A stretch of 64,000 nt of DNA from Pseudomonas sp. DG56-2 (GTDB taxonomy: Bacteria; Pseudomonadota; Gammaproteobacteria; Pseudomonadales; Pseudomonadaceae). The notes under the pieces were generated by a model. The model was given only the letters and a program-made list of their open reading frames with translations, did not search any database and was not told the origin of the DNA. How positions within the stretch are numbered: position 1 is the first letter of the stretch; every line of letters starts with the position of its first letter. Below, one piece after another: positions 1-64,000 of the stretch. The stretch lies in the NCBI RefSeq assembly GCF_004803755.1, contig NZ_CP032311.1:3178501-3242500 (forward strand), read 5' to 3'. The position numbers were made by a program, and so were the translations under genes.

Positions 1-3000
1 GCCTTTCTGATTGGCGGGCTGCTCAGCCTGCAATCGCTGTGTGCCCTTGCGGCGGAGGTAGGCGAGCCTCGACAACTTCTGGCCCGTTCGATCAGCAGCA
101 GCGAGGCACTGTCCCTGTCCAGCGAAGACAGGCAATGGCTCAAGCACAAGCAACACTTGCTGCTGGGCACCACTTTTCCAGACTACCCCCCTTCGATATC
201 AATGCCTCCAACAACGACTATGAAGGTCTGACCGCCGATTATGCTGGGCTCCTGAGCGAGCTTCTGGGCATTCGTATCAAAGTACGCCGCTTTGCCAGCC
301 GGACCGAGGCAATCGCAGCCTTGCGTGCCGGCAGAATTGATCTGCTGGGCAGCTCCAATGCCTTCGAGGCCGACGATAGGCAACTGGTGTTAAGCCGTTC
401 CTACACCGAAGACCAGCCTGTGATCTCGATTGGATCAGGCAAGTCGCTGGGCCTGAACGACAAACTTGAAGGGCTGCGCCTGGCCATGGTCGATCACTAT
501 CTGCCCAGTGCCGTAGTGAATGCCCTATACCCGAAGACCAAACTGCAACTGTACAGCTCCAACCTGGCGGGTCTGTCTGCCGTCTCACTCGGTCAGGCAG
601 ACGCTTTTCTGGGGGATGCGGTGAGCAGTGATTACCTGATAACCCGCATCTATATGGGAAGCGTGCAGATTGATCACTTCATCAAGAATTTGCGTGGCAC
701 CTTCGCTTTTGCCCTGTCACGTGACAATCCCGTATTGTTGCGCCTGGTCAATCAAGCGCTGGATCGTATTGGTGATAACGATCGCTTGAACATCCTTCGA
801 CGCTGGACCAGCGGCAGCAGCCGGGTGTTGCTCAACCGCAGTAGTTTGAGCCTCAGCGCCGCGGAGCGTACCTGGATAGAAGAGCATCCTCGGCTTAGGG
901 TAGTGATCAACAAATACTTTGCGCCGATGAGCTTTTACGACGACCACCAGCAGTTTCGCGGTATCACGGCCGATGTGCTGGATCAGATCAGTCTACGTAC
1001 GGGCCTTAAATTCGACATCCATGTTTCCGACTCACTGGCGGATGTCGCCAGCCAGCTTGAGCAAGGCAGCGCTGACATCGCCGGTTTGCTGCCGCCAACG
1101 CCCGCCCGTGAATACACCTTGTTGTTCACCCGCCCCTACCTGATTACCCCGCTGGTGCTGGTTACCCGCGCCGACAATCACAATGTGCGCAGCGTCGAGC
1201 AACTCAAGGGCAAGCGCCTGGCGTTGATCCGCGACTTTTCCCCCGAGCCCGAGTCGCGTCTGAACCTCAAGCAGACTGCGCTGCTGGAGGTCGACGATCC
1301 GCTCTCATTAATGGAGCTGGTCACACAGGGCAAAGCCGACGCCGCCATCAGTTCACAGATAAATGCCGCCTACTTCATCAGCCGCATGTTCAAGGACCGA
1401 CTGCAGATCGCCTCTATCTATAGCGACCAGCCCGGGGTCGCTTCTTTTGCGGTATCGCGCAACACACCACTGCTGCACTCGATCCTGGAAAAGGCATTGC
1501 TCAGCATCCCCCCGGACGAAATGACCGAACTGACCGGACGCTGGCGAACCAACGCGTTGATCAGCGACAACATCTGGTACAACTACCGCGGCCTGATCCT
1601 GCAGATCCTGTTCGGTGCCAGCCTGCTGATTGCGGCGGTTGTGGTGTGGAATCGCTACCTGCACAAATTGATTCGACAACGCCGAGAAGCCGAACAGGCG
1701 CTACAGACCGAACTGGGTTTCAGCAAACGCTTGCTCGACGAGCTGCGCCTGGCCAAGGAGCAGGCCGAAGATGCCAGCCATGCAAAGAGTACCTTCCTGG
1801 CAACCATGAGCCATGAGATCCGCACGCCAATGAACGCAGTCATTGGCTTGTTGGAACTTGCCGTCAAGGATGCCGAACAGGGCCGTGCCGACCGCACCTC
1901 GCTGCAAGTGGCATTTGAATCTGCCAATGGCATGCTGGAGTTGATCGGCGACATCCTCGACATCGTCCGAATCGAGTCCGGGCACATGACGCTGGAGCCT
2001 AAACCGACGGACCTTAACGCCCTGATCAGATCCACGGTACGCGTCTTCGAGGGCAACGCCAGGCTCAAAGGGCTGGTTATCGACACCGACTTGCAGCCCA
2101 CCGGCAGCCTGGTTGCGGTCGATGCCCTGCGCCTCAAGCAAATTCTGTCGAACCTTGTCAGCAACGCAATCAAGTTCACTGACCGGGGGATTATTACCGT
2201 CAGCCTGCGCAGCGATGCGCCTCAGCCTGGGCGCCTGCACATTCAGCTTGCAGTCAATGACACCGGCATCGGAATCAGCACCCAGGATCAGCAACGGCTG
2301 TTTCAGCACTTTTCCCAGGTCGGTACGCAAACCGCCCGCCAAGGTACCGGCCTAGGGCTGATGATCAGCCGTACCTTGTGCCAGCTGATGGGCGGGGATC
2401 TAACCCTCACCAGTGCTCCGGGCGAGGGAACGCGCGTGGAGATTGGACTCGACCTGCCTCTGGCAGCCTCTGCAGAGCCCATTGATACCGCGGCAGCACA
2501 AACGCCCCTGGGCATGCCAATGCAATCTATCCTGGTGGTGGACGATTACCCCGCCAACCTGATGTTGCTCGAGCGTCAGCTAAGCCTGCTCGGTCATCGC
2601 GTGAGCCAGGCCAGTCACGGTCATCAGGCTTTGGCCCTGTGGCAGAACGGCCACTTCGACACGGTTATCACCGACTGCCATATGCCCGGAATGGACGGTC
2701 ATCAATTGGCGCGACGCATCCGCGAGCAGGAACGCCAGCAGCGCCGCCCCGCCTGCCTGATACTCGGCCTGACCGCCAACGCCCAGGCTGAGGAGCGCGA
2801 GCGTTGTTTGGCCAATGGCATGAACGACTGCATGTTCAAGCCAATCGGCCTGGCTGAACTGCGCCAGCATCTACAGGTAAAAGTCATTCAAGGCGCATCG
2901 CCGCGCACCGCCAAAGACCCTGTGCATGGCAGCGGATTCGACATCGACAACCTGCAATACCTGACGTTGGGTGACCCAGGATTGATTCGTCGCTTGAAGC

Positions 3001-3269
3001 GTGAGTTGGCGCGCAGCAATCACGAAGACCTCGAGGCGTTGCGCCAGCTTGGCCCGCTCCCGTCTCGCCATGCCCTGCGCGCCCTGGCGCACCGGATCAA
3101 GGGTGGTGCCAAGATGCTCAAGGCGCGCGGCGTGGTGGCTAACTGCGAAGCATTGGAACAGGCCTGCCTCGGCGCGGCCACGGATGTTCAACTCAAAGAG
3201 CTGCTCGACACGCTGGAGCAGAGCCTGCTGACCCTGGAAAAGCAGTTGGCACAATCTGCTCCGGTGTAA
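1..3269 (+). CDS. EvgS/BvgS-type hybrid sensor histidine kinase, 5' partial and apparently frameshifted
   Basis: Inner-membrane hybrid kinase of an unorthodox phosphorelay. Numbering from a GTG at 39: two periplasmic amino-acid-type solute-binding (SBP_bac_3) domains (about 45-265 and 285-505), a transmembrane helix (about 513-535), HisKA with phospho-His 592 in SHEIRTPMN, HATPase, a receiver with Asp 879 in TDCHMPGMDG, and an HPt domain with His 1018 in AHRIKGG. The first 190 bases read as signal peptide plus mature N-terminus in frame 1 (AFLIGGLLSLQSLCALAAEV at the window edge, later TTFPDYPP). From 192 the homology continues in frame 3 (FDINASNNDYEGLTADY). The switch occurs in a six-C run (186-191) where seven Cs would restore one frame. 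So the true start lies left of the window, and the gene is either broken or carries a sequencing error. The downstream gene is convergent, 10 bp away. Confidence 0.85.
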   Translation, partial: LSDWRAAQPAIAVCPCGGGRRASTTSGPFDQQQRGTVPVQRRQAMAQAQATLAAGHHFSRLPPFDINASNNDYEGLTADYAGLLSELLGIRIKVRRFASRTEAIAALRAGRIDLLGSSNAFEADDRQLVLSRSYTEDQPVISIGSGKSLGLNDKLEGLRLAMVDHYLPSAVVNALYPKTKLQLYSSNLAGLSAVSLGQADAFLGDAVSSDYLITRIYMGSVQIDHFIKNLRGTFAFALSRDNPVLLRLVNQALDRIGDNDRLNILRRWTSGSSRVLLNRSSLSLSAAERTWIEEHPRLRVVINKYFAPMSFYDDHQQFRGITADVLDQISLRTGLKFDIHVSDSLADVASQLEQGSADIAGLLPPTPAREYTLLFTRPYLITPLVLVTRADNHNVRSVEQLKGKRLALIRDFSPEPESRLNLKQTALLEVDDPLSLMELVTQGKADAAISSQINAAYFISRMFKDRLQIASIYSDQPGVASFAVSRNTPLLHSILEKALLSIPPDEMTELTGRWRTNALISDNIWYNYRGLILQILFGASLLIAAVVVWNRYLHKLIRQRREAEQALQTELGFSKRLLDELRLAKEQAEDASHAKSTFLATMSHEIRTPMNAVIGLLELAVKDAEQGRADRTSLQVAFESANGMLELIGDILDIVRIESGHMTLEPKPTDLNALIRSTVRVFEGNARLKGLVIDTDLQPTGSLVAVDALRLKQILSNLVSNAIKFTDRGIITVSLRSDAPQPGRLHIQLAVNDTGIGISTQDQQRLFQHFSQVGTQTARQGTGLGLMISRTLCQLMGGDLTLTSAPGEGTRVEIGLDLPLAASAEPIDTAAAQTPLGMPMQSILVVDDYPANLMLLERQLSLLGHRVSQASHGHQALALWQNGHFDTVITDCHMPGMDGHQLARRIREQERQQRRPACLILGLTANAQAEERERCLANGMNDCMFKPIGLAELRQHLQVKVIQGASPRTAKDPVHGSGFDIDNLQYLTLGDPGLIRRLKRELARSNHEDLEALRQLGPLPSRHALRALAHRIKGGAKMLKARGVVANCEALEQACLGAATDVQLKELLDTLEQSLLTLEKQLAQSAPV

Positions 3270-3279
3270 AACGCCCTAC

Positions 3280-4599
3280 TCAGTGCAACTGTAAGGTCGA
3301 GTTGATTTGACTGATGGCATCGACCACATGCCGTGAACCCTGCTGAATCTCCAGAATCACCTCCCCAGCCTCGTTGGCCAGTTCCACGCCTATCCCTGTG
3401 CGGCTCAAGCTCGACTGCATACTCGCTACCGCCGTCAACGACAGGTCATGGTTCTGACGCACCACCTCGACAATTTCCAGTGTTGCCTTGCTGGTACGCG
3501 CGGCGAGGTTACGTACCTCATCGGCGACCACGGCGAACCCGCGACCGTGCTCACCGGCCCGCGCGGCCTCGATGGCAGCGTTGAGTGCCAGCAGGTTGGT
3601 CTGATCGGCAATGCCGCGAATGGTTTGCACAATCTGTCCGATCAGTTCGGACTGCTTGCTAACCGCATCGATGCTGCGCGCGGCTGCATTGAGGTTCTGG
3701 GAAATCTCTTCGATGACTTGCACCGTCTGCTGGACGACCTGGGAGCCTTTGCGCGCGCAGGCATCGTTTTGTACCGAAGTGGCATGCGCGGCCTCGGCGG
3801 CGGTCTGCTGGGTGCTGACCTGAGAGGTAATGTCACTGGCAAACTTGACCACCTTGTACAGGCGTCCACGGATGTCGAAGATCGGGTTGTAGGAGGCTTC
3901 CAGATAAACCATCTGCCCCTCCTTGTTGATGCGCTCAAAACGGTGCGAGTGGTATTCGCCACGGTTGAGCGAGGCCCAGAACGCCTTGTAGGAGGCCGAT
4001 TCACTCTCACTTTTGTGACAGAACAGGCTGTGGTGCTGACCGACTACCTCGTTGTGCCGGTAATGCATGGTATCGAGGAAGTTCTGGTTGGCCTTGATTA
4101 CCTTGGCATCAGGGGTAAATTCGATCATCGCCATGGAGCGGCTGATGGCCTTGATCAGGCTCTCACTCTCGTGCTCTTCTTGAACGCGACGGGTGATGTC
4201 AGATGCCAGTTTGATGATGCTGGTAACTTGCTGCTGCGGCCCGAGTACCGGCATGTAGCTGGCCTCGAGCCAAAGCTCGCGACCTTGATGGTCGATGCGC
4301 GCAAAGGTTCCACTCTGCGCCTCGCCACGTGCCAGCCCGTGCCACAGTTGGCGGTACTCTTGGCTGTTGACGTAGTCCTGCTCACAGAAAATCCGATGAT
4401 GTTTGCCACGAATCTGCTCAAGGCTGTAGCCCATGGTTTTGCAGAAATTATCGTTGGCATCGAGAATAACGCCATCGGGACTGAACTCTATCATCGCCAT
4501 GGATCGGCTGATGGCTGCCAACTTCGCAGTGATGGTGCCAAGCAAACGGTTGCACTGCTCTATTTCGGCCAGATCGGATTTGCGATGAAAATCAAACAT
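3280..4599 (-). CDS. BdlA-like soluble PAS-PAS methyl-accepting chemotaxis protein
   Basis: A 439-residue protein with no membrane segment or signal peptide. It has two similar PAS domains (about 25-135 and 150-260, each introduced by [10 protein letters not shown]) followed by an MCP signalling domain (about 290-439) with the conserved hairpin tip [17 protein letters not shown]. This architecture and length match BdlA, the cytoplasmic biofilm-dispersion sensor of Pseudomonas aeruginosa, and Aer-like soluble receptors. The C-terminus is short, ending about 75 residues after the tip motif. It likely senses redox or energy state through PAS cofactors and signals to a CheA-type or c-di-GMP system; that role is inferred. 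The gene is convergent with the upstream hybrid kinase. Confidence 0.8.
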
Positions 4600-4698
4600 C
4601 GTACCGCCCTCGTTTGCTTAGGTTTGCTGAGCATAGATGGGGCTTGGCACCGTGCAAGCACTCTGACATCACCGTCTATCGGCGGACCATTTGCCGTC

Positions 4699-5718
4699 TT
4701 AGCTACTCTCCCGCACGACCAGTTCGAATCCCAGATCCTGGTTATGTACCGTGCCGCGTTTGCCATCGAGCAAACCGAGTAAAGCCTGCGCTGCACAACG
4801 GCCAATGGCAGCGCGTGGTGTGCGTATCGAGGTCAGGCGCGGAACCATGTGCGCCGAGGCCGGAAGGTCATTGAATCCAACCATGGCCACCTGCTGCGGG
4901 ACTTTCACCCCCAGGCGCAGGGCCTCCAGGATTGCCCCTTGGGCCAGGTCATCGTTGCAGAAGAAAATGCCATCGACATCAGCATGCTGCGCCAGCAACT
5001 GGCGGAACAACTCACCGCCCAGGCCAATCGAAGACGGCTGCGACGAGAGCAGCTGTAGCTCACTGGCATAGCGACCGGCGTCAACCAGCGCCTGACGAAA
5101 CCCTTCGGCCCGTTGCATTACCCGCGGATCCAGCTGTGCAGCAATAAAACCCAGGCGCTGGCAGCCCCGGTCGAGCAAATGCTGCGCCGCGGCCCCGCCG
5201 GCCTGGTGCTGGGAAAAGCCCACCGACATGCCTTGCTCCTGGACCCCAAGTTCCATCATGTGCACACAGGGAACGCCGCTGGCGGCAAGCATCTGCTTGG
5301 CCGCATCGCTGCGGTCAAAACCTGTCAGCAGCATGCCGCGCGGCTGGTAGGCCAGATAGTTGCGAATCAGGTTTTCTTCTTCGGCGATATCGTAGTGATA
5401 GTTACCGATCAGCACTTCAAGGCCGCGCGGGCGCATCACTTCGTGGACCGCTTCGAGCGTCTCGATGAACAGCTGGTTGGACAGCGACGGGATCAACACC
5501 ACGATTGACTCGCTCTGGGCCGATGCCAGTGCCCGGGCAGCCGGATTGGCGACGTAGCCCAAGGTAGTCGCCGCCTGCTTGACCTTTTCGACCAGCTCAG
5601 GGGCAACCGTGCTGATTCCACGCAAGGCACGCGAAGCGGTGATCGGGGAAACCCCGGAGAGCCTGGCCACTTCCGCCAGGGTAGGACGACCGGTAGTACG
5701 AGAGCCGATGCGGGTCAT
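4699..5718 (-). CDS. gntR: LacI-family gluconate repressor GntR
   Basis: A 339-residue LacI-type repressor. An N-terminal helix-turn-helix (about 10-35, PTLAEVARLSGVSPITASRAL) with the hinge helix AARALAS is followed by a periplasmic-binding-protein-like effector domain. It is divergent from the gluconokinase gene and flanked by copies of an AGATAGCGCTATCT palindrome, so it is the likely repressor of gntK and gntP, released by gluconate or 6-phosphogluconate. The whole protein aligns without gaps I can see; the start ATG sits directly before the HTH, as is usual. Confidence 0.9.
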   Translation of the reverse strand: MTRIGSRTTGRPTLAEVARLSGVSPITASRALRGISTVAPELVEKVKQAATTLGYVANPAARALASAQSESIVVLIPSLSNQLFIETLEAVHEVMRPRGLEVLIGNYHYDIAEEENLIRNYLAYQPRGMLLTGFDRSDAAKQMLAASGVPCVHMMELGVQEQGMSVGFSQHQAGGAAAQHLLDRGCQRLGFIAAQLDPRVMQRAEGFRQALVDAGRYASELQLLSSQPSSIGLGGELFRQLLAQHADVDGIFFCNDDLAQGAILEALRLGVKVPQQVAMVGFNDLPASAHMVPRLTSIRTPRAAIGRCAAQALLGLLDGKRGTVHNQDLGFELVVRESS

Positions 5719-5761
5719 GGATTTTTATTTTCGACTTGCAAATTGTTGGGAACGGGCACTA

Positions 5762-5775
5762 AGGTAGCGCTGTCT
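5762..5775. promoter_or_regulatory. Putative GntR operator, gntR side
   Basis: AGGTAGCGCTGTCT, two mismatches from the AGATAGCGCTATCT palindrome found at 5890 and 6487. It lies 44 bp upstream of the gntR start codon, where it could mediate autoregulation. Confidence 0.6.
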
Positions 5776-5888
5776 CAGAGCACAGGCAATGCATAACTGC
5801 AGGTGACCTGAAATGAGCATCCAGACTGCTAAATACAAGATCAATAACATCTGGGTAAGAAGCGCCCGAGCAGTACTTGTCTCGGCTC

Positions 5889-5904
5889 AAGATAGCGCTA
5901 TCTT
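5889..5904. promoter_or_regulatory. Putative GntR operator before gntK
   Basis: Perfect 16-bp palindrome AAGATAGCGCTATCTT, 18 bp upstream of the gntK ATG and just ahead of its GGAGG ribosome-binding site, so repressor binding would block transcription into gntK. Confidence 0.75.
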
Positions 5905-5922
5905 TCCCTGCAGGAGGTACCG

Positions 5923-6462
5923 ATGAATCCATCCCTGTCCGCGATCGTGGTAATGGGCGTAGCTGGCTGCGGCAAAAGCTGCGTCGGTGCCGCCATTGCC
6001 GGCCTCAGCGGTGGTCGCCTGATCGAAGGCGATGCCTTTCACCCCGCGGCCAACATCGACAAGATGAGTGCCGGCATTCCCCTTGACGATGACGACCGAG
6101 CCGGCTGGCTGATTCGCCTGGGCGAAGAGCTGCAGGCCACCCTCAAGTCCGGCGCACGCCCCATCCTTACTTGTTCGGCCCTGAAAAAACGCTACCGCGA
6201 TGCCCTGCGTCATGCAGTGCCAGACCTCGGTTTCGTGTTTCTCGACCTGACGCCCGAAGAAGCCAGCCGCCGGGTACTCGCCCGCCCCGGGCACTTCATG
6301 CCCGCAAGCCTGATCGACAGCCAGTTCGCCGCCCTCGAGCGCCCCGATGGCGAAGGCCTGACCTTGCCACTGGACGCCACCTTGCCGGTGGAGCAACTGG
6401 CCATGCAGGTAGACCTGTGGCTAAAGCCCTGCGGTGAGCCGGTGTTGGCGCGAACAGCCTGA
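5923..6462 (+). CDS. gntK: Gluconokinase
   Basis: A 179-residue cytoplasmic kinase phosphorylating D-gluconate to 6-phosphogluconate for the Entner-Doudoroff pathway. The P-loop is VMGVAGCGKS at about residues 11-20. The thermoresistant gluconokinase signatures EGDAFHP, the CSALKKRYRD block and HFMPASLIDSQFAALE are all present, and the length is normal for the family. A strong GGAGG site 7 bases before the ATG fixes the start. It is divergent from gntR and followed by gntP, with an operator in each intergenic gap. Confidence 0.95.
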   Translation: MNPSLSAIVVMGVAGCGKSCVGAAIAGLSGGRLIEGDAFHPAANIDKMSAGIPLDDDDRAGWLIRLGEELQATLKSGARPILTCSALKKRYRDALRHAVPDLGFVFLDLTPEEASRRVLARPGHFMPASLIDSQFAALERPDGEGLTLPLDATLPVEQLAMQVDLWLKPCGEPVLARTA

Positions 6463-6484
6463 ACAGGCGGTTTTCCAGCTCACC

Positions 6485-6502
6485 CGAGATAGCGCTATCT
6501 CG
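6485..6502. promoter_or_regulatory. Putative GntR operator before gntP
   Basis: Perfect 18-bp palindrome CGAGATAGCGCTATCTCG in the 97-bp gap between gntK and gntP. It suggests that gntP has its own GntR-controlled promoter in addition to any read-through from gntK. Confidence 0.75.
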
Positions 6503-6559
6503 ACCCGTAAACGTTGCAAATGCTCCGCCCACAACAACGACAAGATGAGGCACTGAACC

Positions 6560-7912
6560 ATGTTCGGTTTGGCAACTGATACCTACCTGCTGCTTGATGC
6601 GGTAGTCACCATCGTCGGCCTGGTGCTACTGATCACCCATTTCAAGGTCCACCCCTTCGTCGCCTTGACCCTGGCTGCCGGATTTCTCGGACTTACCTCC
6701 GGCATGCCCGTGGCCAAAGTCATGAAATCGTTTCAGGACGGCTTTGGCGGCGTACTGGGCTTCGTCGGTATCGTCCTGGCCCTGGGCACCATGCTCGGCA
6801 AGTTGATGGCCGATTCCGGCGGCGCCGACCAGATCGCGCAAACCTTGATTCGGGCGTTTGGCAAACAAAAAGTGCACTGGGCAATGATGTTTGCCGCGTT
6901 TCTGGTCGGCATCCCCTTGTTCTTTGAAATCGGCTTCGTGCTCCTGATTCCACTGGTATTCATCGTCGCCCGGCGTTCAGGGGTGTCGCTGATCAAGATC
7001 GGTATTCCGTTGCTGGCTGGCTTGTCAGTGGTGCATGGCCTGGTTCCTCCACACCCGGGCCCGTTACTGGCGATTGGTATCTTCAACGCCGATATCGGCA
7101 AGACTATTTTCTACGGCCTGATCGTCGCCCTGCCCACGGCGATTATTGCCGGGCCGTTGTATGGCAATTTCATTTCCCGCTATATACCGGGATCGCCATC
7201 GCAAGAGTTGATGGACCAGATTGCCCGCGAATCAGAACAGAAAAACCTGCCCAGCTTCAGCGTGACGCTGATTACCGTGCTGCTGCCGGTGTTCCTGATG
7301 CTGCTGAAAACCTTCGCTGACGTGGTACTTCCTGCCGAGCACATCGTGCGGCAATGGATGGACCTGATCGGCCACCCCATCACCGCCCTCCTCGCCGCCT
7401 TGTTACTGGCCTTCTACACCTTCGGTGCGGCTCGCGGCTTCTCCCGCCAGCAGATCATGAAACTGCTTGATCAGAGCCTCGCCCCCACCGCCGCCATCAT
7501 CCTGATCGTGGGTGCAGGAGGTGGCTTCAAACAGATGCTGGTGGATACCGGCGTGGGAAATGTCATCGGGGAAATGGCGGTGCAGGCGCAAATATCGCCG
7601 ATCATGCTGGCCTGGCTGGTTGCTGCGGTGATTCGCATCGCAACCGGCTCGGCGACGGTGGCAACGATTACCGGTGCCGGCATCGTCGCGCCGGTGATTG
7701 GCATGATGCCCGGCGTCAATCGCGAGCTGCTGGTACTGGCGACCGGCGCTGGATCGTTGATCCTCTCTCACGTCAACGACGCCGGATTCTGGCTGGTGAA
7801 ACAGTACTTCAACATGACCGTGGCAGAGACCTTCAAAACCTGGAGCATGATGGAAACCATCCTCTCGGTGGTCGGCATCATCTTCATCATGCTGCTGTCA
7901 CTGGTGGTCTGA
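6560..7912 (+). CDS. gntP: Gluconate:H+ symporter (GntP family)
   Basis: A 450-residue inner-membrane permease with about 12-14 hydrophobic segments. It carries GntP-family blocks such as GKLMADSGGADQIAQTL, GIPLFFEIGFVLLIPL, VHGLVPPHPGPL and TGSATVATITGAGI. It imports gluconate for gntK. Length is typical of GntP/GntT. It lies 97 bp downstream of gntK behind its own putative operator, and is convergent with the iron alcohol dehydrogenase gene, with a strong hairpin between them. Confidence 0.92.
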   Translation: MFGLATDTYLLLDAVVTIVGLVLLITHFKVHPFVALTLAAGFLGLTSGMPVAKVMKSFQDGFGGVLGFVGIVLALGTMLGKLMADSGGADQIAQTLIRAFGKQKVHWAMMFAAFLVGIPLFFEIGFVLLIPLVFIVARRSGVSLIKIGIPLLAGLSVVHGLVPPHPGPLLAIGIFNADIGKTIFYGLIVALPTAIIAGPLYGNFISRYIPGSPSQELMDQIARESEQKNLPSFSVTLITVLLPVFLMLLKTFADVVLPAEHIVRQWMDLIGHPITALLAALLLAFYTFGAARGFSRQQIMKLLDQSLAPTAAIILIVGAGGGFKQMLVDTGVGNVIGEMAVQAQISPIMLAWLVAAVIRIATGSATVATITGAGIVAPVIGMMPGVNRELLVLATGAGSLILSHVNDAGFWLVKQYFNMTVAETFKTWSMMETILSVVGIIFIMLLSLVV

Positions 7913-7921
7913 GACGCAATG

Positions 7922-7961
7922 CAGGCGTAGCGCAGTCTGTTGAGGACTGCATCTACGCCTG
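7922..7961. terminator. Bidirectional hairpin between convergent genes
   Basis: CAGGCGTAGCGCAGTC and GACTGCATCTACGCCTG form a long imperfect stem (two short segments separated by a small bulge) around a 7-base loop, between the stops of gntP and the alcohol dehydrogenase. There is no clear T-run, so it may be a REP-like terminator or mRNA 3'-end stabiliser. Confidence 0.6.
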
Positions 7962-7974
7962 AACTACACCTTGG

Positions 7975-9123
7975 TCAGAACGCCGCTTTGAAAATCGCCT
8001 CAATCTCCTCCTGACTGGCCACCCGAGGGTTGGTCAGGCCGCAGGCGTCTTTCAATGCGTTGATGGCCAACGTCGGAACATCAGCCTCCTTGGCACCCAA
8101 CACCGCCAACCCCGCCGGAATATCAATCTCGCGAGACAATTGCTCGATCGCAGCAATCGCCGCCGCGGCGCCCTGCTGCGCGTTCATACCCGATACATCC
8201 ACACCCATGGCCTTGCCCACATCGCGCAACCGCTCGGCACTGACCTTGGCATTAAAGCGTTGTACGTGAGGTAGCAGAACAGCGTTGCACACTCCATGCG
8301 GCAGATCGTAGAAACCACCCAACTGATGAGCCATCGCATGCACATAACCCAACGAGGCATTGTTGAATGCCATGCCCGCAAGGAACTGGGCATAGGCCAT
8401 GTTTTCCCGCGCCTGCAGGTCGCTGCCAGCGGCTACCGCCTGACGCAGGTTGGCACTGATCAGTTCAATGGCCTTGATTGCGCAGGCATCGGTAATCGGT
8501 GTAGCGGCAGTGGATACGTAAGCCTCGATGGCGTGAGTCAGCGCATCCATCCCGGTCGCGGCAGTCAGGCCCTTGGGCATGCCAGCCATCAGCGCCGGGT
8601 CGTTGACCGAGAGCAAGGGCGTGACGTTACGGTCGACAATGGCCATTTTTACGTGACGGGCTTCGTCGGTGATGATGCAAAAACGCGTCATTTCACTGGC
8701 TGTACCAGCCGTGGTGTTGATCGCAATCAGCGGCAGTTGCGGCTTGGCCGAGCGGTCGACGCCTTCGTAGTCGCTGATATGCCCACCGTTGGTGGCGCAC
8801 AGGGCAATACCCTTGGCGCAGTCATGCGGTGAGCCGCCACCCAGGGAAATCACGCAATCACAGCCCTCACGCTGCAACTGCGCCAGCCCCTGCTCGACGT
8901 TGGCGATACTGGGGTTGGGTTTGGCACCGTCGAAAATCGACGAGTCGATGTCGCGCATTGCCAGCATTTCGGCGATGCGCTCCGCAACGCCGGCTTTGGC
9001 CAAGCCTGTATCCGTAACGATCAGGGCCTTGCGCAATCCATAACCGGCGATGGCGGCCATCGCTTCGTCCAGGCAATCGATGCCCATGATATTGACGGCG
9101 GGGATGAAGAACGTGCTGCTCAT
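7975..9123 (-). CDS. Iron-containing alcohol dehydrogenase (YiaY/ErcA type)
   Basis: A 382-residue group III NAD(P)-dependent alcohol dehydrogenase. It carries the nucleotide-binding [11 protein letters not shown] motif (about 90-100), the [12 protein letters not shown] block and the metal-ligand region [10 protein letters not shown] ... [16 protein letters not shown], giving the Asp and His ligands for Fe2+. An upstream in-frame ATG at 9141 exists, but the ATG at 9123 has a GAGG 8 bases before it and gives the usual N-terminus [11 protein letters not shown]. Substrate unknown; relatives oxidise short-chain alcohols or act in alcohol-responsive regulation. It is followed on the same strand by nothing related, and ilvA upstream is a separate unit. 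Confidence 0.88.
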
Positions 9124-9205
9124 GGCGAAATCCTCATGCAAAATTCCATTGCCTCAAGGATCCGCCACTCCTCCGTGCGCCGTGTTGATCTGGGGCAAAC
9201 CTAGC

Positions 9206-10768
9206 TCAGCCAAGAAACAACCGATAGGCCGGGTTATCGGTTTCATCCCAATAGCGATAGCCCATGGCATCGAGGGTCGCCGGCATGTCTGCCTGCTCCT
9301 CTTCAGGCACCTCCAGCGCCGCGAACACTCGTGCTTCGGCAGCACCATGGTTCCGGTAATGGAACAGGCTGATGTTCCAGCGCTTGCCCAGACGTTCGAG
9401 AAAGCCCAGCAAGGCGCCCGGACGCTCCGGGAACTCGAAGCGCAACACGCGCTCGTCGGCATCCGGCCCGGCATGCCCGCCTACCGTATGGCGCACGTGC
9501 AGCTTGGCAAGTTCGTTGTCGGTCAGATCAAGCACGCTGTAGCCCTGGGCACGCAGGCTGGCCAACAGTTGATCACGAGGGTCATGCTGGGGGTGGGTCT
9601 GCACGCCTACAAACAAGCGAGCTTCCTTGCCTGGGTAATAGCGGTAGTTGAACTCGGTAATCTGACGCTTGCCCAGCGCCTGGCAGAAAGCCCTGAAACT
9701 CCCGGGCTGCTCGGGGATGGTCACGGCGATAATCGCTTCACGCTGCTCGCCCAGCTCGGCACGCTCGGCAACATGGCGCAGGCGGTCAAAATTGACATTG
9801 GCGCCCGAATCGATGGCCACCAGCGTCTGCCCGCTGATGTGTTCACGCGCGACGTACTTCTTGATCCCCGCTACTGCCAAAGCACCGGAGGGCTCGGTGA
9901 TCGAGCGGGTGTCGTCGTAGATATCCTTGATGGCGGCACACAGCTCATCATTGCTGACCGTGATGACCTCATCCACATAATGCCGGCACACCTCAAAGCA
10001 GTGGGTACCGATCTGCGCCACCGCCACGCCCTCGGCAAAGCTGCCAACCTGCGCGAGCACCACCCGCTCGCCAGCCAGCATGGCGGCCTGCAGGCAATTG
10101 GAGTCCTGGGGCTCGACACCAATGACTTTCACTTCAGGTCGCAGGTATTTGACATAGGCGGCAATCCCGGCGATCAACCCACCGCCACCGACCGGGACGA
10201 AGATTGCATCCAGTGCCCCGGGTTGCTGGCGCAGGATTTCCATGGCCACGGTGCCCTGGCCGGCAATCACATCCGGGTCGTCAAACGGTGGGACAAACGT
10301 CGCGCCTTCGCTGTCGGCCAGTTTCAAGGCATGGGCCAGCGCATGAGGAAAGCTGTCGCCATGCAACACCACTTCGCCACCGCGTGAACGTACGCCGTTC
10401 ACTTTAAGCTCGGGGGTGGTGGTTGGCATGACGATGGTTGCGCGCATGCCCAGCTCACGGGCGGCCAGGGCTACGCCTTGGGCATGGTTACCGGCCGAGG
10501 CAGTGATTACGCCACGGGCACGTTGAGCGGCGCTGAGTCGGCTTAGGCGATTGTAGGCACCACGGATCTTGAACGAGAAGGTCGGCTGCAAGTCTTCGCG
10601 CTTGAGCAGTACCTGGTTGTCCAGGGCCTCGGACAAGGCAGGCGCGCGTTGCAAGGGCGTCTCGATGGCCAGGTCGTACACCGGGGCAGCAAGAATGCGC
10701 CGCACATAGTCGGACAGCAGATTCAGCGACGCGGACGGTGTGCGAGGGCTAACGGCAAGGCTGGTCAT
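9206..10768 (-). CDS. ilvA: Biosynthetic threonine dehydratase (threonine ammonia-lyase)
   Basis: A 520-residue PLP enzyme deaminating L-threonine to 2-oxobutanoate, the first committed step of isoleucine synthesis. The N-terminal fold-type II catalytic domain carries the PLP lysine motif SFKIRGAYNR (about 65-75), SAGNHAQGVA and the phosphate-binding VGGGGLIAG. The C-terminus (about 340-520) has two ACT-like regulatory repeats (EQPGSFRAF and ERPGALLGF), which in the family bind Ile and Val. An AGGAG 6 bases ahead of the ATG fixes the start. It is preceded by a leader peptide and attenuator (10809-10914), so expression is probably controlled by isoleucine supply. Confidence 0.95.
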   Translation of the reverse strand: MTSLAVSPRTPSASLNLLSDYVRRILAAPVYDLAIETPLQRAPALSEALDNQVLLKREDLQPTFSFKIRGAYNRLSRLSAAQRARGVITASAGNHAQGVALAARELGMRATIVMPTTTPELKVNGVRSRGGEVVLHGDSFPHALAHALKLADSEGATFVPPFDDPDVIAGQGTVAMEILRQQPGALDAIFVPVGGGGLIAGIAAYVKYLRPEVKVIGVEPQDSNCLQAAMLAGERVVLAQVGSFAEGVAVAQIGTHCFEVCRHYVDEVITVSNDELCAAIKDIYDDTRSITEPSGALAVAGIKKYVAREHISGQTLVAIDSGANVNFDRLRHVAERAELGEQREAIIAVTIPEQPGSFRAFCQALGKRQITEFNYRYYPGKEARLFVGVQTHPQHDPRDQLLASLRAQGYSVLDLTDNELAKLHVRHTVGGHAGPDADERVLRFEFPERPGALLGFLERLGKRWNISLFHYRNHGAAEARVFAALEVPEEEQADMPATLDAMGYRYWDETDNPAYRLFLG

Positions 10769-10808
10769 CAGTGACTCCTGGTTTTTTTAAAGTGCCCAGG
10801 AGAGAGAG

Positions 10809-10833
10809 AAAAAACCCGCCTCCAGGGCGGGTT
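10809..10833 (-). terminator. Attenuator terminator upstream of ilvA
   Basis: On the minus strand AACCCGCC (10833-10826), a 5-base loop and GGCGGGTT (10820-10813) form a perfect 8-bp stem followed by a T-run. It lies 40 bases before the ilvA ATG and 16 bases after a leader-peptide stop codon. The GGCGGG at 10858-10853, in the last codons of the leader, can pair with the CCCGCC of the 5' arm (10831-10826) as an antiterminator. This arrangement is that of classical amino-acid attenuation. Confidence 0.85.
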
Positions 10834-10848
10834 CTGTGCAAGTGCCAG

Positions 10849-10914
10849 CTAGCCCGCCAACTCGATAATGGCGGTAATAATGCTGTGCTGAGGCAAGTGC
10901 AGGAATGTGTTCAT
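10849..10914 (-). CDS. ilvA leader peptide, 21 codons (Ile-rich)
   Basis: A short reading frame beginning MNTFLHLPQH. Residues 12-17 are Ile-Ile-Thr-Ala-Ile-Ile (codons ATT ATT ACC GCC ATT ATC), then Glu-Leu-Ala-Gly and TAG. Four Ile codons in six positions immediately before a terminator and antiterminator pair mark a ribosome-stalling control codon block for isoleucine. The stop codon is placed so that a non-stalled ribosome covers GGCGGG and lets the terminator form, while stalling at the Ile codons frees it. No good Shine-Dalgarno sequence precedes the ATG, and the predicted transcription start is at or next to the ATG. The gene is too short for routine calling. Confidence 0.8.
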   Translation of the reverse strand: MNTFLHLPQHSIITAIIELAG

Positions 10915-10921
10915 GCCAGCG

Positions 10922-10951
10922 AAACTAGCGTAGTCACCCAGGCTAAGTCAA
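10922..10951 (-). promoter_or_regulatory. Predicted sigma70 promoter of the ilvA leader
   Basis: TTGACT (10951-10946) and TAGTTT (10927-10922) are separated by 18 bases on the minus strand. Transcription would begin about 7 bases downstream, next to the leader ATG at 10914, giving a leaderless or nearly leaderless transcript. The -10 match is only moderate. Confidence 0.5.
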
Positions 10952-11067
10952 GCGTCCAAATCCCTCTCGCTCATTGGACAAGCACTGCTTCTGCTGCTTG
11001 TATCTAAGGCCTACAGAGTACCGAAAGCGCGCCGCGCAGAACCCTGGCAAGGGACGAGGAAGGAGCA

Positions 11068-12225
11068 ATGGCGTACACAGTCATGATGGTATTTGGCACA
11101 CGCCCTGAAGCTATCAAAATGGCGCCCCTGGCCCAGTTGCTTCGCCAGTGGCCTGATATAGACCTGAACATCTGCTCCACTGGCCAACACCGCGAAATGC
11201 TCCAACAAGTGCTTAGGGACTTTGGCTTGAGTGTCGATGAAGACCTGCACGTCATGACCCAAAACCAATCCCTCAACGGCTTGTCGCAGGAGCTTTTGGA
11301 GCAACTGAGCGCCACCTATGCGCAGATCAAGCCGGACATTGTCCTCGTTCATGGCGGCACCACCACCAGCTTCATCGCGGCCCTCGCCGCCTTCAACCAA
11401 CAGATCCCCATCGCTCACGTCGAGGCCGGCCTGCGTACCGGCAACCTCAAGGAGCCCTGGCCAGAAGAAGCCAACCGCCGCCTGACCGGCGTCATCACCG
11501 ACCTGCACTTCGCGCCGACCACCAAGTCCCGCGACAATCTGCTGCGCGAAGGCGTGCCGCTTGAGAATATCGAGGTGACCGGCAATACGGTAATCGATGC
11601 CTTGCTGTGGATGCGCGAACACCTGAACAAGAGTCGCTGGAAACCCTCTCCCGACTCACCCCTGGCACAACTGCGCGATGACCAGCGCATGGTGCTGATC
11701 ACCGGCCACCGACGGGAGAACTTCGGCCCTGCGTTCGAGCGTATCTGCCTGGCCGTGGCCGAGCTTGCCCTGCGTTACCCGCAGGTGAAATTCGTCTACC
11801 CGGTACACCTGAACCCACAGGTACAAAAGGCTGCGTACGCCCTGCTCTCGCATCAGCCGAACATCCTGCTGGTGGCACCCCAGGACTACCAGCATTTCGT
11901 CTGGCTGATGGACCGGGCCTATTTGATACTTACCGACTCCGGCGGCATCCAGGAAGAAGCGCCTGCCCTGGGCAAGCCACTGCTGGTGTTGCGCAAGGTG
12001 ACTGAACGGCCATCGGTGCTTGAGGGCGGCACAGTAAAACTGGTCGGCACCCAGACCGAACGAATCGTCAAGGAAACCAGTGTTTTGCTCGACGACCCTG
12101 ACGCCTATAAAAAAATGAACCGCGCGTTCAGCCCCTATGGCGATGGCCATGCCAGTGAGCGTATTGCCGAACGTTTGAGCCGCTGGCTCGAGGAACGTGC
12201 CAACGGAGGCGGGCGGCTTTTTTGA
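11068..12225 (+). CDS. wecB: UDP-N-acetylglucosamine 2-epimerase (non-hydrolysing)
   Basis: A 385-residue GT-B-fold enzyme interconverting UDP-GlcNAc and UDP-ManNAc for surface polysaccharide synthesis. Family motifs present are GTRPEAIKMAPL at the N-terminus, CSTGQHREML, HVEAGLRTGN (about 118-127), TGHRREN and TDSGGIQEEA (about 290-299), which hold the catalytic Asp/Glu/His set. Length is typical. AAGGAG 5 bases before the ATG fixes the start. It stands alone here, without other polysaccharide genes, and is followed by the repeat region. Confidence 0.95.
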   Translation: MAYTVMMVFGTRPEAIKMAPLAQLLRQWPDIDLNICSTGQHREMLQQVLRDFGLSVDEDLHVMTQNQSLNGLSQELLEQLSATYAQIKPDIVLVHGGTTTSFIAALAAFNQQIPIAHVEAGLRTGNLKEPWPEEANRRLTGVITDLHFAPTTKSRDNLLREGVPLENIEVTGNTVIDALLWMREHLNKSRWKPSPDSPLAQLRDDQRMVLITGHRRENFGPAFERICLAVAELALRYPQVKFVYPVHLNPQVQKAAYALLSHQPNILLVAPQDYQHFVWLMDRAYLILTDSGGIQEEAPALGKPLLVLRKVTERPSVLEGGTVKLVGTQTERIVKETSVLLDDPDAYKKMNRAFSPYGDGHASERIAERLSRWLEERANGGGRLF

Positions 12226-12583
12226 GGTTGTTCACGGAATTCCGGGAACTACGCACCGGGGCCTGCTAGCGAGTGAGCACCGGAATGTGGCTCGAATGGC
12301 GATGAACATATCCGTTTGTTGGGGTGGCACTACTGGCCGGCTTCGCTTTTACGGCGACCCACTTTCGTCGGGGTGTATGGACCGGACACATGGTGGACAC
12401 GTGTACGGAGACATCGTTGACACATTATCGCCTGCCATCCGGGTTGTCCCTTCGGTAGGTTGAGTGTAGGTATTGCGTAGTCGGGTGCAGCCTAGACAAA
12501 AGGGATGCGCCGTAAGAGCGCAAAGGAGATCCGAAACCGCCTAAGCCAATGGATCAGCACTGGCTGAATGGGGCACCACCTAC

Positions 12584-13215
12584 GCACCGGAATGTGGCTC
12601 AGGTGTCGATGGGCATATCCGTTTGATGTGGTGGCACCACTGGCTGGTTTCGCCTTTACGGCGACCCGCTTTTGTCGGGGCAAAAGTGGGCAAAACCCCC
12701 TGTCCCTGCATCCGGCCCTACGCTGCGCTTCGGGTTCCCTCATTCCACCCTTGCTCCCGTGGGGACCGCGCCGAAGGGCCGTCCTGGCCCTGCGGCGCTC
12801 GCCGGCCATCCATGGCCGTCGCCCCACTACGCAAGGGTTCCATTCGGCCTACTGAAGGGACGATTTGTGGCGTCTGCACGATTTGTGTAGGTAGAAGCAC
12901 AGCAGCGGCAACGGCAACAGCGAGGTGCTGGTGTGCAGCTTTTGCTTTTGATCTGGCTCTTCGTACATCGCCAGCCCAGACACCCTGGATCGTCCCTTCA
13001 GTAGGCTGAGTGTAGGTATTGCGTAGTCGGGTGCAGGCCATGGATGGCCTGCGAGCACCGTAGGGCCAGGACGGCCCTTCGGTGCGGTCCCGACGGGAGC
13101 AATGCCGGAGCGAAGGGACCCGGAGCGCAGCGCAGGGCCGAATGCAGGGACACACGGTTTTGGTTCCTTTTGCCAAGACAAAAGGGACCCGCCGTAAGGG
13201 CGGAAGGGGCCAACA
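12584..13215 (+). repeat. Complete X-core-Y composite inverted-repeat element, copy 1
   Basis: Arm X (about 12584-12880) begins GCACCGGAATGTGGCTC and arm Y (about 12985-13215) ends near the GCCGTAAGGGCGG hairpin. Y read on the opposite strand is a diverged homologue of X, so the unit is a giant imperfect inverted repeat. The roughly 100-bp core holds a short hexamer tract (12903-12920). Hairpins in arm Y: GCAGGCCAT/ATGGCCTGC (13033-13052), AGGGCC/GGCCCT (13062-13078), an 11-bp stem at 13162-13189 with one G-T pair, and CCGCC/GGCGG at 13189-13203. Confidence 0.8.
12903..12920. repeat. Short hexamer tract in element core (about 3 units)
   Basis: CAGCGG CAACGG CAACAG; on the other strand this is CTGTTG CCGTTG CCGCTG. 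It is the same hexamer as the long tract at 49515 but with only about three units. Confidence 0.75.
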
Positions 13216-13255
13216 GCGCCGCCGCATCGAATGGATAAGCTCACAGCCTCAAATC

Positions 13256-13320
13256 CCAGCCCAGCCCAGCCCAGCCCAGCCCAGCCCAGCCCAGCCCAAA
13301 GATCATGCCCAAAGATCATG
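13256..13320. repeat. CCAGC pentamer tract and 13-bp tandem duplication
   Basis: Eight perfect CCAGC units (13256-13295) run into two copies of CCCAAAGATCATG (13295-13307 and 13308-13320). Such a tract is likely length-variable between strains. It lies at the outer edge of the repeat locus, 75 bp from the stop of the downstream histidine kinase gene. Confidence 0.85.
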
Positions 13321-13395
13321 CCCCCGGGATTTCGTGAAGAACCTTTTTTGAGCAGGCCAAGCTACTTCGCTAAGTTGAGCGCTAACAACGACCAC

Positions 13396-14694
13396 TCAAC
13401 CTCGCGGTAGACGAATCCGGAACTGCGCGCCACCCAAGGCTGACTGGGCCACGGTCAAGGTACCGCCCTGCCCTTCGATCGCCCGTCGGCTGATTGCCAG
13501 GCCAAGACCAAACCCACCGGTAGCGCGATCCCGGCTACGGTCCAGGCGATAGAACGGTTGGAATATCAGCTCGCGCTGGTCGGGGGGAATACCGATACCG
13601 TCATCCTCGACCGTCAACAGGCAGTGACCTTCGCTGTCCAGGCTCAAGCGTAGCAATAGCTGCCGGTCACAGTAACGCATGGCGTTGCGCACCAGATTCT
13701 GCACTGCCCGTGCCGTCAGGCGCGGATCAAGGATAAAGCGCGGCAAGTTGTCATCGGCGCGGACCTGCCACTCGATACCGCGACCATCGAGTTCTTCGGC
13801 AAAGCTGCCAAGTATGCTGTCGACCAGTTCCAGCAACGAAACCTCGACCCGCTCGCGCGCCTGATCAGCATTCTGCAAACGACTATAGGACAGCAGTTCA
13901 AGCACCAGCTCATCCAGCTCGCGCACATGCCCGACCAACTCCAGCAAGCGCTTGCGACAGTTGAAGGGCACTTCGTCGAACAGCAACACCAGACCAAAAT
14001 CAAGGCGGGTCAGCGGTGTGCGCAGCTCGTGGGAAACTGCATTGAGTAACTCACGCTGCTGAGTCAGCAAGCGCTCGACGTCCTGGGCCATGGTGTCGAA
14101 CACCTGAGCCAGCTCGCCAATGTTCGAACTGGCGGGTATCTGCGTACGCTCCGACAAGTGCCCCTGCCCCAGGCTGCGAGCAGTCACCTTAAGGCGTTCC
14201 AGATCACGCCAGTGCGGCCACACCCACAGCAGCAAACAGCCGAGCATGGCGGCACCTATCAGTACCGTAACGCCCCAGGACAGCAGGTTGATGTCCATGG
14301 GGTCCGGCGGGCTGCGCAATTCCACTGCCCAGGTCGCATCAAGCGGCGCCAACGCCGAATCGTAATAGCCCCAATCGCCCAGACGCACGACGTTTTCACC
14401 GCTCGCCAGGCGCGCGCGGTCGGCAGGCGACAAGCCGATCTGGTCCTGACGCCGCAGTTCAATTTGCAACGGGTCGAAATCGGCTGCCAGTTCCCGCGCC
14501 ACGGCCGGCCAGCGCTCGGCCGGTACCTGGTGAAAGCGCTCGACAATGAGCTTTTGCACACCCTTGGCCTGATCCAGGTTGTAGGCGATAAAACGCTCAT
14601 GAAAGGCGCCGACGATGGCGTCGGGAATCAGCAGCAGCGCTCCGGCGTAGGCGACGATGATCACCAAGTACAGGCGAACCAGAATCTTCAGCAT
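13396..14694 (-). CDS. Sensor histidine kinase (RstB/ParS-like)
   Basis: A 432-residue inner-membrane kinase. TM1 lies at about 7-27, a periplasmic sensor segment (about 28-150) follows, then TM2 (about 153-178), HAMP, HisKA with phospho-His in NAVSHELRTPLTRLDF (about 234), and HATPase with N, G1 and G2 boxes (NLVRNAMRY, DDGIGIPPDQ, GGFGLGLAI). It forms an operon with the response regulator gene upstream (6 bp between the genes). It is divergent from an RND pump, so pump control is a reasonable inference, as for ParRS-type systems. The signal sensed is unknown. Confidence 0.88.
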   Translation of the reverse strand: MLKILVRLYLVIIVAYAGALLLIPDAIVGAFHERFIAYNLDQAKGVQKLIVERFHQVPAERWPAVARELAADFDPLQIELRRQDQIGLSPADRARLASGENVVRLGDWGYYDSALAPLDATWAVELRSPPDPMDINLLSWGVTVLIGAAMLGCLLLWVWPHWRDLERLKVTARSLGQGHLSERTQIPASSNIGELAQVFDTMAQDVERLLTQQRELLNAVSHELRTPLTRLDFGLVLLFDEVPFNCRKRLLELVGHVRELDELVLELLSYSRLQNADQARERVEVSLLELVDSILGSFAEELDGRGIEWQVRADDNLPRFILDPRLTARAVQNLVRNAMRYCDRQLLLRLSLDSEGHCLLTVEDDGIGIPPDQRELIFQPFYRLDRSRDRATGGFGLGLAISRRAIEGQGGTLTVAQSALGGAQFRIRLPRG

Positions 14695-14700
14695 GCGGCG

Positions 14701-15408
14701 TCAGAACTCCCATTCCACGCGACTGAACAAATAACCCTTGCCCCACACCGTCTTGATCTTGCGGGCCTCGCCGGCACTGTCGTCGAACTTTCGCCGTAAC
14801 TTGGAGATCGCCACGTCCACGGAGCGATCGGTGCCATTGAATTCGATGCCACGCAACTGTTGCAGTATCCGGTCACGGCTAAGCACGACGCCGGCATTGC
14901 GCGCCAGCACCACCAGCAAGTTGTACTCGCCACTGGAGAGCTCGACCAGTTGTTCACGCCAGAACACATTGCGCTCCGCCAGGTCGATTCGCAGACCGCC
15001 AACCACAATCAGGTCGGTCTCCATACGGGGTTCATTGACGCTGCTGCGGCGCAGCAAGGTGCGCACCCGGGCCAGCAGTACCCGAGGCTCGCAAGGTTTG
15101 GTGACATAGTCGTCAGCACCCATTTCCAGACCTAGCACCTGGTCATGACTGTCATCACGAGCGGTCAGCATCAGAATCGGCAAGGACTGCGACTCTGCCC
15201 GCAACAAGCGGCACACCTGGAGTCCATCGAGGCCCGGCAGCATCAGGTCGAGAATCACCAGGTCCGGCTTGTTGCGTCGAGCCTCCGCCAGCACGTGGTC
15301 GCCACGGGCAATTACCGTGACACAGAAATCGTTGCGCTGCAGGTAGCTGGCGATCAGTTCGGACAAGGCGCAGTCGTCTTCGACCAGGAGGATGTTCGGC
15401 ATGGGCAA
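14701..15408 (-). CDS. OmpR/RstA-family response regulator
   Basis: A 235-residue DNA-binding regulator. The receiver domain (about 1-120) has the acidic pocket VEDD, phospho-acceptor Asp in LVILDLMLPGLDG (about 53) and the switch Lys in DDYVTKPCEP. The C-terminal winged helix (about 135-232) ends in the usual DVAISKLRRKF and KTVWGKGYLFS. It is paired with the kinase gene downstream and divergent from the RND efflux operon with a 151-bp gap that would hold both promoters. Confidence 0.9.
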   Translation of the reverse strand: MPMPNILLVEDDCALSELIASYLQRNDFCVTVIARGDHVLAEARRNKPDLVILDLMLPGLDGLQVCRLLRAESQSLPILMLTARDDSHDQVLGLEMGADDYVTKPCEPRVLLARVRTLLRRSSVNEPRMETDLIVVGGLRIDLAERNVFWREQLVELSSGEYNLLVVLARNAGVVLSRDRILQQLRGIEFNGTDRSVDVAISKLRRKFDDSAGEARKIKTVWGKGYLFSRVEWEF

Positions 15409-15559
15409 TTTGACAGGATGGGAAAGTCAGGCAAGGATATAGGACCTTGCGCGCCGCCAGCGCAACCCTTCACACTTTTTCACACTCGGCCTACACAGCT
15501 TAACAGTTGGACGTTGGCCTCCTGCCTTAGCATTGCCGGGTCATTTATGGAAGATCCGC

Positions 15560-16738
15560 ATGTTCAGTTCAAGCCCCGTCCGTCCGCGCACCCTGTTGCC
15601 GCTGCTGGTCGTCATGTTGTCCCTTGGCGCCTGTAACGACGGCGTACCCGAAGAACAGAAAGCGCCGCCCAGCACCGTCAGTATCGAAACGGTGACCGTT
15701 CAACCCCTGGCCATCAGCACCGAACTCAACGGTCGCATCCTGGCGCCCCGTGTCGCTGAAGTTCGCGCACGTGTTGCGGGCGTGGTACTCAAGCGCGTGT
15801 ACCGTGAAGGCAGCGACGTCAAGCAGGGCGATGTGCTGTTCCGAATTGATCCTGCACCTTTCCAGGCCGACTTCGACAGCGCGCGTGCCATCCTGGCCAA
15901 GGCCGAAGCGACGCGCTACCAAGCACGCCTGCAGGATCAACGCTATCGCGAGCTGATCACCATCAATGCCATCAGCCGCCAGGATCACGACAACGCACGC
16001 GCCGCAATGATGCAGGCCGATGCCGCCGTAGCCGAAGCGAAAGCTGCGCTGGAGCGGGCCAGGCTAAACCTTGGCTACGCGACCGTAACGGCACCGATTT
16101 CCGGCCGAATTGGCCGTGCCTTGGTGACTGAAGGCGCATTAGTGGGGCAGAACGAAAGCACCCCACTGGCGACCATTCAGCAATTGGACCCGATCCACGC
16201 CGATGTAACTCAGTCGACCCGCGAACTCAACGCCCTGCGGCGAGCCCTGCGCGCTGGCGAATTGCAGCAGGTTGGCCGGGACCAGGCCAGCGCCACCTTG
16301 ATTCAGGACGACGGCACGCCTTACCCGCTGCCCGGCAAGCTGCTGTTCTCGGACATCAGCGTCGATCCAAGCACCGGGCAGATCACCCTGCGCAGCGAGT
16401 TCCCCAATCCAGACCTCGACCTGCTGCCCGGCAGTTTTATCCGCGTGCGCCTGGAGCAAGCCATCAAGCAGCAAGGGATCAGCGTGCCACAACGGGCCAT
16501 CCTGCGTGACAGCGCGGGCAATCCACGGGTATTGCTGGTGGATGCCCAGCAGCGTATCAGCGAGCGGCCAGTGGTACTCAGTAGCGTGCAGAACGACCGC
16601 TGGATCGTCAGCCAAGGCCTGTCCCCGGGTGACAGGGTGGTGGTCGAGGGTTTGCAGCACGTCAATCCGGGCGACCAGGTACAGGTCGATAACGCGGGCA
16701 AGGACGCCCCTTCCATCGCCAAGACCATCGGCCAGTGA
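15560..16738 (+). CDS. RND efflux membrane fusion lipoprotein (MFP)
   Basis: Periplasmic adaptor of a tripartite multidrug pump. The ATG at 15560 has GGAAG 6 bases upstream and gives a lipoprotein signal with lipobox LGAC (Cys about residue 25), as in MexA/AcrA; an ATG 27 bases upstream is less likely. The biotinyl-lipoyl-like halves VAEVRARVAGVV and ATVTAPISGRIGRAL flank an alpha-helical hairpin. It is about 392 residues, normal for the family. It is followed 11 bp later by the transporter gene. No outer-membrane channel gene follows. Confidence 0.9.
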   Translation: MFSSSPVRPRTLLPLLVVMLSLGACNDGVPEEQKAPPSTVSIETVTVQPLAISTELNGRILAPRVAEVRARVAGVVLKRVYREGSDVKQGDVLFRIDPAPFQADFDSARAILAKAEATRYQARLQDQRYRELITINAISRQDHDNARAAMMQADAAVAEAKAALERARLNLGYATVTAPISGRIGRALVTEGALVGQNESTPLATIQQLDPIHADVTQSTRELNALRRALRAGELQQVGRDQASATLIQDDGTPYPLPGKLLFSDISVDPSTGQITLRSEFPNPDLDLLPGSFIRVRLEQAIKQQGISVPQRAILRDSAGNPRVLLVDAQQRISERPVVLSSVQNDRWIVSQGLSPGDRVVVEGLQHVNPGDQVQVDNAGKDAPSIAKTIGQ

Positions 16739-16749
16739 GGGCCTGATTC

Positions 16750-19700
16750 ATGCCGCAGTTTTTTATTGACCGCCCGATTTTCGCCTGGGTGGTCGCGCTG
16801 TTCATCCTGCTCGCCGGTGCTCTGGCCCTCCCGCAGTTGCCAGTGGCGCAATACCCGGACGTGGCACCACCGCAGGTCGAGATCTACGCTGTCTATCCGG
16901 GTGCGTCGGCACAGACGGTCGACGAAAGTGTGGTCAGCTTGATCGAGGAAGAGCTCAACGGTGCCGACAACCTGCTGTACTTCAGCTCTCAAAGCAGCCT
17001 CGGCAGCGCCACCATTACCGCGACGTTCGAACCGGGCACCAATCCGGACCTTGCCCAGGTGGATGTGCAAAACCGTCTCAAGGTGGTGGAGTCGCGCCTG
17101 CCACGCCCGGTCACCCAGCAAGGCCTGCAGGTAGAGAAGGTATCAACGGGTTTCCTGCTGCTGGTTACCCTCACTGCCGAGGACGGCGCCCTCGATGAAG
17201 TGACGCTGAGCGACTTTCTGGCGCGCAACGTAATGAACGAAATCCGCCGCCTCAAGGGCGTCGGCAAGGCCCAGTTGTATGGCTCCGAGCGTGCCATGCG
17301 GATCTGGCTCGACCCGCAGAAACTGATCGGTTTCAACCTGACGCCCGACGATGTCAACGAAGCCATTGCCGGTCAGAACGCCCAAGTTGCTCCTGGTAGC
17401 ATCGGTGACCTGCCTGGTACCGGCACCCAGGAAATTACCGCCAACGTGGTGATCAAGGGTCAACTGAGCACCGTGCAGGAGTTCAGCGATATTGTCCTGC
17501 GCGCCAATCCGGACGGTTCCAAAGTCACCATTGGTGATGTCGCCCGTGTCGAAATCGGCAGCCAGGAATACCAGTACGGCACCCGCCTCAATGGCAAGCC
17601 GACCAGTGCCTTCAGCGTGCAACTGTCGCCAGGTGCCAACGCCATGGAAACGGCCACCCTGGTCAGCAATAAACTCAATGAGTTGTCCCGCTTCCTGCCG
17701 CCTGGGGCCAAATTCGACATTCCTTACGACACTTCGCCGTTCGTCAAAGTGTCGATCCAGCAAGTGATCACCACCCTGCTGGAGGCCATGGCCCTGGTGT
17801 TCGCGGTGATGTTCCTGTTCCTGCAAAACATCCGCTACACCCTGATCCCGACCCTGGTGGTGCCAGTGGCACTGATGGGCACCTTTGCGGTGATGCTGGG
17901 GCTGGGTTTTTCGGTCAACGTGCTGACCCTGTTCGGCATGGTGCTGGCTATCGGTATTCTAGTGGACGACGCCATCGTGGTGGTGGAAAACGTCGAACGC
18001 ATCATGACCGAAGAAGGCCTGTCACCGCGCGACGCAACCAAAAAAGCCATGGGCCAGATCAGCGGCGCAATCGTCGGCATCACCCTGGTACTGGTGGCGG
18101 TGTTCTTGCCAATGGCCTTCATGAAAGGCTCCGTTGGGGTGATCTACCAGCAGTTCTCGGTGTCCATGGCGGTATCGATCCTGTTCTCGGCATTCCTCGC
18201 CCTGAGCCTCACACCTGCCCTGTGCGCCACCTTGCTTAAACCGATTGCCAAGGGCGAACACCACGAGAAGCGTGGTTTCTTCGGCTGGTTCAACCGCCGC
18301 TTCGACAGCCTAACCAATGGCTATCAGCGCTGGGTCATCCAGGCGATCAAGCGCAGCGGGCGCTATCTGATGGTGTACGTGGTACTGATCGCAGGCCTGG
18401 TGTACGGCTTCAGCCAACTGCCGTCCTCGTTCCTGCCCACCGAGGACCAGGGCTATACCATCACCGACATCCAGTTGCCGCCAGGCGCGAGCCGCGCCCG
18501 TACCGAACAGGTAGCGGCGCAGATCGAAGCGCACAACGCCACTGAGCCAGGCGTTGGCAACAGCACCCTGATCCTTGGTTTCAGTTTCTCCGGTAACGGT
18601 CAGAATGCTGCCCTCGCGTTCACCACCCTCAAGGACTGGTCCGAGCGTGGTGCAGACGACAGCGCCCAATCGATTGCCGACCGGGCCAACGCTGCCTTCA
18701 GTCAACTCAAGGACGCGATCGCCTATTCCGTGTTGCCGCCGCCGATCGATGGCCTGGGTACCTCCAGTGGTTTCGAGTTCCGCCTGCAGGATCGTGGTGG
18801 CCTCGGACATGCCGCGCTGATGGCTGCACGTGACCAGTTGCTGGCCAACGCCGAGAAGAGCCCCCTGCTGATCAACGTGCGCGAAAGTGCCCTGGCCGAA
18901 AGCCCGCAAGTGCAACTGGAAGTCGACCGCAAACAGGCCAACGCCCTGGGGGTGTCGTTTGCCGACATCGGCAACGTACTCAACACGGCGGTGGGCTCCA
19001 ACTACGTCAACGACTTCCCCAACCAGGGGCGTATGCAGCGCGTGGTGGTTCAGGCCGAAGGCGATCAACGCGCCCAAGTCGAAGACCTGCTGAAAATCCA
19101 CGTGCGAAACAGCAGCGGCAAGATGGTTCCGTTGTCCGCGTTTGTGCAGGCCAAATGGATCACAGGCCCCGTGCAGTTGACGCGATACAACGGCTACCCG
19201 GCGATTGCCGTGTCTGGCGAACCGGCACCGGGCTTCAGCTCGGGCCAGGCCATGGAGGAAGTCCAGCGCCTGGTCAACCAACTGCCCGCGGGCATGGGTC
19301 TTGAGTGGACCGGCCTGTCGCTGCAAGAGCGACTCTCAGGTGCCCAGGCGCCGATGTTGATGGCTCTGTCGCTGCTGGTGGTTTTCCTCTGCCTGGCGGC
19401 GCTGTACGAAAGCTGGTCAATTCCGACCTCGGTGCTGCTGGTGGTGCCGCTGGGTGTGCTGGGCGCCGTGATTGCGGTGAGCTTGCGCGGCATGCCCAAC
19501 GATGTGTTCTTCAAGGTTGGCTTGATCACCTTGATCGGCCTTTCGGCAAAGAACGCGATTCTGATCATCGAGTTCGCCAAGAGCCTGGTCGATGAAGGCC
19601 ATGACCTGGTCGACGCCACGGTCCAGGCCGCTCGTTTGCGCTTGCGTCCAATCGTCATGACTTCGCTGGCCTTCATCCTCGGTGTAGTGCCTCTGGCGAT

Positions 19701-19878
19701 TGCCAGCGGCGCCAGCTCAGCTAGCCAACAGGCCATCGGCACCGGTGTTATTGGCGGTATGCTCAGTGCGACCTTGGCCGTGGTCTTCGTGCCTGTGTTT
19801 TTCGTTGTGGTCATGCGCCTGACCGGCAAGCGTCGGGCGCGCACCAGCAACACCCAGGCCCAGGTCCAGCAGCACTGA
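16750..19878 (+). CDS. RND multidrug efflux transporter (HAE1 family)
   Basis: A 1042-residue inner-membrane proton/drug antiporter with 12 transmembrane helices and two large periplasmic loops. It begins MPQFFIDRPIFAWVVALFIL. TM4 holds the proton-relay acids in GILVDDAIVVVENVERIM (about 400-417), and TM10 holds the relay lysine in LSAKNAILIIEFAK. It is similar to MexB/AcrB-type pumps, but I cannot assign it to a named Mex or Ttg system. It should pair with the MFP just upstream and borrow a TolC/OprM-type channel encoded elsewhere. Confidence 0.93.
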   Translation: MPQFFIDRPIFAWVVALFILLAGALALPQLPVAQYPDVAPPQVEIYAVYPGASAQTVDESVVSLIEEELNGADNLLYFSSQSSLGSATITATFEPGTNPDLAQVDVQNRLKVVESRLPRPVTQQGLQVEKVSTGFLLLVTLTAEDGALDEVTLSDFLARNVMNEIRRLKGVGKAQLYGSERAMRIWLDPQKLIGFNLTPDDVNEAIAGQNAQVAPGSIGDLPGTGTQEITANVVIKGQLSTVQEFSDIVLRANPDGSKVTIGDVARVEIGSQEYQYGTRLNGKPTSAFSVQLSPGANAMETATLVSNKLNELSRFLPPGAKFDIPYDTSPFVKVSIQQVITTLLEAMALVFAVMFLFLQNIRYTLIPTLVVPVALMGTFAVMLGLGFSVNVLTLFGMVLAIGILVDDAIVVVENVERIMTEEGLSPRDATKKAMGQISGAIVGITLVLVAVFLPMAFMKGSVGVIYQQFSVSMAVSILFSAFLALSLTPALCATLLKPIAKGEHHEKRGFFGWFNRRFDSLTNGYQRWVIQAIKRSGRYLMVYVVLIAGLVYGFSQLPSSFLPTEDQGYTITDIQLPPGASRARTEQVAAQIEAHNATEPGVGNSTLILGFSFSGNGQNAALAFTTLKDWSERGADDSAQSIADRANAAFSQLKDAIAYSVLPPPIDGLGTSSGFEFRLQDRGGLGHAALMAARDQLLANAEKSPLLINVRESALAESPQVQLEVDRKQANALGVSFADIGNVLNTAVGSNYVNDFPNQGRMQRVVVQAEGDQRAQVEDLLKIHVRNSSGKMVPLSAFVQAKWITGPVQLTRYNGYPAIAVSGEPAPGFSSGQAMEEVQRLVNQLPAGMGLEWTGLSLQERLSGAQAPMLMALSLLVVFLCLAALYESWSIPTSVLLVVPLGVLGAVIAVSLRGMPNDVFFKVGLITLIGLSAKNAILIIEFAKSLVDEGHDLVDATVQAARLRLRPIVMTSLAFILGVVPLAIASGASSASQQAIGTGVIGGMLSATLAVVFVPVFFVVVMRLTGKRRARTSNTQAQVQQH

Positions 19879-19939
19879 TCTGGACAGACAGCGGCGTGCA
19901 TGGGAAGGTGGGCAACTGACTCTACCTGGAACCTTACCG

Positions 19940-20515
19940 ATGCCCGCCGCCACTGCCCCCTGCTCCATCCTTCTGCTTGCCGGTGGTCGCGGCCAGCGCA
20001 TGGGCGGCGAAGACAAGGGCTTGCTGTCCTGGCAGGGCAAACCATTGATTGCCCACATCCAGGCCGTGGTGCGCCCGCTCACCGATGATCTGATCATTTC
20101 CTGCAATCGCAATCACGACCAGTACCGGCCTTTTGCCGATCAACTGGTCAGCGATGCCCACGCAGATTTCCCAGGGCCACTGGCGGGCGTCCTGGCCGGC
20201 CTTGCGGTGGCACGGCACCGCTGGATGCTGGTACTAGCCTGTGATGCGCCACTGATCGACCAGGCACTTATCGGTGACCTCATGAACCAGGCCAATGAGC
20301 AAGATCAGCCGGCAATGGTCCGTCAGGGTGGATTCTGGCAACCCATGTTCAGCCTGATTCCCTGCGCACTGCGCGCCGACCTTGAACACGCCTGGCAACA
20401 AGGTGACCGCGGCATCCAGCGCGCGTTGCTCAAGCACCCGGTGCGGGCACTGGAGTACGGCGAAGATGACCCACGCCTGAGCAACTTCAACACCCCAGCG
20501 TTTCTCCAGCGCTGA
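19940..20515 (+). CDS. mobA: Molybdenum cofactor guanylyltransferase
   Basis: A 191-residue cytoplasmic nucleotidyltransferase adding GMP to molybdopterin to form the MGD cofactor. The nucleotide-binding signature LLLAGGRGQRMGGEDKGLL lies at about residues 11-29. DFPGPLAGVLAGL and VLACDAPLID are further family motifs. It stands alone and converges with the MarR-family gene with a 16-bp gap. Confidence 0.93.
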   Translation: MPAATAPCSILLLAGGRGQRMGGEDKGLLSWQGKPLIAHIQAVVRPLTDDLIISCNRNHDQYRPFADQLVSDAHADFPGPLAGVLAGLAVARHRWMLVLACDAPLIDQALIGDLMNQANEQDQPAMVRQGGFWQPMFSLIPCALRADLEHAWQQGDRGIQRALLKHPVRALEYGEDDPRLSNFNTPAFLQR

Positions 20516-20531
20516 ATCGCGCCTGGGCGAA

Positions 20532-20960
20532 TCAGCGCAACCGCGACCGAATCCGCTGGCAGACCTGCAGCACTTGCTGAACCTCACCCTCGCCGAGGTC
20601 GATCTTGCAGGCCATGCTGTTGAACACCTTTGCTGCTTCAGCCTTGAGCTCGCGCCCTTTATCAGTCAGCAGCAGGTTGCGCCGGCGACGGTCGTTCGGA
20701 TCCAGGTAGATGGTGATAAAACCGTTGTCAGCCAGTCGCCTGACGATAGGCGTCAGGGTACCCAGGTCAAACAAGGTCAGTTCGCTCAAGGCGCTGATCG
20801 ACACATCGTCCTGGCCCCACAACCCAGCCATCACCAGCAATTGCGGGTAGGTGATGCCACGCTGTTTCAATGGTTCGGCGTAATCACGAACCATGGCATT
20901 GGCGGTCGAGTACAGCGAGAAGCACAGCATCTTGTCAAAGTCGAAGGTCGGGTCAAGCAT
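20532..20960 (-). CDS. MarR/OhrR-like transcriptional regulator
   Basis: A 142-residue winged-helix regulator. From the ATG at 20960 (GAGGGAG upstream) it begins MLDPTFDFDKMLCFSLYSTA. That Cys occupies the position of the redox-active N-terminal Cys of OhrR proteins, and ITYPQLLVM also matches OhrR. The recognition wing is LDPNDRRRRNLLLTDKGREL. No ohr peroxidase gene is adjacent; the gene lies 108 bp downstream of rpe, with a CAATTTTATTG dyad in between that resembles OhrR boxes and suggests autoregulation. Confidence 0.85.
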   Translation of the reverse strand: MLDPTFDFDKMLCFSLYSTANAMVRDYAEPLKQRGITYPQLLVMAGLWGQDDVSISALSELTLFDLGTLTPIVRRLADNGFITIYLDPNDRRRRNLLLTDKGRELKAEAAKVFNSMACKIDLGEGEVQQVLQVCQRIRSRLR

Positions 20961-21002
20961 GCCCGTCTCCCTCGGCTCGACTGAACGACTGCAAGGTGGT
21001 TT

Positions 21003-21013
21003 CAATTTTATTG
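21003..21013. promoter_or_regulatory. Possible MarR/OhrR-type operator
   Basis: CAATTTTATTG, an inverted repeat of CAAT with a 3-base centre, located 43 bp upstream of the MarR-family start. It resembles the AT-rich TACAATT-AATTGTA boxes known for OhrR. Assignment is by resemblance and position only. Confidence 0.4.
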
Positions 21014-21068
21014 TGCAAGGACAGATAACTCATGCTGGATTCGCGAGAATCATGGGTATGTGCGCTTA

Positions 21069-21755
21069 TTATTGGTGGCGGCCGGCAACGGCATCGGCAA
21101 TTTTGCCGCGCAAGGCCGAGATCGTGCTGCGGTAGTCATGCTGGGCGAATATCGCTGTTCCGGCAACGAACATGTCCGCGCCCGCTGCAGCAACCTGACC
21201 GATGGTTTCCAGATTGACGCCCCCATCCACCTCCAGGCGAATGCTGCGGCCACTGTGGTCGATCAGCTTGCGCGCTGCGGCAATCTTGGGCAACACCTGG
21301 GGGATGAAGCGCTGACCACCAAAACCAGGATTGACCGACATCAGCAGGATCAGATCCAGCCGATCCAGCAGGTATTGTGCGGCGTCCAAGGTCGTTGCCG
21401 GGTTGAACACCAAGCCAGCCTTGCAACCCAGATCCTTGATCAACTGCACCGAGCGGTCCAGGTGCAAGGTTGCCTCGGGATGGATTGAAATGTAGTCGGC
21501 ACCGGCCTCGGCGAACGCCTGAATCATGCTGTCTACCGGCGTGACCATCAAGTGCACATCGATCGGCGCGGTAATGCCGTGGCTGCGCAAGGCCTTGCAG
21601 AACTGCGGGCCCATCGTCAGGTTGGGTACATAGTGGTTATCCATTACATCGATGTGGATGACGTCGGCACCGGCTGCCAGTACCTGCTCGGCCTCCTCGC
21701 CCAGCCGGGCGAAATCGGCTGCCAATATCGACGGTGCGATCCAGAACTCTTTCAC
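21069..21755 (-). CDS. rpe: Ribulose-phosphate 3-epimerase-like TIM barrel
   Basis: A 228-residue TIM-barrel epimerase. Rpe signatures are [51 protein letters not shown] and EVDGGVN, so the metal-binding His/Asp set is intact. The normal role is D-ribulose-5-P to D-xylulose-5-P conversion. It begins 12 bp after the stop of the alpha/beta hydrolase gene and is probably co-transcribed with the ligase and decarboxylase-carrier genes, which is unusual company for rpe; a pathway-dedicated role is possible. Confidence 0.85.
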
Positions 21756-21767
21756 GGGTGTACTCCA

Positions 21768-22694
21768 TTACTCATTGACTAATCGTTGCCGCGACCCTGA
21801 CCCACCCTGCCCCAAGGCAGCGCTGAGCTGTGCGATCAACTCCGGTGTTGGTACGTCCAGATGAAAGTGATGGCCGCCCTCGTGCCAGTGCACCTGGGTC
21901 TGCGCGGGCAAGGCGTGCTTACGCTTGTCGAACGCTGCGCCAGCAAACAATCCCTGGCGCCCGAGCAACAGGTGCAGGGGGCAACTGATCTGCTGCAAGA
22001 ACTCGCAGGCCTGGCCTTCGGTCAGTTGCATCAGCTCGGGCAGTACCAGGCGCGGGTCATGTCGCCAGCGATAGCCATGCCCAAGATTGAGCAGGTCGCG
22101 CTGGGCCAACAACCGTGCACCTTCGCTACTCAGATTGCCAGAGACACTGTTCTGCCGTTCCTTGATCGCCATCTCCAGGCTGCTGAACTGTGCCTCTTCA
22201 GGCCCACTGAAGCCATGCATACGCGTGCGCAGGGCCAATCGCAGCAAACGCTGGGACTTGCGCAGGTGCTCAACGGTGTTGCCGTCGTCCAGGGCAAACG
22301 GCGCACCCATGCCGTCGATAAACACCACGCTGGTAATGAAGCGGTTCATGGCGGCAAGAATCGACGCTACGCCGCTGCCCATGGAGTGACCCAGCACAGA
22401 AAAGCGCTTCCAGCCCAAGCACTCGACCAACGCGTTCATATCGTCGGCGTGTTCCCACAAGTAATAGCCGCTGTCGGCCCGGCGGTGATCGGAGCGTCCG
22501 TGTCCGGCCATATCCGGTGCTACCACAAAGCAATCGCGCAACCAGGGTGCAATGCGTTCAAACGAGGCCGCGTTGTCCAGCCAGCCGTGCAGGGCGAGCA
22601 CCGGATGGTTGCCCTCTTTGCCCCAGGTGCGCAAGGCAAAATGGTTGCCGTTGACGTCCAGTGACTGATCGCGACCTGACTGCCCCAGCTTCAT
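21768..22694 (-). CDS. Alpha/beta hydrolase, possible thioesterase of the carrier operon
   Basis: A 308-residue alpha/beta-fold hydrolase. HGWLDNAASF forms the oxyanion region, Ser nucleophile is in GHSMGSGVA (about 114), and the terminal catalytic His is in EGGHHFHLD. Its start overlaps the ligase stop by 4 bases (ATGA), so translation is coupled. Next to an AMP-ligase and a carrier-protein fusion it most plausibly releases or proofreads a carrier-bound acyl group. The exosortase-A-associated clusters known from other Proteobacteria contain a comparable hydrolase, ligase and decarboxylase. Function here is inferred from context. Confidence 0.8.
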   Translation of the reverse strand: MKLGQSGRDQSLDVNGNHFALRTWGKEGNHPVLALHGWLDNAASFERIAPWLRDCFVVAPDMAGHGRSDHRRADSGYYLWEHADDMNALVECLGWKRFSVLGHSMGSGVASILAAMNRFITSVVFIDGMGAPFALDDGNTVEHLRKSQRLLRLALRTRMHGFSGPEEAQFSSLEMAIKERQNSVSGNLSSEGARLLAQRDLLNLGHGYRWRHDPRLVLPELMQLTEGQACEFLQQISCPLHLLLGRQGLFAGAAFDKRKHALPAQTQVHWHEGGHHFHLDVPTPELIAQLSAALGQGGSGSRQRLVNE

Positions 22695-24268
22695 CCGGGC
22701 ACCGCCAGCGGGGCATTGCGCGCCGACTGCTGCAACTGCAGCAAATCGACTTTGCCGTTGGCAGTACGTGGCAGGCTGACTTCAATACTGATGCACAACG
22801 GCACCTTGTGTGCCTCAAGGCCTAGCCTGCAGTGTTCGAGTAGCTGCTCGGTGCTAAGGCTCACATCCTGGCCAAGGGTCACGAACGCGCAGAGCCCTTC
22901 ACCAACGGCAGCATGCTCGACGCTGACCACCGCAGCGGCCTCCACCCCGTCGATGGCATAGAGAAAGCCTTCAACCTCATTGGGACTGACCTTCATACCA
23001 CGGGACTTGATCATGTGATCCATGCGTCCGCGAAAATACAAATAGCCATCCTCGTCGAGACTGCAGTAGTCACCGGTATACAGCACACTCTCTCCGGGAT
23101 AGCGCCCGGGCTTGAGTTTCATTGCGGTAGCAGTGGGATTGCGCCAATAGCCGGCCATGACCGTAGCCCCGCGAATCACCAACTGGCCAACCTGATGGGG
23201 CTCATCGATACGCCGGTCTTCATCGTCCACCAGCCACAGTTCGGTGTTGGGAATGGCGATACCGACGCTGCCGGGCTTGGTGTCGATGTCTTCCGGTGGC
23301 AAGTAGGTACAGCGCTTACATTCGGTCAAACCGTACATCGAGTAGATCTGCGCCTGGGGAAACAGCGCTTTCATCTGGGCGATATGCGGCGCCTTGAGCG
23401 CTGCACCGGTATTGGTGACCATACGTACATCGGCAAACACCGCCTCGCGTTTGTGCGCGTACTCATGCAACAACATGAGCATGGTCGGCACGAATGGAAT
23501 CACACTGACCTGGTACTGGCGGATCTTGCGAATCAGGAAAATCGGCCAAGTGAATTCTTTTTCCAGCACCAGAGTGGCTCCGGCGCCAATGGCCATGATC
23601 ATCTGGTACAAGCCGTAGTCGAAGGACAGCGGCAACGAACACAGCACGTTGTCGCTTTCGTTGTAGCCAAGGTAGGTGTTCAACGAGTGCAGCGCTGCGA
23701 GCATGTTGCGATGGGTCAGCATCACACCCTTGGCTGCACCGGTAGACCCTGAGGTGTAGATAATCCCGGCAAGGTCAAGGTCAAGATTGCCACAGGGCAG
23801 CGGTACACCTGCACCTTGGCCGAGCAGGCTTTCAAAGGTTTGGGCGTGTGTTGAACCGGCCTCGCCATCGAGCAACACGATCGAATTCAGGTGTCCGAGC
23901 TCGGCCAGACGGTCTCCCAGGCTGCCGATTTTCTCGGTGGTGGTGATCAGCACCGAGGCCTCGGCGTCGCGAAGAATATAATCGAGGCTGTCCGCCGGGG
24001 TCTCAAGGCCGACATTCACTACCACGCCGCCCGCTTTGAGGATGCCCCAGAAAGCACAGACCGTTTCTACCCGGTTACCCAGGCACACCACCACCCGCTC
24101 CTGGCGCTGCAAGCCGTTGACCTGCAGACCGGCAGCCAGACGCGCGCTGGCGTCGTCCAGTTGCGCGTAGGTGTAGGTCTCATCGGCGTAGATGATCGCA
24201 GCTTTGTCCGGATGCAAGCCGTTGCGCGTCTCCAGTACATGTTGCAGGAGCACTTCAGGCGCTTTCAT
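22691..24268 (-). CDS. AMP-forming acyl/aminoacyl ligase of the carrier operon
   Basis: About 525 residues of the ANL superfamily. A3-type P-loop GIIYTSGSTGAAKGVMLTH, A5 MYGLTECKRCTYL, A7 LYTGDYCSLDEDGYLYFRGR, A8 and the C-terminal catalytic Lys in LPRTANGKVDLL. The ATG at 24268 (GAGGTG just upstream, first residues MKAPEVLLQ) is preferred over an upstream start because it fits the family N-terminus; it overlaps the end of the preceding gene by 14 bases. It resembles the AMP ligases of exosortase-A-associated clusters. It should activate a carboxylic or amino acid and load the carrier domain encoded upstream. The substrate cannot be read from the sequence. Confidence 0.85.
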   Translation of the reverse strand: MKAPEVLLQHVLETRNGLHPDKAAIIYADETYTYAQLDDASARLAAGLQVNGLQRQERVVVCLGNRVETVCAFWGILKAGGVVVNVGLETPADSLDYILRDAEASVLITTTEKIGSLGDRLAELGHLNSIVLLDGEAGSTHAQTFESLLGQGAGVPLPCGNLDLDLAGIIYTSGSTGAAKGVMLTHRNMLAALHSLNTYLGYNESDNVLCSLPLSFDYGLYQMIMAIGAGATLVLEKEFTWPIFLIRKIRQYQVSVIPFVPTMLMLLHEYAHKREAVFADVRMVTNTGAALKAPHIAQMKALFPQAQIYSMYGLTECKRCTYLPPEDIDTKPGSVGIAIPNTELWLVDDEDRRIDEPHQVGQLVIRGATVMAGYWRNPTATAMKLKPGRYPGESVLYTGDYCSLDEDGYLYFRGRMDHMIKSRGMKVSPNEVEGFLYAIDGVEAAAVVSVEHAAVGEGLCAFVTLGQDVSLSTEQLLEHCRLGLEAHKVPLCISIEVSLPRTANGKVDLLQLQQSARNAPLAVPG

Positions 24269-25856
24269 GTTGCACCTCGACCACCTCCGAAGACCGCGAC
24301 GCTGAGCGCGTCTGTCGATGCGCATCGATATAACCGGCCAACGTCGCGACGGTGTTGAAGTGCCCCGGGACTATGGTGTCCGGATTGACAAAGAAACCGT
24401 CGATTTCGTCCTCCAGGCTGATCAGCAGTTCCATGGAGGTAAGCGAGTCCAGGCCCAGGTCGTCACGCAAGTGGGAGTCGCTGTTGATGACGGTATGTTC
24501 CGGCAATTTCAGTACCACGCGCAAAATGTCGCCGAGTTGGCGCTGGGTGGCCAACTGCGTGTCAACGGCCGGTTCAGCGTCAGGGGCCGGACGCAACATG
24601 GCTTGCAGGGATACATCGGTGTGGCTGTCGCGAATATCCAGGGCGGTCTGCCGCGCCCGAGCAAGAAATAGCTGGTTGTGGCTGACCACCACTTCGGCCG
24701 GATGGCCATGACTGTGAAACAGCGTGGGCGACGCGGTTGGCCCGTACGCGCCCGAAGCCGTCACGACCAGCAGGTCACCCTCTTGCAAGGTTTCGAGCTG
24801 AACGTCGCGCCCCAGCAAGTCATCGGGGCTACAGAGCGGCCCGGAGATATGGTAGGTAGACAACGGCGCGCCGGTGCTTCCCGAGGCTTTGACAATGCGG
24901 AAGTTGCGCTTGAGTACCTGCCCGCTGCCTGCTGCAGCACCGTGGCAGTTGGTTCCACCATCGGTGACAGCAAAGACCTTGCCGTGGTTGTCCTTGATAT
25001 TGTCGACGGTAACCAGCAACGACCCGCATTTGCCAGCGATAAAACGGCCCGATTCAAGAATGATCCGGGTACGCGGAAATTCGTGATGGAAGGCATTGAA
25101 CAATGGTGCAATCAGCTGCTTGAGATGGGCGACGTCGAGTTCTGTTTCATTCTCGTAGTACTTGATACCCAGACCGCCCCCCACATCGACCATGCGCATG
25201 TCCAACTGGTAGCGCAAAGAGAGACTGCGGAATAGGTCGAGGATGTACGCCGAGTTGTCGTATACCGACTGAGCGTCGAGGATTTTGGTGCCGTTGTAGA
25301 CGTGAATACCTTTGATCTTGATATTCGGCATCGCCACATAGTCGCCGAAGTTGGCCACCGCAGTGTCTTCCTGGATGCCAAAGTGGGTGGGCCGCCCGCC
25401 CATCTTCCAGGGCGAACCTGCCGCTGAAAAATTTGGATTGATGCGAATAGCCACTGGAGCCTCACAACCCAGCTCCCCAGCCAGGGTCGAGAGCTTGCGC
25501 AGCTCGCTTTCAGATTCGACAACGATGGCGAACACCCCTACTTCCAGGGCCCGACGGTGTTCCTCGGGCTTTTTGTAGGGACCGAGCAGAATGATGTCCT
25601 GCGCTGCCACTCCTGCTTTGAGCGCAATTTCCAGCTCTGCCAGCGAGCACACTTCGGTGTTGCCACCGTATGAACGGATCAACTTCACCAAGGACAGGTT
25701 CGGGTTGACCTTCAATGCATAGAAGATATCCACGCACTCCGGCAATGCGTCCCGCAACTCGTTGAAGCTGCTACGTAACACCGCTTCATCGTAGAGGTAC
25801 GTCGGTGTCCCGAACGTCGCTTTGGCCTGAGTGACGAGTTCCTTGGAAAGCTTCAT
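24255..25856 (-). CDS. Type III PLP-dependent decarboxylase fused to a C-terminal carrier protein domain
   Basis: A 533-residue fusion. Residues 1 to about 410 are a fold-type III (alanine-racemase/LysA-like) decarboxylase: the PLP lysine is in FYALKVNPN, the glycine loop is GGGLGIKYYENE, and the active-site Cys is in SGPLCSPDDLLG. After a linker (about 420-440), residues 440-515 form an acyl/peptidyl carrier domain with phosphopantetheine Ser 471 in DDLGLDSLTSMELLISLEDE. BtrK-type decarboxylases of butirosin synthesis act on carrier-bound amino acids, and exosortase-associated decarboxylases sit beside a separate carrier, so this fusion probably decarboxylates a substrate tethered to its own arm. 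It is the first gene of the operon; GGGAG precedes the ATG. Confidence 0.85.
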   Translation of the reverse strand: MKLSKELVTQAKATFGTPTYLYDEAVLRSSFNELRDALPECVDIFYALKVNPNLSLVKLIRSYGGNTEVCSLAELEIALKAGVAAQDIILLGPYKKPEEHRRALEVGVFAIVVESESELRKLSTLAGELGCEAPVAIRINPNFSAAGSPWKMGGRPTHFGIQEDTAVANFGDYVAMPNIKIKGIHVYNGTKILDAQSVYDNSAYILDLFRSLSLRYQLDMRMVDVGGGLGIKYYENETELDVAHLKQLIAPLFNAFHHEFPRTRIILESGRFIAGKCGSLLVTVDNIKDNHGKVFAVTDGGTNCHGAAAGSGQVLKRNFRIVKASGSTGAPLSTYHISGPLCSPDDLLGRDVQLETLQEGDLLVVTASGAYGPTASPTLFHSHGHPAEVVVSHNQLFLARARQTALDIRDSHTDVSLQAMLRPAPDAEPAVDTQLATQRQLGDILRVVLKLPEHTVINSDSHLRDDLGLDSLTSMELLISLEDEIDGFFVNPDTIVPGHFNTVATLAGYIDAHRQTRSASRSSEVVEVQHESA

Positions 25857-26306
25857 CTGTTGCTCCCATCGTTCTTATAGTGTCCCGCGGCAGCGACGGT
25901 GCTTATGTCGGCGTGTAAGCGCCGTCGCACACGTTCGATGGCGGATTGGCTTCTTGTCTAAGCGCACATCACTGACGGGCCGTTGCGACCCTCGCCAATA
26001 CTTTGCGCGCAAAGTTTGTGGAAATTCTGCGGGTGGGCCAAAGGTGATGTCAAGGTAATTCCACTGACTTGAGAGTGCGGCATAAAGCCACCTCGCCAGA
26101 GGTTATTTCCTACAAAACAGAGATATTTCGTCGCACCCGGTCCATATCAGTAGGGTTTACACCCAGCAAATACAGGGGCTTTATCTGATCCGGTTTTCTG
26201 TCGGGTTTCTGAGTCTGTTTTGAAATACGGCAGCTTCCTACAGTCGGCGCCGATGTCTTGCCCCCTCTAGGCAGGACGAGCCTTACAGGAACTGTGGAAA
26301 CTAGCC
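25857..26306. promoter_or_regulatory. 450-bp divergent promoter region between the carrier operon and ccoN
   Basis: No credible gene. The region must hold the promoters of both divergent operons. The only clear signal is a perfect 16-bp palindrome at 26001-26016. I found no TTGAT-N4-ATCAA Anr/Fnr box upstream of ccoN. Confidence 0.6.
26001..26016. promoter_or_regulatory. Perfect 16-bp palindrome ACTTTGCGCGCAAAGT
   Basis: ACTTTGCGCGCAAAGT is completely self-complementary. It lies 145 bp upstream of the decarboxylase-carrier start and 290 bp upstream of ccoN, so it more likely serves the minus-strand operon. The binding protein is unknown. Confidence 0.55.
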
Positions 26307-27734
<1,428 letters not shown>

Positions 27735-27745
27735 GGAGCACGCGA

Positions 27746-27958
27746 ATGGATCAGTGGCTGTATGCGCTTTACTGCCTGACCGGGGTGCTGTTCTTCTACT
27801 GGGTTACCAGTGCCTGCCTGCGCGGGCACAGCCCGGAGATAGACGACCAGGTCAGCTTGATACCCTTTGCCGATGACCCGGCAGCGGCGCTACGCGTCGA
27901 AAAGGCAATTGGCAAGCCGGTGCCGGCGGTGACCCCGGATGCTGCGTTGAAAGCTTGA
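27746..27958 (+). CDS. CcoQ-like small membrane protein
   Basis: 70 residues. A single N-terminal transmembrane helix (about 4-24, YALYCLTGVLFFYWVTSACL) is followed by a soluble tail. It begins 11 bp after the ccoN stop behind GGAGCACGCGA. Its size, topology and position match CcoQ subunits that accompany orphan CcoN proteins, although sequence identity to canonical CcoQ cannot be judged by eye. Confidence 0.7.
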   Translation: MDQWLYALYCLTGVLFFYWVTSACLRGHSPEIDDQVSLIPFADDPAAALRVEKAIGKPVPAVTPDAALKA

Positions 27959-27990
27959 TTGCAGTGGTTAAAAGGGTTTGTGCCCTTACG

Positions 27991-28020
27991 GCCGATCGCG
28001 GGGCAAGCCCGCGACCGGCT
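27991..28020. repeat. REP-like palindromic element
   Basis: TCGCGGG and CCCGCGA (27996-28014) pair around a short loop, inside a GC-rich block typical of Pseudomonas REP sequences. It lies between the 3' ends of the ccoQ-like gene and the helicase gene and may act as a bidirectional terminator. Confidence 0.65.
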
Positions 28021-28057
28021 GCACTGCCGCTGTAACCCTGAGTGCGCGGTATAGCTT

Positions 28058-30532
28058 TCAGCCCTGTACTTCCCGGCCATCCTCGAAAAACGCCTTGCGC
28101 CCATCCACCTGGCTCGAGGCCCGTGGCAAATTGGCTGCTTCGCCCGAGGGTTTTTCCACGTACCAATAGCAATGCTTTGCCGCCCGCGTAATAGCGACAT
28201 AGGCCAAACGCAGCACTTCATCCTTCTGGGCACTATCAAACGCCAGCGCATCGCCGGCACGCCCTAACCCTGCCTGGCGATACACCTGGTTCTTGTAGGG
28301 CGAACTGGTCAAATGCTGGCAATCACCAAGCATGAACACCGCATCCGCCTGCAAGCCCTTGGCACTGTGATAGGTCAACTGCCGGAACCGTCGCTGCTCA
28401 CTCGGCAACCCAGCTTCATGATTTACGAGAGACTTTATATGCTCAGATATCAATGACTTATCACTACTTTTTCGAAACAATATCATCACCGTCTCACCCC
28501 GCCGATAATGCTCCATCAATGTTTCAGCCAGCGCGCCTTCGTCACGATCCAACACCTTCACCGGCAGCGGTTGCGCAGCAACCGGGCCACACGCCTTAGC
28601 CTTTTTGCCGGTGATTGCCGGTGCTGATTTAACAATATGTTCGGCCGCATCGATGATGTGCTGATGACTGCGGTAGTTATCGGCAAGCATGACCCGGGTA
28701 TTGCTCGGCGAGGCGAACTCCTTGCTGAACTCCATGAAGAACTTGGGCGAGCTGCCGCGCCAGCCATAGATCGACTGCCAGTCGTCCCCCACACATAGCA
28801 GCGAGGAATGCTGAGCCACGCGCCCTACGTGCAGCGCCGGCCCACGACGGCGGATCTCGCGCAAACTAGCACGAAGCCAGGAGACGATCTGCGGAGAAAC
28901 ATCCTGGAACTCGTCAATCATCAGATGCGCCAGTGGCCGCAACAACGGGTCAGGCAGCAAACGCAGGTTTTCCGGGTTGTTCTCCGCGAGCAAGGCGAAC
29001 ATGCGGTTGTAGCTCATGATCGGTGGCGACTGGCTCAGTAGATGCGCCTCCAGCGCCCGCCAATAGAGACTCAGGGCTTCAAAGAACTGGGCATCATTGT
29101 CGCCTGCCGGGAAGCTCATCGCCGCCACCGCCTTGCTGACCTCAAGCCCCAGGTTCTCGATAAAACCCGCAGCCCCAACAAAGGCATCAAGTAGCGGTGC
29201 TGCCGACAGTTCACCCTTGACCTTGTAATCGAAGCCCGGACCGGCCACCGCATCACCGGCCAAGGATGAGGTCAGGCGCTTCGCTGCAGCATAATTTTCT
29301 AACCAAATCACAGGCTTATCGCAGAAAGCTTGAAACAAGGTGCGCTTTATTACCCACTCAGCCCACACCGGAAGCTTGGCGCCGGGGCGCTTGTACTGCT
29401 GGTTTTCAGCGGGGTCGAAACCAAGCACAACCCAGGCGTCCAATTCGGCGATGTGGCCATGGAAATGGAAACGGCTGCCATTGATCTCGACCGTTTCTCG
29501 GCTCGGCTCAATGCCCTTGATCGGCCAGGCCCCGGCTGCAAACCAGAGATCCTCGAGGGTATCGCAGAGTTCTTCGTCGCGACTGGCCGACAGTTGCGTC
29601 ACCGCCACGCGCTTCTGCACATCGGGATGATCCCGGTCCAGTGCCTTTAACTGCAATGCCTCGCGACGCATGCTGGCTATCAGTGCGGCAAAGCGCGGGC
29701 TGTCGTTGAGCAGGTCGCGATAACACAGGTTCAGCTGCTGGCGCTGGGCATCGTTGATGCGCAGATCGAATGGATTGCTGTCTGCATTGGCTTCACTGCC
29801 CCCAGGCATTTCGCTGCCCAGGGTCTCGAACGCGCGCACTTGGCTGAATCCTGGCAAGCTTCGGACCAGTGGCAGGATGCGCGAGTGGAAGGTGCGCACC
29901 AGCTCACGGGCCTGGACCGGACCAAGTTCGATTTGCCACAGGGCCAATACCTGACGCAGCCGAGCGATGAAGTCCTTGCGTGACTCGCGGGTGAAGGTCA
30001 CCACAGTCATGGCGTCCAACTCATAGCCCAGGTAATGGCGCAACAGTAGGATACGCAACACCAGCGAGGTCGACTTGCCCGCCCCGGCGCCTGCAATCAC
30101 GCAGGTGGACGGTGTATCGCTGAAGATCATCTTCCATTGCGCTGTACTTGGCTGGGCATGCGCAGGCAGGCGCAAGGCGACGTCCGCCTTGAAGCGCTTT
30201 TTCAATTCAGGAGTAAGAGGCAGGCGCCAGTCGTCAAACAGATGGTCGTCCTGACCCGGTACAGCATGTCCCGGTGCACGGCTATCGCGGATCACCAGAA
30301 CCTGACGTCCGGCTTCATAACCGTCGACCCGCCCTTCCTCGTAACCTTCCCGCAGGCCGTCAGCATGCCCGGTGCGTTGCCCGCTGGCATGGCCTTGAAA
30401 CCACGAGTCACGATGCTGAGCCTGCAAGCGGCTCAAACCTCGGCCAAGCATGCGCGCCACTAGGCGCCTGATCCACGGCATCTGCGCAGGCGGAGTCAAC
30501 TCCAGGGGTAGCTTAGGACGCTCTTCAGACAC
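28058..30532 (-). CDS. UvrD/Rep-family ATP-dependent DNA helicase (helicase IV-like)
   Basis: About 824 residues. An N-terminal Arg/Glu/Gly-rich segment with GHADGLREGYEEGRVDGYEAG-type repeats precedes the superfamily 1 core. Walker A is CVIAGAGAGKSTSL (about 145-158), motif Ia is VVTFTRESRKDF, motif II is MIDEFQDVSP, motif III is GDDWQSIYGWRGS, and the C-terminal motifs include TYHSAKGLQADAVF and AYVAITRAAKHCYW. It is a 3'-5' unwinding enzyme in repair or replication restart by family. A GTG at 30532 with GGAG 5 bases upstream is preferred to the ATG ten codons earlier. Confidence 0.87.
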   Translation of the reverse strand: MSEERPKLPLELTPPAQMPWIRRLVARMLGRGLSRLQAQHRDSWFQGHASGQRTGHADGLREGYEEGRVDGYEAGRQVLVIRDSRAPGHAVPGQDDHLFDDWRLPLTPELKKRFKADVALRLPAHAQPSTAQWKMIFSDTPSTCVIAGAGAGKSTSLVLRILLLRHYLGYELDAMTVVTFTRESRKDFIARLRQVLALWQIELGPVQARELVRTFHSRILPLVRSLPGFSQVRAFETLGSEMPGGSEANADSNPFDLRINDAQRQQLNLCYRDLLNDSPRFAALIASMRREALQLKALDRDHPDVQKRVAVTQLSASRDEELCDTLEDLWFAAGAWPIKGIEPSRETVEINGSRFHFHGHIAELDAWVVLGFDPAENQQYKRPGAKLPVWAEWVIKRTLFQAFCDKPVIWLENYAAAKRLTSSLAGDAVAGPGFDYKVKGELSAAPLLDAFVGAAGFIENLGLEVSKAVAAMSFPAGDNDAQFFEALSLYWRALEAHLLSQSPPIMSYNRMFALLAENNPENLRLLPDPLLRPLAHLMIDEFQDVSPQIVSWLRASLREIRRRGPALHVGRVAQHSSLLCVGDDWQSIYGWRGSSPKFFMEFSKEFASPSNTRVMLADNYRSHQHIIDAAEHIVKSAPAITGKKAKACGPVAAQPLPVKVLDRDEGALAETLMEHYRRGETVMILFRKSSDKSLISEHIKSLVNHEAGLPSEQRRFRQLTYHSAKGLQADAVFMLGDCQHLTSSPYKNQVYRQAGLGRAGDALAFDSAQKDEVLRLAYVAITRAAKHCYWYVEKPSGEAANLPRASSQVDGRKAFFEDGREVQG

Positions 30533-30752
30533 ACAGACTCCAACAAAAAATAATCTGCGCACATGTTCGCTCCAACCGCCACAAATCGCCAGCTGAATGC
30601 TTGCAGATCAGTGAATTAGACGATGAAACGCATAAATCACCCTAGCTTAATCATCGAATTACCAGATTATTTAAAGCCAAAATTTACGCTTATTTTCGAT
30701 AATAGATTCAGTGATGATCACCCCATCAACCGACTCACCTGGAGAGCCAATC

Positions 30753-31451
30753 ATGCTGCAACTGCGCCCATTCAAGAGCCTTGGCCACGCCAACCACGGC
30801 TGGCTCGACGCCCACCATCATTTTTCCTTCGCCCAATACTACGACCCACAACGCATGCACTGGGGCAACTTGCGGGTCTGGAATGACGATCTTATTGCAG
30901 CCGGTAGTGGCTTCCCACCGCATCCACACCGCGACATGGAGATCATCACCTATGTGCGCGAAGGTGCCATCAGTCACCAGGACAATCTGGGCAACAAGGG
31001 CCGCACCGAAGCCGGTGACGTTCAAGTCATGAGCGCCGGCACCGGCATCACCCACAGTGAATACAACCTGGAGAAGGTTGACACGCGCATCTTTCAGATC
31101 TGGGTTGTGCCCGAGCGCGTGGGTCAGGCGCCCTCATGGGGCACTCGCCCCTTCCCCACAGGTGAACGCGGCGAAGGTTTCGTAACCCTGGCCAGTGGTC
31201 GTGATGCAGATGAAGACAGCCTGCGTATTCGCGCCGATGCCCGTCTGGTTGCGGCTACCCTGCACGCAGGGGAAAGCGCCGAGTATCAGTTCGATAGCGG
31301 TCGGCGCGGTTATCTGGTGCCTGCCAAGGGCCTGATTGAAGTCAATGGCCTGCGGGCCGAAGCCCGCGACGGCGTTGCCATTGAAGATGAGCAGGTACTC
31401 AGGGTTACGGCCCTGCAGGACAGCGAGATCGTGCTGATGGATGTGGCCTGA
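30753..31451 (+). CDS. Pirin-family protein (YhhW-like)
   Basis: A 232-residue bicupin. The N-terminal cupin carries metal-ligand motif FPPHPHRDMEIITYV (three His) and GTGITHSEYN, as in YhhW and pirin quercetinases. The ATG at 30753 has GGAGAG 7 bases before it and gives the standard N-terminus MLQLRPFKSLGHANHGWL; the ATG 14 codons upstream lies in AT-rich noncoding sequence. Substrate unknown. Convergent with the metallothionein gene, whose stop lies 2 bp away. Confidence 0.88.
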   Translation: MLQLRPFKSLGHANHGWLDAHHHFSFAQYYDPQRMHWGNLRVWNDDLIAAGSGFPPHPHRDMEIITYVREGAISHQDNLGNKGRTEAGDVQVMSAGTGITHSEYNLEKVDTRIFQIWVVPERVGQAPSWGTRPFPTGERGEGFVTLASGRDADEDSLRIRADARLVAATLHAGESAEYQFDSGRRGYLVPAKGLIEVNGLRAEARDGVAIEDEQVLRVTALQDSEIVLMDVA

Positions 31452-31453
31452 AA

Positions 31454-31636
31454 TCAGGCCGGGTCGCGCGGCGAAGTTGCTTCGCCCGCGCAACCACAGC
31501 CGCTGCTGTTGCAGGGTTTACCAGATGGGTGATGCTCGGCACAGGCCTGACAGCAATACGCCTTGTCTTCCCTCATTACCGGATGATCGCCAACGCTGCA
31601 GTTGCAGCCAGGGCAGGCACAGGTTTGCTCATTCAT
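31454..31636 (-). CDS. Bacterial metallothionein (BmtA/SmtA type)
   Basis: 60 residues with nine Cys and three His. The pattern TCACPGCNC ... AYCCQACAEHHPSGKPC ... GCGC is the zinc-finger-plus-cluster layout of SmtA/BmtA metallothioneins that sequester Zn and Cd in the cytoplasm. A Pro/Asp/Ser tail follows the last Cys. Pseudomonads commonly carry one such gene, but small size hides it from many gene callers. Confidence 0.9.
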   Translation of the reverse strand: MNEQTCACPGCNCSVGDHPVMREDKAYCCQACAEHHPSGKPCNSSGCGCAGEATSPRDPA

Positions 31637-31779
31637 GGCATTTGACTCCTTGGGTTGTGGTCGTCACATGTCAGTGACTCAGCGGCGCCAGGGATGGTTC
31701 AAAAAAATGAAACCCCGGCGTTGCGCAAGCCTCCATAAGACAGGGACATGTGTTTATCACCCTGCACCCGGAGGTCACC

Positions 31780-32394
31780 ATGAGTTCGCATCTGGTCCAA
31801 CTCTTCACCCACCCCGACGATGCCTGGATGCAAATCCGCCAGGAAGAAGAGCAGCACCCCCGCCACTATTTACCGCATCTGCTGCTGATGGCATTGATTC
31901 CCGCCCTGTGCTTGTTCATTGGCACCACCAGTGTCGGCTGGAGCCTGGTGGACACGGAAAGAGTACGCCTGAGCATTGCCAGTGCAGCCGAACTGGGCGT
32001 GCTGCTCTACGCCACCAGCGTGCTGGGCGTGGCGTTGATGGGGGTGTTCATTCGCTGGATGTCGCGCACGTTCGATGCTCGTCCCTCCCTCAACCAGTGC
32101 ATAGGTTTTGCAGCCTATACCGCTACGCCCTATTTCGTCGCCGGTGTTGCGGGTCTGTACCCCGGGCGCTGGCTGGCGCTGATCGTGTTACTGACAGCCT
32201 CGGCCTATGCAACGTTCTTGTTGTACGTGGGGTTGCCGACATTCCTGCGCCTGCGCAAGGAAGCCGGCCTGCTGTACTCGACCAGCGTCTGGGCTGTAGG
32301 ACTGTTGGTGCTGGTGACCATTCTGGTATCGATGATCCTGTTCTGGTTCAACGTACTGGGACCTGAATATCTTCGCCCGGCTACGCTTGGTTGA
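31780..32394 (+). CDS. Yip1-family integral membrane protein
   Basis: About 204 residues with five predicted transmembrane segments (starting near residues 32, 68, 104, 131 and 168) after a soluble start MSSHLVQLFTHPDDAWMQIRQ, the Yip1-domain entry motif. The ATG at 31780 has GGAGG 6 bases upstream and is preferred over an earlier in-frame start. Function unknown; bacterial members are thought to be inner-membrane proteins. Confidence 0.82.
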   Translation: MSSHLVQLFTHPDDAWMQIRQEEEQHPRHYLPHLLLMALIPALCLFIGTTSVGWSLVDTERVRLSIASAAELGVLLYATSVLGVALMGVFIRWMSRTFDARPSLNQCIGFAAYTATPYFVAGVAGLYPGRWLALIVLLTASAYATFLLYVGLPTFLRLRKEAGLLYSTSVWAVGLLVLVTILVSMILFWFNVLGPEYLRPATLG

Positions 32395-32405
32395 ACCGGG
32401 CGAAG
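32371..32405. terminator. Hairpin over the Yip1 gene stop
   Basis: CTTCGCCCGG (32371-32380) and CCGGGCGAAG (32396-32405) form a perfect 10-bp stem with a 15-base loop spanning the stop codon. The convergent DUF1652 gene ends 8 bp further on, so it may serve both strands. No T-run. Confidence 0.55.
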
Positions 32406-32412
32406 CATTGAT

Positions 32413-32685
32413 TCAGTAGACACCCTGGGGCCTGGCCCGATCCGGGCTTCGTCCCAGGCGCTGCTGCTCACGCACTTGAGCGACGAGTGCGGCCAGTTCC
32501 TGGCAACTGGTGAGGCTGTGTACCCGAACCCCGGTGACGATGATGCAATCATCAAGGCTGTCACCCTGCCCCAGTTGGATCGTAAGGTGTTCATTATCGG
32601 TGCAGGACACGACACAACGGTCAGGTAAAAACGCCTGTTCAATAAGCAGGCGCAACTCCAGGTTGGAAACGCCAATCAAAGACAT
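32413..32685 (-). CDS. DUF1652-family protein
   Basis: About 90 residues. SNLELRLLIEQAFLPDRCVVSCTDNEHLTIQL and IIVTGVRVHSLTSCQELAALVAQVREQ match the Pseudomonas DUF1652 pattern. The ATG at 32685 has GAGG 8 bases upstream; an in-frame start 21 codons earlier would add a segment not seen in the family. Function unknown. Confidence 0.8.
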   Translation of the reverse strand: MSLIGVSNLELRLLIEQAFLPDRCVVSCTDNEHLTIQLGQGDSLDDCIIVTGVRVHSLTSCQELAALVAQVREQQRLGRSPDRARPQGVY

Positions 32686-32985
32686 GTTTCGATCCTCATC
32701 TCGGAGGGCCCGACCGACAGTAACTACCTGGCGAGCCTTCGCTACCAATTGAAAATCCTCATGCCCCGCCGTTTACTCCATGAAGCGCGACAGTAGGCAA
32801 TGCGGTTCTCAGAGGAGCCTCAAGCCTGTCGCCAAGTTCAAAGCAAACTCATAACGTGCAGATGGACGGCAGCGTCCGACCGTTCGTCCCAAGCGCTGCA
32901 GATTTTTCAAACTTTGCCCACCTCGCCTGTCTCCCACCTTGTGTAGGGCATACGCCCTGCGAATATCCAGAAGAGGAAGAGAATC

Positions 32986-33159
32986 ATGGCTAATAAAGAC
33001 ACTTCGAATCCCGGGAATTTCGCCAACGACAAACAGAAAGCCTCCGACGCCGGCAAAAAAGGCGGCCAGGCTTCCGGAGGCCAATCTGGGGGCCAGACCC
33101 GCAAACCTGAAATGGATAAGGACCAGACCCGCAAGCCAAGTGGTGGCGGCCGTAGCTAA
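32986..33159 (+). CDS. KGG-repeat stress protein (YciG/Con-10 type)
   Basis: 57 residues, highly hydrophilic and Gly/Lys/Gln-rich. It opens MANKDTSNPGNFANDKQKA and contains the KGG core DAGKKGGQASGGQ and two TRKP repeats (at about 38-41 and 48-51). KGG proteins such as YciG are RpoS-dependent and stress-associated. AGAGGA lies 9 bases before the ATG. It is 50 bp upstream of the ClpP-like gene. It falls below common ORF length limits. Confidence 0.82.
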   Translation: MANKDTSNPGNFANDKQKASDAGKKGGQASGGQSGGQTRKPEMDKDQTRKPSGGGRS

Positions 33160-33209
33160 CGGAGAAAAGACCGGCGCACTCAATGTGCGTCGGTCCTGAG
33201 GCCAATGCA

Positions 33210-33770
33210 ATGAGCCAACAGGTGATCCACTTTCATTGCCAGATCGATCAGGACACTACCGAGCGCTTTCGCGACCGGTGCCTGCAAGCCCTGGATGAAG
33301 GGGCTACATCGTTGCTGCTGTTTTTGTCGACCACAGGCGGCAGTACCAACTTCGGTTTCTCGATCTACAGCTTTTTAAAATCCTTGCCGGTGCCGGTGTG
33401 CTCGGTGAACGCCGGCAATATCGAGTCAATGGGCATCATCATGTACCTGGCCGCGGCCGAGCGCATCGCCGCGCCCCACTCGCGCTTTCTGATCCACCCC
33501 ATGACCTGGCACTTCAGTCAGAGCGCGGTGGACCATTCACGCCTGCGTGAATACCTCTCCAGTTTGAATAACGATCTGGAGCGCTATGTGCGCATCTTTG
33601 AACTGGAAACCAATCACGCCGAACGCAAACTGGACATCTTCCATTGCCTCTCGGCAGAAGAAAAAGTCATTCCTGCGTACGACTCCTTGGCTTGCGGTAT
33701 TGCCCATCGCCTGGAACAAGTGGTGTTCGAGCGGGATGCCCGTCATTTGACGATCAAAGGTTCGCACTAG
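33210..33770 (+). CDS. ClpP-like serine protease homologue
   Basis: 186 residues with the ClpP/crotonase fold. The substrate-binding Gly-rich strand is STTGGSTNFGFSIY, the nucleophile Ser is in GNIESMGIIM and the His is in RFLIHPMTW, matching GQAASMGAFL and VMIHQPL of ClpP. The canonical Asp position, just before CLSAEE, appears to be Phe, so the triad may be altered. The ATG at 33210 with GAGG upstream is favoured over an earlier start. No ClpX or ClpA gene is nearby. It follows the KGG protein gene. Confidence 0.75.
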   Translation: MSQQVIHFHCQIDQDTTERFRDRCLQALDEGATSLLLFLSTTGGSTNFGFSIYSFLKSLPVPVCSVNAGNIESMGIIMYLAAAERIAAPHSRFLIHPMTWHFSQSAVDHSRLREYLSSLNNDLERYVRIFELETNHAERKLDIFHCLSAEEKVIPAYDSLACGIAHRLEQVVFERDARHLTIKGSH

Positions 33771-33866
33771 GGCCAAATCAAATGGAATTTTTCCAGCCTT
33801 GCGGGACTCACTAAAGGCATTGAATGGATTTTCTCGTCACTGCTTGGAAAGGAACGTTAAAGGCCC

Positions 33867-34094
33867 ATGAACAACGGCAAATATTTCATCATCGACTATG
33901 TGCAGCACGGTGAGCCCAAGTCCTTCATCATCCGCGCCGAAATGATGGACAGCGCCGAAGCCTGGCATTGGGCTTGCTGCGATGCCGGGGTTGGTCGAAT
34001 CGGTCGCTTCGGTCGTGAGAAAGTCAATAAAGTCAGCAAACCGATGGCAGAGCGCTATGGCATTACCCAAGTCAAATGGCGCCAGTCCAGCTGA
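33867..34094 (+). CDS. Small conserved Pseudomonas protein (DUF6555-like)
   Basis: 75 residues without signal peptide or membrane segment. HGEPKSFIIRAEMMDSAEAWHW and DAGVGRIGRFGRE are the conserved core I associate with the Pseudomonas DUF6555 family. It begins 96 bp after the ClpP-like gene and is convergent with the glycosylase gene (1 bp gap). Function unknown. Confidence 0.7.
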   Translation: MNNGKYFIIDYVQHGEPKSFIIRAEMMDSAEAWHWACCDAGVGRIGRFGREKVNKVSKPMAERYGITQVKWRQSS

Positions 34095-34095
34095 T

Positions 34096-35010
34096 TCAGC
34101 TCAATGAGGCCCACAAGTGCTGGGCAGCGTAAGCGCGCCAAGGACTCCAGGCCTGGGCTCGATCCGCCAACTGTGCGTCCGGACCTTCCAACAGGCGTAA
34201 TGCTTTGATCAAGGCGACGTCTCCCAGCGGCAAGGCATCGGCTGCGCCTAGCTGACGTAGCGCCAGGTACTGGGCACTCCAGGGGCCAATACCCCGCAGT
34301 TGGCATAAACGTCGCAGCCACTGCTCCAGATCGGCCTGAGGATGTAACAGCCGCGGTTCGTCGAGCACGGCCCTGGCCAGAGTCGACAAAGTCGCGGCGC
34401 GCGACCGCGGCATCCCCAGAGCACTCAGGTCTTGCTCGACGATAGCGATGGGTTGCGGGAATACATGGGTAAGTCCGATGCCTTGAAGCGGCAGCGATAG
34501 TGCCTGGCCATAACGAGCCACCAGGCGTCCGGCAAGGGTCATGGCCCCGGCAACACTGATCTGCTGGCCAAGCACCGTGCGCATGGCCTGCTCGAAGCTA
34601 TCCCACCCCTGCGGCACACGCAAACCCGGACGCGCCGCTATGAGCCTGGCCATCAATGGATCGTCTCCCAGTTGCGCTTCTACCTCGGCAATTTGCGCAT
34701 TCAGGGCAAAAACCCGCCGTACCTTGGCGACTAACACAGGCAATACCGCTGGGGGCAGACCGCGAACAGTCAATACCAAATGGTGGCCCCGCCCGGCGCT
34801 TACCTGGATCAGCGCATGCCTGCCATTGAATTCGGCGGTTCGGGTGTACACACCGTTGACCACGGTCTCGATACCACCAATACAGCGGGCAGACAGAAAC
34901 CCCAGCAACGACGGCCAATGAAAAGGCGGCTGATAGCGCAGCCAGAGCGTTATCGCACCGTACGTGCGCACACTACGCTGGTAACCGTACCTAGCAGGGA
35001 ATGGGCTCAT
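34096..35010 (-). CDS. AlkA-like DNA-3-methyladenine glycosylase II
   Basis: About 304 residues. An AlkA N-terminal domain is followed by the HhH-GPD fold: helix-hairpin-helix LCQLRGIGPWSAQYLALR with the catalytic Asp in ALPLGDVALIKAL about 20 residues on. It excises alkylated purines in base-excision repair. The ATG at 35010 is chosen by family length; a TTG 19 codons upstream is possible and neither has a strong ribosome-binding site. Confidence 0.87.
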   Translation of the reverse strand: MSPFPARYGYQRSVRTYGAITLWLRYQPPFHWPSLLGFLSARCIGGIETVVNGVYTRTAEFNGRHALIQVSAGRGHHLVLTVRGLPPAVLPVLVAKVRRVFALNAQIAEVEAQLGDDPLMARLIAARPGLRVPQGWDSFEQAMRTVLGQQISVAGAMTLAGRLVARYGQALSLPLQGIGLTHVFPQPIAIVEQDLSALGMPRSRAATLSTLARAVLDEPRLLHPQADLEQWLRRLCQLRGIGPWSAQYLALRQLGAADALPLGDVALIKALRLLEGPDAQLADRAQAWSPWRAYAAQHLWASLS

Positions 35011-35122
35011 AGACAGATCATCGCCTGACTCGCCGATTCGACGCCAGCACCGGCGATGATGTTTCAAAGAATTTCAACAAGCTCCCGTGGTCTATTTATT
35101 ACCGCCACGCTGGAGCCCTACC

Positions 35123-35536
35123 ATGAAATTCGAACGTTTCGCCCAATACCTGGCTAAACGCGCTGGCAGTTCACATACCTTCATGCTCGCGCTGATGCTG
35201 ATCGTTATCTGGGCAGCCAGCGGCCCATGGTTCCACTACAACGATACCTGGCAGTTGGTAATCAACACCTCGACCACGATCATTACCTTCCTGATGGTCT
35301 TTGTGATCCAGAACACCCAGAACCGCGACAACGATGTGTTGCACTTGAAAATCGATGAGCTACTGCGGGCGACCAAGGCTGCACACAACGCCATGCTCAA
35401 CCTCGACGACCTGGATGCACGTCAATTGAAGAGCCTGTTACAGGAATACAAGGACATTGCTGCCAACGGTGACGCCCCTGAACAGGAACCAGAAAAGACG
35501 ACGGCCGGGCTGCGTGAGCGCCCGGCCGACGATTGA
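35123..35536 (+). CDS. Low-affinity iron permease-family membrane protein
   Basis: About 137 residues. Two transmembrane helices (about 17-35 and 48-66) and a long charged C-terminal helix with QNTQNRDNDVLHLKIDELLRA, the PF04120 signature. Despite the family name, transport by bacterial members is unproven. The ATG at 35123 follows GGAG. The last codons contain a strong hairpin. Confidence 0.82.
   Translation: MKFERFAQYLAKRAGSSHTFMLALMLIVIWAASGPWFHYNDTWQLVINTSTTIITFLMVFVIQNTQNRDNDVLHLKIDELLRATKAAHNAMLNLDDLDARQLKSLLQEYKDIAANGDAPEQEPEKTTAGLRERPADD
35502..35528 (-). terminator. Hairpin terminating the YcaC-like gene
   Basis: CGGCCGGGC (35502-35510) and GCCCGGCCG (35520-35528) form a 9-bp stem. 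On the minus strand it lies just past the stop of the 35546 gene and is followed by a short T-run (TTTT) about 6 bases further on. It also overlaps the last codons of the plus-strand permease-like gene. Confidence 0.65.
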
Positions 35537-35545
35537 TCAATGACC

Positions 35546-36172
35546 TTATTTGCCGTTGGTAAGGGTGTTGTAACTGGTGATCAGGTTACGGTAGTCAGGA
35601 ATGTGGTTGGAGAACAGGGTGCCAAGGCCTTCGACATCGTTGCGCCAGTCACGGTGTAGCTCGCAAGCCAGGCCGAACCAGGTCATCAATTGGGCACCGG
35701 CCTGGGACATGCGATCCCACGCCGAGTCGCGGGTCAAGGCGTTGAAGGTACCGGATGCATCGGTAACCACGAACACATCAAAGCCTTCTGCCAGTGCCGA
35801 CAGCGCCGGAAAAGCCACACACACTTCAGTGACCACGCCAGCAATGATCAGCTGCTTCTTGCCGGTAGCCTTGACTGCTTTGACGAAGTCCTCGTTGTCC
35901 CAGGCATTGATCTGGCCGGGGCGCGCAATGTACGGCGCCTCGGGGAACTGCTCCTTGAGCTCTGGCACCAGAGGACCATTAGGACCGGTTTCAAAGCTGG
36001 TAGTCAGAATAGTGGGCAGGTTGAAATACTTGGCCAGATCGCCCACGGCCAATACGTTGTTCTTGAACTTGTCAGGATCAATATCGCGCACCAGAGAAAG
36101 CAGCCCGGTCTGGTGATCCACCAGCAGCACAGCAGCGTTGTTCTTGTCCAGACGAACGTAAGGTTTGCTCAT
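35546..36172 (-). CDS. YcaC-like isochorismatase-family hydrolase, copy 2
   Basis: 208 residues. LLVDHQTGLL holds the catalytic Asp, [19 protein letters not shown] holds the Lys and nucleophilic Cys of the isochorismatase/nicotinamidase fold. The ATG at 36172 gives MSKPYVRLDKNNAA; an upstream ATG is less likely. It lies 52 bp downstream of a paralogue; they are about half identical by eye. Substrate unknown. Confidence 0.85.
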   Translation of the reverse strand: MSKPYVRLDKNNAAVLLVDHQTGLLSLVRDIDPDKFKNNVLAVGDLAKYFNLPTILTTSFETGPNGPLVPELKEQFPEAPYIARPGQINAWDNEDFVKAVKATGKKQLIIAGVVTEVCVAFPALSALAEGFDVFVVTDASGTFNALTRDSAWDRMSQAGAQLMTWFGLACELHRDWRNDVEGLGTLFSNHIPDYRNLITSYNTLTNGK

Positions 36173-36224
36173 GGTCTTACTCCTAGCGTGGTAGGCCGGC
36201 ATCTTCGACACCGGGCCTCAGGGA

Positions 36225-36911
36225 TCAGCGTTCGGAATCGAGCTGTTCGTTCTCTTTAACTACCTGTTGCGCCTTGAGGTAGCTCTCGATCAACAATTGG
36301 TAGTGCGGGAACACTGCGCTATAGGCCTCGGCCCACTGTTGCGCGTCCGGACGGTTCCAGGTGCGCTGTACTTCCGAGCAGACGGCAGCGGTGTCCATTG
36401 GCACCACACCGGCCTGCATGATGCGCGCCAGGGTGACTTCCTGGGCCATCTTCGAATAAGTGCCGCTGGCGTCGATCACGGCGAAAACCTGATAGCCGGC
36501 ATTGACCGCACTGATGCTTGGGAAGGCCATGCAGACGCTGGTGATGGTGCCGGCAATGATCAATTGCTTCTTGCCCGTGGCCTCGACCGCCTTGACGAAT
36601 TCCTCATTGTCCCAGGCGTTGATTTCACCTTTGCGAGCGACATACTTGGCGTGTGGCGCGGCTTCGTGAATTTCCGGAATCAGCGGACCGTTCGGGCCTT
36701 GTGGTACGGAAGCAGTGGTAATCACCGGAATCTTGGCCAGGCTTGCGACCTTGGCCAGGGTGATGGCGTTGGCGCGCAGCTCGGTCATCGGCATGTCCTT
36801 GACCGTCTGGAACAGACCGCTCTGGTGATCGATCAGCAGCATTGCGGCGTTATCAGGATCGATACGCGGGACCTGGCCATTGAAATTGGCAACGTTGGCA
36901 AATGTACTCAT
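36225..36911 (-). CDS. YcaC-like isochorismatase-family hydrolase, copy 1
   Basis: 228 residues with the same motifs as its neighbour: [10 protein letters not shown] (Asp), [21 protein letters not shown] and [10 protein letters not shown] (Cys). It is longer at the C-terminus, ending in a charged helix. It is transcribed with pirin (upstream) and the second hydrolase, probably under the divergent LysR regulator. Confidence 0.86.
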
Positions 36912-36998
36912 GACACATTCTCCTTGAGGGTTGGCTGCAGGTTGTGCCTGCAGCCAGGGTCGAAGGCCACCCGAGGGGTAGCCTTCGGGTTATTGATA

Positions 36999-37889
36999 CT
37001 AGTTGTCGTGGCGAGATCCGCTTGGGCCACTCATCTGGCCAAAACGACCGGCGCGAAAGTCTTCGAATGCCTCGGCAATCTCTGCTTCGCTGTTCATCAC
37101 GAACGGGCCATAACCCACGATGGGTTCGTTCAGTGGTTCACCGCTGAGCAGCAATACCAATGCATCGGTCTGCGCTTCGAGCAGCAACTCGTCGCCAGCA
37201 CGGTCGAACAGCACCAACTGCGCCGGACCTACCGCGCGCTCGCCATTGACCAGGACCTTGCCGCGCAGAACCACCAACGCAGTGCTGCGTCCTGCGGCAC
37301 TGGGCAAGCGGATGTGCGCGCCAGCCTTGAGCTGCATGTCCCAAACATCCATCGGGGTGAAGGTCTGCGCCGGGCCACGATGACCACGGTACTCACCGGC
37401 GATAACCCGCAGGCTGCCGCTACCGGCACCCAGGGGCACCACGGGAATGTCACGGCTCAACAGGGTCTGATAACCGGCAGGTGCCGATTTGTCCTTGGCC
37501 GGCAAGTTGACCCACAGTTGCACCATCTCCAGCGTACCGCCCTTGGCGGCGAACGCCGGGGAGTGAAACTCTTCGTGGAGGATGCCGTTGGCCGCCGTCA
37601 TCCATTGCACATCGCCAGGACCGATCAGGCCACCGGCACCCGTGGAGTCCCGGTGTTCCAGCTCGCCCTCGTAGACAATGGTCACCGTTTCGAAGCCGCG
37701 ATGCGGGTGTTGGCCGACACCGCGACGCGCCGTGGTCGGGGTGAAGTCATGGGGACCGGCATAATCGAGCAACAGGAACGGGCTGATGTGCTGGGCCAGG
37801 TTGTCGTAGGTAAACAAACTGCGTACCGGGAAGCCGTCGCCGACCCAATGCGGGTTGGGACTGCTGTAGACGCCTTGGATCTTTTTCAT
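36999..37889 (-). CDS. Pirin-family protein (long form)
   Basis: 296 residues, bicupin. The metal-binding motif is GVGQHPHRGFETVTIVYEGELEHRDSTG (two His and Glu) and NGILHEEFHS provides further ligands. Pirins of this type are iron proteins with quercetinase-like or regulatory roles. First gene of a three-gene unit with two YcaC-like hydrolases; divergent from a LysR gene, with a T-N11-A dyad between them. Confidence 0.88.
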   Translation of the reverse strand: MKKIQGVYSSPNPHWVGDGFPVRSLFTYDNLAQHISPFLLLDYAGPHDFTPTTARRGVGQHPHRGFETVTIVYEGELEHRDSTGAGGLIGPGDVQWMTAANGILHEEFHSPAFAAKGGTLEMVQLWVNLPAKDKSAPAGYQTLLSRDIPVVPLGAGSGSLRVIAGEYRGHRGPAQTFTPMDVWDMQLKAGAHIRLPSAAGRSTALVVLRGKVLVNGERAVGPAQLVLFDRAGDELLLEAQTDALVLLLSGEPLNEPIVGYGPFVMNSEAEIAEAFEDFRAGRFGQMSGPSGSRHDN

Positions 37890-37949
37890 GAGATGGTCTC
37901 CTCTCGTGTATGGCTATAACAATAGGAGCGAGACGACATTGGCGGTAGA

Positions 37950-37962
37950 TCAGTTAAACTGA
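37950..37962. promoter_or_regulatory. LysR-type T-N11-A dyad
   Basis: TCAGTTAAACTGA, a perfect 6-bp inverted repeat around one A in the T-N11-A form bound by LysR regulators. It is located 28 bp before the LysR start and 61 bp before the pirin start. Confidence 0.6.
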
Positions 37963-37989
37963 CTTCAGCGTTCCATATGGAGAACACTG

Positions 37990-38895
37990 GTGGAAGACCT
38001 CAACGACCTTTACTATTTTGCCCAGGTAGTCGATCACGGCGGCTTTGCCCCTGCTGGCCGAGCCCTGGACATGCCCAAATCCAAACTCAGCCGGCGCATT
38101 GCCGGGCTGGAAGAGCGCCTCGGCGTCCGTTTGATTCAGCGCTCGACCCGACACTTTTCAGTCACCGAGATCGGCCAGGCCTATTACCGTCATTGCGTGG
38201 CCATGCTGGTAGAAGCCGAGGGCGCCGCCGAGCTCATCGAGCGCAACCGCGCAGAACCCCAGGGCATCGTGCGCCTGAGTTGCCCAACCGCCCTGCTGAA
38301 CTTCTGGGTAGGCGAAATGTTGGCCCGCTTCATGGTGCAGTGCCCCTTGGTGCAACTGCACATTGAAAGTACCAACCGCCAGGTCGATCTGATTCAAGAA
38401 GGCATCGACATCGCCTTGCGCGTGCGCTTTCCACCACTGGAAAGCAGTGATCTGGTGATGAAGACCCTGGCCCACAGTACCCAATGCCTGGTGGCCGCGC
38501 CGACACTGCTCGAGCAGTTGCCGGCCCGGCCGGTGCCCGCAGACCTCAACGCCTTGCCAAGCCTGCACTGGGGCAGGCCGCAACGGGATTATCACTGGGA
38601 ATTGGTGGGCCCAGACGCGGTGCACGCCAGCCTGCGCTATCAGCCGCGGCTGGTCACTGACGATCTACTGGTGTTACGTCAGGCGGCAGTGGCCGGCGTG
38701 GGTGTGGTGCATGTACCGCTGGTGGTGGTGAGAGACGAACTTGCCAGCGGCAAACTGGTGAAGGTCACTCCTGACTGGGCGCCGGAATGTGGCGTGGTGC
38801 ACGCGGTATTCGCCTCGCGCCGCGGGTTGCTGCCGGGCGTGCGCAGTTTGCTGGACTTTCTCGCTACCGAGTTCGAGGCCAGCGATATTTCCTGA
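37990..38895 (+). CDS. LysR-family transcriptional regulator
   Basis: 301 residues. The N-terminal winged helix (about 1-60, YYFAQVVDHGGFAPAGRALDMPKSKLSRRIAGLEERLG) is of the PtrA/AaeR-like type that governs pirin and quinone or aromatic stress genes. A C-terminal periplasmic-binding-like domain follows. Translation appears to start at GTG 37990. It is divergent from the pirin-YcaC-YcaC unit and probably controls it. Confidence 0.88.
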   Translation: MEDLNDLYYFAQVVDHGGFAPAGRALDMPKSKLSRRIAGLEERLGVRLIQRSTRHFSVTEIGQAYYRHCVAMLVEAEGAAELIERNRAEPQGIVRLSCPTALLNFWVGEMLARFMVQCPLVQLHIESTNRQVDLIQEGIDIALRVRFPPLESSDLVMKTLAHSTQCLVAAPTLLEQLPARPVPADLNALPSLHWGRPQRDYHWELVGPDAVHASLRYQPRLVTDDLLVLRQAAVAGVGVVHVPLVVVRDELASGKLVKVTPDWAPECGVVHAVFASRRGLLPGVRSLLDFLATEFEASDIS

Positions 38896-38919
38896 CCTCA
38901 ACCAGGGCGAGCCATGCGC

Positions 38920-39795
38920 TTACTGTTGCAGCAGAAAAGCCTGGACGCGCTCACTGCCGTCTGCCGGATCTTCCTGCATGAAACAATGGCCGCCGGTTAC
39001 CTGAACTGCCGTGACATGGCGATTGTCCTGTGCCCAGCGCTGCACGGATTGAGGCACGAAGGGATAGGTATGCTCGCCATACAGCACCAGTGCTGGCGTT
39101 TGTACTTTGGTCAAGGACGCCCACATTCGCCGCGGGAACGAGCTGAAAATCTCCACCTCGCGGCTCGGCCGGCACTTGAGAACTACGCCCTCGCCACAGT
39201 CACCGATTGCATGCTCGATATACGCTTGCAGCGCCGATTCGCTCCAGCCCTTGAAAATGCCCCTACCCTCCAGCGAGGCGCGCGCGGCGGTGCGATCCGG
39301 CCAATGACTGCGCCGAGTGGCGGCCTTACGCGCCAAGGCATGGCGGCGGTGCAGGCCAACCAATGCCGCCGCCCCCATGATGCCCATCATCGAACGGCTG
39401 AACAGCACCGGGTCGAGCAACACTGCGCGTTTGAACAACTGCGGCTGTTGCGCCAGCATCAGCGCGGTCAATACTCCGCCAAAACTGTGGCCGACGGCAA
39501 AGCGCGGCACATCGGCATAGTCGCCACGTCCGGCGTCAAAAGCCTCGATGGCAAGTTCTGCAGTGCGGTTCCAACCCTGGAAGACGCCGCCATGATCACT
39601 GTCGCCATGGCCCTGGACATCGCACAACCACAAATCGAAGTGCTCGGCCAGACGTGCCAGCATGGGCTGGTAAGCCAGGCAGCAAAAACCATTACCGTGA
39701 AGAAAATGCAGCAGCGGTTTGCCGCTGGCAGGTGACCGCCAGCCGCGCAAGGTAAAGCCGGCACTTGTGTCGTGGGACCAGGGATTCAACTGCAT
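38920..39795 (-). CDS. Alpha/beta hydrolase
   Basis: 291 residues. HGNGFCCLAYQPML forms the oxyanion loop, Ser nucleophile is in VGHSFGGVLT (about 101), Asp in TPALVLYGEH region, and the terminal His is in VTGGHCFMQED. Substrate unknown. It is the third gene of a loose minus-strand run with the LysE exporter and ends 24 bp from the LysR stop. Confidence 0.82.
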   Translation of the reverse strand: MQLNPWSHDTSAGFTLRGWRSPASGKPLLHFLHGNGFCCLAYQPMLARLAEHFDLWLCDVQGHGDSDHGGVFQGWNRTAELAIEAFDAGRGDYADVPRFAVGHSFGGVLTALMLAQQPQLFKRAVLLDPVLFSRSMMGIMGAAALVGLHRRHALARKAATRRSHWPDRTAARASLEGRGIFKGWSESALQAYIEHAIGDCGEGVVLKCRPSREVEIFSSFPRRMWASLTKVQTPALVLYGEHTYPFVPQSVQRWAQDNRHVTAVQVTGGHCFMQEDPADGSERVQAFLLQQ

Positions 39796-39811
39796 GTGCC
39801 AGCGTACTCAT

Positions 39812-40432
39812 TCAAGAAAAGCTCGATTCTACAAACAGCAGCGGGTAAAGCGATATCACCAATAGCGCCGCCATCAGCAAATTGAACAGCATCAGCCAGC
39901 GCGGGTTCTGCAGTACCGTGCGCAAGGCACTGCCAAACATGACCCAGACGCACACACTCGGTAGGTTGACCAAGGCAAACAACGCAGCAATCACGATCAC
40001 ATTGGTGACGTAGCCTTGGGCCGGTGTGTAGGTAGTGATCGCTCCCACTGCCATGACCCACGCTTTAGGGTTGACCCACTGGAACGCCGCCGCCCCCCAG
40101 AAGCCCAATGGCTTGCGACTCTGCGGGTTGCTTACCGATAACGGGCCGGAAGTGGCGATTTTCCACGCCAGATAAAGCAGATAGGTCGCGCCCACGTAGC
40201 GCAGTACGGTGTAGATCGGCGGATACGCCTTGAACACCTCGCCAAGGCCGAAACCCACTGCCAACACCATGATCATGAAACCGACACTGATCCCAATGGC
40301 ATGCGGAATCGAGCGGCGCACGCCAAAGTTCACCCCCGAAGCCAATAGCATGGTGTTGTTGGGCCCAGGGGTGATCGATGAGACGAAGGCAAACAGCACG
40401 AAGGCGGTGATCAGGTCGAGTGAACTGAGCAT
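39812..40432 (-). CDS. LysE/RhtB-family amino-acid exporter
   Basis: About 206 residues with six hydrophobic segments. FVSSITPGPNNTMLLASGVNFG is the LysE-family signature and AAFQWVNPKAWVMAVGA is the second conserved block. It exports amino acids or analogues. The start at 40432 (MLSSLDLI) is chosen because the hydrophobic helix follows; ATGs at 40441 and 40468 are alternatives. Confidence 0.85.
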   Translation of the reverse strand: MLSSLDLITAFVLFAFVSSITPGPNNTMLLASGVNFGVRRSIPHAIGISVGFMIMVLAVGFGLGEVFKAYPPIYTVLRYVGATYLLYLAWKIATSGPLSVSNPQSRKPLGFWGAAAFQWVNPKAWVMAVGAITTYTPAQGYVTNVIVIAALFALVNLPSVCVWVMFGSALRTVLQNPRWLMLFNLLMAALLVISLYPLLFVESSFS

Positions 40433-40538
40433 GGCAGGCATCCAGTTTTTTATTGGCTGCACTGACACTAACGGAGTACTGATCCACGTCGACTATACAG
40501 TTGCCAAAAATAACGCCACTACACTTGGCTATACCGCC

Positions 40539-41129
40539 TCAGCCCAGCGCCTGGGCGACAAATTCCAGACGGTCCTGGCCAAAGAACATCTGTTCGTCCA
40601 CAAAGCAGGTCGGTGCGCCGAAGACACCGCGGGCAACAGCGTCATCGGTGGCTTGCTTGAGCGCTGCCTTGACCTCGGGTTCGGTTGTCCAAGCCTGGAT
40701 CTGCTCGGGATCCAAGCCTGCCTCTTGCAGTACCGCTGCCAGCACGTACGGGTCGGCGACATTGCGTTGTTGTACCCACATTGCCTGGAACAAGGCTGTC
40801 AGGTAGGCCTCGAAGCGTTCAGGTTGATAGCGTTGCACGGCAATGGTCCCGCGCATCAGCCCCAAGGTATTGATCGGAAAGCCCGGGGGAAAGGCCAGAG
40901 TCACGCCATAGCGCTTGGCAAACCGTTGAAAGTCGGCGAACACATAGCGTGCCTTGGCCGGCACCATCGCCGGCGACGCATTGCCAGTTGCTTGAAACAC
41001 CCCGCCCAGCAACATCGGCCGATACACCAATTGCGCATCGTGGCTGGCGCACAGCGCCGGCAGTTGGGTCCAGGCCAGGTAGCTGGCCGGGCTGCCCAGA
41101 TCAAAGAAAAACTCTACGCTTTTGCTCAT
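40539..41129 (-). CDS. 2-hydroxychromene-2-carboxylate isomerase / GST-kappa-like protein
   Basis: 196 residues with a DsbA-like thioredoxin fold. FFFDLGSPASYLAW carries the Ser that binds glutathione in the kappa class, and GVFGAPTCFVDEQMFFGQDRLEFV is the C-terminal family signature. By family it is a glutathione-dependent isomerase or transferase. It lies 30 bp downstream of the SDR gene and is probably co-transcribed with it under the TetR regulator. Confidence 0.87.
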   Translation of the reverse strand: MSKSVEFFFDLGSPASYLAWTQLPALCASHDAQLVYRPMLLGGVFQATGNASPAMVPAKARYVFADFQRFAKRYGVTLAFPPGFPINTLGLMRGTIAVQRYQPERFEAYLTALFQAMWVQQRNVADPYVLAAVLQEAGLDPEQIQAWTTEPEVKAALKQATDDAVARGVFGAPTCFVDEQMFFGQDRLEFVAQALG

Positions 41130-41159
41130 TGCACGGTGTCCTTATTGTTGTGGTTAGTG

Positions 41160-41891
41160 TTACCAGCGTTCCATCCAGGGCCGCAGATCCAGCTCAAATG
41201 TCCAGGCATCACGCGGCTGGGCATGCAAGAACCAATAGCTGTCGGCAATATGCGCAGGATCGAGGATGCCGTCCTGGTCCTTCAGTGCATAACGCTCCGG
41301 AAAGCTGTCGCGGATAAACGCCGTGTCGATGGCACCATCCACCACCACATGCGCGACATGAATATTACGTGGGCCAAGCTCCCGCGCCATGCTCTGGGCC
41401 AGCGCACGAATGCCATGCTTGGCAGCAGCGAACGCTGCGAACCCCGCCGCGCCCCGCAAACCGGCAGTTGCACCGGTAAACAGGATAGTCCCGCGCTCAC
41501 GGGTGACCATTCGCCGCGCCACCGCCTGGCCGGTGAGAAAGCCGGCGAAGCAAGCCATTTCCCAGATTTTGAAGTACTTTCGCGCCGTCTCGTCGAGAAT
41601 GCTACAGGGCACATTGGCGCCAATATTGAAGATAAAGGCCTCGATCGGCCCCAGGGTGCTTTCAATCTGCTCGACCAATGCCGTGACCTCCTCTTCCTTG
41701 CGCGCATCGGAAGCAAAGCCATGAGCCTGTCCGCCCTCGGCACGAATCTCATCGACCAGCGGTTGCAACTTCTCGGCGCTGCGCCGGGTGACACAGGCGA
41801 TGTAGCCTTCCCGGGCAAAACGCTTGGCAATTGCACCACCGGTAGCATCACCGGCCCCCACCACCAACACCACTTTCTTGCCCTGACTCAT
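41160..41891 (-). CDS. SDR-family protein lacking the catalytic Tyr
   Basis: 243 residues with a Rossmann fold. The NAD(P) motif is VVGAGDATGGAIAKRFA. Where classical SDRs have YxxxK, this one has FAAFAAAKHG: Phe replaces Tyr while the Lys remains, and the upstream Ser position is Thr (LFTGATAG). The family branch with this substitution has no proven reductase chemistry. It is divergent from a TetR gene with an operator-like repeat between, and followed by the GST-kappa gene. Confidence 0.85.
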   Translation of the reverse strand: MSQGKKVVLVVGAGDATGGAIAKRFAREGYIACVTRRSAEKLQPLVDEIRAEGGQAHGFASDARKEEEVTALVEQIESTLGPIEAFIFNIGANVPCSILDETARKYFKIWEMACFAGFLTGQAVARRMVTRERGTILFTGATAGLRGAAGFAAFAAAKHGIRALAQSMARELGPRNIHVAHVVVDGAIDTAFIRDSFPERYALKDQDGILDPAHIADSYWFLHAQPRDAWTFELDLRPWMERW

Positions 41892-41902
41892 TCATCGCCC
41901 CA

Positions 41903-41928
41903 TTAGTAAACGATCATTTAGTAAACGA
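41903..41928. promoter_or_regulatory. TetR operator-like repeat
   Basis: TTAGTAAACGA occurs twice (41903-41913, 41918-41928), 15 bp apart. The overlap creates the near-palindrome TAAACGATCATTTA (41907-41920, one mismatch). It lies 12 bp upstream of the SDR ATG and 54 bp before the TetR start, suiting joint repression of both genes. Confidence 0.65.
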
Positions 41929-41981
41929 ACGCTATGCTATGATTCAACCTTCGTCAAGCCAATGATTTGGAGAAGATCGGC

Positions 41982-42536
41982 GTGCGCTACTCCACCCACC
42001 ACAAAGAGCAAACCCGGCAGAGACTGCTGCAAAGCAGCGGTGCCCTGGCCAAACGCGGGGGCTTTAACGCTACCGGCGTGGCGGGCCTGATGAAGGCTAT
42101 CGGCCTGACTGGCGGGGCCTTCTACAATCATTTCCCGTCCAAGGACGATCTGTTTACCGAGGTGGTGCGCCGTGAATTGTCGCTAAGCCCCATGGCCCAG
42201 CAACCGATGAACCGTCAGCGGCTAGAGCGTTGCCTGGACCACTACCTGAGCCTGGCCCATGTGCACAATGCCGAAGGTGGCTGCGCCATCCCTGCCCTTG
42301 GCGCTGAAATCGCCCAGGCACCGCTGCCCGTGCGCGAGGAAGCCGAGCACTGGTTGCGCACCTTGCAACAAGCCTGGGCCGACACCCTGGAAGACCCGGA
42401 CCTGGCCTGGGCCCTGCTTAGCCAGTGCGTAGGGGCACTGGTGATCGCACGCATGCTGGCCAATGAATCCAGCCAACACGAAGTGCTCAACGCCTCCCGT
42501 GAGTTTCTCGCCGGGGCCCTGCATGAGAGCCGCTGA
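41982..42536 (+). CDS. TetR-family transcriptional regulator
   Basis: About 184 residues. The HTH region is ALAKRGGFNATGVAGLMKAIGLTGGAFYNHFPSKDDLF (about 15-52), and the C-terminal domain resembles the NemR-like group (EGGCAIPALGAEIAQ). A GTG at 41982 with GGAG upstream is the likely start; a TTG five codons earlier is possible. It is divergent from the SDR and GST-kappa genes. Confidence 0.86.
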   Translation: MRYSTHHKEQTRQRLLQSSGALAKRGGFNATGVAGLMKAIGLTGGAFYNHFPSKDDLFTEVVRRELSLSPMAQQPMNRQRLERCLDHYLSLAHVHNAEGGCAIPALGAEIAQAPLPVREEAEHWLRTLQQAWADTLEDPDLAWALLSQCVGALVIARMLANESSQHEVLNASREFLAGALHESR

Positions 42537-43116
42537 CCTGCTGCTTGGCCTTGCCCTGGTCGCACCGTTTCATGCGTTTGGCGCTTGCCCCGCCGGACAG
42601 TATGAAGTTTGCCTGGGCAGCTGTATTTGTTCACCTTTCGACCCTGGCCAGGCCGGAATCATGCTCGACGACCTCGGCCGCATCGCCAGCAGCACCCTGG
42701 CAGCAGCCCTGCAACAGGCTCGCGACAGCGCCGCCAGCAGCAACGTACTGCCGATCCCCCTGCATATCCGAGCTCAGCTTGAGCCTTACTATGACTTTCA
42801 GGTGCTGGACGCGGCGCGCTACAAGGTCGGTGACCAGCAAGCCCTGAACAGCGCCAACGCGCTGTTGCAGAACCCCGATGTCAATGCCGTGACCCTGATC
42901 GACATCATCATCTTTCGCAACGAAGTCGATGCCCAGGACAATGTCGCCCTCTGGGCTCACGAGTTGCATCATGTGCAGCAGTATCAACAGTGGGGCGTGA
43001 CGGAGTTTGCCAGGCGCTACTCGCGCGACTTCAATGCCGTGGAAGCACCCGCCTATGAAATCCAGGCCCAGGTCAGCAAAGACCTGCGTGAGCGCGCTTC
43101 GGGGCAGGCACGCTGA
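42523..43116 (+). CDS. Secreted HExxH metallopeptidase-like protein (DUF4157-like)
   Basis: About 197 residues. Signal peptide MRAADLLLGLALVAPFHAFG, then a mature protein with four Cys near the start (CPAGQYEVCLGSCICSP). WAHELHHVQQYQQWG supplies a HELHH zinc motif and the downstream EAPAYEIQAQ helix could give the third ligand. The layout resembles DUF4157 domains found in toxins and injection systems, but here as a small stand-alone exported protein. The ATG at 42523 overlaps the TetR stop by 14 bases. Confidence 0.7.
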   Translation: MRAADLLLGLALVAPFHAFGACPAGQYEVCLGSCICSPFDPGQAGIMLDDLGRIASSTLAAALQQARDSAASSNVLPIPLHIRAQLEPYYDFQVLDAARYKVGDQQALNSANALLQNPDVNAVTLIDIIIFRNEVDAQDNVALWAHELHHVQQYQQWGVTEFARRYSRDFNAVEAPAYEIQAQVSKDLRERASGQAR

Positions 43117-43257
43117 GCTAGGGCAAGCACACGCCCACCGGTTGAATTCAAATCCGCACCAACTCCGCGTTTCAGCAACCTACCGTCAGAACAGCCCCTC
43201 TCCACGTCCGTCGCCCTTGCAGAGAAATTTGCAAGAAGCACTTGCACGCAAAGTATT

Positions 43258-43269
43258 ATGGTATACCAT
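43258..43269. promoter_or_regulatory. GntR/FCD-type palindrome ATGGTATACCAT
   Basis: Perfect 12-bp palindrome centred on TATA, 41 bp upstream of the DUF1185 gene start. GntR/FCD regulators bind TGGTATACCA-like dyads, and the operon ends with such a regulator gene (47274), the likely binder. Confidence 0.65.
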
Positions 43270-43310
43270 CAGACAACAAGACAAAGCATCCCCTTCCACA
43301 GGAGCCACCC

Positions 43311-43901
43311 ATGAGTTTTGAAATCCGCAAAATCGTCACCTACGCCGAAGAAACCTTGATAGAAGGTGGCAAGGCTACCGACACCCCGGTGACCATGGTG
43401 GGCTTGGCCGTCGTCATGAAAAACCCATGGTTGGGCCGCGGCTTTGTCGAGGATCTCAAGCCGGAAATCCGCGCCAACTGCTCTGAGCTCGGTGCACAAA
43501 TGGTCGAACGCCTGTGCGCCGCGATTGGCGGTGCAGACAAAATCGAAGCCTATGGCAAGGCCGCCGTGGTCGGCGCCGACGGCGAAATCGAACACGCCTC
43601 CGCAGTCATCCACACCCTGCGCTTCGGCAACCACTACCGCGAAGCAGTCAACGCCAAGAGCTACCTCAGCTTCACCAACAAGCGCGGCGGCCCTGGCACT
43701 TCGATCCAGATCCCGATGATGCACAAGGATGATGAAGGCCTGCGCTCGCACTACATCACCCTGGAGATGAAAATCGAAGACGCCCCCCGCGCCGACGAAA
43801 TCGTCGTGGTTCTGGGTTGCGCCGATGGTGGCCGCCTGCATCCACGCATTGGCAACCGCTACATCGACCTGGAAGAACTGGCAGCCGAAAAGGCCCAATA
43901 A
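43311..43901 (+). CDS. AA_synth (DUF1185) family protein
   Basis: 196 residues. SFEIRKIVTYAEETLIEGG, MKNPWLGRGFVEDL, GKAAVVGADGEIEHASAVIH and GGPGTSIQIPMMHKDDEGLRSHY are characteristic of PF06684. The family is called amino-acid synthesis, but no reaction is established. AGGAG 7 bases before the ATG fixes the start. It is the first gene of a five-gene operon with hydrolase, aldehyde dehydrogenase and flavin reductase, which suggests degradation rather than synthesis. Confidence 0.85.
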   Translation: MSFEIRKIVTYAEETLIEGGKATDTPVTMVGLAVVMKNPWLGRGFVEDLKPEIRANCSELGAQMVERLCAAIGGADKIEAYGKAAVVGADGEIEHASAVIHTLRFGNHYREAVNAKSYLSFTNKRGGPGTSIQIPMMHKDDEGLRSHYITLEMKIEDAPRADEIVVVLGCADGGRLHPRIGNRYIDLEELAAEKAQ

Positions 43902-43926
43902 CAATAAGTACGCCTAGGAGCGACCG

Positions 43927-44760
43927 ATGATTCAGCCTGCTGCTGAACGCACCCCGGCCGGCACCAGTTATCTGGCGACCGGCCAAGGCCACCCCGTGGT
44001 ACTGATCCACGGGGTGGGCCTGAACAAAGAAATGTGGGGCGGGCAGATCGTTGGCCTGGCCAACGATTACCGGGTGATCGCCTACGACATGCTCGGCCAT
44101 GGTCAGAGCCCGCGCCCGCAACCCGGCTGCGGCCTGCCCGGCTATGCCGAGCAACTGGCCGAATTGCTCGATCACCTGCAATTGCCCCAGGCGACCATCA
44201 TCGGTTTTTCCATGGGCGGGCTGGTGGCGCGTGCCTTCGCCCTGCACTACCCGCAGCGACTGTCCGCGCTGGTGGTGCTCAACAGCGTGTTCAACCGCAG
44301 CGTCGAACAACGCGCCGGGGTCATCGCACGCACAGCCCAAGCGGCCGAACATGGTCCGGATGCCAACGCTGAAGCAGCATTGGCTCGTTGGTTCAGCCGC
44401 GAGTACCAGGCGGCCAACCCCGCACAGATCGCTGCGCTGCGCCAGACGCTGGCGAGCAACGATCCGCAGGGCTACCTGACCACCTACGAATTATTCGCCA
44501 CCCAGGATATGTACCGCGCCGAAGACCTGGGCAGTATCCAGGCACCCAGCCTGATCGCCACCGGTGAATGGGACCTGGGTTCGACACCGGACATGACCCA
44601 TCAGTTGGCCCGGCGCATCCCCGGGGCACAGAGCATGGTACTTGCCGAACAACGGCATATGATGCCAGTGGAGTCGCCGCGCCTGGTCAACCAAATGCTG
44701 CTGGACTTCCTCGGGCACGCCCGAACCCTCTCCGACTCAGCCAAGGGGATCGTTGCATGA
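43927..44760 (+). CDS. Alpha/beta hydrolase of the DUF1185 operon
   Basis: 277 residues, related to 3-oxoadipate enol-lactonases and RutD-like hydrolases. LIHGVGLNKEMWG gives the oxyanion loop, Ser is in IGFSMGGLVARAF (about 99), and the final His is in AEQRHMMPVESP. Its stop overlaps the aldehyde dehydrogenase start (ATGA), so the two are translationally coupled. It probably hydrolyses a ring-opened or amide intermediate. Confidence 0.85.
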   Translation: MIQPAAERTPAGTSYLATGQGHPVVLIHGVGLNKEMWGGQIVGLANDYRVIAYDMLGHGQSPRPQPGCGLPGYAEQLAELLDHLQLPQATIIGFSMGGLVARAFALHYPQRLSALVVLNSVFNRSVEQRAGVIARTAQAAEHGPDANAEAALARWFSREYQAANPAQIAALRQTLASNDPQGYLTTYELFATQDMYRAEDLGSIQAPSLIATGEWDLGSTPDMTHQLARRIPGAQSMVLAEQRHMMPVESPRLVNQMLLDFLGHARTLSDSAKGIVA

Positions 44761-46238
44761 CACTCGCAAGTTTTCAGATGTGCATCGACGGCCAATGGCT
44801 CGGTGCCGTCAGCGGCAAGACCTTCGACAGCCTCGACCCTTCCACGGCGCGCGCCTGGGCACAACTGCCCGATGCCGATGAAGCTGATGTCGAACTTGCC
44901 GTCCAGGCTGCACAGCGCGCCTTCGACAATCCGGCCTGGCGCAGCCTGACCGCCACCGCCCGAGGCAAGCTGCTGCGCCGTCTGGGCGACCTTATCAGCG
45001 ACAACAAGGAGCGCCTGGCGCAGCTCGAAAGCCGCGACAACGGCAAGCTGATCCGTGAAACCCGCGGTCAGGTGGGCTACCTGCCAGAATTCTTCCACTA
45101 CACCGCAGGCCTGGCTGACAAGCTCGAAGGCGGTACCTTGCCGCTGGACAAGCCCGACCTGTTTGCCTACACGGTGCATGAGCCGATTGGCGTGGTCGCC
45201 GGGATCATTCCCTGGAACAGTCCGCTGTACCTTACCGCAATCAAGCTCGCGCCCGCGCTGGCGGCGGGCAACACGATTGTTCTCAAGCCTTCGGAACACG
45301 CCTCGGCAACCATTCTGGAGCTTGCCCGCCTGGCCCTTGAAGCCGGGTTTCCGGCGGGTGTGGTCAACGTCGTTACCGGTTACGGCCCAAGCACTGGCGC
45401 AGCCCTCACCCGCCATCCGCTGGTGCGCAAGATCGCCTTCACTGGCGGCGCCGCCACCGCACGCCATGTAGTGCGCAGCAGTGCCGAGAACTTCGCCAAG
45501 CTCTCGCTGGAGCTAGGCGGCAAATCGCCGAACATCATCTTCGCCGATGCCGACCTGGACAGCGCCATCAACGGCGCGGTCGCCGGGATCTACGCCGCCT
45601 CCGGCCAGAGCTGCGTTGCCGGCTCACGCCTGCTGGTGCAAGACGAAATCTACGACGCGTTCGTCGAGCGCCTGGTTGAACGTGCCAAGCGCATCAAGAT
45701 TGGCAACCCGCAGGATGATGCCAGCGAAATGGGGCCGATGGCGACTGCTCAGCAATTGGCGGTGGTCGAACACCTGGTTGCCGCCGCTCAAGCCGAAGGT
45801 GCCAAGCTGCGCCTGGGTGGCAAGCGTGCCCAGATCGACAGCGAGGGCTGGTTCTACGAGCCAACCCTGTTCGAGTGCGACAGCAACTCGATGACCATCA
45901 TGCAGGAAGAAGTCTTTGGCCCGGTGGCGGCAGTCATCCGCTTCAAGACCGAGGCCGAGGCGCTGGCCATGGCCAACGACTCGCAATTTGGCCTGGCAGC
46001 CGGCATCTGGACCCGTGACCTGGGCCGCGCCCATCGTCTGGCCCGGGATGTACGTTCAGGGATCATTTGGGTCAACACCTACCGCGCGGTGTCAGCCATG
46101 GCGCCCATTGGCGGATTCAAGAACAGCGGCTACGGACGCGAGAGCGGCATCGACTCGGTACTGGCCTACACCGAATTGAAAACGGTGTGGATCAACCTCT
46201 CGACCGCGCCCATGCCCGACCCCTTTGTCATGCGTTAG
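44757..46238 (+). CDS. Aldehyde dehydrogenase of the DUF1185 operon
   Basis: 493 residues of the NAD(P)-dependent ALDH superfamily. The oxyanion Asn region is GIIPWNSPLYLTAIKLAPALAAGNTIVLKPSE, the catalytic Glu is in SLELGGKSPNI (about 254) and the nucleophilic Cys in ASGQSCVAGSRLL (about 288). The ATG at 44757 gives the standard N-terminus; a longer upstream extension would overlap the hydrolase gene and is rejected. The substrate is a product of the same pathway, not identifiable by sequence. Confidence 0.9.
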   Translation: MTLASFQMCIDGQWLGAVSGKTFDSLDPSTARAWAQLPDADEADVELAVQAAQRAFDNPAWRSLTATARGKLLRRLGDLISDNKERLAQLESRDNGKLIRETRGQVGYLPEFFHYTAGLADKLEGGTLPLDKPDLFAYTVHEPIGVVAGIIPWNSPLYLTAIKLAPALAAGNTIVLKPSEHASATILELARLALEAGFPAGVVNVVTGYGPSTGAALTRHPLVRKIAFTGGAATARHVVRSSAENFAKLSLELGGKSPNIIFADADLDSAINGAVAGIYAASGQSCVAGSRLLVQDEIYDAFVERLVERAKRIKIGNPQDDASEMGPMATAQQLAVVEHLVAAAQAEGAKLRLGGKRAQIDSEGWFYEPTLFECDSNSMTIMQEEVFGPVAAVIRFKTEAEALAMANDSQFGLAAGIWTRDLGRAHRLARDVRSGIIWVNTYRAVSAMAPIGGFKNSGYGRESGIDSVLAYTELKTVWINLSTAPMPDPFVMR

Positions 46239-46250
46239 GAGACCTGCGCC

Positions 46251-46736
46251 ATGATTGAACCTGGCATCTACAAAGACGTGATGGGCTCCTTTCCTTCCGG
46301 TGTTACGGTGGTTACCACCCTGGACGCCGAAGGTGGCATCGTCGGGATCACCGCCAGCGCCTTCAGCGCGCTGTCGATCGAGCCGGCGCTGGTGCTGTTC
46401 TGCCCCAACTACGCCTCCGACACGTATCCGATTCTGCGTGACAGCAAGCAATTTGCCATTCACTTGCTGGCGGCCGGGCAAACCGCCGAAGCCTATGCCT
46501 TTGCCGGCAAAGGCAAGGACAAGGCCAAAGGCATCGACTGGCACTTGAGCGAGCTGGGCAATCCGCTATTGGGCAATGCCACGGCAGTCATCGAGTGTGA
46601 GCTGTGGCGCGAATACGACGGTGGCGACCACGCCATCATCGTCGGCTCGGTGATGAACCTGATTCTGCCCGAGCAGCCCGCAACACCAATGGTCTACCAC
46701 AAAGGCAAGCTCGGCGCCCTGCCGCCGCTGTGCTGA
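46251..46736 (+). CDS. Flavin reductase (HpaC/RutF-like)
   Basis: 161 residues. MGSFPSGVTVVTTLDAEG, GITASAFSALSIEPALVLFC and GGDHAIIVGSVMN are the FMN-binding signatures of the NADH:flavin reductases that supply reduced flavin to two-component monooxygenases. No partner monooxygenase is encoded in this operon, so it must serve one elsewhere or act alone. It begins 12 bp after the aldehyde dehydrogenase stop. Confidence 0.88.
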   Translation: MIEPGIYKDVMGSFPSGVTVVTTLDAEGGIVGITASAFSALSIEPALVLFCPNYASDTYPILRDSKQFAIHLLAAGQTAEAYAFAGKGKDKAKGIDWHLSELGNPLLGNATAVIECELWREYDGGDHAIIVGSVMNLILPEQPATPMVYHKGKLGALPPLC

Positions 46737-46745
46737 TTTCCCTTG

Positions 46746-46785
46746 GGGGGCGTGCGCCATACCCTCGGTTGCGCCCCCATTTTTT
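46746..46785 (+). terminator. Rho-independent terminator within the DUF1185 operon
   Basis: GGGGGCG (46746-46752) and CGCCCCC (46772-46778) form a GC stem followed by a six-T run (46780-46785). It lies in the 60-bp gap before the carboxymuconolactone-decarboxylase-like gene, so that gene may be expressed less than its upstream partners. Confidence 0.75.
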
Positions 46786-46796
46786 CGGAGCTGATC

Positions 46797-47186
46797 ATGA
46801 GCAACGAGAAGTATCAAAAAGGCCTGCAAATCCGCACCCAGGTGCTCGGCGAAGCATACGTCAACAAATCGATCGAGAACGCCGATGACTTCACCCGCCC
46901 GCTGCAGGAACTGGTCACCGAATACTGCTGGGGCCACGTCTGGGGTCGCGACGGTTTGTCGCTCAAAGAGCGCAGCATGATCAACCTGGCGATGATTTCG
47001 GCACTCAACCGCCCTCACGAACTCAAGCTGCACATACGCGGCGCCTTGCGTAACGGTCTGAGTCGTGAGCAAATACGTGAAATTTTGCTTCAAGTCGGCA
47101 TTTACTGCGGTGTGCCTGCGGCCGTGGACAGTTTCCGTCTGGCCCGCGAGGCGTTCGCCGAAGCCGATTTGGAGGCAACCAGTTAA
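46797..47186 (+). CDS. Carboxymuconolactone decarboxylase-family protein
   Basis: 129 residues, all-helical CMD/AhpD-like. FTRPLQELVTEYCWGHVWGRDGLSLKERSMINLAMISAL and IREILLQVGIYCGVPAAVDSFRLA match PcaC. The catalytic-site pattern of 4-carboxymuconolactone decarboxylase appears present, although an unrelated lactone substrate is possible. GGAG precedes the ATG at 46797. It follows the flavin reductase gene beyond a terminator. Confidence 0.85.
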   Translation: MSNEKYQKGLQIRTQVLGEAYVNKSIENADDFTRPLQELVTEYCWGHVWGRDGLSLKERSMINLAMISALNRPHELKLHIRGALRNGLSREQIREILLQVGIYCGVPAAVDSFRLAREAFAEADLEATS

Positions 47187-47273
47187 CGACTGGCTGTTCG
47201 AAACCGCCGCACGGAGCACCGCGATTCGAGGTGCTCGGCGACGCTTGTGACAACAGCCAATTTCAGAGCACAG

Positions 47274-48029
47274 ATGATGAAACGCCAGCCCCTCGACGAC
47301 AGCTTCAAGGTCAACCGCAACCCTGTAACCCTGCGTGAAATCGTGCTCGACAAATTGCGCGGGGCGATCATGAGCTTCCAGCTCTTGCCGGGCGACCGCC
47401 TGGTGGAACGCGACCTGTGCGACCGTCTTGGTGTCAGCCGCACTTCGGTGCGTGAAGCGCTGCGTCACCTGGAATCCGAAGGCCTGGTGGAGTTCGCCGA
47501 CGCCAAGGGGCCACGCGTGGCCATCATCACCCTGGAAGACGCCCGAGATATCTACGAACTGCGTTGCGTACTCGAAGGGCTGATCGTCCAGCTGTTCACC
47601 CTGAACGCCAAGGCCAAGGACATCCGCGCCCTGGAAAAAGCCTTGGACGTGAACCGCCAAGCCCTCGAAGAAGGTGAACTGCAACAGGTGATCGACTCGG
47701 TACAGGGTTTCTACGATGTGCTGCTCGAAGGCTCCGGCAACCATGTAGCAGCCACGCAATTGCGCCAATTGCAGGCACGTATCAGCTACCTGCGTGCTAC
47801 CTCGGTCTCCCAGGAAAACCGTCGCGGGGCGAGCAACCAGGAAATGGTCAAGATCGTTGAAGCGATCAAGAGCGGCGACCCTCTGGCTGCCCACCAGGCA
47901 TCGGTCGATCACGTACGTGCCGCGGCCAAGGTGGCCCTGGAGTACCTACGGCTGAAACAGAATGACAACAGCAAGGTGCGCGACATCGCTGCGCCCATTG
48001 CACTCAAAGAACCCCGCATAGGTCGCTGA
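47274..48029 (+). CDS. GntR/FCD-family regulator of the DUF1185 operon
   Basis: About 251 residues. An N-terminal winged helix (LREIVLDKLRGAIMSFQLLPGDRLVERDLCDRLGVSRTSVREALRHLESEGLVEF) precedes an FCD effector domain with metal-ligand-type positions. The start is uncertain: GTG at 47247 or ATG at 47274/47277; none has a strong ribosome-binding site. It is encoded downstream of the operon and probably binds ATGGTATACCAT at 43258. Confidence 0.85.
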   Translation: MMKRQPLDDSFKVNRNPVTLREIVLDKLRGAIMSFQLLPGDRLVERDLCDRLGVSRTSVREALRHLESEGLVEFADAKGPRVAIITLEDARDIYELRCVLEGLIVQLFTLNAKAKDIRALEKALDVNRQALEEGELQQVIDSVQGFYDVLLEGSGNHVAATQLRQLQARISYLRATSVSQENRRGASNQEMVKIVEAIKSGDPLAAHQASVDHVRAAAKVALEYLRLKQNDNSKVRDIAAPIALKEPRIGR

Positions 48030-48031
48030 TC

Positions 48032-48595
48032 ATGCCCGCCGTCCCACGTTACTGCCCGCACTGTACTGCCGCGCTACACCAGGGACGGCCCAGCGGCGAT
48101 ACTCACGAACGCTTGCTGTGCAGCGCTTGTGGCTACGTCCATTACCTGAACCCCAAAATCATCGCTGGCTGCATCATCGAGCAGGATGGCAAGTACCTGC
48201 TGTGCCAGCGCGCCATACCGCCGCGCCCCGGCACCTGGACTTTGCCTGCAGGCTTCATGGAAAGCGGCGAGACCACCGAACAGGCGGCGCTGCGCGAAGT
48301 CTGGGAAGAAAGTGGCGTACGCGGTGAAATTGTCTCGCCGTATTCTATTTTCAGCGTGCCGACGATCAGCGAGGTGTACATCATCTTTCGCGCCATCGCC
48401 CTGGAAATTACCGGAAAATATGGTCCGGAGACCCTGGATTACCGATTCTTCGCCCCGGAGGATATTCCTTGGGACGAGATCTACTACCCGGCCATCAGGC
48501 AGATTCTCGAACGCTATATCGAGGAGCGCCAAGCTGGGGTCTATGGGATCTACATGGGCAACGACGACACCGGTAAAGTGCATTTCATCCGCTGA
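48032..48595 (+). CDS. Nudix hydrolase with N-terminal zinc ribbon
   Basis: 187 residues. CPHC and CSAC form a zinc ribbon (about 7-34). The Nudix box GFMESGETTEQAALREVWEESGV (about 73-95) is intact: GX5EX7REUXEEXGU. It resembles NudC/YjaD-like and cytoplasmic ADP-sugar or NADH pyrophosphatases. It starts 2 bp after the GntR stop, so it is cotranscribed, though its role in the operon is unclear. Confidence 0.87.
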   Translation: MPAVPRYCPHCTAALHQGRPSGDTHERLLCSACGYVHYLNPKIIAGCIIEQDGKYLLCQRAIPPRPGTWTLPAGFMESGETTEQAALREVWEESGVRGEIVSPYSIFSVPTISEVYIIFRAIALEITGKYGPETLDYRFFAPEDIPWDEIYYPAIRQILERYIEERQAGVYGIYMGNDDTGKVHFIR

Positions 48596-48658
48596 ATCCA
48601 AAGGTGGCGGGATCACGACGTTCGCCGTCGGGCGTGTGCGACACCGAGTTCGAATAAA

Positions 48659-48670
48659 TTCGTATACCAT
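48659..48670. promoter_or_regulatory. GTATAC-centred site before the second GntR gene
   Basis: TTCGTATACCAT, related to the perfect TCGTATACGA sites at 55410 and 61308 and to ATGGTATACCAT at 43258. It lies 29 bp upstream of the GTG start of the GntR/FCD gene at 48700, suggesting autoregulation. Confidence 0.6.
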
Positions 48671-48699
48671 ATCCAGAAAGAACTTCGGACGACGCCACC

Positions 48700-49374
48700 G
48701 TGACCGTACCTCGCCTCAACGCCCCGGACTTGGGCAATACGCCTTCGACTTCGGAAATTATCACTCGTCATCTGCGCGATGCGATCATCGCCGGGCATTT
48801 CGGCGAGGACGAGCCGATTCGCCAAGACGACATCGCCCGCCAGTTCAACGTCAGCAAGATCCCCGTGCGCGAGGCACTCAAACGCCTTGAGGCCGAGGGT
48901 CTGGTCATGTTCCAGCGCAATCGCGGGGCAATGGTCACACGTATGTCGGAGCCTGAACTGGCGCAGATGTTCGAGGTGCGCATGCTGCTTGAAGACAAGG
49001 CGCTGCGCCTGGCCATCCCGAACATGACCGAGGACACCTTCACACGCGCCGAGCGCATCTGCCAGGAATTCGTCGGCGAGAACGACGTCGGGCGCTGGGC
49101 TGAACTGAACTGGGAGCTGCACGCCTGCCTGTACGAACCGGCGCAGCGGCCATTTCTGGTGAATATGATTCGTTCGGTGAACGACAAGCTTGAACGTTAC
49201 CTGCGCATGCAGATGAGCCTGTCCGCGGGCAAGGAGCGCGCCGATCACGAGCACCGTGAAATCCTCGACGCCTGCCGCGCCAAAGATGTCGAACGCGCGG
49301 TGACGTTGCTCGATGAGCACATTGCAGGTGTATGCAGGACACTGTTCGAGCACCTGCCGCAAACCCCGACATAA
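48700..49374 (+). CDS. GntR/FCD-family regulator, likely of hydroxyproline catabolism
   Basis: 224 residues starting at GTG. The winged helix (about 17-75: ITRHLRDAIIAGHFGEDEPIRQDDIARQFNVSKIPVREALKRLEAEGLVMF) is followed by an FCD domain ending in DEHIAGVCRTLFEHL. Its own promoter has a GTATAC-centred site, and the identical 16-mer stands before the importer and deaminase operons further right. FCD regulators commonly respond to small carboxylates. Assignment to hydroxyproline is by proximity and shared sites. Confidence 0.85.
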   Translation: MTVPRLNAPDLGNTPSTSEIITRHLRDAIIAGHFGEDEPIRQDDIARQFNVSKIPVREALKRLEAEGLVMFQRNRGAMVTRMSEPELAQMFEVRMLLEDKALRLAIPNMTEDTFTRAERICQEFVGENDVGRWAELNWELHACLYEPAQRPFLVNMIRSVNDKLERYLRMQMSLSAGKERADHEHREILDACRAKDVERAVTLLDEHIAGVCRTLFEHLPQTPT

Positions 49375-49435
49375 CCGGTAAATGCGTTCACTCACTCGCG
49401 AATGAACCGACCCCGAATGTTGCACACCCTACTCC

Positions 49436-49930
<495 letters not shown>

Positions 49931-49954
49931 GATGCGTAGTCAGTGACGCATACA

Positions 49955-50625
49955 GCCAGACGCTGATCCATTGGCATGGGCGGTTTGGAGTCACCTTTGC
50001 GCCCTTACGGCGCATCCCTTTTGTCTTGGCAAAAGGAATCAAAACCGTGTGTCCCTGCATTCGGCCCTACGCTGCGCTCCGGGTCCCTTCGCTCCGGCAT
50101 TGCTCCCGTCGGGACCGCACCGAAGGGCCGTCCTGGCCCTACGGTGCTCGCAGGCCATCCATGGCCTGCACCCGACTACGCAATACCTACGCTCAGCCTA
50201 CTGAAGGGACGATCCAGGTGTCTGGGCTGACGATGTACGAAGAGCCAGATCAACAACAAAAGCTGAACACCAGCGCGGCGCTGTTGCTGTTGCTGTTGCT
50301 GTGCTTCTCCCTACACAAATCGTGCAGACGCCACAAATCGTCCCTTCAGCAGGCCGAATGGAACCCTTGCGGAGTGGGGCGACGGCCATGGATGGCCGGC
50401 GAGCGACGCAGGGCCAGGGACGGCCCTTCGGCGCGGTCCCCACGGGAGCAAGGGTGGAATGAGGGAACCCGGAGCGCAGCGTAGGGCCGGATGCAGGGAC
50501 AAGGGGTTTTGCCTACTTTTGCCCCGACAAAAGTGGGTCGCCGTAAAGGCGAAACCAGCCAGTGGTGCCACTGCGTCAAACGGATATGCCCATCGCCACT
50601 CGAGCCACATTTTCGGTGCTCACCC
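49955..50625 (-). repeat. Complete composite inverted-repeat element, copy 3
   Basis: Reverse orientation of copy 1. Module Z (about 49955-50010, CTGATCCATTGGCATGGGCG) leads into arm Y (to about 50220), the core with three hexamers (50281-50298), then arm X (about 50310-50625). Arm Y and arm X are inverted homologues of each other. Confidence 0.8.
50281..50298. repeat. CTGTTG hexamer tract, 3 units
   Basis: Three perfect CTGTTG units in the core of element copy 3, then CTGTGCTTCT, matching the flank of the 13-unit tract at 49515. Confidence 0.85.
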
Positions 50626-50893
50626 GCTCAGTGACGCATACAGCCAGACGCTGATCCATTGGCGTGGGCGGTTTGGAGTCACCTTTGCGCCCTCCACGTA
50701 AAGGCGAAACCAGTCAATAGCGCCACCCCATCAAACGGATATGCCCATCGACACCCAAGCCACACCCTCCAAAAAGACCCAGCGTCATTACTGTGCCGAT
50801 TTCGTCGTTCAGCTGATTCAAAGGCATCAAGCCGGCGCCCCCGACAACAAGCCACTCTGTCGATCACTCCCCCAGAACGGACGCGGCCTCCCC

Positions 50894-51826
50894 ATGAAAC
50901 GCATTACCGTGATCGACTCCCACACCGGCGGTGAACCGACCCGCCTGGTCACCGACGGCTTCCCTGCCCTGGGCAAAGGCAGCATGGCCGAGCGCCGCCA
51001 GCTTCTTGCCCAACAACACGACCAATGGCGCAGCGCCTGCATGCTCGAACCGCGTGGCAGCGATGTACTGGTTGGCGCCCTGCTGTGCGAGCCAGTTGAT
51101 CCGAGTGCCTGCGCCGGGGTGATTTTCTTCAACAACACCGGCTACCTGGGCATGTGCGGCCACGGCACCATCGGCCTGGTAGTATCCCTCGCGCACCTGG
51201 GGCGTATCGGACCGGGTGTGCACAGCATCGAAACCCCCGTGGGTACCGTGCAGGCAACGCTGCATGAAGACCACTCTGTCAGCGTGCGCAATGTACCCGC
51301 CTACCGCTACCGCAAGGACCTCTCGCTGGAGGTGCCGGGCATTGGTCTGGTGGTCGGCGACGTGGCCTGGGGCGGCAACTGGTTCTTTCTTATTGCCGAT
51401 CACGGCCTGCAAGTCGCGGGCGACAACATCGAGGCGCTGACCGCCTACACCTATGCAGTACAGCAGGCACTGGATGAGCAAGGCATTCGCGGCGAAGACG
51501 GTGGCCTGATCGACCATATCGAACTGTTTGCCGACGACCCTCACGCAGATAGCCGCAACTTTGTACTCTGCCCCGGCAAAGCCTACGACCGTTCGCCCTG
51601 TGGCACCGGTACCAGCGCCAAGCTTGCTTGCCTGGCCGCCGACGGCAAACTCCAACCCGGCCAGCCCTGGCAGCAGGCCAGCGTGATTGGCAGTGTCTTC
51701 GAAGGTTCGTTCGAAACGGCTGGCGAGCGCATCATTCCCACCATTCGCGGTCGCGCCCATATCAGTGCCGAGGCTACGCTCATCCTTCAGGAAGACGACC
51801 CGTTCGCCTGGGGCATTCGCCCGTGA
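50894..51826 (+). CDS. 4-hydroxyproline 2-epimerase (proline racemase family)
   Basis: 310 residues of the PLP-independent proline racemase family. Both active-site Cys are present: [12 protein letters not shown] (Cys 88) and [10 protein letters not shown] (about Cys 236), the Cys/Cys pattern of true 4-hydroxyproline epimerases and proline racemases. It converts trans-4-hydroxy-L-proline to cis-4-hydroxy-D-proline for the adjacent dehydrogenase. The ATG at 50894 gives the conserved [19 protein letters not shown]; upstream in-frame ATG codons lie in the repeat. Its stop overlaps the start of the next gene (GTGA). Confidence 0.92.
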
Positions 51827-52938
51827 GCGGCGCTGCCGTGGCCGATGTGATCGTGATTGGTGCCGGAATTATCGGCGCAGCTTGTGCCCAGGCGCTGGCT
51901 GCGCGCGGCCTGCGCGTGCTGGTCCTGGATGCCGGGCTGCATGGCGCCACGGCAGCCGGCATGGGCCATCTGCTGGTGCTCGATGACAACGCCGCGGAAT
52001 TAGCGTTGAGCCAGTACTCGTTGCAACGCTGGCGTGAATTGGCAAGGCAACTGCCCGACGCTTGCGCCTATCGTAGTAATGGCACCCTCTGGCTAGCGGC
52101 CAATGCCGAAGAAATGGCCGTGGCCGAACACAAATACGGTGTGCTGCACGCACAAGGCATTGTCTGCGAACGCGTTAGCGGGCGCGGCTTGCGCCAACGT
52201 GAACCAGCCCTGCGTGAAGGCTTGGAGGGAGGTCTGTTGATCAATGGCGATGGCATTCTCTACGCCCCCGCTACCGCACGTTGGATGTTGCAGTCGCCCC
52301 GGATCGAGCAGCGCCGTGCGCACGTCACGGCGGTACAGGGTAACAGTGTGCGCCTGGAGGACGGTCAGTGGCTCAGCGCCGAGGCAGTGGTGCTGGCCAA
52401 CGGCATCCAGGCCACCGATCTGTGCCCGGAGCTGCCCATTGAACCGAAGAAAGGCCATTTGCTAATCACCGACCGCTACCCCGGTAGCGTCACCCATACC
52501 TTGGTGGAACTGGGTTATGTCACCAGTGCCCACAATGCCAGCGGACCTTCTACCGCCTGCAATATCCAGCCGCGTCCGACCGGGCAACTGTTCATCGGTG
52601 CCTCACGTCAGTTCGGCACCACCGATCCGGGCGTGGAAGGCTGGATGCTGGCACGCATGCTCAAGCGCGCCACCGAGTACATGCCCGGCCTTGCGCAGTT
52701 GAACGGCATTCGCGCCTGGACCGGCTTTCGCGCCGCCAGCCCCGACGGCCTGCCACTGGTGGGCCGGCATCCGCAGCAGGACGGCCTGTGGCTGGCCGTC
52801 GGCCATGAAGGGTTGGGCGTCACTACGGCGCCGGCGACGGCGGACCTGCTGGTCGCGCAACTGTTCGACGAAACCCCGCCCCTGGCCGCTCAACCCTATC
52901 TGCCCCACCGCTTCCTGGGAGCACACATGCATGCCTGA
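51823..52938 (+). CDS. D-hydroxyproline dehydrogenase, FAD (DAO-type) subunit
   Basis: 371 residues of the glycine-oxidase/D-amino-acid-dehydrogenase group. Rossmann FAD motif [24 protein letters not shown] (about 5-28); substrate-side [17 protein letters not shown] and C-terminal [18 protein letters not shown] are family blocks. A GTG at 51823 fits best, overlapping the epimerase stop; it overlaps the small iron-sulfur gene by 8 bp. Known heteromeric D-hydroxyproline dehydrogenases pair such a subunit with the two gene products that follow. Product would be delta1-pyrroline-4-hydroxy-2-carboxylate. Confidence 0.9.
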
Positions 52939-53167
52939 CTTGATCCTCGATGGCCGTCCACTGTCTGTGGCCGAAGGTACCAGCGTGGCCGCGGCCCTGG
53001 CACTGGGCGGCGATGGCTGCTCGCGCACCGCCGTTGGTGGTCACCGCCGCGCGCCGCTATGCGGCATGGGCATTTGCCAGGAGTGCCGCGTAAACATCGA
53101 CGGCCGCCGGCGCCTGGCCTGCCAAACCCTGTGCCGCGAGGGTATGCACGTGGAGACCCGGGCATGA
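52931..53167 (+). CDS. D-hydroxyproline dehydrogenase, small [2Fe-2S] subunit
   Basis: 78 residues. LCGMGICQECRVNIDGRRRLACQTLC gives the CX4CX2CX~12C ferredoxin pattern (starting about residue 44). It is similar to the separate small subunits of heteromeric amino-acid dehydrogenases. It overlaps both neighbours (8 and 4 bp), consistent with stoichiometric coupled translation. Confidence 0.9.
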   Translation: MPDLILDGRPLSVAEGTSVAAALALGGDGCSRTAVGGHRRAPLCGMGICQECRVNIDGRRRLACQTLCREGMHVETRA

Positions 53168-54420
53168 GCGAATACACCCCTCTGCTGATTATCGGCGCCG
53201 GCCCTGCCGGTTTGGCGGCCGCCTTGGCCGCCGCGTCTACCACCGCACGCATCGTGCTGCTTGACGACAACCCGCTTCCGGGCGGGCAAATCTGGCGCGA
53301 CGGTCCGCACGCCAAGGTTCCCGCCCAGGCGCGTCAACTGCGTGAACGCGTATTGGCCTGTACCAATGTGCGCTACCACAGCGGTACACGGGTAATTGCC
53401 TGCCCCGGCCCGAAGACCCTGCTGGTTGAGGATGCAGAGCGTGGTTGGCAGATTCGTTACGACAAACTGATCCTCTGCACCGGCGCTCGCGAATTGCTCC
53501 TGCCCTTCCCCGGCTGGACGCTGCCCGGTGTCACCGGTGCCGGTGGTTTGCAAGCGCTGATCAAAGCTGGCTTGCCGGTGCGCGACCAGCGCCTGGTGAT
53601 CGCTGGGAGCGGGCCATTGCTGTTGGCCAGCGCTGCGACAGCCAAAGACAACGGCGCCAAGCTGCTGGCCATTGCCGAGCAGGCATCGCTGGCAGCAGTT
53701 GCCGGCTTTGCCGCGCAATTGCCGCGCTGGCCGCACAAGTTGCTGCAATCCTTCACCCTGTTCGACCGCAGTTACCGTACGGGCAGCCATGTGCTTGCTG
53801 CCTTGGGCAGCGATCGCCTGGAAGGTGTGCGTCTGAAGCAAAACGGCAAAATCGTGGAAGTAGCCTGCGATAGACTCGCCTGCGGCTTCGGTCTGATTGC
53901 CAATAGCCAACTAGGTCAAGCCTTGGGCTGTGAAGTGCGCCAGCAAGCAATAGCCGTGAACACCTGGCAAGCCACCTCACAACCCGACATTTACGCCGCG
54001 GGCGAATGCACCGGTTTCGGTGGCAGTGAACGGGCCCTGGTCGAGGGTGCCATTGCCGGCCATGCGGCGGTTGGTGACCGTCCGGCGGCGCAGGCATTGT
54101 TGTCTCGCCGCGCGCGCTGGCATGGTTTTGCTGCAGCCTTGAACAAAGCCTTCGCCCTCGACCCGACGCTGAAGTCGCTGGCCAGCGCCGACACCCTGGT
54201 GTGCCGCTGCGAGGACGTGCCTTACGCGGCCCTTGTCGGGCATGCCAACTGGCGTGAAGCCAAACTGGCCAGCCGCTGCGGCATGGGCGCCTGCCAAGGT
54301 CGAGTATGCGGTGCGGCCGCCGAATACCTGTTCGGTTGGCAGCCTTCGGCACCCCGCCCACCGTTCAGCCCGGCGCGCATCGAGACCTTGCTGTGCCTGG
54401 ACGAAACGCCCGGTGCTTGA
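53164..54420 (+). CDS. D-hydroxyproline dehydrogenase, FAD/[2Fe-2S] oxidoreductase subunit
   Basis: 418 residues. N-terminal FAD-dinucleotide motif LLIIGAGPAGLAAALAAAS, a second Rossmann motif RLVIAGSGPLLLASAATAKDNGAKL for NAD(P) or electron transfer (about 145-170), and a C-terminal BFD-like [2Fe-2S] segment CRCEDVPYAALVG ... CGMGACQGRVCG. It is the alpha-like subunit of heteromeric D-amino-acid dehydrogenases. Electrons probably pass from the DAO-type subunit through these centres to the respiratory chain. Confidence 0.9.
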   Translation: MSEYTPLLIIGAGPAGLAAALAAASTTARIVLLDDNPLPGGQIWRDGPHAKVPAQARQLRERVLACTNVRYHSGTRVIACPGPKTLLVEDAERGWQIRYDKLILCTGARELLLPFPGWTLPGVTGAGGLQALIKAGLPVRDQRLVIAGSGPLLLASAATAKDNGAKLLAIAEQASLAAVAGFAAQLPRWPHKLLQSFTLFDRSYRTGSHVLAALGSDRLEGVRLKQNGKIVEVACDRLACGFGLIANSQLGQALGCEVRQQAIAVNTWQATSQPDIYAAGECTGFGGSERALVEGAIAGHAAVGDRPAAQALLSRRARWHGFAAALNKAFALDPTLKSLASADTLVCRCEDVPYAALVGHANWREAKLASRCGMGACQGRVCGAAAEYLFGWQPSAPRPPFSPARIETLLCLDETPGA

Positions 54421-54476
54421 GGTAAATAGCGGGGGCGCACTATGATCCCGACGGTCGCCCACGGACCGTCAGCGCC

Positions 54477-55226
54477 ATGCACGCCACACTCAACAGCCTC
54501 GCCCCCTGCGATTTGCCTACGTTGCTCGACAGCCTACAGCCCATTGCGCCCCTGCTCGATACGCTGAACGACGTGGTGTTCTTCATCAAGGACCTGCAAG
54601 CGCGCTACGTTTTCGTCAACCAGACCCTGGCACGCCGTTGCGGGCGCAAACACAGCGATGACCTACTCGGACTGACCGCCGAAAATGTCTTCCCCGAGCG
54701 CTTCGGGCCTCTGTATACCGAACAAGATCGGCGAGTATTGAGCAGTGGCCGGGAGTTGGCCGACCAGCTTGAGCTGCACCTGTATTTCGGCAACCAGTCG
54801 ATCTGGTGCCTGACCCACAAACGCCCGCTCAAGGATGCCCAAGGCAATGTCGTGGGGCTGGCCGGTATCTCCCGCGACTTGCAGTTACCACAATCCAACC
54901 ACCCGGCGTTCCAGAAGCTCGCCGCCGTCGATGCGCACATTCGTCACCATTTCACCCGCCCGATCAGTCTCGCCGAACTGACCGCAATCGCCGGGCTTTC
55001 CGTGGCGCAACTGGAGCGTCACTGTAAACGCATCTTCCAGCTCACGCCGCGTCAGTTGATCCACAAGGCACGGCTGGAAGAAGCCTCACGCTTGCTGCAA
55101 GACCCCGAGTTGCCCATTACCGAAATCGCTTTGCGCTGCGGTTACACCGACCACAGTGCCTTCAGCCGCCAATTCCGCGCGCTCACCGGCCTTTCGCCGA
55201 GCCAGTACCGCGACGGCCAACGCTGA
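54477..55226 (+). CDS. AraC-family regulator with PAS domain (LhpR-like)
   Basis: 249 residues. A PAS domain (about 22-130, VVFFIKDLQARYVFVNQTLARRCGRK) precedes an AraC/XylS DNA-binding domain (about 150-249, with LAELTAIAGLSVAQLERHCKRIFQ and TEIALRCGYTDHSAFSRQFRALTGLSPSQYR). An AraC-type activator also sits within the hydroxyproline cluster of Pseudomonas aeruginosa. It likely activates the adjacent genes in response to hydroxyproline or an intermediate. Confidence 0.85.
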   Translation: MHATLNSLAPCDLPTLLDSLQPIAPLLDTLNDVVFFIKDLQARYVFVNQTLARRCGRKHSDDLLGLTAENVFPERFGPLYTEQDRRVLSSGRELADQLELHLYFGNQSIWCLTHKRPLKDAQGNVVGLAGISRDLQLPQSNHPAFQKLAAVDAHIRHHFTRPISLAELTAIAGLSVAQLERHCKRIFQLTPRQLIHKARLEEASRLLQDPELPITEIALRCGYTDHSAFSRQFRALTGLSPSQYRDGQR

Positions 55227-55406
55227 GTGTTCCTAAATGGGGCGCCGCGTAAGGGCGGTGCTCCCATACGTAACACCCGTCCTGCAGCCGACCCGCCGCA
55301 CTGAAACCACCCTACAAAACTCCACTTTCCTACAGGCGCCCTAACTCACGGGCTGCCGGCCAATTGCTGGTTCCGGACAAAAACAGGCACGCCCATTGCT
55401 AAGAAA

Positions 55407-55422
55407 ATATCGTATACGAAAT
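55407..55422. promoter_or_regulatory. GntR/FCD operator before the ABC importer operon
   Basis: ATATCGTATACGAAAT, containing the perfect palindrome TCGTATACGA (55410-55419). The same 16-mer recurs at 61305 before the deaminase gene. A degenerate second dyad (AATACGATATC) follows. It lies 45 bp upstream of the solute-binding-protein start. Confidence 0.75.
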
Positions 55423-55467
55423 TACCAATACGATATCTAACAGCACCCCCCAGACCACGAGGCATCT

Positions 55468-56286
55468 ATGAAAAACCGCACATTTGCCGTAGCCCTCAGC
55501 GCTGTTCTCAGTACTGCCTGTATCGCCAACGCCCAGGCCGACAAGCTCGACGATATTATTGGCTCCGGCAAGCTGCGCTGCGCCGTCACCCTCGACTTTC
55601 CACCGATGGGCTTTCGTGACGAAGCCAACAAGCCAGCCGGCTTTGACGTCGACTATTGCAACGATCTGGCAAAAATCCTCGGTGTCGACGCCGAAGTGGT
55701 CGAGACCCCCTTCCCCGACCGCATCCCTGCACTGATCTCCGGCCGCGCGGACGTTATCGTGGCGTCCACCTCCGACACCCTGGAACGGGCCAAGACCGTT
55801 GGTTTGACCGTGCCGTACTTCGCCTTCCAAATGGTGGTGCTGACCCGCGACAATACCGGCATCAATAGCTTCGACGACCTCAAAGGCAAAGCCTTGGGCA
55901 ATACCAGTGGCACCTATGAAGCCATTGCACTGGAAAAGGACGTGAAGAGCTGGGGTAGTGGCAGCTTCCGTGCCTACCAGTCGCAGAACGACACGCTGCT
56001 GGCGGTCGCCCAAGGTCATATCGACGCCACCGTGGTGACCAACACTGTCGCCGCCGCCACCCTCAAGTCTGGCAAATACAAAAACCTCAAGGTCGCCGGT
56101 AACGCGCCCTACGTGATCGACTACGTATCGCTGGGTGCCAAACGCAATGAGTACGGTCTGTTGCGCTACCTCGACCTGTTCGTCAACCAACAAGTGCGCA
56201 CCGGGCGCTACAAGGAGCTGTTCACCAAGTGGGTGGGGACCGAGATCGCCCCGACCGACCTGACCGTACCGCAGGTCTACTACTGA
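55468..56286 (+). CDS. ABC transporter solute-binding protein (amino-acid type)
   Basis: 272 residues. A signal peptide (about 1-24, MKNRTFAVALSAVLSTACIA with cleavage near ANAQA) and an SBP_bac_3 fold (LRCAVTLDFPPMGFRDEANKPAGFDVDYCNDLAKILG). It is the first gene of a six-gene operon with dehydratase, two permeases and the ATPase. The ligand is probably a hydroxyproline isomer, from context. Confidence 0.9.
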   Translation: MKNRTFAVALSAVLSTACIANAQADKLDDIIGSGKLRCAVTLDFPPMGFRDEANKPAGFDVDYCNDLAKILGVDAEVVETPFPDRIPALISGRADVIVASTSDTLERAKTVGLTVPYFAFQMVVLTRDNTGINSFDDLKGKALGNTSGTYEAIALEKDVKSWGSGSFRAYQSQNDTLLAVAQGHIDATVVTNTVAAATLKSGKYKNLKVAGNAPYVIDYVSLGAKRNEYGLLRYLDLFVNQQVRTGRYKELFTKWVGTEIAPTDLTVPQVYY

Positions 56287-56296
56287 GGTGGGCGGT

Positions 56297-58087
56297 ATGA
56301 TCAGCACACCCAAACCCCTGACCGGGCGCTGCCTGGTCGAGGGCGCGGCCCAGGGTGAACTGTTGTTCGCCGATACCGGGCTGAGCTTCTGGGGCGGGGT
56401 CGACCCGTTCAGCGGCGAAGTGATCGATCGTCATCATCCGCTCAGCGGCCAGTGCATTGCCGGACGCGTGCTGGCGATTCCCAGCGGACGTGGCTCCTGC
56501 ACCGGCAGCAGTGTGATGATGGAACTGATCAGCAACGGCCACGCACCGGCAGCATTGGTGCTGGCCGAAGCCGACGAGATCCTGACCCTCGGGGTGCTGG
56601 TCGCCCAGACCCTGTTCGAGCGCTCCCTGCCGGTGCTGTGCATCGGCAGGGAGGCGTTCGCCGAATTGTCCGGGGCAGGTTTTGCCCGGCTCGAAGGACG
56701 ACACCTTGAGCTCTTTACCCTGGCGCCTGCCGATCACTGGCAGGCCCCGGCGTTCTGCCCTGGCGCCGAGGCTTTCAATACCTTCAGCAGCAACCTGAAC
56801 CTGGCACCGAGCGACCGCGCATTGCTCGACGGCACTCACGGCAAGGCCGCGCAGATTGCGATGCAGATTGTCCTGCGCATGGCCGAGCTGCAAGGCGCCG
56901 AGCAACTGCTGGACGTGACCCAGGCACACATAGACGGCTGTATTTACACCGGTCCGGCGAGCCTGCGCTTTGCCCAACAGCTGGTGCAATGGGGCGCGAA
57001 GGTGCGCGTGCCGACCACACTCAATTCCATTTCGGTAGACCAGCGCCGCTGGCGCGAATTGGGCATCGACCCAGCACTCGGCGAGCCCGCCAGTGCCCTG
57101 GGCGAGGCGTATATGGCCATGGGCGCGCAGTTAAGCTTCACCTGCGCGCCCTACCTGCTGGACAGTGCACCGACGCTGGGCGAACAGATCGTCTGGGCCG
57201 AGTCCAACGCAGTGGTCTATGCCAACAGCGTTCTGGGCGCGCGCACACTGAAGTACCCCGACTACCTCGATATCTGCATCGCCTTGACCGGTCGCGCACC
57301 GAGCATTGGTTGTCACCTGGACGAGCAACGCAAGGCGCAGCTGATTGTCGAGCTGCCGGCACTGGGCACCCTGGATGACAGTTTCTACCCGCTGCTCGGC
57401 TACCACATCGGTGCGCTATCGGGCTCTCGGATTCCGCTGGTGCGTGGGTTGGAACAGGCCCACCCCAGCCTCGACGATCTCAAGGCCTTTGGGGCAGCCT
57501 TCGCCACCACCTCCGCGGCCCCCTTGTTCCACATTGCCGGGGTTACACCCGAGGCACTGGACCCCACGCAAGTACTCGAGCCCGGCGCCCACTTACCTTG
57601 CGAGCGCCTGCAACTGAGCGACCTGCTGCACAGCTGGCGCGAGCTCAACAGCGCCCGCGAGCCCCGAGTCGATGTGGTGTCGCTGGGCAATCCGCACTTT
57701 TCCTTCAGCGAGTTCGCGGCGCTGGATCGTTTGTGCCAGGGCCGCAGCAAACATCCGCAAGTGGTGCTGGCGATCACCTGTGGCCGTGCGGTGCTGGAAC
57801 AGGCGCGTGCTGCCGGGCATATCGACGGGCTCGAACGCTTCGGCGTAACCCTGGTTACCGATACCTGCTGGTGCATGCTGGGAGAGCCGGTAATCCCGCC
57901 CAGCGCACGCACGCTGATGACCAACTCCGGCAAATACGCCCACTACGGGCCAGGCCTGGCCGGCCGCCCGGTGCATTTTGCCAGCCTTGGCGAATGCGTG
58001 GAGTCGGCCTGCAGCGGCGTGGCCAGCGGACGGCTACCGACCTGGCTGCAACCCGCTGCATTCAAGGAGAGTCCCGCGCATGTTTGA
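56297..58087 (+). CDS. Aconitase X-type cis-3-hydroxy-L-proline dehydratase
   Basis: 596 residues, AcnX type I: a small swivelling domain (about 1-140) fused ahead of the large domain. Iron-sulfur ligand candidates include DGCIYTG, ITCGRAVLEQARAAG and TDTCWCMLGEPVIPP, and SGRGSCTGSSVMMELI marks the substrate-binding loop in the small domain. AcnX proteins of this form dehydrate cis-3-hydroxy-L-proline to delta1-pyrroline-2-carboxylate. The ATG at 56297 has GAGG 8 bases upstream. It lies 10 bp after the solute-binding-protein stop and overlaps the permease start by 8 bp. Confidence 0.88.
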   Translation: MISTPKPLTGRCLVEGAAQGELLFADTGLSFWGGVDPFSGEVIDRHHPLSGQCIAGRVLAIPSGRGSCTGSSVMMELISNGHAPAALVLAEADEILTLGVLVAQTLFERSLPVLCIGREAFAELSGAGFARLEGRHLELFTLAPADHWQAPAFCPGAEAFNTFSSNLNLAPSDRALLDGTHGKAAQIAMQIVLRMAELQGAEQLLDVTQAHIDGCIYTGPASLRFAQQLVQWGAKVRVPTTLNSISVDQRRWRELGIDPALGEPASALGEAYMAMGAQLSFTCAPYLLDSAPTLGEQIVWAESNAVVYANSVLGARTLKYPDYLDICIALTGRAPSIGCHLDEQRKAQLIVELPALGTLDDSFYPLLGYHIGALSGSRIPLVRGLEQAHPSLDDLKAFGAAFATTSAAPLFHIAGVTPEALDPTQVLEPGAHLPCERLQLSDLLHSWRELNSAREPRVDVVSLGNPHFSFSEFAALDRLCQGRSKHPQVVLAITCGRAVLEQARAAGHIDGLERFGVTLVTDTCWCMLGEPVIPPSARTLMTNSGKYAHYGPGLAGRPVHFASLGECVESACSGVASGRLPTWLQPAAFKESPAHV

Positions 58088-58745
58088 TTATACCTTCCAA
58101 TGGCGCGCAGCCCTGCGCGCCCTTCCGGACATGCTTGCCGGCGCCTGGGTGACCTTCGAGACCGCGGCCCTGTCGATGATCCTCGGTGTGCTCATCGCCC
58201 TGGCCCTGACTGTGATGCGCCAAGGTAAGCAACCGCTGCTGCGCGGCTTTGCCAACACCTGGGTATCCATCGCCCGTAACACGCCGTCGTTGTTCCAGAT
58301 CTACATCCTGTACTTCGGCCTCGGTTCGATGGGCATGCACGTCAGCTCCTGGATCGCCCTGTTGGCCGGGATCACCTTCAACAACGCAGGCTACCTGGCA
58401 GAGAACTTTCGCGGCGGTCTCAAGGCGGTGCCGACCACGCAAATGCGCGCAGCGCGCTCGCTGGGCATGAGCGCCTTCCAGGCTTACCGGATGATCATCA
58501 TTCCGCAGCTGTTGCGCGTGGTGTTCTACCCGTTGACCAACCAAATGGTCTGGGCGGTGCTGATGACCTCACTGGGGGTGATCGTGGGCCTGAACAACGA
58601 CCTGACCGGCGTGACCCAGGATTACAACGTCAAGACCTTCCGCACCTTCGAATATTTCGCCCTGGCGGCGGCGCTCTACTACGTGATCGCCAAGGCGATT
58701 GTCGCAGTCGCGCGGCTGATGGCCTGGCGGCTGTTCCGCTACTGA
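58080..58745 (+). CDS. ABC transporter permease 1 (amino-acid type)
   Basis: 221 residues with about five transmembrane segments. The HisM/GlnP-type EAA loop is ENFRGGLKAVPTTQMRAARSLGMSAFQAYRMIIIPQ. The ATG at 58080 overlaps the dehydratase stop. It pairs with the permease immediately downstream to form the membrane channel of the importer. Confidence 0.9.
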   Translation: MFDYTFQWRAALRALPDMLAGAWVTFETAALSMILGVLIALALTVMRQGKQPLLRGFANTWVSIARNTPSLFQIYILYFGLGSMGMHVSSWIALLAGITFNNAGYLAENFRGGLKAVPTTQMRAARSLGMSAFQAYRMIIIPQLLRVVFYPLTNQMVWAVLMTSLGVIVGLNNDLTGVTQDYNVKTFRTFEYFALAAALYYVIAKAIVAVARLMAWRLFRY

Positions 58746-58755
58746 GGAGCTCGAC

Positions 58756-59406
58756 ATGTTTTCCACCGGTTTTACCTGGAACGACTTCATGTTCCTCCTC
58801 GAAGGGGCGTGGATCACCTTGCAACTGACCTTCTGGGCCATTCTGATCGGCACCATCGCGGGCTTGCTGTTCGGCCTGGCGCGTGCCTTGTGGCCGCGCC
58901 TGAGCCTGCCGCTCGCTTGGGTACTGGATGTGTTTCGCAGCGTACCGCTGTTGATCCAGTTCGTGCTGTTCAACTCGTTCAAGAGCATCGTCGGACTGGA
59001 CATCAGTGCCTTCAGTGTCGGCTGCATCGTGCTGGGCGTGTACACCGCCGCTTACTTCACCGAAATCGTTCGGGGTGGCGTGCTCTCGGTAGCGTTGAGC
59101 GTGCGCCGCGCCAGCCGTTCGCTGGGCATGAGCTACCTGCAGGACCTGCGCTGGATCGTTCTGCCAATGGCAACCCGGGTGGCGTTTCCCGGCTGGCTGA
59201 ACCTGGTACTGGGGGTGATGAAAGACACTGCACTGGTGATGTGGATCGGCATCGTCGAACTGCTGCGCGCCTCGCAAACCATCGTTACACGGATTCAGGA
59301 ACCCCTGCTGGTGCTGTGCATCGCGGGCCTCATCTACTACGTCATGAGCCTGGTGGTTGCCCGTTTGGGCGCCCGCCTGGAAACAAGGTGGCAAGAAAAT
59401 GATTGA
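58756..59406 (+). CDS. ABC transporter permease 2 (amino-acid type)
   Basis: 216 residues with about five transmembrane segments and the EAA loop EIVRGGVLSVALSVRRASRSLGMSYLQDLRWIVLP. GAGGAG lies before the start, 10 bp after permease 1. Its stop overlaps the ATPase start. Confidence 0.9.
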   Translation: MFSTGFTWNDFMFLLEGAWITLQLTFWAILIGTIAGLLFGLARALWPRLSLPLAWVLDVFRSVPLLIQFVLFNSFKSIVGLDISAFSVGCIVLGVYTAAYFTEIVRGGVLSVALSVRRASRSLGMSYLQDLRWIVLPMATRVAFPGWLNLVLGVMKDTALVMWIGIVELLRASQTIVTRIQEPLLVLCIAGLIYYVMSLVVARLGARLETRWQEND

Positions 59407-60121
59407 GATCCAGAACGTACATAAATCCTTCGGCAACCTTGAAGTGGTCAAGGGTGTGAGCCTGACCGTGGACAAAGGCGAAGTGGTGTCGATCATCGGC
59501 GGCTCCGGCTCGGGTAAATCGACCTTGCTGATGTGCATCAACGGCCTGGAGCCAATCCAGAAAGGCAGCATTCGCGTCGATGGCATCGAGGTGCACAACC
59601 GCGCCACGGACCTGAACCGCCTGCGGCAGAAGATCGGCATCGTCTTCCAGCAATGGAACGCCTTTCCGCACCTGACCGTTCTGGAGAACGTGATGCTCGC
59701 GCCGCGCAAGGTGCTGGGCAAAAGCAAGGAGCAAGCTGAAGAGCTGGCCGTCAAGCAACTGACCCACGTGGGACTGGGCGACAAGCTCAAGACCTTCCCC
59801 GGCAAATTGTCCGGGGGCCAGCAGCAGCGCATGGCGATTGCCCGGGCGCTGGCCATGTCGCCGGACTACATGCTCTTCGACGAAGCCACCTCGGCGCTCG
59901 ACCCGCAACTGGTGGGTGAGGTACTGGACACCATGCGCATGTTGGCCGAAGACGGCATGACCATGGTGCTGGTCACCCACGAGATACGTTTTGCCCGGGA
60001 TGTCTCGGACCGGGTGGCGTTTTTCCGTAACGGCCTGGTGCATGAGATCGGCTCGCCGGAGCAAGTGATCGGCAACCCGACGCAGCCTGAGACCGCGGCT
60101 TTCCTGAAGTCGGTGAAATAG
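59399..60121 (+). CDS. ABC transporter ATP-binding protein (amino-acid type)
   Basis: 240 residues. Walker A GGSGSGKSTLL (about 34-44), Q-loop FQQWNAFPHLTV, signature LSGGQQQRMAIARALAM, Walker B YMLFDEATSALDP and the H-loop in LVTHEIRFA. The ATG at 59399 is chosen because the ATPase family begins MIEIQNVHKSFG; upstream in-frame sequence belongs to the permease. It energises the importer encoded just upstream. Confidence 0.93.
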   Translation: MIEIQNVHKSFGNLEVVKGVSLTVDKGEVVSIIGGSGSGKSTLLMCINGLEPIQKGSIRVDGIEVHNRATDLNRLRQKIGIVFQQWNAFPHLTVLENVMLAPRKVLGKSKEQAEELAVKQLTHVGLGDKLKTFPGKLSGGQQQRMAIARALAMSPDYMLFDEATSALDPQLVGEVLDTMRMLAEDGMTMVLVTHEIRFARDVSDRVAFFRNGLVHEIGSPEQVIGNPTQPETAAFLKSVK

Positions 60122-60132
60122 CAGCATCCACA

Positions 60133-60154
60133 ACGGTGGGATCAACCCCACCGT
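60133..60154. terminator. Intra-operon hairpin
   Basis: ACGGTGGG (60133-60140) and CCCACCGT (60147-60154) form a perfect 8-bp stem with a 6-base loop, 36 bases before the next gene. Without a T-run it is more likely an mRNA processing or stabilising hairpin than a terminator. Confidence 0.5.
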
Positions 60155-60190
60155 CACGAAGGCGGTACTCAACATAAGGACCTTCCCCGA

Positions 60191-61219
60191 ATGCGCTCTT
60201 CGAAGATCATCCACATCGTCAGTTGCCACGCCGAAGGAGAAGTCGGCGACGTCATCGTCGGCGGCGTCGCCCCACCTCCTGGCGCTACGGTCTGGGAACA
60301 GTCGCGCTGGATCGCCCGCGACGAGACCCTGCGCAACTTCGTCCTCAACGAACCCCGCGGCGGCGTGTTCCGCCACGTCAACCTGCTGGTGCCGCCCAAG
60401 GATCCACGCGCGCAGATGGCCTGGATCATCATGGAACCGGCGGACACCCCACCCATGTCCGGCTCGAACTCGCTGTGCGTGTCCACGGTGTTGCTCGACA
60501 GCGGCATCCTGCCGATGACCGAACCTGAAACCCGCCTGGTCCTGGAAGCACCCGGCGGTCTGATCGAAGCCGTCGCGCAATGTCGCGACGGCAAGGTGCA
60601 GCGGGTCGAGGTGAAAAACGTGCCCTCCTTCGCTGATCGCCTGGATGCCTGGATCGAAGTCGAAGGCCATGGCTCACTGCAGGTCGACACCGCTTATGGC
60701 GGCGACAGTTTCGCCATTGCCGATGCCCGCCAATTGGGCTTTGCCATACGCCCCGACGAAGCGAAGGACATCGTCGAGATCGGGCTGAAGATCACCCGCG
60801 CCGCCAATGAACAGTTGGGCTTTCGTCACCCGACGAACCCGGATTGGTCGCACTTATCCTTCTGTCAGATCGCCGCCCCCATTGAGTACGAGAACGGCAT
60901 TGCCACCGGCGCCAACGCAGTGGTTATCCGTCCCGGCAAGATCGACCGCTCGCCCTGCGGCACCGGCTGTTCGGCGCGCATGGCAGTGATGCAGGCCAAA
61001 GGCTTGCTGAAGGTGGGTGACCGTTTTATCGGCCGTTCGATCATCGGTTCGCAATTCGATTGCCGCATCGAGTCGCAAACACAAATAGACGGTCGCCCGG
61101 CCATCTATCCGTGTATTTCCGGGCGAGCCTGGATCACCGGTACCCATCAATTGATGCTCGACCCAAGCGACCCTTGGCCGCAAGGCTACCGACTGTCGGA
61201 CACATGGCCCGGCGCATGA
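60191..61219 (+). CDS. Proline racemase-family 3-hydroxyproline epimerase/dehydratase
   Basis: 342 residues, homologous to the epimerase at 50894 but with altered active-site residues: the first Cys is replaced by Ser in [10 protein letters not shown], while the second remains in [10 protein letters not shown]. In characterised family members the Ser/Cys type has 3-hydroxyproline epimerase and trans-3-hydroxy-L-proline dehydratase activity. It is the last gene of the importer operon, next to the cis-3-hydroxyproline dehydratase, which supports a role with 3-hydroxyprolines. Confidence 0.85.
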
Positions 61220-61304
61220 TCGCTAACCCCTTGATTTAAAAACCACCCCTGTAAATCGGTCAGTAATACGCGAAAAAAACCCTGGTCGAATATAGGCACT
61301 TCAA

Positions 61305-61320
61305 ATATCGTATACGAAAT
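61305..61320. promoter_or_regulatory. GntR/FCD operator before the deaminase gene
   Basis: ATATCGTATACGAAAT, identical over 16 bp to the site at 55407, with the perfect palindrome TCGTATACGA at 61308-61317. It lies 23 bp before the ATG of the DapA-family gene. Confidence 0.75.
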
Positions 61321-61343
61321 ACAATAAACAACCGGAGAACATC

Positions 61344-62261
61344 ATGAGCAAGTACGTAAACTGGAGCGGCGTCTTCCCTGCGGTCACCACCCAATTCAAC
61401 GACGACTTCTCGATCAACCTGGAAAAGACCCACGAGGTCATTTCCAACGTGATCCGTGACGGCGTCTCTGGCCTGGTGGTGTGTGGTTCTGTCGGTGAGA
61501 ACACCTCGCTGACCGCCGAAGAAAAAATCGCCGTGACCGAAGTCGCCGTCGATGCCTCGCGTGGCCGGGTTCCGGTGATTTGCGGCGTGGCTGAGTTCAC
61601 CAGCGTGCAAGCTGCCAAAGTCGCCAACGCAGTGCGTCAGGTCGGCGTTGACGGTGTGATGTTGATGCCGGCACTGGTCTACGGCTCGAAACCGTTCGAG
61701 ACCGCCGAGCACTACCGCTACGTGGCCAAGCACACTGACGTGCCGCTGATGGTTTACAACAACCCACCGATCTACAAGAACGACGTCACCCCGGACATCC
61801 TGATTTCCCTGGCCGACTGCGAGAACGTGGTGTGCTTCAAGGACTCCTCGGGCGACACCCGCCGCTTCATCGATGTGCGCAACGAGGTAGGCGACCGGTT
61901 CGTACTGTTTGCCGGCCTGGACGACGTGGTTCTGGAAAGCATTGCCGTGGGCGCCCAGGGCTGGGTGTCGGGCATGTCCAACGTGTTCCCCAAAGAAGGC
62001 GAAACCATCTTCCGCCTGGCCAAGGCCGGACGCTTCGCCGAAGCCATGCCGATCTACGAGTGGCTGATGCCAATCCTGCACCTTGATGCCCGCGCCGACC
62101 TTGTGCAGTGCATCAAGCTCTGTGAAGCGATCGCCGGTCGTGGTAGCGCGCTGACTCGTCCTCCGCGTCTGGCGCTGCCAGACGCTGATCGGGTCTACGT
62201 TGAGCAGATCATGGCCAAAGCCCTGGCCAAGCGTCCGCATCTGCCAGACGTCGGCCTCTGA
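61344..62261 (+). CDS. DapA-family delta1-pyrroline-4-hydroxy-2-carboxylate deaminase
   Basis: 305 residues of the N-acetylneuraminate-lyase/DHDPS superfamily. SVGENTSLTAEEKIAVTEVAV carries the carboxylate-binding loop, Tyr is in VYNNPPIYKNDVTPD (about 136), and the Schiff-base Lys is in VVCFKDSSGD (about 165). In hydroxyproline clusters this family deaminates pyrroline-4-hydroxy-2-carboxylate to 2-oxoglutarate semialdehyde. It has its own promoter with an operator; an intergenic hairpin follows. Confidence 0.87.
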   Translation: MSKYVNWSGVFPAVTTQFNDDFSINLEKTHEVISNVIRDGVSGLVVCGSVGENTSLTAEEKIAVTEVAVDASRGRVPVICGVAEFTSVQAAKVANAVRQVGVDGVMLMPALVYGSKPFETAEHYRYVAKHTDVPLMVYNNPPIYKNDVTPDILISLADCENVVCFKDSSGDTRRFIDVRNEVGDRFVLFAGLDDVVLESIAVGAQGWVSGMSNVFPKEGETIFRLAKAGRFAEAMPIYEWLMPILHLDARADLVQCIKLCEAIAGRGSALTRPPRLALPDADRVYVEQIMAKALAKRPHLPDVGL

Positions 62262-62270
62262 GTGACAACC

Positions 62271-62296
62271 GGGCCGGCTCCCCCAGGAGCCGGCCC
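62271..62296 (+). terminator. Strong hairpin after the deaminase gene
   Basis: GGGCCGGCTCC (62271-62281) and GGAGCCGGCCC (62286-62296) form a perfect 11-bp stem with a 4-base loop, then GCCTGTTTT. It would attenuate read-through into the transporter gene. Confidence 0.75.
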
Positions 62297-62328
62297 GCCT
62301 GTTTTGCGCCCATACAGGAATCCTCAAC

Positions 62329-63711
62329 ATGTCCAGTCACTCGTCCAGCGCAACCACCCCTTCGGGATTGAAGCGTGTCGTCGCCGCAGCCATGGCCGGC
62401 ACCGTCGCCGAATGGTATGAATTCTTCCTCTACGGCACCGCCTCGGCACTGGTCTTCGGCCAGTTGTTCTTCCGTCAAACCGACAGTCCTATCGACGGCA
62501 TCATTGCCGCCTTTGCCCTCTACGCCGTTGGCTTCCTGGCGCGCCCACTGGGTGGCCTGGTGTTCGGTCACTACGGCGATAAATTCGGCCGTAAACGCTT
62601 GCTGCAACTGAGCCTGGTGGTGGTCGGCGTCACTACCTTCCTGATGGGTTGCCTACCCGGCTTCGACAGCATTGGCTACGCTGCGCCGGCACTGCTGGTA
62701 CTGTTGCGGCTGATTCAGGGCTTTGCCTTTGGTGGCGAATGGGGCGGCGCTATCTTGTTGGTGTCCGAGCACTGCCCGGCCAACCGTCGCGGTTTCTGGG
62801 CCAGTTGGCCACAAGCCGGGGTGCCGGCAGGCAACCTGCTCGCCACTGTAGCTCTGCTGTTGCTGTCGAGTACCCTTTCCGAAGAGCAGTTTCTCGCCTG
62901 GGGCTGGCGAGTCGCGTTCTGGTTCTCCGCCGTGGTGGTACTGATCGGCTACTGGATTCGCACCAGCGTCGACGACGCACCGATCTTCAAGGAAGCCCAG
63001 GCGCGCCAGGCGAAGAAAGCCGTGCAGCAACTAGGCGTGGTCGAAGTGCTGCGCCATCACTGGCGTGCGGTGCTGGTCGGGATCGGCGCACGCTTTGCCG
63101 AGAACATTCTCTACTACACGGTAGTGACCTTCTCGATCACTTATCTCAAGCTGGTAGTGCAAAAGGACACCTCGCAGATTCTCTTGCTGATGTTTGGCGC
63201 GCACCTTCTGCACTTCTTCTTGATTCCGTTGATGGGGTATCTGTCCGACCTGGTTGGGCGCAAGCCTGTGTACCTGACCGGTGCGGTGCTCACCGCCTTC
63301 TGGGGTTTTATCGGCTTTCCGATGATGGACACCGGCAACAACTGGATGATCATGGCCGCCATCACCCTGGGACTGACCATCGAGTCGATGACCTACGCAC
63401 CCTACTCGGCGCTGATGGCCGAGATGTTCCCCACTCATGTGCGCTACACCGCCCTGTCACTGTGCTACCAGGTCGCGCCGATTTTCGCCGGCTCACTGGC
63501 ACCACTGATCGCCATCAGCCTGCTGAACGAGTTCCACAGCTCGACCCCCATTGCCTGGTACCTGGTGGGTGCTTCGCTGATCTCGATCATTGCCGTCGGG
63601 CTCACGCGTGAGACCCGGGGCAAGTCGCTGCACGAAGTCGACGCTGAGGCCGATGCGCGTATTGCAGCCGGGCAAACCAGCGCTGTTCGCCAAGGCAATT
63701 CATTAGCTTGA
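62329..63711 (+). CDS. MHS-family MFS transporter (ProP/ShiA/KgtP-like)
   Basis: 460 residues with 12 transmembrane helices. [17 protein letters not shown] is the metabolite:H+ symporter entry motif, [14 protein letters not shown] the MFS motif between TM2 and TM3, and [21 protein letters not shown] the TM4 block. Such carriers import proline, betaine, shikimate or 2-oxoglutarate. Between the deaminase and the semialdehyde dehydrogenase genes it most likely imports a hydroxyproline. Confidence 0.88.
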
Positions 63712-63736
63712 ATCCACCCTACAACAGGAGTGTTCC

Positions 63737-64000
63737 ATGCCGGATATCATCGGCCACAACTACATCGGCGGTGCGCGCAGCGCCGCCGGCAATCCAACGC
63801 TGCGCAGCCACGAAGCCAGCAGCGGCGCAGCCTTGCCCTACCACTTTTACCAGGCTACCGGCGAAGAGGTAGATGCCGCGGCCAACGCCGCAGCCCATGC
63901 ATACCCTGCATTGCGCAGTCTGGCGCCACTACGCCGGGCGGAGTTTCTCGACGCCATTGCCACGCAACTCGACGCGCTGGGAGATGACTTCATCCAGTTG
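63737..64000 (+). CDS. 2-oxoglutarate-semialdehyde dehydrogenase, N-terminal part
   Basis: Cut by the right edge; 88 residues visible, beginning MPDIIGHNYIGGARSAAGNP and continuing with EVDAAANAAAHAYPALRSLAPLRRAEFLDAIA. This is the N-terminus of an aldehyde dehydrogenase of the ketoglutarate-semialdehyde type. CAGGAG lies 7 bases before the ATG. It would oxidise the deaminase product to 2-oxoglutarate. The catalytic Cys and Glu lie beyond the window. Confidence 0.85.
   Translation, partial: MPDIIGHNYIGGARSAAGNPTLRSHEASSGAALPYHFYQATGEEVDAAANAAAHAYPALRSLAPLRRAEFLDAIATQLDALGDDFIQL

What the first reader, a model, noticed from the sequence alone, without database searches (positions are those of the whole stretch)
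21069..25856. Uncharacterised operon built on a decarboxylase-carrier protein fusion
A fold-type III PLP decarboxylase is fused to a phosphopantetheine carrier domain (Ser 471) and followed, with overlaps, by an AMP-ligase and an alpha/beta hydrolase. Similar ligase, decarboxylase and hydrolase genes with a separate carrier are known in exosortase-A-associated clusters, and BtrK decarboxylates a carrier-bound glutamate in butirosin synthesis. Here there is no exosortase in the window and the carrier is fused to the enzyme, suggesting an amino acid is loaded, decarboxylated in cis and released as a modified amine. No large NRPS or PKS is nearby, so the product may be a small molecule or a tag for another polymer.
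Basis: partly seen in the sequence, partly recalled or inferred. Interest (0 to 1): 0.88.

Follow-up and report, generated by a model that had tools for sequence, protein, structure and literature searches.

The report
Self-contained carrier-bound aspartate decarboxylation operon
A rare soil-bacterium operon fuses a decarboxylase to its own carrier domain, probably turning carrier-bound aspartate into a beta-alanine unit with no assembly-line gene beside it, and it travels with spare copies of housekeeping enzymes and its own regulator, so its product and purpose are a new, testable question.

Summary
A BtrK-type PLP decarboxylase is fused in one 533-aa frame to a carrier domain (Ser471), followed with overlaps by an AMP-ligase and an alpha/beta hydrolase.
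The ligase's nearest solved stand-alone homologue is VinN, whose Asp230 and Arg331 are conserved. Best reading: aspartate, or a close analogue, is loaded by its beta-carboxyl, decarboxylated in cis to beta-alanyl-carrier, and released or transferred by a thioesterase-like hydrolase. No exosortase was found in the genome.
The chemistry is known (vicenistatin, bolagladin). For the fused, assembly-line-free form with housekeeping paralogues and shared operator I found no paper. It is rare: 9 of 398 Pseudomonas genomes. Substrate, acceptor and purpose are inferred.

The parts
24255..25856 (-). Decarboxylase-carrier fusion, 533 aa: fold-type III PLP decarboxylase (about residues 1-409), linker, carrier domain (about 431-513)
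   Evidence: PLP Lys49 and Cys342 invariant in 46 of 46 rows
24444..24446 (-). Codon of Ser471, predicted phosphopantetheine attachment site
   Evidence: DLGLDSL motif; Ser in 28 of 28 rows that have the domain
22691..24268 (-). Stand-alone AMP-ligase, 525 aa, VinN-like, predicted to load aspartate or a close analogue via the beta-carboxyl
   Evidence: start. D236/T306/R338 of the longer 544-aa frame correspond to VinN D230/S299/R331
21768..22694 (-). Alpha/beta hydrolase, 308 aa, thioesterase-like
   Evidence: best PA1622, then curacin thioesterase 3QIT over nearly the full length
21069..21755 (-). rpe2, paralogue of ribulose-phosphate 3-epimerase
   Evidence: TIGR01163 306.7 bits, cut-off 212.6; second rpe elsewhere in genome, 66% identical
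20989..21033 (-). Scar: first codons of a deleted hemE2 (MSYLSLHNK...)
   Evidence: full-length hemE2 at this place in 13 of 20 related loci
20532..20960 (-). OhrR-like MarR-family regulator, 142 aa, with LCFSLYS cysteine motif
   Evidence: present in 20 of 20 related loci
26000..26015 (.). Perfect palindrome ACTTTGCGCGCAAAGT, candidate operator
26024..26053 (-). Candidate sigma-70 promoter: TTGACA 26048-26053, CAGAAT 26024-26029, 18 bp apart
26307..27734 (+). Orphan ccoN (cbb3 oxidase subunit I), divergent neighbour; probably locus context, not pathway
26183..26189 (+). ATCTGAT motif upstream of ccoN, same heptamer as the MpaR motif of P. aeruginosa ccoN4
   Evidence: motif described in PMC10790758 (passages)

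Best explanation
This is a compact, repressor-controlled operon for carrier-bound decarboxylation of aspartate. Steps: (1) the ligase adenylates the beta-carboxyl of L-aspartate, or a close analogue such as 3-methylaspartate, and loads it on the phosphopantetheine of Ser471; (2) the BtrK-type domain on the same chain removes the alpha-carboxylate, leaving a beta-alanyl (or 2-methyl-beta-alanyl) thioester; (3) the thioesterase-like hydrolase releases it or passes it to an unknown acceptor. An OhrR-like thiol-sensing repressor binds the palindrome just downstream of the -10 box and lifts when it meets an oxidant, an electrophile or the product. Rpe2 and (in relatives) HemE2 are spare copies of housekeeping enzymes, most simply kept to maintain pentose-phosphate and haem flux under the condition in which the operon is on. 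Shown here: gene content, architecture, motif conservation, linkage, the operator candidate and purifying selection. Inferred: substrate, every reaction, the repressor-palindrome pairing, the role of Rpe2/HemE2.
Against: No biochemical datum. VinN Ser299 is Thr here; 9 of 121 rows have Cys for the Arg. Glutamate (as for BtrK) is not excluded. No N-acylating partner or assembly line was found in the operon, so the fate of a beta-alanyl group is unexplained. The operator may serve another regulator. The pathway is not always kept: the fusion gene is truncated in L020 and out of frame in L017. hemE2 is lost or altered in many lineages, and P. alkylphenolica lost rpe2 as well, so these two seem dispensable for the pathway.
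Confidence: 0.5

Rival explanations
1. Same cis logic but another substrate: gamma-loaded glutamate decarboxylated to a GABA-carrier as in butirosin, or a modified diacid, then transferred by the hydrolase.
For: The decarboxylase is closest to BtrK, whose substrate is glutamyl-carrier (PMC7857480 passages).
Against: The ligase is an adenylate-forming enzyme with a VinN-like pocket (Asp, Thr, Arg); in VinN these positions fit a beta-amino diacid (PMC7756342).
Confidence: 0.2
2. Alternative beta-alanine supply: the hydrolase simply releases beta-alanine, so the operon bypasses the aspartate decarboxylase PanD when that enzyme fails, alongside spare Rpe and HemE.
For: Predicted product is a beta-alanyl thioester and a thioesterase-like enzyme follows; the other enzymes of the operon are also spare copies of housekeeping functions.
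Against: PanD of this genome was not looked for; the use of a costly ATP-driven bypass is unclear; in the bolagladin pathway feeding beta-alanine did not rescue the decarboxylase mutant (PMC7756342).
Confidence: 0.12
3. Member of the exosortase-A-associated ligase/decarboxylase/hydrolase set, decorating an exopolymer.
For: TIGR03099 is the top NCBIfam model for the decarboxylase (313.7 bits) and TIGR03098 for the ligase (414 bits).
Against: Both scores lie well below the curated cut-offs (478.45 and 592.35); no exosortase match in the genome; none of the 18 models listed for the hydrolase is an exosortase-associated one.
Confidence: 0.06
4. An ordinary diaminopimelate or ornithine decarboxylase whose carrier domain is decorative.
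For: Shared fold; some database entries name it diaminopimelate decarboxylase; the LysA model falls only just short of its cut-off (288.5 of 297.9).
Against: A separate LysA-like protein with EPGR is in the genome; Ser471 kept in 28 of 28 rows with the domain; a ligase is linked even to homologues without the domain.
Confidence: 0.05

Closest known systems
Vicenistatin VinN-VinL-VinO module (and fluvirucin FlvN)
   Same: Stand-alone beta-amino-acid adenylation enzyme loads a carrier; a PLP enzyme decarboxylates the carrier-bound diacid (PMC11284099).
   Different: There the carrier is a separate protein and feeds a PKS through an aminoacylating enzyme and a transferase; here the carrier is fused to the decarboxylase and no such partners were found in the operon.
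Bolagladin BolO-BolC-BolN
   Same: VinN-like ligase with the same three-residue logic, BtrK-like decarboxylase, proposed aspartate to beta-alanyl-carrier (PMC7756342 passages).
   Different: Separate carrier, KAS III N-acylation, dehydrogenase and NRPS; none of these in this operon.
Butirosin BtrK
   Same: Closest solved structure of the decarboxylase, by sequence and fold.
   Different: Acts on glutamyl-BtrI, a separate 87-aa carrier (PMC7857480 passages).
Exosortase-A-associated TIGR03098/TIGR03099 genes
   Same: Same enzyme classes.
   Different: Scores below cut-offs, no exosortase match in the genome, fused carrier, hydrolase of another type.
PA1622 (7AL5/7AL6) and the curacin thioesterase (3QIT)
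   Same: Fold and sequence similarity of the hydrolase over nearly the full length.
   Different: PA1622 is titled a hypothetical protein; the curacin enzyme belongs to a polyketide pathway (entry titles).

Membership tests
Beta-aminoacyl-carrier forming module (VinN/VinL/VinO, BolO/BolC/BolN) | Stand-alone adenylation enzyme with the D230 / S299 / R331 pocket | tested here: inconclusive
   D and R identical, Ser299 replaced by Thr; D 121/121, T 111/121, R 112/121 rows. Substrate itself not tested.
Beta-aminoacyl-carrier forming module (VinN/VinL/VinO, BolO/BolC/BolN) | BtrK/VinO-type fold-III PLP decarboxylase | tested here: met
   BtrK top hit, 249 bits and top fold; ESGR signature
Beta-aminoacyl-carrier forming module (VinN/VinL/VinO, BolO/BolC/BolN) | Carrier protein with phosphopantetheine Ser, stand-alone | tested here: not met
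   Carrier with Ser471 is present but fused, not stand-alone
Beta-aminoacyl-carrier forming module (VinN/VinL/VinO, BolO/BolC/BolN) | Adjacent N-acylating or aminoacylating partner and PKS/NRPS | tested here: not met
   None among the operon genes; no complete ORF over 1,100 aa in the window. Not every window ORF was annotated.
Exosortase-A-associated set | Decarboxylase TIGR03099 and ligase TIGR03098 over cut-off | tested here: not met
   313.7 of 478.45 and 414 of 592.35 bits
Exosortase-A-associated set | Exosortase in the genome | tested here: not met
   PF09721: no match at E 1e-3 in the own genome
Diaminopimelate decarboxylase LysA | TIGR01048 over cut-off | tested here: not met
   288.5 of 297.9 bits, a narrow miss
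Diaminopimelate decarboxylase LysA | Acts on free diaminopimelate | not testable with these tools
   needs enzyme assay
Butirosin BtrK | Decarboxylates glutamyl-carrier | not testable with these tools
   sequence nearest to BtrK, substrate unknown
OhrR | NCBIfam OhrR model over cut-off | tested here: not met
   NF052638 119.3 of 200 bits, best of the 6 models listed
OhrR | N-terminal reactive cysteine (LCFALYS-type motif, recalled) | tested here: met
   LCFSLYS in window, LCFTLYS in Acinetobacter; reactivity not testable
Ribulose-phosphate 3-epimerase | TIGR01163 over cut-off | tested here: met
   306.7 bits, cut-off 212.6
Uroporphyrinogen decarboxylase (hemE2 of relatives) | TIGR01464 over cut-off | tested here: met
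   421.4 in L016 and 372.5 in L010, cut-off 302.95 (2 of 13 copies scanned); 3 of 13 copies lack the Arg37 equivalent and 5 of 13 the His339 equivalent

The most novel reading that the evidence does not exclude
The operon makes a small reactive or metal-binding metabolite from one amino acid on one built-in carrier, with no assembly line, and carries spare Rpe and HemE (with the divergent orphan CcoN in Pseudomonas) because those housekeeping enzymes are its targets; the OhrR-like repressor senses the compound. This would be a minimal biosynthesis-plus-self-protection cassette pointing to two enzymes, Rpe and HemE, for which I recall no natural inhibitor. A natural deletion in Acinetobacter (L020) that removes most of the biosynthetic genes but keeps rpe2, hemE2 and the regulator fits this; loss of rpe2, hemE2 and ccoN in P. 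alkylphenolica with the biosynthetic genes kept, and altered catalytic positions in several hemE2 copies, speak against it.
Probability: 0.15. Interest if true: 0.85.

Novelty: new variant of a known kind. Interest (0 to 1): 0.58.

Why it matters
In the two papers I read passages of, carrier-bound decarboxylation of aspartate or methylaspartate feeds PKS or NRPS lines (PMC11284099, PMC7756342). Here the ligase, the fused decarboxylase-carrier and a thioesterase-like hydrolase look like a closed unit, and decarboxylase-ligase linkage appears to reach homologues without the carrier domain, some of them from marine Flavobacteria. A one-polypeptide decarboxylase that holds its own substrate is a handy tool for making beta-aminoacyl units, and the bundled housekeeping paralogues give a concrete lead to the function or target of an unknown metabolite. 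All of it can be tested in laboratory strains.

Tried and rejected
Orphan ccoN as part of the pathway: kept as context only. It lies beside the operon in 15 of 17 Pseudomonas loci (one cut by the locus end) and in 0 of 3 Acinetobacter loci, but a copy 87-91% identical is common in Pseudomonas genomes without the operon, in other surroundings: 0 of the 16 stretches fetched around it hold any operon gene.

RND pump and mobA: the RND gene is seen in 14 of 17 Pseudomonas loci (the other three end before it) and in 0 of 3 Acinetobacter loci; treated as the insertion neighbourhood.

Flavobacterial gene neighbourhoods: wanted, not reached. Bacteroidia sample 0 of 395 at E 1e-100, one family of 6 genomes 0 of 6 at E 1e-80; neither search had a known positive, so they show little. 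Contig-length matching is the substitute; there I entered all 120 listed decarboxylase rows and all 120 ligase rows but only the first 85 of 120 hydrolase rows (12 matches with the decarboxylase list, 7 shared by all three).

Plasmid homologues (32 records, all under 60% identity; 6 of the 20 listed opened): in the 5 with listed genes no rpe or hemE is listed beside the decarboxylase (that gene table is incomplete); their clusters hold other genes (KAS III-like, P450, ectoine genes). The sixth had no listed genes.

Literature: no paper on this operon in the listings (open-licence PubMed Central only; listings looked at by title and abstract start, three of those papers by passages).

Folds: the dimer, which for this enzyme class forms the active site (recalled), was not modelled.

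Full report
What is there. The window lies in a Pseudomonas genome; its closest named relative in the scan is P. arcuscaelestis, with a 98% identical fusion protein. On the minus strand runs an operon: decarboxylase-carrier fusion (24255-25856), AMP-ligase (22691-24268), alpha/beta hydrolase (21768-22694), rpe2 (21069-21755), a scar of hemE2 (20989-21033) and an OhrR-like regulator (20532-20960).

The fusion. PF02784, PF00278 and PF00550 lie in one open frame. In 46 aligned sequences the PLP lysine (Lys49) and Cys342 are invariant, and Ser471 is Ser in all 28 rows that have the domain (45 of the 120 listed homologues were put into this alignment). Of those 120 (734 hits in all), 35 carry PF00550. 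The AlphaFold model gives a decarboxylase barrel plus a folded helical carrier domain joined by a less certain stretch around residues 421-430. BtrK is the nearest solved relative by sequence (249 bits; the next, a diaminopimelate decarboxylase, 178) and by fold. The genome has its own LysA-like protein at 32% identity with EPGR; the fusion has ESGR, as BtrK has.

The ligase. Its core has VinN as top solved hit (the entry is titled only as an NRPS; that 3WVN/3WV4 is VinN is my recollection, and its chain numbering with an offset of 16 fits the published Asp230, Ser299 and Arg331). Aligned with 120 homologues, one of them the window's own protein, VinN Asp230 is D in 121 of 121 rows, Arg331 is R in 112 and C in 9, Ser299 is T in 111. 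In VinN these are proposed to recognise the amino and carboxyl groups of 3-methylaspartate, and they are conserved in BolO, which is proposed to load aspartate by its beta-carboxyl (PMC7756342, passages). The PLP step on the carrier is described for VinO, and decarboxylation must precede the next step (PMC11284099, passages and section 5). The same chemistry here is inference from these residues.

Conservation of the unit. Of 21 loci from one scan of species genomes, 20 hold the operon and one, L021, is only a distant decarboxylase. In these 20: fusion 20 (truncated in L020, with a change of frame in L017, so 18 whole), ligase 19, hydrolase 20 (one partial), rpe2 18, hemE2 13 (plus one 32-codon remnant), regulator 20; ccoN beside it in 15 of 17 Pseudomonas and 0 of 3 Acinetobacter. 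The Acinetobacter operon (L016) is 50-71% identical gene by gene, in other surroundings, which suggests horizontal transfer. P. alkylphenolica (L011, L018) lacks rpe2, hemE2 and ccoN and keeps the rest; Acinetobacter L020 lost most of the biosynthetic genes and keeps rpe2, hemE2 and the regulator. Sampled frequency: 9 of 398 Pseudomonas at E 1e-120, 1 of 274 genomes of the class, namely the own one, at E 1e-90, 3 of 175 of the genus of the Acinetobacter locus, the seed genome included, at E 1e-90. Homologues without the carrier domain, 51-62% identical, include ones named from Aquimarina, Tenacibaculum and Kordia. For rows P0032-P0096, 61 of which lack PF00550, the contig length equals that of a listed ligase homologue in 30 cases, all among the 61; over all 120 rows there are 39 exact matches, against 0 or 1 for lengths shifted by 1 to 7 bases. 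Equal length is indirect evidence of one contig.

Selection. Median pairwise dN/dS: fusion 0.107, ligase 0.107, hydrolase 0.141, rpe2 0.083, hemE2 of relatives 0.195, regulator 0.066 (7 to 10 Pseudomonas loci and 21 to 45 pairs per gene, a chosen subset of the loci). hemE2 is the loosest: 3 of 13 copies lack the Arg37 equivalent, 5 the His339 equivalent and 2 the Tyr164 equivalent (residue numbers recalled from human UROD).

Regulation. In the 16 aligned upstream regions with ccoN (the window and 15 loci), in P. alkylphenolica and in Acinetobacter, whose flanks look unrelated, a 16-bp palindrome ACTTTGCGCGCAAAGT, with one change in some, stands before the fusion. In Pseudomonas it follows a TTGACA/CAGAAT-like promoter directly. 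The pattern ACTTTGYGCRCAAAGT occurs exactly once in each of L001-L020 and in 36 of 112 loci in all. The same 36 loci, and no others, hold the start of the fusion gene; they include repeat fetches of the same genomes. In the window the perfect copy is the only match with up to three mismatches, where 0.55 matches are expected by chance. Because the regulator is the only transcription factor seen to accompany the operon into Acinetobacter, I take the palindrome as its operator (inference). The regulator has the LCFSLYS cysteine motif of OhrR proteins but scores below the OhrR equivalog cut-off.

The spare enzymes. The genome has another rpe (66% identical) and one hemE (59% identical to Acinetobacter hemE2), so rpe2, and hemE2 where present, are extra copies. 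Rpe is a mononuclear iron enzyme damaged by hydrogen peroxide (PMC8115020, one passage), which fits an OhrR-type switch. Two readings stay open: maintenance of metabolism under the inducing stress, or protection from the product. The orphan ccoN next door has the ATCTGAT motif of the cyanide-inducible P. aeruginosa ccoN4 (PMC10790758, passages), but similar copies also stand apart from the operon in many genomes.

Verdict. Real, rare, conserved and probably regulated as a unit; known chemistry in a new arrangement, with unexplained companions. The exosortase link is not supported: scores are under the cut-offs and no exosortase was found in the genome.

Noticed in passing
window 26307-27734 (+): Orphan ccoN, one of three cbb3 subunit I genes over cut-off in the genome, with an ATCTGAT motif upstream as in the cyanide-inducible ccoN4 of P. 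aeruginosa; in several other species a neighbour starts MYxYDEYDRALVFERVAQFRDQVERF (nirA-like, by recall).
   Followed up: partly
proteins P0139, P0141, P0144, P0150, P0173, P0176: Homologues of the hydrolase at 55-60% identity have HGMG instead of HSMG: the catalytic serine is gone although the protein is conserved.
   Followed up: no
L020 10001-13142: Acinetobacter ANC 4173 carries a deletion through the fusion, ligase and hydrolase genes but keeps rpe2, hemE2, the regulator and the palindrome.
   Followed up: partly
L011 and L018: P. alkylphenolica keeps fusion, ligase, hydrolase and regulator but lacks rpe2, hemE2 and ccoN; L018 still shows the ccoN-side ATCAGAT motif.
   Followed up: partly
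L017 10001-11607: The fusion gene of P. aegrilactucae changes reading frame near residue 155; real or an assembly error, not checked.
   Followed up: no
window 49514-49593: GCTGTT hexamer repeat, 13.3 copies, 97% matches; also CCCAG x 8.8 at 13255-13298.
   Followed up: no
L040 (Streptomyces plasmid) 4749-18109: A related decarboxylase next to an adenylate-forming enzyme, a carrier protein and ectoine genes (ectA, ectB, ectoine synthase, hydroxylase nearby): possibly a carrier-bound route in ectoine chemistry.
   Followed up: no
window 28058-30562 (-): 834-aa UvrD-like helicase; the family matches lie mostly in its C-terminal half.
   Followed up: no
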